Shown: positions 1 through 23,245 of the stretch, piece by piece
Numbering within the stretch: position 1 is the stretch's first letter
Layout of the letters: every line of letters begins with the position of its first letter
Source of the DNA: a virus
Reading direction: 5' to 3' (one strand)
DNA length: 23,245 bases
IMG/VR virus record: IMGVR_UViG_3300030331_000355
Span: 1-23,245 of that record
Program-made: the position numbers and the translations under genes
Notes under the pieces: generated by a model
Told to the model about the DNA's origin: nothing
The model's input: only the letters and a program-made list of their open reading frames with translations
Database searches by the model: none

Positions 1-128
1 ATTGCTTTTTCAGGTAAGTAACGCTCGCCTGTTGCCTTTGGCCCTTGTGTACTAGGTTTACCACTTTTGGTTCGCCATTTCTGTTTACCCCATGCTTTTA
101 AGCTCCTTTGTGACTTCTTTAAGGCCAT
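1..128 (-). CDS. Small basic conserved phage protein (partial, C-terminus off window)
   Basis: Only the first 42 codons are present; the gene runs off the left edge. The visible N-terminus begins MALKKSQRSLKAWGKQKW and goes on to a GERYLPEKA segment. It is rich in Lys, Arg, Gln and Ser. I recognise this type of N-terminus from marine phage genomes, where it is an uncharacterised protein near the head genes; no function is known to me. Its ATG shares one base with the TAA of the upstream gene (TAATG), so translation is probably coupled. A DNA-binding or virion-internal role would suit the charge, but that is inference. Confidence 0.75.
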   Translation of the reverse strand, partial: MALKKSQRSLKAWGKQKWRTKSGKPSTQGPKATGERYLPEKA

Positions 129-346
129 TAGCTAGTATAACCTCCACCAGCTTTCTTATAGGCTTTAGCCATCATCTGGGCTTTACGAGCACTCCACTGA
201 CCAGGTCTACCACCCTTACCGCCAGCTTTTATTCTATTGAAAATACGCTTACGTAAAGATGGTTTTGTGTAGTTACCAGCTTCGTTGACTCTGCTTTTAC
301 TTTTCTTCTTTTTTACAGAACCACCTTTTTTATAATATACTCTCAT
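128..346 (-). CDS. Small Lys/Arg/Gly-rich conserved phage protein, 72 aa
   Basis: A strongly basic 72-residue protein. A lysine-rich N-terminus (KKGGSVKKKKSKSR) is followed by a more ordered segment with NYTKPSLRKRIF and GGRPGQWSARKAQMMAKAYK and a glycine-rich end. The central segment is a pattern I associate with conserved hypothetical proteins of marine phages. There is no transmembrane segment, cysteine pair or enzyme motif. An AGGTG ribosome-binding site lies about 6 nt before the ATG, and the stop overlaps the next start by one base. It belongs to a run of five small basic genes downstream of the capsid genes, which suggests a late structural or DNA-contacting role. Function unknown. Confidence 0.8.
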   Translation of the reverse strand: MRVYYKKGGSVKKKKSKSRVNEAGNYTKPSLRKRIFNRIKAGGKGGRPGQWSARKAQMMAKAYKKAGGGYTS

Positions 347-354
347 TTAAGCAC

Positions 355-705
355 CTATACATACTTGGTTGGACGTGACCTAGAAACAATACCACCACCT
401 CTGTACTTTATCATACCACCACTTTTCATAAATTTTGGCACTGTTTTTTCTGCTTTTTTTCTCTTTTTTTTGTCTTCATCTTGTAATTGCAAAGTCTCTA
501 GTAAAGATCTTTTTTTACCAAAAACTTTTTCTTTTGCTTTCTTATCGCTTAAACCAAGATCCATACCTCCCTCACCTAAACGATCCTCTTCAGAACCATA
601 TTTACCTTTTATTCGTAATGGGTTATCAGGCTTTTTTCCCTCTTCCTCACTTTTTTTAAGTTTAGATCTAAACTTTTCTTTCTCTCTAGTTTCAACTCTA
701 CCCAT
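355..705 (-). CDS. Highly charged hypothetical phage protein, 116 aa
   Basis: An unrecognised protein dominated by Lys, Glu, Arg and Asp (for example TREKEKFRSKLKKSEEEGKK near the N-terminus and DEDKKKRKKAEK around residues 76-87). Its C-terminus is basic and glycine-rich, with FMKSGGMIKYRGGGIVSRS. This tail resembles the Gly/Lys tails of the neighbouring small proteins, so the group may share a binding partner. Most of the chain is predicted helical or disordered. Its ATG overlaps the TAA of the upstream gene by one base, and 8 nt separate its stop from the next start. It is probably expressed with the late head operon. Function unknown. Confidence 0.7.
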   Translation of the reverse strand: MGRVETREKEKFRSKLKKSEEEGKKPDNPLRIKGKYGSEEDRLGEGGMDLGLSDKKAKEKVFGKKRSLLETLQLQDEDKKKRKKAEKTVPKFMKSGGMIKYRGGGIVSRSRPTKYV

Positions 706-962
706 TATCCAGAGCCTTTCATCATCACCATTTTAGCGGATCTAACACCTTTTTTAGCTATACCACAGCCACGGACTTTTCCTCCGCCTGTGTATCCTTT
801 GACTTTACCACCACCCATCATTTTTTTAGGTTTAACCATGCCACCACCCATCATTTTTTTAGGTTTGACCATGCCACCACCCATCATTTTGCCTTTACCA
901 TCAGCAGCAAAGAAAGGTACCTTTTTACCGTCTTTTTCGACCATTTTTAATTTTTCTTTCAT
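705..962 (-). CDS. Gly/Lys/Met repeat protein, 85 aa
   Basis: A low-complexity basic protein whose middle part is built from an 11-residue repeat, MMGGGMVKPKK, in two full copies and a third partial copy (about residues 26-50). A KGYTGGGKVRGCGIAKKG segment follows. The repeat is equally clear in the DNA as a 33-bp tandem unit. The start is supported by TAGGAG about 6 nt before the ATG. No known domain is seen. Related Gly/Lys-rich short proteins occur near the head genes of marine phages; a role in binding packaged DNA or decorating the capsid interior is plausible but not shown. Copy number of the repeat could vary between relatives. Confidence 0.7.
   Translation of the reverse strand: MKEKLKMVEKDGKKVPFFAADGKGKMMGGGMVKPKKMMGGGMVKPKKMMGGGKVKGYTGGGKVRGCGIAKKGVRSAKMVMMKGSG
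808..890. repeat. 33-bp tandem repeat inside the Gly/Lys repeat gene
   Basis: Two almost identical 33-bp units (808-840 and 841-873) and a partial third (874-890) lie in frame and encode the MMGGGMVKPKK repeats. The two full units differ at one base that I can see. A unit length divisible by three keeps the frame under expansion or contraction. Confidence 0.9.
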
Positions 963-971
963 TTCAATCTC

Positions 972-1259
972 CTAACATTTCCATCGTCTACGTGCCTGAC
1001 GTAAACGGCTATTTGGGTTTTTCGCAGCTTTTGGGAATTTTTTCATCTGCCCAGCACTACGTGCACAAAAGGATTTGCGTCTTTTTGCAGCTTTGCTACC
1101 AGGCTTAACTTTCCCAGTAACAGCGGTTTTTAATTTAGATCCAGGGTTGTCTCTACGATACTTGGCGACACCTTTTTTAGTCATGCCAGCACCAGCTTTA
1201 GTGGGACGCTTATGTCCCCCTTTTATAGTGTGACCCTTCATTGTGCCTTTTTCTGCCAT
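972..1259 (-). CDS. Conserved basic phage protein (DUF6321-like), 95 aa
   Basis: A small, strongly basic protein with the segments KAGAGMTKKGVAKYRRDNPG, KTAVTGKVKPGSKAAKRRKS, FCARSAGQMKKFP and the C-terminal SRLRQARRRWKC. This composition and order match a conserved family I recall from marine phages and large algal-virus contigs, catalogued as DUF6321 (number from memory, not checked). No biochemical function is known to me. Conserved cysteines occur in FCARS and at the very C-terminus (RRRWKC). It lies just downstream of two presumed virion genes and opens the run of small basic proteins. The charge suggests contact with DNA or RNA; that is inference. Confidence 0.8.
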   Translation of the reverse strand: MAEKGTMKGHTIKGGHKRPTKAGAGMTKKGVAKYRRDNPGSKLKTAVTGKVKPGSKAAKRRKSFCARSAGQMKKFPKAAKNPNSRLRQARRRWKC

Positions 1260-1267
1260 ATCTACCT

Positions 1268-1873
1268 CTACGCGTAGAATACAGTTATATTATCTGCCGT
1301 ATCTAAAGTATACTTTACACAAGCTCCACTATCAAACAGAACACCCTCTGAAGGTATAGTTCTATCTACAGTGGTGTTAGCTGTTCCAATAGTCCTTGAT
1401 TTAAATAATGTAGTACCACTTTCGGGTGTGCCATTTATAAAATCTACATCACCTGCTGTGCCACCTGACACTACGGATAATCCTTTTAATCTTACTCTAT
1501 TAGAACTTTCTACTGCTTGAGCACACAATGTTCCTGACCCAACTTTTATGTTAGCTGCGTATTGTGCTGAACATTCGACCGCAGTAACAGTTAAAAATAA
1601 TTTTGTACCTGCCACTGCTTCTGCTGATCCAGTTGATGTTATGACTTCAGTCAAAGCGTTACCAAAAACATCTGTACCAGTAATAGTACAAGTCTTTGCG
1701 TTGTCATCTGTGCCTGTAGTTGTAACTGTAACATTCCTAGCTGCGCCACCAGCAAACGTAGTATTCGCCATCGTTGCGGAAGTGTTTGGTCTTGCTGCAG
1801 TTACTAATCTATCATCGTCTGCAGCATTCTCATCACTGATGGTCAGAGCTCGTACATCTGATAAACCTGCCAT
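1268..1873 (-). CDS. Presumed virion protein, beta-rich, 201 aa
   Basis: A Thr/Ala/Gly/Val-rich protein with short alternating segments (NVTVTTTGTDDNAKTCTITG around residues 47-66), a pattern typical of beta-sandwich phage head-decoration or fibre-like proteins. The N-terminus (MAGLSDVRALTISDENAADD) and the C-terminal TLDTADNITVFYA resemble uncharacterised structural proteins of marine phages. No enzyme motif, signal peptide or transmembrane segment is seen. A strong AGGAGG overlaps the stop of the upstream gene and lies about 6 nt before the ATG. Its place after the major capsid protein supports a capsid or neck role. The exact function is unknown. Confidence 0.7.
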   Translation of the reverse strand: MAGLSDVRALTISDENAADDDRLVTAARPNTSATMANTTFAGGAARNVTVTTTGTDDNAKTCTITGTDVFGNALTEVITSTGSAEAVAGTKLFLTVTAVECSAQYAANIKVGSGTLCAQAVESSNRVRLKGLSVVSGGTAGDVDFINGTPESGTTLFKSRTIGTANTTVDRTIPSEGVLFDSGACVKYTLDTADNITVFYA

Positions 1874-1882
1874 TTATACCTC

Positions 1883-2434
1883 CTATGCTATTTGGACGTA
1901 TTCTATTATAAATGTAAAAGAACCCTGTGTTGTAGCATCTTGTGTGTTTGTTATGTTACAAAAAATTGTTCTCTCTGCAGAGGTGTACTGAACAGAAGCT
2001 GGAGCAGTAGTAGCATCTTGTGTTTGGAGAACAAGAGATGTAACTGTTACATTATGTTCTACCACAGTTGTGCCGCCATCTAATATTTCATCTGTCTGTG
2101 CAGCAACAATTTGTGCTCCAGAACTTGATGTACCAACTTCATAACCAATATCACCTGCACTTCCTAATGTAGGAGCGGAGTCGCAGAATATTTTAATGTC
2201 TGTAATAATTGTATTAGCTGGTTGTGTAAACTGTCCAATATTATCACTATCACCTGCGGTGCTGTTACAGGTTACACCTGAAGCAAATCCTACGTGTTTG
2301 ATAAATTTATTGGTTACAATTCCTGTAGACGCAGTGCTAGCTACTGTTGTTATAGCACCAGTTGTTGCATCTTTTGAAATTACTTGAAAACCGTTTTCGG
2401 ATCGGACGGGACCGTTAAAAGTTGTATTAGCCAT
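1883..2434 (-). CDS. Presumed virion or head-decoration protein, 183 aa
   Basis: Starts MANTTFNGPVRSENGFQ, a start I associate with virion proteins of marine phages. The remainder is Thr/Ser/Val-rich with a regular beta-strand pattern and few charged residues, ending in FTFIIEYVQIA. No catalytic motif is visible. It is the first gene after the terminator that follows the major capsid gene, and has a clear AAGGAG site about 7 nt before the ATG. It could be a capsid-decorating or head-fibre protein. Assignment to the virion rests on composition and position only. Confidence 0.7.
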   Translation of the reverse strand: MANTTFNGPVRSENGFQVISKDATTGAITTVASTASTGIVTNKFIKHVGFASGVTCNSTAGDSDNIGQFTQPANTIITDIKIFCDSAPTLGSAGDIGYEVGTSSSGAQIVAAQTDEILDGGTTVVEHNVTVTSLVLQTQDATTAPASVQYTSAERTIFCNITNTQDATTQGSFTFIIEYVQIA

Positions 2435-2489
2435 TTAAATCTCCTTGTCTTGGCAAATGTCGAAGTTAATTCTTCGTCAAGGTAATTTT

Positions 2490-2517
2490 ATTATACATAA
2501 AAATAAAGGGGTGACAA
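2490..2517 (-). promoter_or_regulatory. Possible minus-strand promoter after the capsid gene
   Basis: On the minus strand TTGTCA (2517-2512), a 16-bp spacer, then a perfect TATAAT (2495-2490) precede the gene starting at 2434. The -35 element falls within the terminator hairpin of the capsid gene, so terminator and promoter would overlap. The match is good by eye, but AT-rich phage DNA gives such matches by chance. Confidence 0.4.
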
Positions 2518-2525
2518 GCACCCCT
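2496..2525 (-). terminator. Rho-independent terminator after the major capsid gene
   Basis: Read on the minus strand, the stem AGGGGTG (2525-2519) pairs with CACCCCT (2513-2507) around a 5-nt loop and is followed by a T-rich run (TTTATTTTT). It begins 14 nt after the capsid stop codon. It probably ends or reduces the capsid transcript, giving differential expression of the capsid over the genes downstream. Confidence 0.8.
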
Positions 2526-2538
2526 CTAAATAAAAGTT

Positions 2539-3447
2539 TTAAGCTCCTGGGGTTCCGAAGATTCCTAAAGGATCAGAAACACCAAATGAGTATCTTTCTC
2601 TAGCCTTATAACGACTGTTACCTGTGTCAAAGTCAGCATCCATAGATGTTGCCATTGGACTACGTGTAAAGTGTTTTAAGCCGTTTGGTACGTCAGTTAA
2701 TAAGAAGAAAGCGTCTGTATCAGTCAAGTAATGATTGATAGTGTAGCCCTCTGGGATAGAACCATTATTCTTTATTGCGTTTAGGTCGTTATCCGCTGTT
2801 CCTACTCTTCCTTCAGTTTCTAACAATCTTGTTGCTACAAACTGTAGATTCGGTGGGATTATTAACTTTCTAGGTTTTGCTGCAATGAGAAGTCCTCTCT
2901 CATCTGTCCATGCTGCGATCTGAATAACAGCGGCTTCCAAAGAAGTCTCGTTAAGATCTGCTGGAGTAGCAAACTCATTTGAGTTAGTTCCACCACTCAC
3001 TAATGGGTGTGCAGTAGAACAAAGCTCCACTCCATCTCCATAAGTAGTACCTGAGTCAAAAGCATTATTTAAAATATTTGCTGCTTTTACCTGCTTGGTA
3101 TACGCCATTGCACGAGCTAGTGCTTTTGTATAACGTGCTGACAAAGAGTCGTACAAGTTATCTTCGATAGCCTCTTCTGTTATTGAAAAGCCCATCGCCA
3201 CTGTTTCGTGTGTGTAGCGGGCGGTGAATGCTTCTTGTGCAGTGTCATACTCGATGGCTGAACCCTCGTCTTTGACTGGTGCGGCAGAGAAGCCTGATAG
3301 TTTAGTTTCTTCTTCAAAAGATCGATCAGAAGTCTCTGCTTCAAAGATCTCTGAATGTTCCTCAGTGTATTTTGCATATTCTAAACCGAATAACGCATTA
3401 AGACCAGGAAGAAGCTCTTTAAGAAGTTGCGCTCTTGAAATTGCCAT
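2539..3447 (-). CDS. Major capsid protein (HK97-fold type)
   Basis: A 302-residue protein that I assign as the shell-forming major head subunit. It starts with a helical segment (MAISRAQLLKELLPGLNALFG), continues with an acidic N-arm-like region (EIFEAETSDRSFEEETK), has a central P-domain-like part (ITEEAIEDNLYDSLSARYTK, then QVKAANILNNAF) and a conserved core with KPRKLIIPPNLQFVATRLLE. The C-terminal DPLGIFGTPGA is typical. This matches the pattern of HK97-fold capsid proteins of gpT-like and marine types; the length is normal and no cleavage protease is visible nearby. It follows the decoration-type gene by 12 nt containing AGGAGG, and a strong terminator follows it. This fits high expression. 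Confidence 0.88.
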   Translation of the reverse strand: MAISRAQLLKELLPGLNALFGLEYAKYTEEHSEIFEAETSDRSFEEETKLSGFSAAPVKDEGSAIEYDTAQEAFTARYTHETVAMGFSITEEAIEDNLYDSLSARYTKALARAMAYTKQVKAANILNNAFDSGTTYGDGVELCSTAHPLVSGGTNSNEFATPADLNETSLEAAVIQIAAWTDERGLLIAAKPRKLIIPPNLQFVATRLLETEGRVGTADNDLNAIKNNGSIPEGYTINHYLTDTDAFFLLTDVPNGLKHFTRSPMATSMDADFDTGNSRYKARERYSFGVSDPLGIFGTPGA

Positions 3448-3459
3448 TGTTTATTCCTC

Positions 3460-4095
3460 CTACAGTCCAACAGGGTTACGATAAGCGTGTCCACCAATGA
3501 ACACATTACTGCCATTATCAGTATGTGTGCTGTAGATAACAAGCACTTCTTGGAATGTATCTGATCCCGTTGCTGTGCTGTCAACCACATCAATGATCTG
3601 AAATGGTAGTGTTGAAGTAGTAGCAACAGAGTTATTAATAGCTAATTTAGATCTTCCATTAGTAGTATTTAATGTATTACTAATAATTGAAGCCTTATTA
3701 CCAATAGCGGTTCGTCCCAATGTTGCCATTGTTGTACCTGAAGAGCAGATAGCTGCTTTCAAGATAATATCAGGATCGTCAACAACAAATGCACTAATAT
3801 CACTAGCAACAATACTACCAGGATATTGGTTTCTAAATGTTAATTGTCCTGTATTTGGATCTGTAAAACTGCAACCCATGAAAACACCTAGTGTTCCAGT
3901 GGCTGGAAAAGCAGTTGTACTTCCGTCTCGCTCGATTGTTCCGTCATTTACACGTTTTACTAAATCACCTTTTCCGATAGCTGTGCCATAATTGCTAGCT
4001 ATCTTCATTTGTCTAGTAGCACCTGCATAGTGACGACCACCAATCAAACCAACGGGCACTAGCCCGTAAGGGGCATCAAGATTTGGATAAGCCAT
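3460..4095 (-). CDS. Probable capsid-stabilising or head-decoration protein, 211 aa
   Basis: Begins MAYPNLDAPYGLVPVGLIGG, an N-terminus I recognise from virion proteins encoded just upstream of the major capsid gene in many uncultured marine phages. The chain is Gly/Thr/Ser/Ile-rich with beta-strand character (ATGTLGVFMGCSFTDPNTGQ; QEVLVIYSTH). It has no enzyme motif. AGGAG lies about 10 nt upstream of the ATG, and 22 nt separate it from the preceding gene. Position between scaffold-side genes and capsid suggests a decoration or cement protein, or a head-completion factor. This is inferred from family memory and gene order, not from a known structure. Confidence 0.75.
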   Translation of the reverse strand: MAYPNLDAPYGLVPVGLIGGRHYAGATRQMKIASNYGTAIGKGDLVKRVNDGTIERDGSTTAFPATGTLGVFMGCSFTDPNTGQLTFRNQYPGSIVASDISAFVVDDPDIILKAAICSSGTTMATLGRTAIGNKASIISNTLNTTNGRSKLAINNSVATTSTLPFQIIDVVDSTATGSDTFQEVLVIYSTHTDNGSNVFIGGHAYRNPVGL

Positions 4096-4117
4096 AGCTT
4101 TGGTCTCCTGTTAAAAA

Positions 4118-4567
4118 TTAATTACCTTTTCCAAAAGTAACCTTCGTCTTCCTATCATTAAAGAGAGGCATACGAGGGTCGTTCTCTCGCATGAGGTTGT
4201 TATCCACTGATCTCATTTGATTATCGGTCTGTTGTTTAAAAAACGCAGTCCTTTCGTTCTTGAGTTCAATCGGAGCCTTACACAGCATTAATCCTCCTAT
4301 TACAATATTATCTTTGAATTTTTCATTCTCGATAGTTACTAAAGTAATTTCTGGATGATCAGATGCTTTTACAGGTTCCCAACCTTCACGTAGTTTTGAG
4401 GAAACATTAGTGGCATCGACTTGACCTTGAGTATTTGTTCGTATCCAACGATATGTGTATCCTGCTTCTTGTTTTGGAGAGGGTAATGTTTCTGGCCTTC
4501 TCCAAGCTTGTTTTCGAGTAGTAGTTTCACGTACAGTTTGTTCACGATTAATTCTATTTTCAGCCAT
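4118..4567 (-). CDS. Conserved phage head-module protein of unknown function, 149 aa
   Basis: A mainly hydrophilic protein with a conserved-looking centre: YTYRWIRTNTQGQVDATNVS, KLREGWEPVKASDHPEI, then IGGLMLCKAPIEL. The segment RWIRTN...REGW.PV is a pattern I recall from cyanophage- and pelagiphage-like genomes at the same location, next to scaffold and capsid genes. The C-terminal third (TAFFKQQTDNQMRSVDNNLM) is probably helical. Its ATG shares one base with the scaffold... stop order reversed: the stop of the scaffold gene upstream overlaps this start as TAATG. A role in head assembly is suggested by place only. Confidence 0.75.
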   Translation of the reverse strand: MAENRINREQTVRETTTRKQAWRRPETLPSPKQEAGYTYRWIRTNTQGQVDATNVSSKLREGWEPVKASDHPEITLVTIENEKFKDNIVIGGLMLCKAPIELKNERTAFFKQQTDNQMRSVDNNLMRENDPRMPLFNDRKTKVTFGKGN

Positions 4568-5619
4568 TATTTATTCCTCATTTCTTCTGCAACCTTCTTG
4601 GCGTATAAATCAAGTGGGACTCCAAGTCGTTTAGCGAGAGTTACTTGTGTTTGCGTTAATCTTACCTTCTTAGGTGCTGTGCTCCGCGTTGCGGGTGCAA
4701 CCACATTATTTAACTTCGGCTTTTCAGTCTCAGTCTCTACTTCTGTTTCACTGTCCTCAAAATTCTCTGGGAACAGTTTCCGCATACGAGTGTCAATAAT
4801 CTCGTAGTATTCATCGGCATTTGTTTGAGGGTATGCCTGCCCGTGTGTTTTTACGAGTTTGCTATGCAACCCAAGAACATAACTTGTCATCTCGTCGTCA
4901 GTTCCGAACCACGTATTGGCTTTCGCCCATTCTGTTGCTCGGGCATCGACCACTGGCGCAGGGGTTGTAGTGGTCTCTCCTTTTGTTTCTACAGGAGTTT
5001 CATTCTCTTGTAAAGTAGGAAGTTTGAAATTATTTAGCCTATCTGATTTAATCTTAGCAGCTGTTATGTTTTCTTGCGCTTCCACAACAGCATCTGCTTC
5101 ACCAGATTCATAAGCAACTTTATAAGCTGCTTTAGCACTTATTAACTCTTTTTCTGCTGCTTTCTTAGCTTGCTCGAGCATAGCTGTTTGATTTTTAACA
5201 GTAGTATCTTTTAATTTTTTGTTCTCTTCAACAAGCTGTTTTGTTATCTTTTCGAGTTCTTGCGCTTCACGTATTGCTTTTTCTTTTTCACGCCTTTCGT
5301 CGTGGTAGCCTTTACTGAAGTGTTTGATTCTATTTTTGACTTTGTCGGAGTACTCTTCGAGTTCGGCTTCGGTGACATCAGCAGGCGGCTCAGACGGCTT
5401 ACGACCTCTGTCAGCTTTTGGCGTATCGTCCACAACTTCAATGTCAATTTCACTTGCGTTAGTATTTTTTGTATTTTCAACTTTGTCTTCAGTTTTTGCA
5501 TATTCATCTTTTGTTGCCTTTCCAGATATGTCTATCTCTACTGCGCTAGACGATTCTACATCTATTTTTTTATTTTCCTGTTCATCAGGAAATTTATATT
5601 CTACTTTTTCAAATGCCAT
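4567..5619 (-). CDS. Capsid scaffolding protein
   Basis: A 350-residue acidic, coiled-coil-rich protein with the layout expected of a phage scaffold. It has a disordered acidic N-terminal part (VEIDIEVVDDTPKADRGR-like segment around 57-75), a long Lys/Glu/Ala-rich helix at about 90-195 (EREKEKAI-type heptads, EKITKQLVEENKKLKD), a Thr/Pro linker around 205-225, and a basic C-terminal helical tail (VRLTQTQVTLAKRLGVPLDL) of the type used to contact the capsid shell. No protease motif is seen. The ribosome-binding site GGGAG lies about 6 nt before the ATG. It is encoded between the portal side and the capsid gene, the usual scaffold position. Assignment rests on architecture, composition and context. 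Confidence 0.8.
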   Translation of the reverse strand: MAFEKVEYKFPDEQENKKIDVESSSAVEIDISGKATKDEYAKTEDKVENTKNTNASEIDIEVVDDTPKADRGRKPSEPPADVTEAELEEYSDKVKNRIKHFSKGYHDERREKEKAIREAQELEKITKQLVEENKKLKDTTVKNQTAMLEQAKKAAEKELISAKAAYKVAYESGEADAVVEAQENITAAKIKSDRLNNFKLPTLQENETPVETKGETTTTPAPVVDARATEWAKANTWFGTDDEMTSYVLGLHSKLVKTHGQAYPQTNADEYYEIIDTRMRKLFPENFEDSETEVETETEKPKLNNVVAPATRSTAPKKVRLTQTQVTLAKRLGVPLDLYAKKVAEEMRNK

Positions 5620-5629
5620 TTTTTACTCC

Positions 5630-6019
5630 CTACATAACTCTTTGAATACCAGTTGGATCAGCTATAACAGCTTCTATAGAATCGTCGTTCATCAAACGAT
5701 ACTCTAATCCATTGACTGTAAATCTTGTACCTGTATTAGCACGGAACATTACATAGTCCCCTTGCTTACACCAAGCTCCTGTCGGAAATCTATCTTTATC
5801 CGCATAAGCTTGTTCGCCCATATCCATAACTAACCCCATTATAGACATTATATGATCGTGTCTTTTAGCTGTGTCTGTTTTTAGTATGTTACTACCCTCA
5901 TATGTATCTTTTTGTTGGGGTAGTGCTACTAAAACACGATATCCTACAGGTTTAGGGAGTTGTGCATCTATTTCTTTATCAGTTAGCACTGGCTGATCTA
6001 TTGCTGGTTCAGTCATCAT
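5630..6019 (-). CDS. GroES-like co-chaperonin (phage cpn10)
   Basis: About 129 residues matching the cpn10 fold order. A first strand PVGYRVLVAL (about 25-34) is followed by a mobile-loop-like stretch YEGSNILKTDTAKRHD, then IMGLVMDMGE (the GxVxxxG strand), an insertion QAYADKDRFPTGA, GDYVMF (88-93, the vkvGDkVlF strand), TGTRFTVNGLEYRL (the cpn10 centre) and DDSIEAVI near the end (the DIlAvi motif). Phage cpn10 proteins such as T4 gp31 replace host GroES to fold the large capsid protein in GroEL; the same role is inferred from its place beside scaffold and capsid genes. The frame opens at a GTG (6022) followed by ATG ATG; I chose the first ATG. It overlaps the upstream gene by 11 nt. It is longer than bacterial GroES (about 97 aa). 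Confidence 0.8.
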   Translation of the reverse strand: MMTEPAIDQPVLTDKEIDAQLPKPVGYRVLVALPQQKDTYEGSNILKTDTAKRHDHIMSIMGLVMDMGEQAYADKDRFPTGAWCKQGDYVMFRANTGTRFTVNGLEYRLMNDDSIEAVIADPTGIQRVM

Positions 6020-6206
6020 CACTTTCCATTTGGTTACGCGAGAGGTCTTCTATTAATTGTTTACTAACCTCGAGACCCCGTATCAAGCCAGTAACTTCCT
6101 TATATTGGGCGTAGTCCTTTGGACCCCCTGATGTAAGAAATTGCATTGAAGATAACTTCTGTTCTTCTATTTGTTGTATAAGCACGTCAAAGACGGTTTT
6201 AGCCAT
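6009..6206 (-). CDS. Small conserved phage protein between portal and cpn10, 65 aa
   Basis: Starts MAKTVFDVLIQQIEEQKLSS and contains FLTSGGPKDYAQYKEVTGLI, then a helical acidic C-terminus. This is a pattern I recall from cyanophage and pelagiphage head modules, always as a small unknown. It is predicted mostly helical with no membrane segment or metal motif. AAAGGA precedes the ATG by about 7 nt. The frame ends 11-14 nt inside the start of the cpn10 gene, so the two are translationally linked. It could be a small head-assembly or portal accessory protein, but function is unknown. Confidence 0.75.
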   Translation of the reverse strand: MAKTVFDVLIQQIEEQKLSSMQFLTSGGPKDYAQYKEVTGLIRGLEVSKQLIEDLSRNQMESDDD

Positions 6207-6215
6207 AATTGTCCT

Positions 6216-8627
6216 TTACTTCATGTTTTTAAGTATTTCTATATTATTCTTATCTTCTTTATTTTTTCTATCTATATCTAATTTAATACCCTCTTTTTTA
6301 GCATCTATCAAAAGCTCACCTTTATCTAGTTTTAATTGTTCTTTATCTTTAGCTGCTTTTAGTTGTAACTCTGCCTGTCTAAGTTTTATGTCTGCACTGT
6401 CTTTCTTAGATTTACGTTGAACTTCTTGTGCTTTTAATTCAAGCTCTGCCTGTTGCATTTGTACAACAGGATCTTGTGCTTTCTGTTGTGCTGCTTGTTG
6501 TGCGGCCTGTTGCTGATGAGCTTGTGTTAACTGCTTGCCTGCTTCAGCTATGACTCTGGATAATTGTACTTCTACATCCTCGTTCATTTCTTCATTAGGT
6601 GGTGGTAATGGTACACCCAGACGCTCTTCCATTTGTTTACGATAATTAAATCCTAAATGTTCTGCTATATGTGCTTGTAATGAAGCCATTATCTGATTTG
6701 CTTGTGGATTCTGCCCTATCATTTGCATAACTGCAGGATCTTGCATAAACGCTGTGTGCGCCTGTATGTGAGCATCGTGATCTTGATAAATAAACGCTTT
6801 TATAGGTGTGCCAATAAGTGCATTCATGTTTTCGCTCACTGGATCTGCAGGCTTCATGTCTTCTTTTATAGGAACAAGTTTATCTGCGTTTTTAACTCCC
6901 AACACTTCTATCATCTGTCTATGTAGTTGCGGCAGATCATATATCTGTGGTGCAGATGTAGCCATTTGCAGCACAGCCTGATACTGTACAACTCTTTGTG
7001 CCATAGTAGAACTGTTAGGATCGCTGACAGGTATGACCTCTACTAGTCCATAATCAGCTTGTCTAGCACCAACCTCACCTCGTTGTGGTTGATACGAATA
7101 CTCGGCTGGCGCGTATTCTGCTAAGAGAGTCTTGAGAAGCTTAAACTCTTGTTTCATAGCATAATGAACGCGAGCTTGTACTGCAGCCATCGGCTTCAGA
7201 GTCCGCTCAAGGAGTGCCAGCGTCGTGCCAACTGGAGCATTAGCTGACATATCTGATATGTTCATATCGCTAATTGCCCCAAGCCTTCGGCCTTCTGTAG
7301 TAATTTGATTAAGTAGAGCTAGTAATGTTTGACTTGGTTCTTTGTATGGTAACGGCATGATATTGTCACGTATACTACCTGACGGCACATCAACATCTTT
7401 GAACTCCCCAGGCTCTATTGGTGTATCGTCACCCTTAATACGCAACCCACGAGATTTAAGACCTCCAGGGAGATTGGACAATGTACCTGCATCTACGAGC
7501 TGACGTATTAAGGATGTACCCGCACGAGCATATCCACCTATAATGTGGATAAGACCCAACCCATAAAAACCAAATCCTGGGACATACACATAGTGCACAA
7601 AGTGCTGTCTTTTCAGTTTGAGTTTATCGGTGGGATTCCAATTCCTGCGAATGGCTAATACTTCATTAGAACCTCTTTCTATTGTTACGACATAAGGTTT
7701 AGCTATCTCTTCTTCAGAATCATCTATACCTTCTATAACGAGATCCGCATGCACTTCGTATATACTGTATCTGTCGTCATTAGTAAGAGAGTATCCACCC
7801 TCTTCAGCTTTGCGTTCTTCTATATCTGTGTGATATGCCTGTGGCTCACCTAAATCTATTTCTTTGTAAAACCCGTTTGCCTGTAATTTCTTTAATTCGT
7901 TCTTTGTTTTTCTCATCACGTGAGTAACACGTTCTGCTGTCTCTACGTGTGAAGCCCCATAAGGTACTATCACATCCTCGGCAGGTATATACAGGGCAAC
8001 TTGTCGTCCTATGTTTGGATCATAATAAACTTTTTTGAAGGCAGAACCTGCTAGACCTAAACTATAAAGGAGGCGTTCATGTTCAGGACGATACTCAACC
8101 ATGTTCTCTGTGAGCTCATAATTCATATCTGATTTTACACGAGCTGCTGCTTCATCTTTCTCTTTTGTTTCCTCGCCAAGCAGCTTTGTTTTAACAGGTC
8201 CTGCGGCAGGGAATGTTTCACTCATAGTTTCAGCTTGAAACCTTATAGCCGCTTCTGCTAATACTGTAGAATATACACCACATGCGCCTTCCCAAGGCTC
8301 TGTGCGTTCTTCGTACTTAAACCCTAAAACTTCTAATCCTTTAACATAAGAATCTGCCCAGTCTTTACGACTGTTAAGATCTCCTTCTACCATATCAATT
8401 ATATCATCAGCTAAAATTGATAGTGCATCATCTTCCATCTCTTCAGCAATATTTGCATTAAATCCACCTTTTCCTGTGTCACCTCCTGGGACAATGGTGA
8501 CTTCCACGCTACCATCATCTAACGTGACCATCTCAGGATTTACAATTTCTATCTCCAAAGCCTCTGCTGCTTTAGCTTCTTCTTCTATACCTACAGGGCC
8601 AGGACTTAATGCTTTTTCTACTGCCAT
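6216..8627 (-). CDS. Portal protein (P22 gp1-like type)
   Basis: An 803-residue protein assigned as the dodecameric portal at the packaging vertex. After an acidic N-terminus (about 1-85) comes a conserved portal block: DWADSYVKGLEVLGFKYEER, then EPWEGACGVYSTVLAEAAIR (110-129) and AETMSETFPAAGPVKTK. The middle carries the IYEVHADL and HYVYVPGFGFYGLGLIH segments and a LPYKEPSQTLLALLNQI helix typical of the family. The last 118 residues or so form a Gln/Lys/Glu-rich coiled coil (QQQAAQQAAQQ onwards), as in long-barrel portals. The length is near that of P22 gp1 (about 725) plus the tail. Its ATG overlaps the terminase stop as TAATG. The order terminase-portal-scaffold-capsid supports the call. 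Confidence 0.9.
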   Translation of the reverse strand: MAVEKALSPGPVGIEEEAKAAEALEIEIVNPEMVTLDDGSVEVTIVPGGDTGKGGFNANIAEEMEDDALSILADDIIDMVEGDLNSRKDWADSYVKGLEVLGFKYEERTEPWEGACGVYSTVLAEAAIRFQAETMSETFPAAGPVKTKLLGEETKEKDEAAARVKSDMNYELTENMVEYRPEHERLLYSLGLAGSAFKKVYYDPNIGRQVALYIPAEDVIVPYGASHVETAERVTHVMRKTKNELKKLQANGFYKEIDLGEPQAYHTDIEERKAEEGGYSLTNDDRYSIYEVHADLVIEGIDDSEEEIAKPYVVTIERGSNEVLAIRRNWNPTDKLKLKRQHFVHYVYVPGFGFYGLGLIHIIGGYARAGTSLIRQLVDAGTLSNLPGGLKSRGLRIKGDDTPIEPGEFKDVDVPSGSIRDNIMPLPYKEPSQTLLALLNQITTEGRRLGAISDMNISDMSANAPVGTTLALLERTLKPMAAVQARVHYAMKQEFKLLKTLLAEYAPAEYSYQPQRGEVGARQADYGLVEVIPVSDPNSSTMAQRVVQYQAVLQMATSAPQIYDLPQLHRQMIEVLGVKNADKLVPIKEDMKPADPVSENMNALIGTPIKAFIYQDHDAHIQAHTAFMQDPAVMQMIGQNPQANQIMASLQAHIAEHLGFNYRKQMEERLGVPLPPPNEEMNEDVEVQLSRVIAEAGKQLTQAHQQQAAQQAAQQKAQDPVVQMQQAELELKAQEVQRKSKKDSADIKLRQAELQLKAAKDKEQLKLDKGELLIDAKKEGIKLDIDRKNKEDKNNIEILKNMK

Positions 8628-10180
8628 TAGTAATATCCACTTCCTCTACGTTTAAAGTATTGAGTCTCCTCTGGTTCGTCACTAGGTAGTCTTATAAAAC
8701 CACCTTGTCTAAATCGCATTAATGCCATAACAGTAGAGTCAACCAAGTCATCATGACTCATGAATGGAAATCCTGCAATCTCTTCTATAACTTCTTCCGC
8801 CCATCTTGTTTCTGGAACCCAACACATTCCTGATGCTACTATATCAGACACAGAATTTAATCTGGCTAATTTATCACCTGACCCTCTGTGTGGTGTGTAT
8901 TCCTGTACTGGTAATCCCATACGCCTCATTTCTTGATAAAGTGCAGTACCTGCACTTTTCTTTTCAACTATAAAAGCATCTGGCTCCCATTCTGCATATT
9001 CTTCCATAGCCAGTTCTTTAAGTTCTGGGAACTCCATACGCCTTTTTATACTATTTAGCAATATAATATTATACGCGTCAACCTCTTCGTTAAGAAAAAC
9101 TCCCCATGTAGTTATTGCCGTATAGTCAGCTCTGTTGTGTTTTTCTGCTGCAGCGTCCAGTGACATGATAACATATTCACATGGTGGGGGCTGATCTTGT
9201 GTCCATCTTTGCCACCATTCTCTCTTTACAAGTGCGGCTTCTTCAGCGGTTGGTTCTTGCTGATACTGTGCGTTCCACTGAAATACAGGCATAGACGCTT
9301 TGGTACGCAATAATGCGTCTAAATTAAAAAACTCAGGCCACAAAGGTTTTTGTTCTGATTTCTCAGTTTCTTTATTTATAATATCTAATATAGCAGGAAA
9401 CTCTACAACTTCATACTGGTCAGCTTTCTCATTCTGCCCCATATCTTTAGTCACACGCCCCGTCAGATCATCCATGTGCCAACGTGTTTGTATAATAGCC
9501 ACACGACCCCCTGGCATTAGTCGGGTTCGTGCACCATATGTAAACCACTCGTATGCTTTTTCAAATACTCCGAAGTTACCATTGATAACATCTTGCTCAG
9601 AGTGGGGATCATCAACAAGAAGTAAATCAGCACCACGACCAGCTATAGATGAGCCAATACCACACGCATAATACTCTCCGCCCGAATTAGTATTCCATCT
9701 TCCCGCTGATTTAGAGTCTGCTGCAAGCTGTACAGTGGGGAATATAGCCTGATATTCGTCTGTAGATATTAAATTACGCACTTTTCTACCAAAATCTACA
9801 GCTAAATCTGTAGTATGAGATACCATCATCACTTTTTTGTTAGGATTTCTACCTAAAAACCATGCAGGAAAAAATATAGACACTAACTGGGACTTACCAT
9901 GACGTGGTGGTATGTTTACACATATTCTATCTTTTTTACCTTGTTCTATATCCATTAACATGTTTGCCAGCATCCTATGATGCTTACCCACAATATAATC
10001 TGGCTGCATATGTTTACAAAATGCTATAAGATCGTCGTATATAGTCTTGATTTTCTTACGTTTTCCTAGTTCATCAACTAATTTATCTATTTCCATGACT
10101 TCTTCAGTCGTATATTTGTCTAAATTAGCCAACATTACGCCAATTTCGTCTTCAGAAAAGTCGATAATAGCTTCACTCAT
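8627..10180 (-). CDS. terL: Terminase large subunit (packaging ATPase and nuclease)
   Basis: 517 residues with both terminase domains. In the N-terminal ATPase, Walker A is PPRHGKS at 91-97, followed by an adenine-side MMVSHTTDLA, and Walker B is LLLVDD at 186-191; TRWHMDDLTG follows around 232-241. In the C-terminal RNase H-like nuclease, the acidic sites are D342 (SLDAA), E406 (VEKKSAG) and D477/D478 (SHDDLVDS). It cuts concatemeric DNA and drives it through the portal encoded next. The length is normal for the family and all key residues are present. It overlaps the upstream gene by 8 nt. There is no strong ribosome-binding site, so coupling to the upstream gene is likely. Confidence 0.96.
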   Translation of the reverse strand: MSEAIIDFSEDEIGVMLANLDKYTTEEVMEIDKLVDELGKRKKIKTIYDDLIAFCKHMQPDYIVGKHHRMLANMLMDIEQGKKDRICVNIPPRHGKSQLVSIFFPAWFLGRNPNKKVMMVSHTTDLAVDFGRKVRNLISTDEYQAIFPTVQLAADSKSAGRWNTNSGGEYYACGIGSSIAGRGADLLLVDDPHSEQDVINGNFGVFEKAYEWFTYGARTRLMPGGRVAIIQTRWHMDDLTGRVTKDMGQNEKADQYEVVEFPAILDIINKETEKSEQKPLWPEFFNLDALLRTKASMPVFQWNAQYQQEPTAEEAALVKREWWQRWTQDQPPPCEYVIMSLDAAAEKHNRADYTAITTWGVFLNEEVDAYNIILLNSIKRRMEFPELKELAMEEYAEWEPDAFIVEKKSAGTALYQEMRRMGLPVQEYTPHRGSGDKLARLNSVSDIVASGMCWVPETRWAEEVIEEIAGFPFMSHDDLVDSTVMALMRFRQGGFIRLPSDEPEETQYFKRRGSGYY

Positions 10181-10814
10181 CTTTAGTTTTCCAAAAATAC
10201 TCGTCAGTATCCCCTAATCGGGTCATATTTCCGTTTTCTACCTGATATTCTATGGTACTAACCTTAAAATCAGGGTCTAATGGCTTCTGTGGGGTCAAAG
10301 AATTGTCATAAACTCTCATTCTGTTGTTCGGATAAAGGCAAAACTGCCCATTTTCTAGTTTTAACAGGTTACTAGACTTATGTTCTTCAGGAGTTTCGCT
10401 TGTGCTATAATCAATTCCGTTAGCATCTGCATGATAATTGTCTATTGTGCATATATACGAACCTGTCAACGTCCCATAATCTCTACTTAATATCTGAAAA
10501 TCCATTGATCCAATAAACTGTTTAGTAATAGATACCACACCATAATCCATACAGTTCCAAAACTGTAGATTTGGTAAACTAAGATCAGGATCAGGTGTTT
10601 TAGGTCTGGATAAAAACGCACTTATAGGTAATTTATCAAATAGTGCTCCGTATTGCGGTAGATATGTCTCAAAATAAAACGCTCTACCAGGGATAGACTT
10701 ACACGAAACCCATACACCCTCTACAAACTCTCCATGTCCATCTTTTAAATCTCTCAAATATTCTCTTCTAACCCATACTTTTTCTGCTGGCATATTACAA
10801 ATCAATTCACTCAT
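10173..10814 (-). CDS. Conserved unknown protein between the terminase genes, 213 aa
   Basis: I do not recognise a domain. The protein is aromatic-rich, with a probable beta-structured body: GRAFYFETYLPQYGALFDKL around residues 43-62, PDPDLSLPNLQFWNCMDYGV around 74-93, and YGTLTGSYICTIDNYHAD further on. The phrase about completing lines such as LENGQFCLYPNNRMRVYD looks like a conserved core. There is no membrane segment, signal peptide or nucleotide-binding motif. Unknowns of similar appearance lie next to terL in marine phage genomes as I recall them. It overlaps both neighbours by 8 nt, so all three genes are one translational unit. It may assist packaging. Confidence 0.7.
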   Translation of the reverse strand: MSELICNMPAEKVWVRREYLRDLKDGHGEFVEGVWVSCKSIPGRAFYFETYLPQYGALFDKLPISAFLSRPKTPDPDLSLPNLQFWNCMDYGVVSITKQFIGSMDFQILSRDYGTLTGSYICTIDNYHADANGIDYSTSETPEEHKSSNLLKLENGQFCLYPNNRMRVYDNSLTPQKPLDPDFKVSTIEYQVENGNMTRLGDTDEYFWKTKDE

Positions 10815-11403
10815 CCTTTAATCCTAGCTCCTTATCAACATCAAATGATTCCCCATCAATTATAACGGGATCTTTATCTCTGTCATCTTCTACTTTTACT
10901 AATTTATTTAACTTCGCACGTAACTTCTCTCGTAAATCATCAGTGGACTGATGTGTTACTGTAACTTCAGACTTTTCTGCAAACAAACTAACATCAGACA
11001 TTTTACCCAAAAGCTCCAAAGCACGTATACGCACTTTAGGATCAGGGTTTTCAGTTTCTAATAATAACTTATTGGTAACGAGATGTCTTATGTGCGTAGC
11101 ACTCTCAACAACAGACTGCCCAAACTCTTTTAAAATATTGTTTGTTAACACAAGACTTGCAGGTGTAAGTGTAGATGCTTTGTTTGTAGTAACTTTTTTA
11201 GATGTAGTTTCGGGATCGTCTGCATACGCAACAGTTAATTTTGCTGCAATGTCTTTGTCTTCTTTGGTAGGTTCTAAGTTTAAACCGTGTTTTTCTAGTT
11301 CTTTGGCAGTCTCAGCCGCATGCTTCGTCCGTGTCTTTAAATCTACGGGTGGTAGATTAGGAGAGAACTCAATACCTAACTCAGGTTCTACAGTTATAGT
11401 CAT
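10807..11403 (-). CDS. Candidate terminase small subunit, 198 aa
   Basis: A hydrophilic, largely helical protein. The N-terminal half is charged (RTKHAAETAKELEKHGLNLE). The central region LTNNILKEFGQSVVESATHI and the core NPDPKVRIRALELLGKMSDV (about 118-137) resemble putative small terminase subunits of aquatic phages, where a PxxRxxALxLLGK-type helix precedes a stretch with SEVTVTHQSTDDL. The C-terminus is a coiled-coil-like Lys/Glu/Asp tail. Small subunits recognise the packaging site and feed DNA to TerL. The position as first gene of the late operon, one gene before terL, fits. No obvious ribosome-binding site precedes the ATG. The call rests on weak family memory and gene order. Confidence 0.55.
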   Translation of the reverse strand: MTITVEPELGIEFSPNLPPVDLKTRTKHAAETAKELEKHGLNLEPTKEDKDIAAKLTVAYADDPETTSKKVTTNKASTLTPASLVLTNNILKEFGQSVVESATHIRHLVTNKLLLETENPDPKVRIRALELLGKMSDVSLFAEKSEVTVTHQSTDDLREKLRAKLNKLVKVEDDRDKDPVIIDGESFDVDKELGLKDE

Positions 11404-11483
11404 ACATATTCATCGCAGGTTGTTAACCGATATTTCATATATACATAAAAAATTTTTTTCTGCAAGTAGTTTGGGACTCCAAA

Positions 11484-11515
11484 GGGGGGTCTTCCTATAT
11501 AGAGGGGGGTGGGGG
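11484..11515 (+). other. G-rich stretch with long G runs
   Basis: Three runs of G (11484-11489, 11504-11509 and 11511-11515) lie in otherwise AT-rich DNA. Splitting a run could give a quadruplex, but only with a long loop of about 14 nt, so the case is weaker than for the stretch at 11592. Confidence 0.4.
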
Positions 11516-11560
11516 TCGAATCTGAGAATTTTTGTAATCGTTTGTGCAAACTATTATACA

Positions 11561-11576
11561 TATACGTATACGTATA
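11561..11576. repeat. Perfect 16-bp palindrome
   Basis: TATACGTATACGTATA is its own reverse complement over 16 bp. It sits between the two G-rich stretches in the divergent region. It might be a protein-binding site or a cruciform-prone element; it has no sequence relation to the 17-bp palindrome family. Confidence 0.7.
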
Positions 11577-11591
11577 GATACACGACACAAA

Positions 11592-11614
11592 GGGGTCATG
11601 GGGGTGGGGTGGGG
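11592..11614 (+). other. Predicted G-quadruplex motif
   Basis: Four G runs are separated by short loops: GGGG, TCAT, GGGGG, T, GGGG, T, GGGG. This satisfies the usual G4 pattern with runs of four or more. It lies about 20 bp from the first operator-like palindrome and on the strand that would be non-template for the early arm. Whether it folds is untested. Confidence 0.65.
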
Positions 11615-11634
11615 TTTAGCATATAGTGATTTTT

Positions 11635-11651
11635 TGTAGTGACTCACTACA
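11635..11651. promoter_or_regulatory. 17-bp operator-like palindrome, copy 1
   Basis: TGTAGTGACTCACTACA, a perfect inverted repeat of 8 bp around a central C. It starts 31 bp (about three helical turns) before copy 2 and lies upstream of the early promoter. Confidence 0.85.
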
Positions 11652-11665
11652 GTTTTATGTTGTTT

Positions 11666-11682
11666 TGTAGTGACTCACTACA
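11666..11682. promoter_or_regulatory. 17-bp operator-like palindrome, copy 2
   Basis: An exact copy of the 17-bp palindrome. It ends about 28 bp upstream of the -35 element of the promoter at 11711-11739, so a bound protein could repress or activate that promoter, perhaps with copy 1. Confidence 0.85.
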
Positions 11683-11710
11683 ATATTTATTAAATAATTG
11701 TAGAACATGC

Positions 11711-11739
11711 CTAACAATAACTAAATAAATTGATATAAT
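11711..11739 (+). promoter_or_regulatory. Sigma70-type extended -10 promoter for the first early gene
   Basis: A perfect TATAAT (11734-11739) is preceded by TGA, giving the extended -10 form TGN-TATAAT. The -35 is weak (CTAACA, 11711-11716, 4 of 6) at 17 bp. The predicted transcript starts near 11746, leaving a leader of about 60 nt before the gene at 11807. Confidence 0.65.
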
Positions 11740-11806
11740 GAATTCATCAAAGACACAAAAAACAATTCCGTTATAACGTCTTTGTGTATTAATGGAGAAC
11801 GGCTCA

Positions 11807-12406
11807 ATGCCTAACATTAAAAACAGTTTGCAAGTATCTGCTAAACTTGCTGATCAACTAGTTAAAGATAATTCAGCTCATGCAAAGTCTGCACGGTCTA
11901 CACAAAAGACCGTTGATATGTTGATTGCTGACGGCTTTAAATGGTTCAACATGGTTTCACCTACTACAAAAGGTGAAGTTATTGGAGTTGGTGAAGTTAA
12001 AAAGAATGAAAATTCTTTTGTCAATCCAATGTCCGCGGAAGAGTTCTTTAAGATGAAGTATAAGATAGCCTATGGTTTAAATCCTAGGTATGCTTATACA
12101 TTGGATAGATCTGCCAAAACATTGACTGAAAGTCAAAAGCTGATGAAAGCAAAGCTTAATAATAATGTCAGCGGCAGATTATCTGATTATAAAAAGCAGT
12201 TAATCAATCGTGAGAACTTGTTAACAGGCTCTAATGGTAGGCAAGAGAAAAAGACATTCAAGCAGTCTTTTGTTCTTGCCAACAACAAGATGATTGAAAA
12301 GTTAAAAGGTATGGAAGATGCTACCTTAGATACTTCTGCAATCATCAAGTTGTTATCACAAATTAATGTGATTGTTGAAACTAATTCAGCAAAACAAGAT
12401 CACTAA
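11807..12406 (+). CDS. Early phage protein of unknown function, 199 aa
   Basis: I do not recognise a family. The protein is basic and mostly helical: ADQLVKDNSAHAKSARSTQK in the N-terminal third, a conserved-looking middle FFKMKYKIAYGLNPRYAYTL, and LSDYKKQLINRENLLTG later. There is no membrane segment, cysteine motif or clear helix-turn-helix. An in-frame ATG exists at 11792, but GGAG at 11794-11797 lies 9 nt before the ATG at 11807, so I chose the latter. It is the first gene after the early promoter and two operator-like palindromes, and is followed by a terminator, so it is a separately expressed early gene. This makes it a reasonable regulator candidate, but there is no direct evidence. 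Confidence 0.8.
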   Translation: MPNIKNSLQVSAKLADQLVKDNSAHAKSARSTQKTVDMLIADGFKWFNMVSPTTKGEVIGVGEVKKNENSFVNPMSAEEFFKMKYKIAYGLNPRYAYTLDRSAKTLTESQKLMKAKLNNNVSGRLSDYKKQLINRENLLTGSNGRQEKKTFKQSFVLANNKMIEKLKGMEDATLDTSAIIKLLSQINVIVETNSAKQDH

Positions 12407-12416
12407 AACATCTTTT

Positions 12417-12448
12417 AGCCTAGCATAATAGTATGCTAGGCTATTTTC
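12417..12448 (+). terminator. Terminator hairpin after the first early gene
   Basis: A perfect 11-bp stem AGCCTAGCATA (12417-12427) and TATGCTAGGCT (12432-12442) with a 4-nt loop is followed by ATTTTC. It lies 11 nt after the stop codon. The T run is short, so it may be a partial terminator or an mRNA-stabilising hairpin. Confidence 0.7.
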
Positions 12449-12461
12449 ATTGGAGGAAAAA

Positions 12462-12620
12462 ATGAAACAATTAAAAGACATTCCACAACTACAAAAGAAA
12501 AATAAATCACATATGAATATTATTTGGTTTATAAATAAATTTGGATATATAACTTTTATTTATTTTATATTCGCATTGGTTACATCAATGTTTATATTAT
12601 TTCTTTTAATAATAATCTAA
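12462..12620 (+). CDS. Small single-pass membrane protein, 52 aa
   Basis: A short frame with a strong signal: TTGGAGG about 7 nt before the ATG. The first 26 residues or so are hydrophilic and basic (MKQLKDIPQLQKKNKSHMN). Residues 28-52 are a continuous hydrophobic helix (FGYITFIYFIFALV and on to FILFLLIII), ending at the C-terminus. This fits a cytoplasmic N-terminus with one membrane span. It lies between two terminator hairpins in the early region. It could alter the host membrane, exclude other phages or be holin-like, but a single span with no lysis genes nearby does not decide this. No family is recognised. Confidence 0.75.
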   Translation: MKQLKDIPQLQKKNKSHMNIIWFINKFGYITFIYFIFALVTSMFILFLLIII

Positions 12621-12625
12621 TATCA

Positions 12626-12648
12626 GGGAGCTTCGGCTCCCTTTTTTT
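12626..12648 (+). terminator. Rho-independent terminator with TTCG loop
   Basis: GGGAGC, loop TTCG, GCTCCC, then seven T (12642-12648), starting 6 nt after the stop of the small membrane protein gene. The UUCG tetraloop and T run make a textbook intrinsic terminator, which isolates the first two early genes from the repeat region. Confidence 0.93.
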
Positions 12649-12652
12649 GTGC

Positions 12653-12690
12653 CTATGATACCAGTGCTTAATGTAGCGTTGAGCCTAACG
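12653..12690 (+). repeat. Long direct repeat, copy A (about 38 bp)
   Basis: Matches 12749-12787 with about three substitutions and one single-base indel. Both copies include CTTAATGTAGCGTTGAG. The copies lie 96 bp apart and flank the palindrome at 12732. Confidence 0.8.
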
Positions 12691-12731
12691 TGATATCACA
12701 TACTGAATTATAACGTATTGTCCTGCAATTT

Positions 12732-12748
12732 TGTAGTGACTCACTACA
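12732..12748. promoter_or_regulatory. 17-bp operator-like palindrome, copy 3
   Basis: An exact copy with central C. It abuts copy B of the long direct repeat, which begins at the next base. Confidence 0.8.
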
Positions 12749-12787
12749 CTATGAAACCAGTTCTTAATGTAGCGTTGAGTCCTAATG
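12749..12787 (+). repeat. Long direct repeat, copy B (about 39 bp)
   Basis: The second copy of the repeat at 12653-12690. It begins directly after the palindrome at 12732-12748 and ends inside the first AATGTTCCGT word. Confidence 0.8.
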
Positions 12788-12885
12788 TTCCGTAATTATT
12801 ATAATGTTCCGTGAATGTTCCGTGAATGTTCCGTAATTGCAAGTGTCAACGGAACATTATGCTATGGTTGTATATGGTGGTAAAC

Positions 12886-12902
12886 TGTAGTGAGTCACTA
12901 CA
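12886..12902. promoter_or_regulatory. 17-bp operator-like palindrome, copy 4 (central G)
   Basis: TGTAGTGAGTCACTACA, the same arms with G at the centre, that is, the opposite orientation if the centre matters. It lies within the repeat tract. Confidence 0.8.
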
Positions 12903-12909
12903 AAACTTA

Positions 12910-12943
12910 CTTAGTAAAACTTAGTAAATCTTAGTAAATCTTA
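12910..12943. repeat. 10-bp tandem repeat (CTTAGTAAAT type)
   Basis: Three units of about 10 bp with partial ends, AT-rich, beginning a few bases after palindrome copy 4. It could serve as a melting element or as phased half-sites. Confidence 0.7.
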
Positions 12944-13112
12944 TTTTTAGTATGTAATGTTCCGTTTTGTAAATAATACTTAGTCCTATTATGAAATGGT
13001 TTTGAATGTTCCGAAAGCATCGAGCGTCTCGAGGCGTATGTCCAATCCCCAAAAAAACGGAACATTGGAACATTCCAGTAATATCAATGACTTGCAAACC
13101 ACCACAACGGAA

Positions 13113-13142
13113 CATTATGTCACATTATGTCACATTACGTCA
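13113..13142. repeat. 10-bp tandem repeat (CATTATGTCA type)
   Basis: Three consecutive 10-bp units, the third with one change (CATTACGTCA). The array begins inside the last inverted AATGTTCCGT word. Confidence 0.8.
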
Positions 13143-13203
13143 TATACCACCATATAATAGCGTTTTACATTCTATAACGTATTCTAACATGTTTCTGTAA
13201 AAC

Positions 13204-13232
13204 TTGACACTTCCCGATAGTTGTGGTACTAT
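13204..13232 (+). promoter_or_regulatory. Strong sigma70-type promoter of the main early operon
   Basis: A perfect TTGACA (13204-13209), a 17-bp spacer, and TACTAT (13227-13232, 4-5 of 6 with the key T1, A2 and T6 present). The start would be near 13240, giving a leader of about 85 nt that contains palindrome copy 5. It precedes a long run of same-strand genes with no other comparably good promoter seen. Confidence 0.8.
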
Positions 13233-13288
13233 ATACACATAATCGAGAAAGACAAAAATTTTCGATTGGCAATTTTGCCTCAACAATC

Positions 13289-13305
13289 TGTAGTGACTCA
13301 CTACA
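13289..13305. promoter_or_regulatory. 17-bp operator-like palindrome, copy 5
   Basis: An exact copy in the transcribed leader, about 50 bp after the predicted start and 7 nt before the AGGAG of the gene at 13326. A bound protein here would act on elongating polymerase, or the RNA form could affect ribosome access. Confidence 0.85.
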
Positions 13306-13325
13306 AAAATATAGGAGACTGTATC

Positions 13326-13523
13326 ATGACTATGAGAAAACGCTCTAAGATCAAGAAGTTCTACAAGCGACTACCTAAAGGCACTACTTCCAACTGGGAG
13401 TGGCGTGGTAATGCGTTTGTGGAAGTATTCACTATTCACGGGCATCGTTACGTAAAGCATCACACGCCTGACACGCTCGACGCAAAATCAACAATAACAT
13501 CTAACGCTAAGTATCACAGATAG
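13326..13523 (+). CDS. Small basic protein, first gene of the main early operon, 65 aa
   Basis: A basic protein (MRKRSKIKKFYKRLPKGTTS at the N-terminus) followed by an aromatic segment NWEWRGNAFVEVFTIHGHRY that looks like a small beta-hairpin, and a polar tail. I do not recognise it. A longer frame opens at 13221, but AGGAG at 13313-13317 lies 8 nt before the ATG at 13326, and the upstream part would read through the palindrome, so I chose 13326. The size, charge and position first after the promoter fit a DNA-binding regulator, but no helix-turn-helix is evident. Confidence 0.75.
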   Translation: MTMRKRSKIKKFYKRLPKGTTSNWEWRGNAFVEVFTIHGHRYVKHHTPDTLDAKSTITSNAKYHR

Positions 13524-13535
13524 GAGGATATCAAC

Positions 13536-14444
13536 ATGAATACAACAATTAAAAATGGTAGTGACTCACTACAAATTTCTACACCATCTATATCTAGTTC
13601 GGCAACACTTGTCGAGTTAGGCATCTCAAAGTGGACTGGTCGTAAGCTAGACAAACGAGCATCGGCAGATGTCGCATCTGCAAACTATGCAAAAACTGGT
13701 GTCGCTAATGTGCACAAGAAATTGCTTGGTGACTGTGCAGAACTCAAAGCGATCGACACTATTGTCGGTGTAGCACGTACTGCACATTACAGTATGACAA
13801 TGCCGTGGTCAGATACTGGTTTGCGATTGCTCACAACAAAAGCATACTTCAAGTATCACGAGACCATGACCGAGATCCAGGCATCTTTCGACGATTGTGT
13901 TAACACGTTCTTGCAAGCGTATGATTGGGAGATTACACAAGCACAAGCCAAGCTAGGCGATCTGTTCAATCGTAATGACTATCCGACTACCGATAGTCTA
14001 TCGAGAAAGTTTGGTTTCAGATTGTCGTACATGCCATTACCCGAGGCAGGCGACTTTCGTTTGGACATCAACAACGAGGCACAAGCCGAGATGAAGAGCC
14101 ATTACGAAACGTACTACACGACGCAGTTGAACAATGCCATGAACGACATATGGCAACGTGCTTTCAAGTGTTTGTCTAACATGTCCGAACGATTGGACTA
14201 TGCAAGCCATGAGAGCAAGAAAGTATTTCGTGACACACTTGTTACGAATGTGTTGGATATTGTTGACTTACTATCTGTCTGCAATGTTACCAACGATAGT
14301 CAGATGGAGGCTATGCGAATGAAACTCGAAGACACACTTCAAGGTGTTACACCCGATGCACTACGTGAGGATGAGTTCCTACGTGCAGAGACTAAGAAGT
14401 CTGTTGACGAAGTTCTTAAATCATTACCATCATTAGATATGTAA
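13536..14444 (+). CDS. DUF3150-like protein of the MoxR-VWA module, 302 aa
   Basis: The segment LVELGISKWTGRKLDKRAS near residues 26-44 and the order of motifs (LLTTKAYFKYHETMTEIQAS, FLQAYDWEITQAQAKLGDLF, NDYPTTDSLSRKFGFRLSYM, PLPEAGDFRLDI) match, from memory, the DUF3150 family, found beside MoxR ATPases in phages and bacteria. The function is unknown; it may be the partner or substrate adaptor of the ATPase encoded next. The C-terminal half is helical. AGGAGG lies 8 nt before the ATG. Codons 8-13 (GSDSLQ) consist of a copy of the 17-bp palindrome with its first base changed. The next good start is far inside, so the palindrome truly lies in the coding region. Confidence 0.75.
   Translation: MNTTIKNGSDSLQISTPSISSSATLVELGISKWTGRKLDKRASADVASANYAKTGVANVHKKLLGDCAELKAIDTIVGVARTAHYSMTMPWSDTGLRLLTTKAYFKYHETMTEIQASFDDCVNTFLQAYDWEITQAQAKLGDLFNRNDYPTTDSLSRKFGFRLSYMPLPEAGDFRLDINNEAQAEMKSHYETYYTTQLNNAMNDIWQRAFKCLSNMSERLDYASHESKKVFRDTLVTNVLDIVDLLSVCNVTNDSQMEAMRMKLEDTLQGVTPDALREDEFLRAETKKSVDEVLKSLPSLDM
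13557..13573. promoter_or_regulatory. 17-bp palindrome, copy 6, inside a coding region
   Basis: GGTAGTGACTCACTACA: the outermost T is G, otherwise identical. It lies 21 nt after the ATG of the DUF3150-like gene and is translated as GSDSLQ. Confidence 0.8.
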
Positions 14445-14449
14445 CCAAC

Positions 14450-14466
14450 TGTAGTGACTCACTACA
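14450..14466. promoter_or_regulatory. 17-bp operator-like palindrome, copy 7
   Basis: An exact copy in the 45-bp gap between the DUF3150-like and MoxR genes. It ends 8 nt before AGGAGG of the MoxR gene. There is no room for a promoter between it and the gene. Confidence 0.85.
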
Positions 14467-14489
14467 AAATTTAAAAGGAGGCTTATGCC

Positions 14490-15587
14490 ATGACTAATCA
14501 AGCAATTCAAATGTACTCGCTATCTATTGACGAGACTGTTAACGCCATCGAGACGGCAGGAGAAATGAGGACTATCCTTGTGCAAGGTCACATGGGTACT
14601 GGTAAATCATCTATCTTGTCCATACTTGCTGAGAAGTATCCGACCTATGTGCCGTGCTACTTTGATTGTACCACCAAGGACTTGGGCGATATCACGATAC
14701 CTAACGTGTCCAAGCTAGACAATGGCACTGGGTTTGTGTCGTATCTCACTAACGAAGAACTTGGTGTGCATCACGACAAACCAATCATACTCATGATCGA
14801 CGAGTATGGTAAGGCTAACCCAGCCGTCAAGAATGCAATGCTACGACTTATGCTCGAGCGTAAGATTGGTAGCTACAAACTACACAAGGACAGTTTGGTA
14901 TTTGCTACAACTAATCTTGGAGCAGAGGGCGTTGGCGATCTCATACCACCTCACGGACGTAATCGTATTGTCATGAGTGTGATGAAGAAACCAACTAATC
15001 TCGAGTTCATATCCTATGGTATCAACAAGGAACTTGACCCTACACTACTTGGTTGGTGTAAGGAGAACCCACAGTTGTTCTATTCTTTCGAGGATGTTAA
15101 GAACCCCGATGACAACCCATACATCTATCACCCCAAGCAACAACGTACGTCTTTTGTGACACCACGTTCTCTTGAGGCATGTAGTGTGTGGTTGGAGCGA
15201 CGTGACAAACTCAATGACACTACACTTACTGCTATGCTCATGGGCACGATCGGTGAACGTGGTGCTATGGATTTGATGGCATTTGTCAAACTTGCTGACC
15301 AACTACCATCTTTCGAGAGTATCAAGAAAGACCCAAAGAATGCCAAAGTACCCACGTCTGCATCTGCCGTGTGTATGGTTGTGTATCGCACACTAGCAAC
15401 TTTGGAGAAAGACTGGATTGATGCTTGGATGGACTACATGGTACGGTTGGACAAAGAGGCACAAGGCATGTTTGCCAATGGTGTACGTGACCCCAAGTAT
15501 GCCAAGCAGTCTATGGTCATGACCAACAAGAAGTTCACCAAGTGGGCAATGGACAACAACTATATGTTCGCATCGGACAAGAAGTAA
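14490..15587 (+). CDS. MoxR-type AAA+ ATPase, 365 aa
   Basis: An AAA+ ATPase with Walker A GHMGTGKS (33-40), Walker B LMIDE (101-105), sensor-1 ATTN (139-142) and arginines at R157/R159 in PPHGRNRI. The layout, with FDCTTKDLGDITIPN before Walker B, matches MoxR-like ATPases, which work with VWA-domain partners to remodel or load cofactors into target proteins; the VWA partner is encoded next. AGGAGG lies 9 nt before the ATG; an ATG 5 nt upstream (14485) is out of frame and stops at once. The C-terminal 150 residues are helical. The phage role is unknown: host-enzyme remodelling, virion maturation or replication are all possible. Confidence 0.85.
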   Translation: MTNQAIQMYSLSIDETVNAIETAGEMRTILVQGHMGTGKSSILSILAEKYPTYVPCYFDCTTKDLGDITIPNVSKLDNGTGFVSYLTNEELGVHHDKPIILMIDEYGKANPAVKNAMLRLMLERKIGSYKLHKDSLVFATTNLGAEGVGDLIPPHGRNRIVMSVMKKPTNLEFISYGINKELDPTLLGWCKENPQLFYSFEDVKNPDDNPYIYHPKQQRTSFVTPRSLEACSVWLERRDKLNDTTLTAMLMGTIGERGAMDLMAFVKLADQLPSFESIKKDPKNAKVPTSASAVCMVVYRTLATLEKDWIDAWMDYMVRLDKEAQGMFANGVRDPKYAKQSMVMTNKKFTKWAMDNNYMFASDKK

Positions 15588-15594
15588 CAATTAT

Positions 15595-15611
15595 TGTAGT
15601 GACTCACTACA
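15595..15611. promoter_or_regulatory. 17-bp operator-like palindrome, copy 8
   Basis: An exact copy in the 37-bp gap between the MoxR and VWA genes, ending at the first base of the AGAAAGG ribosome-binding site. Confidence 0.85.
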
Positions 15612-15624
15612 GAAAGGTAAAACA

Positions 15625-16893
15625 ATGTTTATGACAAGTGAACAGTTGACGGAAGAGCAACGTGTGCAGAAAGCCGTCATCTCAATTATGCAGAACCCAA
15701 AGTATGTCGCACTCGCAGGCATACTTATGTTGGGTGAGCGTGAAGTGGTAGACGCAGATAAATGGCAGTATGGTCTGCCTACTGCGTGTACCAATGGCAG
15801 AGACGAGTGGTATCATCGTGATTTCATCGCCAAGCTAAATGATGCAGAGTTACGGTTTCTCATTCTACATGAGTGCTACCACAAGTTGTACAAACACCTT
15901 ATCACGTGGGCATGGATACAGAAAGAGGACCCACAAGAGGCAAACGTATGCACGGACTTGGTCATCAACTGTAAGATACGTGATGACAACAAGGACGGCT
16001 TTGCTACAATGACTGGCGAACTTGCTAGTGGTTGGTATGACCCACAGTATCGTGGCATGGACACGGCTCAGATATACCAACTACGTAAGCAAGACAAACA
16101 GAAACAAGGTGGTGGTCAAGGTCAAGGCGATGGTCAAGGTAATGGTCAGAGCCAAGGCACTGGTATCGGTAGTGACTCACTACAAAAAGCTATCGACAAC
16201 CACGACTGGGAGGGGGCAAAGGAGTTGTCCCCACAAGAGAAGAACGAGTTGGCACGTGACATTGACGAGGCAATACGTCAGGGGGCACTGATTGCAGGCA
16301 AGACTGGTTCGGGTGGCGATCGTGACTTGACCGATCTGCTCAAACCACAGATTGACTGGCGAGAAGTATTGCGTGAGTTTATCACGACGACGTGTACTGG
16401 CAACGATTACTCTACGTGGAAACGACCTAACAGACGTTATGTATCAGCAGGTGTGTATCTACCGAGTGGCATATCCGAGAGGGTGGGCGAACTTGTTATT
16501 GCTATCGACACAAGTGGTTCGATTGGTAGTCCCGAGTTGGCTAGGTTTCTTACCGAGGTCAAATCGATATGCGACACAGTGCACCCCGAGAAAGTACGAC
16601 TACTATACTGGGACACACAAGTGTGTGGTGACGAGAAGTACGAGATGCACGAACTCGATGACTTGGTCAAATCTACCAAACCCAAGGGTGGTGGTGGCAC
16701 TATGATCGAATGTGTCCCCGAGTACATTACCAACGAGGGCATCAAGCCTCAAGCATGTATTGTCTTGACCGACGGCTATCTTGGTAGCAGTTGGGGTAAG
16801 TGGTCGTGTCCATTGTTGTGGTGCATTATCGACAACGAGTCAGCCGTACCCGACGTGGGTACACACATTCATGTGAAATCAAGGGAGATATAA
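15625..16893 (+). CDS. DUF2201-type protein: HExxH metallopeptidase-like domain plus VWA domain, 422 aa
   Basis: Two domains. The N-terminal part has FLILHECYHKLYKHL, a zinc-type HExxH at residues 82-86 (HECYH), as in DUF2201_N putative metallopeptidases. A Gln/Gly-rich linker spans about 160-182. The C-terminal VWA-like domain has a full MIDAS start DTSGS at 295-299 (AIDTSGSIG), GGGGT near 355-359 and LTDG at 381-384. Such proteins pair with MoxR ATPases, here encoded just upstream with DUF3150. AGAAAGG lies about 7 nt before the ATG; a second ATG two codons in is also possible. The linker contains a copy of the 17-bp palindrome translated as GSDSLQ (182-187). The substrate and proteolytic activity are unproven. 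Confidence 0.85.
   Translation: MFMTSEQLTEEQRVQKAVISIMQNPKYVALAGILMLGEREVVDADKWQYGLPTACTNGRDEWYHRDFIAKLNDAELRFLILHECYHKLYKHLITWAWIQKEDPQEANVCTDLVINCKIRDDNKDGFATMTGELASGWYDPQYRGMDTAQIYQLRKQDKQKQGGGQGQGDGQGNGQSQGTGIGSDSLQKAIDNHDWEGAKELSPQEKNELARDIDEAIRQGALIAGKTGSGGDRDLTDLLKPQIDWREVLREFITTTCTGNDYSTWKRPNRRYVSAGVYLPSGISERVGELVIAIDTSGSIGSPELARFLTEVKSICDTVHPEKVRLLYWDTQVCGDEKYEMHELDDLVKSTKPKGGGGTMIECVPEYITNEGIKPQACIVLTDGYLGSSWGKWSCPLLWCIIDNESAVPDVGTHIHVKSREI
16168..16184. promoter_or_regulatory. 17-bp palindrome, copy 9, inside the VWA gene
   Basis: GGTAGTGACTCACTACA, with the same first-base change as copy 6. It lies in the region encoding the flexible Gln/Gly linker between the two domains, far from any gene start. 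Confidence 0.8.
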
Positions 16894-16894
16894 A

Positions 16895-17077
16895 ATGTCA
16901 CATAGAATAAAGAACATACTCACCGATGCAGAAGAACTGTTGCATCATCTGTTAACCAACGAGGGCATGACCAATGGTCAAGCTCTCAAAAGGATAAAGC
17001 AAGAGCTAGGCGATATGGCGAAAGAACACGCACAGCAACAGCTTATCGAGTGGTGGAGGAACGATCATGGGGTATAG
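16895..17077 (+). CDS. Small helical protein of unknown function, 60 aa
   Basis: A mainly helical, charged protein: ILTDAEELLHHLLTNEGMTN, then ALKRIKQELGDMAKEHAQQQ and LIEWWRN. It has no known domain. GGGAG, inside the end of the VWA gene, lies about 8 nt before its ATG, and one base separates the two frames. Its stop lies 11 nt inside the next gene. Tight packing and a clear ribosome-binding site support it as real despite its size. Confidence 0.65.
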   Translation: MSHRIKNILTDAEELLHHLLTNEGMTNGQALKRIKQELGDMAKEHAQQQLIEWWRNDHGV

Positions 17078-17609
17078 ATCAGACGGCACTATTGTCGTTG
17101 CGTTCGAGTCCTTGCAAGATATGTATGAGGTACTAGCCGTATATCGGCTAGACCCTCGTGTGCAGGAACTCAATCCGTTTCCTAAAGACATCGATGATGA
17201 TGGTGACAACGATGGCAACTGGAGGTTTCACGACTGGAACTTAGATGAGAATACAGTATGTTTTATTATGCGTCTAGATTACTTTGATTGGAAGTTCTAC
17301 CCCGAGTATACAGACATACAAGCATACTTACACATAGCTACAGTGTGTAAGCAGTTTGCCAGCGAGCGAGAAAATTTCTCCTACGCATATAGATTTGTGC
17401 GTGGGGGCGAAGAACATGACGATACCGAAGAAGAATGTTATGGGAGCGACACCCCTCTAAGTCAATCGATGGTGGAGAACCTAGAACAAGAAGTCGGTGT
17501 TCGCATGGTGTGGGAGTTGTACGATGATCTCAACTGCAACACGACACGACAAGACTATTATTTTAACCAAAACTGTAGTGATTCACTACAAAAAACAAAG
17601 GAGAAGTAA
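17067..17609 (+). CDS. Acidic phage protein with MGYRSD start, 180 aa
   Basis: Begins MGYRSDGTIVVAFES, a start I recall from a family of uncharacterised phage proteins (MGYRSDV type). The body is acidic, with DIDDDGDNDGNW at about 41-52, and aromatic (FIMRLDYFDWKFYPEYTD), suggesting an alpha/beta fold. It has no catalytic motif that I can name. It overlaps the upstream gene by 11 nt. The C-terminal tail CSDSLQKTKEK (170-180) is encoded by palindrome copy 10 and the ribosome-binding site of the next gene, so the tail may be an add-on rather than part of the fold. Confidence 0.72.
   Translation: MGYRSDGTIVVAFESLQDMYEVLAVYRLDPRVQELNPFPKDIDDDGDNDGNWRFHDWNLDENTVCFIMRLDYFDWKFYPEYTDIQAYLHIATVCKQFASERENFSYAYRFVRGGEEHDDTEEECYGSDTPLSQSMVENLEQEVGVRMVWELYDDLNCNTTRQDYYFNQNCSDSLQKTKEK
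17574..17590. promoter_or_regulatory. 17-bp palindrome, copy 10 (central T)
   Basis: TGTAGTGATTCACTACA: both arms are intact and the centre is T. It lies in the 3' end of the gene at 17067 (read as CSDSLQ) and ends 6 nt before the AAAGGAG of the gene at 17611. Confidence 0.85.
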
Positions 17610-17610
17610 C

Positions 17611-18666
17611 ATGTCAGTATATGATATGCCAAGGCTAGAGACTTTCGGTGCAGTAGCCACGCACTACGAAATGATTGACCCAGTTGTCAGCAGACGACAT
17701 ACGTTGGAAGATGACATACGACCCCTGGGCGACAGACGACGTAAGTGGGAACGTGTTAAGAAGTTCTCAGATAATTGCTATGCTCTTTACGATGGCGAGA
17801 TAGGGGACAACGTGCAGTACAACGATTGGCACGGTGCTAGTAATCTTGTGCCCGATGATGCACACAAAGCACTCGCACCTATCTTGTGGACATTGCAAAG
17901 TGATGGCACACAGATACTACGTGTACGTAATGGTTCGGGTAGTGGTGCTCATACTGGTAGGTATCAGTTCTTAGATCGAGCATTGCCTTTGGGATTCGAG
18001 GTTATCGTTGACAATGGTAAGCAGTTCGTTCGTTACAATGGTGTCAAATACTTTCTACCAAAGAGTGACTTTCATTCGTGGGGGTCTAGGAGAAAGGACA
18101 AGCATAACCAAAAAGACGATAAGAAATATATTGAGTTCCAACGTGGACCCGATGATAGGCATTGGAGTATCAAGACAAACTCGTTTGTGTATGTGCCACC
18201 ACGTAATCTGGTTGACAAGGAACGCAAGAAAAAGTTCAAGCCTGCTATGGACTCTTATTATTCTTGGTTGCTTATCATGGCTCCCATGTTCCGATCACAA
18301 CTCGAACACGTGCCTTTCTCGTATGGTGGTGCTAGCAACGATAGGTATACAGAAAATTACAATCTTGCTAGGAACAAACGTACGGAGTTGTTCGAGTATG
18401 CACGTGAAAACAAGTGGGTGTCTGCTGATACGCAGATATGGAATTTCAGTTTCGCACCCGAACATGCACTCGAGGTCATGGAAGACGAGGAACACCCAAT
18501 GCGTATGCACATGGCATGGGGTTTACTGCATGAGTCTTGCTTGTTCGACGAACACGAGTCAGAACGTAAGAAGTTCAGAAGTAAATACAATCGTTGGATC
18601 AACAAACTCTGTGGGTTCAACAAAACAATCGACAGTAAAGTCGTACACAAAACGGAGGTAAAGTAA
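17611..18666 (+). CDS. Orphan early-operon protein, 351 aa
   Basis: I do not recognise a family. The N-terminal third is charged and basic (RRHTLEDDIRPLGDRRRKWE). The middle has FSDNCYALYDGEIGDNVQYN, a Gly/Ser turn RNGSGSGAHTGRYQF and VKYFLPKSDFHSWGSRRKDK. The C-terminal part is helical and Trp-rich, ending in NRWINKLCGFNKTID. No P-loop or metal motif is clear. The frame is open from 17497, but AAAGGAG at 17597-17603 lies 7 nt before the ATG at 17611, and the upstream part overlaps the previous gene, so I chose 17611. Its stop overlaps the next start as TAATG. It is part of a co-transcribed orphan block after the MoxR-VWA genes. Confidence 0.8.
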   Translation: MSVYDMPRLETFGAVATHYEMIDPVVSRRHTLEDDIRPLGDRRRKWERVKKFSDNCYALYDGEIGDNVQYNDWHGASNLVPDDAHKALAPILWTLQSDGTQILRVRNGSGSGAHTGRYQFLDRALPLGFEVIVDNGKQFVRYNGVKYFLPKSDFHSWGSRRKDKHNQKDDKKYIEFQRGPDDRHWSIKTNSFVYVPPRNLVDKERKKKFKPAMDSYYSWLLIMAPMFRSQLEHVPFSYGGASNDRYTENYNLARNKRTELFEYARENKWVSADTQIWNFSFAPEHALEVMEDEEHPMRMHMAWGLLHESCLFDEHESERKKFRSKYNRWINKLCGFNKTIDSKVVHKTEVK

Positions 18667-19568
18667 TGTCAATAAATGAGGGATACATGAGAGTAGTCGA
18701 TATTAATGCAAAGGCTGATCTCGAGAAACAACAAGAGGCTAGGGACAAACTAGCCTCCAACTCACACTTGCAGGACTACATGAAAGCGTTACGTGTAGCG
18801 TTTCGTGGTATCATGTTTACACCACACCCATTTGATGTAAGGAGAGTATGGGTACATATGCCCAAAGACCCTTTCTGTTTGGGTTGGATTGGTTATGGTG
18901 ATTTTCAAACCACTGTTAGTGCAGATAAATCTAGCTATGTTGTGTACTCAAAGAACATAGCTAACTGGAAATATGGTGACTACAATGACCAATACCACAT
19001 GGCTATGTCGGTCAATCTCAATACTGCCGTTCGTAATGCTAAGAAATATTTACGCCCACTATCGACTAGTGACATGGCATTAGAAAAGTATGACGAGATG
19101 ATTACGCACTCTAACAAGTCCAAAGACAAAGCAAGCAATGATGCGTACAATGCTCGTGGTGATATGTTGCGTCACAGTGAAACTAAACCAAATGCACTTG
19201 TCGAATACATGCGTACACTTGTTAACACGGGTCATGAGTTTACCGACAAAGAGTTGGAGGGCACGTTACTCAATTACTTCAAGCTAGAAAAGGAGTCGAC
19301 AGAGTTAAAGCACAAGGTAATCAAGACAGTCTTTGTGCGTGTGCATGAGCGATTCGGGAAACAAGTCTTTGATGTTGCAACTGTCGTAAAAGACGGATAC
19401 AGAAACAAGACAGAATCTGTTGTTGCATATAGCAAAGATGATTTACCCGAAGACATAATGGGTAAGATTTCTGCTCTTAGCATGGTCGAGAACGGGCACT
19501 GGGTTGACGACGTGGGGTATCGTGTTGATGCTACATTGTTCTACGTTGTTCTGGCAGCCAATGAGTAA
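18666..19568 (+). CDS. Orphan early-operon protein, 300 aa
   Basis: An unrecognised protein. The N-terminus is helical (NAKADLEKQQEARDKLASNS). A conserved-looking part VWVHMPKDPFCLGWIGYGDF lies around residues 61-80, followed by SSYVVYSKNIANWKYGDYND. A helical, charged middle (LRPLSTSDMALEKYDEMITH) leads to a beta-rich C-terminus (VFRVHERFGKQVF-type region; VDDVGYRVDATLFYVVLAAN). No catalytic or membrane motif is seen. The ATG overlaps the upstream stop (TAATG), with GGAGG about 6 nt before it. The next gene starts 8 nt before its stop. It belongs to the same operon block as the orphan at 17611 and may act with it. Confidence 0.78.
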   Translation: MSINEGYMRVVDINAKADLEKQQEARDKLASNSHLQDYMKALRVAFRGIMFTPHPFDVRRVWVHMPKDPFCLGWIGYGDFQTTVSADKSSYVVYSKNIANWKYGDYNDQYHMAMSVNLNTAVRNAKKYLRPLSTSDMALEKYDEMITHSNKSKDKASNDAYNARGDMLRHSETKPNALVEYMRTLVNTGHEFTDKELEGTLLNYFKLEKESTELKHKVIKTVFVRVHERFGKQVFDVATVVKDGYRNKTESVVAYSKDDLPEDIMGKISALSMVENGHWVDDVGYRVDATLFYVVLAANE

Positions 19569-19812
19569 GTTAACACAGCCTAACACGTCATACCACGTGA
19601 ACATATCAGATGATACTGGACTTGTCAGAATTGTATGTTTAGGTATGGAATGTGTTGACACAACATTAAAAGGTAGTTATAGTTCTATAGATAAGTGTCC
19701 GAAGTGGGTTCAAGAAAAGATATCATTATTAATGATGCTTGAAACTAAAGCGACACTTGATAACATAGGTACTAGGATAGCCGATAACCGATTTGTAATT
19801 AACGGCAAGTAG
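19561..19812 (+). CDS. Small unknown protein, 83 aa
   Basis: Starts MSKLTQPNTSYHVNISDDTG and has a short beta-type N-terminal half (LVRIVCLGMECVDTTLKGSY) and a helical C-terminal half (WVQEKISLLMMLETKATLDN). No family is recognised. A longer frame opens at 19504 but lies inside the preceding gene and has no ribosome-binding site; the ATG at 19561 overlaps that gene's end by 8 nt, in the style of this operon. Its last codons and stop (19801-19812) form the 5' arm of an inverted repeat closing a predicted three-way RNA junction. Confidence 0.7.
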   Translation: MSKLTQPNTSYHVNISDDTGLVRIVCLGMECVDTTLKGSYSSIDKCPKWVQEKISLLMMLETKATLDNIGTRIADNRFVINGK

Positions 19813-19869
19813 ATTTTGTAGTGAGTCACTACAAGATTGGGGAGTTAAATCTCCCCACTACTTGCCGTT
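19801..19869 (+). ncRNA. Predicted three-way-junction RNA structure at the end of the orphan block
   Basis: AACGGCAAGTAG (19801-19812) is perfectly complementary to CTACTTGCCGTT (19858-19869), a 12-bp closing stem. Inside it lie two further hairpins: palindrome copy 11 (19817-19833) and TGGGGAG-TTAAAT-CTCCCCA (19838-19857). Only 4-nt linkers separate the elements, and none lies between the last hairpin and the closing stem. A run of seven T follows at 19878-19884. It may be a terminator, an RNA processing or stability element, or a leader control element for the gene at 19896. Whether it is a separate RNA is not known. Confidence 0.55.
19817..19833. promoter_or_regulatory. 17-bp operator-like palindrome, copy 11 (central G)
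   Basis: TGTAGTGAGTCACTACA, arms intact with G at the centre as in copy 4. It is the last copy seen and forms one arm of the three-way junction. Confidence 0.85.
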
Positions 19870-19884
19870 GAAACCAGTTTTTTT
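19838..19884 (+). terminator. Possible terminator (hairpin plus T run)
   Basis: A 7-bp GC-rich hairpin (19838-19844 with 19851-19857) and the larger closing stem precede seven T at 19878-19884. The gap between the stem and the T run is longer than usual, so termination would be inefficient or conditional. Confidence 0.4.
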
Positions 19885-19895
19885 GGGGGGATAAA

Positions 19896-20126
19896 ATGGA
19901 TAAGCACAGTAGACGAAGAGCGAGTATAAGAGATTTGCAAAGACAATTAGAGATTAGAAACTCGAAGAGGACACCTAAAGAGTTAGGTATGGATGAAAAG
20001 TTTGAAGATGACCCAAGAGCATTAAAAGAAATAGAATATGGAAGAGTGGTGCGAAAGGTTACGACAACTTTAAGTGGTGGGTCTACACTAGGCACAGTGG
20101 AGTTTGAGAATAAAAAATGGTCATGA
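19896..20126 (+). CDS. Small charged protein upstream of the nuclease, 76 aa
   Basis: A hydrophilic protein with a basic helical start (RRRASIRDLQRQLEIRNSKR), an acidic middle (MDEKFEDDPRALKEIEYGR) and a short beta-type end (TTLSGGSTLGTVEFENKKW). No domain is recognised. Only a run of G (19885-19890) precedes the ATG, a weak ribosome-binding site. Its stop lies 10 nt inside the nuclease gene, implying coupled translation; it could be a nuclease partner or simply a neighbour. Confidence 0.65.
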   Translation: MDKHSRRRASIRDLQRQLEIRNSKRTPKELGMDEKFEDDPRALKEIEYGRVVRKVTTTLSGGSTLGTVEFENKKWS

Positions 20127-20425
20127 CACCCGAGGCGAAAGTCAAAAAGAAAGTTGTAGCACAACTCAAAGAAATGGGAGCATATTACTTTTATCCAGTT
20201 ACTGGTGGGTATGGTCAAAGTGGTGTGCCCGATGTGGTTGGTTGTTACAAAGGTATATTCTTTGGTATCGAATGCAAATCAGGTAGCAACAAGCCTACGC
20301 CATTGCAGGATAAGAACTTAACAGATATTAGAAAACAGAAAGGTATTGCTGTAGTCATCAACGAGAAGAATATAGATTGTGTAAGGTCTATTTTTGAAGA
20401 CTACTACAATGGGGTTAAGCAGTGA
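20117..20425 (+). CDS. VRR-NUC-type nuclease, 102 aa
   Basis: A single-domain PD-(D/E)XK nuclease of the VRR-NUC family. E6 lies in the N-terminal helix (TPEAKVKKKV). The core has GVPDVVG (D39), GIECKSG (E52, K54) and the PTPLQ turn (Q64) followed by a helix. The length of about 100 residues is typical of stand-alone phage VRR-NUC proteins, which are linked to branched-DNA or Holliday-junction cleavage. It lies upstream of the DNA polymerase and a second PD-(D/E)XK nuclease, so a role in resolving replication or recombination intermediates is likely. The start may be the ATG at 20117 or two codons later at 20123. Confidence 0.88.
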   Translation: MVMTPEAKVKKKVVAQLKEMGAYYFYPVTGGYGQSGVPDVVGCYKGIFFGIECKSGSNKPTPLQDKNLTDIRKQKGIAVVINEKNIDCVRSIFEDYYNGVKQ

Positions 20426-20597
20426 GAGACCCCTCAACGTGTGTTGGATACATGGCACATATCCACTGCAACAAGGGAAGTTCGCCTCCATTGAAATAGA
20501 ACTTTGACCTTGTCGTAGAAGTACGTACTACTAGACCCCCCTAATTGTCACCCAACAATTTTGTTGGAGGGGGGCATTAAATTTATAGGAGGATACT
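20426..20597 (+). promoter_or_regulatory. Leader region with nested hairpin before the zinc-ribbon gene
   Basis: A gap of 172 bp in an otherwise packed operon. It contains a perfect 10-bp palindrome AGTACGTACT (20520-20529) and a nested hairpin: CCCCCCT (20536-20542) pairs with AGGGGGG (20568-20574) around an inner stem CCAACA/TGTTGG (20552-20567) with a 9-nt bulge. An imperfect GGATA...TATCC inverted repeat lies further upstream. A weak promoter (TTGACC at 20504-20509) is possible. AGGAGG of the next gene follows about 12 nt after the hairpin. This could be a terminator-free control leader or a structured RNA. Confidence 0.5.
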
Positions 20598-20786
20598 ATG
20601 GCTACAAGATGGAAAGATGATTTATGTCCTAAGTGTAAGACATACATATGTTTTACAGACGGATATGCAGTTTGCAAAATCTGTAAATTGTCAATAGATA
20701 ACTCGCAAGTAGAAGAGCAATTAGAATTACCATTAGATTTTGAACGCTCTGAAAATCATGTGAGGAGAAAATACGATGAAGAATAG
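20598..20786 (+). CDS. Small zinc-ribbon protein, 62 aa
   Basis: Four cysteines in two CxxC pairs, CPKC (10-13) and CKIC (26-29), separated by 12 residues, make a compact zinc ribbon. The rest is an acidic tail (VEEQLELPLDFERSEN). The ELPLDF-type segment could be a short binding motif. Such small zinc ribbons in phage replication modules often contact DNA or polymerase subunits. A strong AGGAGG lies about 5 nt before the ATG, and its stop lies 11 nt inside the next gene. Specific function unknown. Confidence 0.8.
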   Translation: MATRWKDDLCPKCKTYICFTDGYAVCKICKLSIDNSQVEEQLELPLDFERSENHVRRKYDEE

Positions 20787-21066
20787 GAAAAATAGGATTG
20801 ACCTTTTACAAGAAGCGTCGAGCCTCACGGATGGGGACAGACTAAGAGATTATGGAGACCCAGTAGCAAACCATCAACACATAGCTGACATATTCAACGC
20901 TATCACTGGACATGATTTAACTGCACGTGAGATCGTGTTAGTGCATGAGGCTACAAAGCTAGCTCGAAGGCAGAGGAGTCCGAAGAAGATAGATCATTAC
21001 GTAGACAATATGGCATATGTCGGTATCGAATACGAGTGTGCTATGGCAGAGGAACACGGTGAATAA
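20776..21066 (+). CDS. DUF6378-like phage protein, 96 aa
   Basis: The pattern LTDGDRLRDYGDPVANHQHI (about residues 18-37), then LTAREIVLVHEATKLARRQR and DHYVDNMAYVGIEYECAM, matches the phage family I recall as DUF6378 (GDR...YGDP..NH..IA, KLAR, and a D..VD.A.Y helix). It is helical with conserved His, Asp and Glu; relation to MazG-like nucleotide pyrophosphohydrolases has been considered for proteins of this look, but I cannot show it here. AGGAG lies about 9 nt before the ATG. Its TAA overlaps the polymerase ATG (TAATG), so it is tied to the replication module. Confidence 0.75.
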   Translation: MKNRKNRIDLLQEASSLTDGDRLRDYGDPVANHQHIADIFNAITGHDLTAREIVLVHEATKLARRQRSPKKIDHYVDNMAYVGIEYECAMAEEHGE

Positions 21067-22895
21067 TGGATTTAATTACGTTAGACTTTGAAACTTACTA
21101 CAGTAAAGAATATTCATTGGGTAAGTTAACTACTGAGGAGTATATTCGTGACCCAAGGTTTGAGGTCATTGGTATAGGTATAAAAGTTAATAATCAAGAA
21201 ACGGAGTGGGCAAGTGGAACACACGAAGAACTTAAAAAATACTTACAAACATTCGATTGGGAAAAGTCTATGGTGCTTGCTCACAATACTATGTTTGACG
21301 GTGCTATTCTTAATTGGGTCTTTAATATTAGTCCTCGGGTGTATACCGATACTTTGTGTATCTCCCGTGGTGTTCACGGGGTGGAAACTAGCAGTAGTCT
21401 CAAGGCACTGGTTGAAAATTATGATATCGGAGCAAAAGGCACAGAGGTATTCGAGGCAATCGGCAAGAGGCGAGAGGACTTTACGGAAAGTGAACTAGAG
21501 AAGTACGGAGACTATTGTATCAACGACGTAGACTTAACGTATAAGTTGTTCATGCTCATGGCTCGTGGGTTTCCAAAGAAAGAGTTTAAACTAATAGACA
21601 CAACTTTACGTATGTTTGTGGAGCCAGTCTTAGACTTGGACCTGGGGATGTTGGAACAACATCTTACAGAAACACGTGACAGTAAAGATGAACTGCTTAC
21701 AGCGTCAGGTGTGAGTAAAGAAGATTTGATGAGCAATCCCAAATTTGCAGAGGTTCTTAAATCTATTGGTGTTGAACCACCCATGAAGATAAGTCCTACA
21801 ACTGGCAAAGAGACATTTGCATTTGCCAAGTCTGATGAAGAATTTAAAGCGTTGCAGATGCACCCTGACGAAAGAGTTCAAGCGTTGGTTAATGCAAGAT
21901 TAGGGACTAAGTCTACGTTAGAAGAAACACGAACTCAAAGGTTTATAGACATAGCCAAACGTGGTCTCCTGCCTGTCCCAGTCAAATATTACGCAGCCCA
22001 CACTGGCAGATGGGGTGGCGATGATAAGATTAATTTACAGAATCTGCCAAGCAGAGGTGTCAATGGTAAGAAACTTAAACGAAGTATTATTGCACCCGAG
22101 GGTTACACAATAATAGATGCTGACTCATCACAGATCGAGGCTAGAGTATTGGCTTGGCTTGCAGAACAAGATGATTTAACTGAGGCATTTACTAATGGTG
22201 AAGATGTGTACGTTAAGATGGCATCACGTATTTATGATAAAGCAGAAGAAGACATAACAAAAGATGAGAGGTTTGTCGGTAAGACAACCATCTTAGGTGC
22301 AGGTTATGGTATGGGTGCTCTGAAGTTTCAATCACAGTTAAAGACGTTTGGGTTTGATATGGCAATCGAGGAAGCACGGAGGGTTATAAAAATTTACCGT
22401 GAAACTAATTGGAAAATAAACAAGTTGTGGCGTGATGCACAACAGATTCTCGTTTCGCTACATCGTAACGATATGCCATTTAGTCTTGGTAGAGATAGAG
22501 TTTTAGTGACTGTACCCGAAGAAAATGCTATAAAATTACCATCGGGTTTACTCATGAGATACGGAGATTTAGACTACGATCAAGGTGAACAAGGTATAGA
22601 GTTTCACTATCAAACTAGACGAGGTCGCACTAGAATATATGGTGGGAAAGTAATAGAGAATGTTTGTCAAGCCATAGCTAGGTGTATTATTGGAGAACAG
22701 ATGTTACTGATAAATAAAAAACACCGTGTCGTGTTAACAGTACATGACTCAATAGCTGCATGCGTAAAAGATGAAGAAGTAGAAGACGCACAAACGTATA
22801 TAGAAGAGTGTATGAGATGGACACCCGATTGGGCAAAGGGTCTACCCATAGATTGTGAATCAGGTAATGGTAAAACTTATGGAGATTGTGAATGA
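21066..22895 (+). CDS. DNA polymerase I-like (family A) with 3'-5' exonuclease, Leu762 type
   Basis: 609 residues. The 3'-5' exonuclease domain has D7 and E9 (LDFET), D78 (NTMFD) and Y150/D154 (YCINDVD). The polymerase domain has motif A DADSSQIEAR with D353 and E358, motif B R402, K406 and Y414 (RFVGKTTILGAGYG), and motif C HDS with D561. The residue aligned with E. coli F762 is L410. Phe or Tyr there is common in lytic phages; Leu has been linked to slower or temperate replication strategies in viral PolA surveys. No 5' nuclease domain is present, as usual in phages. The replicative polymerase role is inferred from context with nucleases and no other polymerase in view. Confidence 0.95.
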   Translation: MDLITLDFETYYSKEYSLGKLTTEEYIRDPRFEVIGIGIKVNNQETEWASGTHEELKKYLQTFDWEKSMVLAHNTMFDGAILNWVFNISPRVYTDTLCISRGVHGVETSSSLKALVENYDIGAKGTEVFEAIGKRREDFTESELEKYGDYCINDVDLTYKLFMLMARGFPKKEFKLIDTTLRMFVEPVLDLDLGMLEQHLTETRDSKDELLTASGVSKEDLMSNPKFAEVLKSIGVEPPMKISPTTGKETFAFAKSDEEFKALQMHPDERVQALVNARLGTKSTLEETRTQRFIDIAKRGLLPVPVKYYAAHTGRWGGDDKINLQNLPSRGVNGKKLKRSIIAPEGYTIIDADSSQIEARVLAWLAEQDDLTEAFTNGEDVYVKMASRIYDKAEEDITKDERFVGKTTILGAGYGMGALKFQSQLKTFGFDMAIEEARRVIKIYRETNWKINKLWRDAQQILVSLHRNDMPFSLGRDRVLVTVPEENAIKLPSGLLMRYGDLDYDQGEQGIEFHYQTRRGRTRIYGGKVIENVCQAIARCIIGEQMLLINKKHRVVLTVHDSIAACVKDEEVEDAQTYIEECMRWTPDWAKGLPIDCESGNGKTYGDCE

Positions 22896-23104
22896 GTAAT
22901 GATGTTGCTAAAGAAATAAATGACGAGTGGATCAAATTGTTAGATTATATAGGAAAAGTAGCTCCTGATGATTTAAAAAAGATACAAAGCATGAACGAAA
23001 AATATGGTGGAATACCAAAAAATTTGTTTGAACAAGGATATCGTAGTGGCTTTAACTCAGCTACTTCCTTTATGAGAGAATCAATCAAAGAGGTTGAAGA
23101 TTGA
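22892..23104 (+). CDS. Small acidic helical protein after the polymerase, 70 aa
   Basis: No family is recognised. It is helical and charged: VAKEINDEWIKLLDYIGKVA, a Gly/Pro turn (KYGGIPKN) and FEQGYRSGFNSATSFMRE. Its ATG overlaps the polymerase stop (ATGA), and its stop overlaps the TTG start of the next gene, so all three are translationally coupled. Confidence 0.75.
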   Translation: MSNDVAKEINDEWIKLLDYIGKVAPDDLKKIQSMNEKYGGIPKNLFEQGYRSGFNSATSFMRESIKEVED

Positions 23105-23245
23105 GTATATCGCCTTGGTCATATAGTAGAATTAAATCTTTTGAGCAGTGCCCTAAACAGTTCTATCATCTTAAGATAGCAAGAGATTATAAAGAGCCAT
23201 ACACTGATGCCATGCGTTATGGCACAGAAGCTCATGCCGTTGCCG
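23101..23245 (+). CDS. RecB/Cas4-like PD-(D/E)XK nuclease (partial, N-terminus only)
   Basis: The frame starts at TTG (23101), overlapping the upstream stop by 4 nt, and runs off the window after 48 codons. The visible N-terminus has SPWSYSRIKSFEQCPKQFYH, then AMRYGTEAHAVA. This is the start of PDDEXK_1 (RecB-family) exonucleases: S.S.L..FE.CP..F, then YG..H, where the His belongs to the nuclease active site. The Cys after FEQ corresponds to the first ligand of the Fe-S cluster found in AddB/Cas4-type members, but the three later cysteines would be outside the window. It is probably a replication or recombination exonuclease. Confidence 0.85.
   Translation, partial: MSISPWSYSRIKSFEQCPKQFYHLKIARDYKEPYTDAMRYGTEAHAVA

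Follow-up and report, generated by a model that had tools for sequence, protein, structure and literature searches.

Known systems related to the locus

Pairs of genes encoding a MoxR-like ATPase and a VWA protein are already known in phages, and one arrangement close to the locus that we describe here is gp24/gp25 of phage N4, which are core genes of the Schitoviridae. As in our locus, a gene for a MoxR-like ATPase is followed by one for a protein with DUF2201_N and DUF2201 domains, although no DUF3150 protein was detected, and gp24 is only ~19% identical to our MoxR protein. A search of the literature found no recorded function for these MoxR-VWA genes of N4-like phages. A pair of the same architecture, with a metallopeptidase fused N-terminally to the vWA domain, has been described in jumbo phages by Iyer et al. 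2021 (PMC7824862), who put forward a role in virion assembly; the available part of that account names no third subunit.

All three types of gene are clustered in the ORF100-103 region of plasmid pCAR1, which is conserved in IncH, IncT, SXT and R391 elements (PMC2642839). The pCAR1 VWA partner differs, however, in being annotated as NorD-like with no DUF2201 match, and its DUF3150 protein is barely detectable with the profile of our type, the comparison of the two profiles being insignificant. The MoxR-vWA ternary conflict systems (VMAP, iSTAND; PMC7159879, PMC12839542) are likewise three-component systems, in which a peptidase partner is joined by a third protein that varies, but they are found mainly on the chromosomes of multicellular bacteria. 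In our locus the third component is DUF3150, the peptidase is N-terminal to the vWA domain, and the carriers are phages and plasmids.

Structure of the three-gene locus

The stretch of DNA analyzed (the window, 23,245 nucleotides) comes from an uncultured, mostly marine phage and contains a trio of genes. The three adjacent intact open reading frames all lie on the + strand, at exactly the positions given in the preliminary description. The first (13536-14444) encodes a DUF3150-like helical protein of 302 amino acids, and the second (14490-15587) a MoxR-type AAA+ ATPase of 365 amino acids that matches AAA_5 and phrog_1297 (159.5 bits). The third (15625-16893) encodes a protein of 422 amino acids, in which a metallopeptidase-like domain with an HECYH motif (DUF2201_N, PF13203, 88.1 bits) precedes a VWA-like domain with a MIDAS (DUF2201, PF09967, 62.8 bits); these are the same two domains that are found in N4 gp25. 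This protein also matches phrog_1314, whose label of 'HNH endonuclease' is probably incorrect. In many contigs of the window group the trio is followed by two fast-evolving genes, orf18k (17611-18666, +) and then orf19k (18666-19568, +). These were rejected as homologues of the genes 3' of the VWA gene in Pag-Yong1, one of which is annotated AcrVA2, as no match was obtained.

The catalytic motifs had been described as intact, and all can be read in the sequence and in alignments. The MoxR protein has a Walker A motif G33HMGTGKS40, Walker B D104E105, sensor-1 N142, arginine finger R159 and sensor-2 R226, of which G36, G38, K39, D104, N142, R159 and R226 are invariant in an alignment of phage and plasmid homologues. 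The few exceptions to the Walker A pattern among the MoxR proteins of other phages are variants, such as SPGMGKS in N4. The third protein has the zinc motif H82ECYH86, a further histidine H91, and the MIDAS residues D295TSGS299, T359 and D383. Far from being lost in most relatives, DxSxS is kept in all 119 distinct relatives of the VWA protein, and HExxH in 111 of them. Since the latter is absent from eight (~7%), metallopeptidase catalysis is not strictly required, and judged by this motif proteolysis by the VWA relatives is not universal.

In profile comparisons the nearest solved relatives of the MoxR protein are the AAA domains of midasin (E = 7e-37). The fold of the VWA domain matches that of VWF A2 (Z = 12.6, rmsd 2.6 over 137 residues), and residues 162-192 of the same protein, a low-complexity linker, are predicted with pLDDT <50. 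A cobaltochelatase-like auxiliary metabolism, in which a CobST pair would recruit the CobN of the host, has been suggested for viral cobST pairs (PMC8651126). We consider this highly improbable here. Midasin is by far the better match to the MoxR profile (7e-37, against 3e-5 for CobS), the VWA partner is a DUF2201 protein with a peptidase-like domain and no CobT_C, and CobN was not found in nine large relatives.

The DUF3150 protein scores 24.7 bits against PF11348, where the cut-off is 24.9, and four of nine close relatives lie above that cut-off. Three members of the cassette in other loci (L092, L181 and L089) have no match to PF11348, and a search with this model of four genomes known to bear the cassette gave none, so that the model is unsuited to surveys. 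The AlphaFold2 model is mostly helical (pLDDT 71, pTM 0.44, with residues 1-21 having pLDDT <50), and a fold search of the PDB with it gave no match at E <= 0.001. VIA-align matches with Z up to 9.5 were set aside as generic helical bundles found with a query model of moderate confidence. A literature search on DUF3150 found no open-access paper. We propose that this protein is the third subunit of the cassette, acting as an adaptor.

A portable cassette of mobile elements

The preliminary description called for a survey of the phage groups that carry the trio and of what is linked to it. The trio is complete in 76 of 80 contigs of the window group, with the remaining four ending at contig edges, and in 15 of 18 other loci, the other three being cut by contig ends. 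Outside the window group it occurs in other phages, a cyanophage among them, and on plasmids and chromosomal islands. MoxR-DUF3150-VWA was found on plasmids of Simplicispira, Rhodovastum and Paraburkholderia, in the last of which the trio lies directly 5' of T4SS genes. The trio was not found in any of 397 other Pseudomonadota genomes. Its presence clusters on the trees of the VWA and MoxR proteins, requiring 2 and 3 changes, respectively, compared with 8.7 and 7.2 when shuffled. The linked genes vary, and the only families common to all these types of element are the trio proteins themselves (plus antisense frames of their genes). We conclude that DUF3150, MoxR and metallopeptidase-VWA form a portable cassette of mobile elements, a composition that is close to certain. 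While the MoxR/VWA pair was known in phages, the strict association of three genes across types of element is new. Their occurrence on unrelated phages, conjugative plasmids and islands, and hardly on ordinary chromosomes, indicates that the trio probably serves mobile DNA generally rather than the building of the head of the window phage.

The neighboring genes bear on the possibility that the trio remodels a replication, recombination or transcription complex of the element itself. It adjoins genes for a nuclease and PolA in the window phage, for RecT and a toprim primase in L179, for a ParB HTH protein in L181 and for DUF4942 in L192, and the N4 pair is expressed as middle genes. Yet the neighbors differ from element to element with no replication gene common to all, and sister phages replicate without the trio, leaving this explanation doubtful.

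A proposed role in virion assembly

The jumbo-phage proposal of virion assembly with peptidolytic processing of structural proteins can be set against the evidence from related phages. In its favor, the MoxR homologue of PA5oct carries the annotation ESI-MS/MS, which suggests that it is virion-associated. In RPP1 the gp24/gp25 homologues have genes for virion proteins nearby, and in S-TIM54 the MoxR/VWA pair lies two genes ahead of a virion structural protein. Against it, the trio of the window phage sits in an early operon that is divergent from the late genes. Moreover, the complete sister phages HTVC027P, HTVC023P and DSL-LC04 share the MCP (65-66%), TerL (47-48%) and portal (38-40%), yet gave no match to any profile of the trio, and a VWA search of their whole records was negative. 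Head assembly is therefore unlikely as a general role, since phages with homologous heads lack the trio, while chromosomal islands, and plasmids bearing T4SS genes, have it. A role in tail assembly is conceivable. Two of the complete sister phages infect Pelagibacter, and it may just be that the target is missing from the hosts of these two. Taken as a whole, we regard virion assembly as rather unlikely. An important target in either host or virion had been suggested; the module is intact and conserved and its target appears to be important, but a general target in virion assembly is unlikely in view of the plasmid copies and the sister phages.

A possible mechanism

We suggest, with a probability of roughly 0.4, that the trio works early, as a machine for unfolding or cleaving a protein of the host, and that DUF3150 is its adaptor. 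The mechanism is drawn by analogy with characterized MoxR-VWA machines, namely NorQD (PMC13036017) and midasin. The MoxR ATPase would form a hexamer, on which the VWA domain would dock via its MIDAS, with an element inserted in the pore. ATP hydrolysis would then pull or twist the linker joining the VWA and peptidase-like domains, while DUF3150 would bring the substrate to the motor. The outcome would be unfolding of the target, and perhaps its cleavage where HExxH is intact, early in infection or in the establishment of a plasmid.

As phages, conjugative plasmids and islands share the cassette alone, the most probable target is a conserved protein of the host rather than a virion component. 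It might be a replication, nucleoid, transcription or defense factor that hinders incoming DNA, or that must be converted for it. More tentatively, the trio could be a general remodeling machine for host takeover or counter-defense, common to phages, conjugative plasmids and integrated elements; DUF3150 would then recruit the conserved host protein, with the motor unfolding it or feeding it to the peptidase as foreign DNA enters. The sharing of the cassette among phages, plasmids and chromosomal islands, together with its absence from sister phages that have homologous heads, moves the working hypothesis away from virion assembly and towards a need common to all invading DNA, and indicates N4 in E. 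coli and pCAR1 in Pseudomonas as tractable systems.

The same three-part logic, of MoxR, a vWA-peptidase fusion and a variable third component, together with carriage by mobile elements, would also be expected of a ternary conflict system shielding element or host from competitors, with the peptidase as effector and DUF3150 as sensor. But the PADLOC family matches were weak and unconvincing, a Pfam search gave no VMAP or iSTAND domain, and there is no turnover of the effector domain. Conflict systems are usually patchy in distribution, whereas the trio is near-universal in the window group, and in N4-like phages the pair belongs to the core genes. We think this improbable.

Palindromes in the early region

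A palindrome recurs through the early region of the window. Allowing up to two mismatches to TAGTGACTCACTA, we find 22 strand-matches, corresponding to 11 sites, compared with 0.86 expected, spread over 11.6-19.8 kb. Two in tandem (11637-11680, +) stand where the rightward early operon begins, followed by sites at 12734-12746 (+), at 12888-12900 (−, with the central base reversed), and at 13291-13303 (+) 5' of an open reading frame of 65 amino acids (13326-13523). The site at 13559-13571 (+) lies within the DUF3150 gene, forming SDSLQ codons in the low-confidence N-terminus. Those at 14452-14464 (+) and 15597-15609 (+) lie 5' of the MoxR and VWA genes, respectively, and that at 16170-16182 (+) is within the VWA gene, again as SDSLQ codons, in the low-complexity linker. 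The remaining sites are 5' of orf18k (17576-17588, +) and 3' of orf19k (19819-19831, −, with the central base reversed). The trio had been described as having each gene headed by or containing the palindrome. There are indeed sites before or within all three genes, but the array spans the early region and is separate from the trio. As it belongs to an early-region array of probable operators, its presence at the trio implies no more than a probable co-regulation of these genes with the rest of the early genes.

Two other interpretations were rejected. The palindrome is not part of the cassette, as arrays are missing from plasmid cassettes and from most of those in other phages, with Pag-Yong1 and L195 having one. 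Nor does it behave as an RNA hairpin; by a rough count, 39 sites with one mismatch comprise 35 non-wobble transversions and only four G-T pairs, unlike the pattern expected if an RNA stem were maintained.

Instead the palindromes look like operators of a sequence-specific regulator. A palindrome site precedes MoxR within 70 nt in 58 of 66 loci. In most phages of the window group the same gene starts bear a palindrome that is uniform within the genome and of that genome's own type, with at least 16 types in all. The multiple copies, genome-specific sequence, concerted change and position at gene starts resemble the stoperators of Cluster A mycobacteriophages, which are likewise many copies of a short site whose type varies among relatives (PMC6550527, PMC9283540). 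Compared with the stoperators, the window array differs in being a symmetric palindrome concentrated at the starts of early genes, with a regulator that is a candidate and no integrase found; a tyrosine integrase was not found in nine relatives of 48-68 kb.

The candidate for the regulator reading the palindrome is orf204 (11792-12406, +), the first early gene, whose family occupies the same spot in 104 loci with a labeled palindrome type. In a tree test the palindrome type required 17 changes on orf204 compared with 20 on DUF3150, a small margin. In two phages that are ~89-93% identical the palindrome type and the first early gene have switched together, orf204 being replaced in L010 along with the palindrome type; the window type is TGTAGTGAnTCACTACA and the L010 type GTTAGTCnnnGACTAAC. 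The 16 or more natural operator types with conserved position provide a data set on the concerted change of a regulator and its operators.

Composition and conservation of the trio

In this 23 kb IMG/VR virus fragment the late genes, encoding TerL, portal, head protein and a GroES-like protein, run leftward on the - strand. The rightward genes, termed early from their position and gene content, include the trio together with a nuclease and DNA polymerase A. Among annotated phages the window's terminase is most similar, at 41-48% identity, to that of the Pelagibacter phages HTVC027P and HTVC023P, of DSL-LC04 and of the Planktothrix phage Pag-Yong1. The GroES-like gene sits within the head gene block. 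The gene adjoining TerL has a strong match to phrog_3704, and is similar at the DNA level to the 2OG-Fe(II) oxygenase region of a Synechococcus phage. These two genes are at 5630-6022 and 10173-10814, both on the - strand.

Three open reading frames are found exactly where the preliminary description placed them, encoding DUF3150 (13536-14444), a MoxR AAA+ ATPase (14490-15587) and a metallopeptidase-VWA protein (15625-16893), all on the + strand. In Pfam the DUF3150 protein scores 24.7 bits against a cut-off of 24.9, the MoxR protein matches AAA_5, and the VWA protein matches DUF2201_N and DUF2201. In PHROGs the MoxR protein matches phrog_1297 ('ATPase') and the VWA protein phrog_1314, which carries the label 'HNH endonuclease'. 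As the latter profile covers the metallopeptidase-VWA protein, its label is almost certainly a mislabel of that family. The same label (match at 15625-16893) recurs across many annotated phage records.

A scan of IMG/VR with the MoxR protein gave 345 relatives, 80 of which were kept. The trio is complete and in the same order in 76, with the remaining four cut by contig ends; identities to the window are 72-99% for MoxR, 50-95% for DUF3150 and 50-93% for VWA. The Walker A, Walker B, sensor-1, Arg-finger and sensor-2 residues are kept, also in alignment with plasmid and N4 homologues. Among 119 distinct VWA relatives the MIDAS DxSxS is present in all, and HExxH in 111. The losses comprise an insertion (HEDEGH) in a clade of the window's group, EExxH in locus L186, and loss in a Paraburkholderia plasmid copy. 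The ATPase and MIDAS thus occur throughout, and the peptidase motif almost throughout. The HEDEGH form is found in the VWA genes of loci L151, L153, L157, L158, L160 and L164, a clade that otherwise retains the trio.

A cassette shared between mobile elements

Phage N4 gp24 and gp25 are the same MoxR/VWA pair, but without DUF3150. Both belong to the 14-gene core of N4-like phages, are middle-transcribed, and are listed there as unknown and 'vWFA domain' (PMC4193335). VWA homologues occur in 761 annotated phage records. DUF3150 matches only three such records, vs 44 plasmid records. Plasmid pCAR1 has a cluster of MoxR, a protein matching DUF3150 at 307.6 bits, and a VWA protein resembling NorD; its authors report ORF100-103 to be conserved in IncH, IncT, SXT and R391 elements (PMC2642839). 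Homology of the pCAR1 and window-type DUF3150 proteins is only suggested.

The gene order is MoxR-DUF3150-VWA on plasmids of Simplicispira, Rhodovastum and Paraburkholderia. Mixed-alignment scans of genome and viral contigs gave 18 further loci, 15 with all three genes and three cut by contig ends. In an all-against-all comparison of 25 loci, the only families shared between element types are the three trio proteins and antisense frames of the same genes. Among 398 Pseudomonadota genomes the cassette was found in the query genome only. Its neighbors vary: RecT and a toprim primase at a Dechloromonas locus, a ParB HTH protein in Bartonella, DUF4942 at locus L192, and T4SS genes on the Paraburkholderia plasmid. 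Trio and pair states are clustered, with two changes in the VWA tree vs 8.7 when shuffled and three vs 7.2 in the MoxR tree, a pattern that few origins could explain. In these trees the window clade is on a long branch. The trio is a variant of a known MoxR-VWA kind; what is new is the third subunit and its carriage as a cassette across elements.

Possible role and mechanism

Iyer et al. describe the MoxR/metallopeptidase-vWA pair in jumbo phages and propose a role in virion assembly (PMC7824862). An ESI-MS/MS note on the PA5oct MoxR homologue accords with this, as do virion genes close to the pair in S-TIM54 and RPP1. However, HTVC027P, HTVC023P and DSL-LC04 are homologous to the window in MCP (65-66%), TerL (47-48%) and portal (38-40%), and share the GroES-like protein and three further head-region proteins, yet have no match to the trio profiles; a VWA-alignment search across their whole records was also negative. 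These sister phages, together with carriage of the trio on plasmids, argue against head morphogenesis as its general role, and we consider virion assembly unlikely as a general function. The trio might instead act in tail assembly.

The distribution of the trio is best fitted by a target that would be a host protein of importance to all DNA entering the cell, a tentative reading to which we give a probability of roughly 0.4. In the cryo-EM structure of NorQD a finger of the VWA protein reaches into the pore of the AAA+ motor, which twists the linker (PMC13036017). The closest solved relatives of the window-type MoxR family are midasin AAA domains. The composition of the trio is established; for the mechanism, each step is our inference. 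By analogy, the ATPase would pull on the VWA-peptidase protein via a flexible linker, residues 162-192, where pLDDT is <50. DUF3150, for which the predicted model is mostly helical and a fold search of the PDB found no match with E ≤0.001, is a proposed adaptor.

Genome-specific palindrome arrays

The least expected result is a palindrome array specific to each genome. The window has 11 copies of TGTAGTGAnTCACTACA (core TAGTGAnTCACTA) over 11.6-19.8 kb (sites 11637-19831), and most phages of its group have their own array, with one type per genome that differs between genomes. The commonest is GTTAGTGnnnCACTAAC; others include GTTAGTCnnnGACTAAC, GTTAGTCCnnGGACTAAC, GTTAGGGAnTCCCTAAC, GTTAGGGAATTCCCTAAC, TTTACGGAATTCCGTAAA, GTTATCCAnTGGATAAC and TGTATACATATGTATACA. 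No repeated palindrome of such a kind arose in order-2 Markov copies, and no array was found in L060, L066, L067 and L068. Site positions are conserved: they lie ≤70 nt upstream of MoxR in 58 of 66 loci, around the DUF3150 start in 53 of 59, before orf18k (17611-18666, +; downstream of the trio) in 24 of 30, and before VWA in 28 of 53. The intragenic sites in the window fall at DUF3150 codons 8-12 and VWA codons 182-186, in low-confidence segments of the models that are probably disordered. At least 16 types, differing in half-site and spacing, occur across the window, L009-L088 and L103-L177; they switch in concert between close relatives, with the arrays at early gene starts.

Pag-Yong1 has 15 copies of GGTTCAnnnTGAACC over 3524-27674, many ~20 nt before start codons; HTVC027P, HTVC023P and DSL-LC04 have no array like it. 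Plasmid copies of the trio also lack an array, and thus array and trio are separate, meeting in these phages. The preliminary description took the carriage of three such genes, each with the palindrome before or inside it, to suggest an important target in host or virion. What it observed stands, and its interpretation is upheld in part: the ATPase residues, MIDAS and mostly HExxH are conserved, while the tie of palindrome to trio is not borne out.

The window and its close relative L010 have 93.5% aligned identity up to 11604 and ~89% from 12752. The intervening 1.1 kb of the window (11604-12752, against L010 5018-6291) cannot be aligned; it contains two tandem sites and the first early gene, orf204 (11792-12406, +), and L010 has a different first gene in its place. 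Downstream of the replaced segment the L010 palindromes are of another type within conserved flanks. A further relative, L013, is a mosaic (5204-11078), with window-type sites left of MoxR and L010-type sites from MoxR rightward, implying a recombination within or just after DUF3150. The palindromes thus appear to behave as operators of a sequence-specific protein, for which orf204 is the best candidate regulator.
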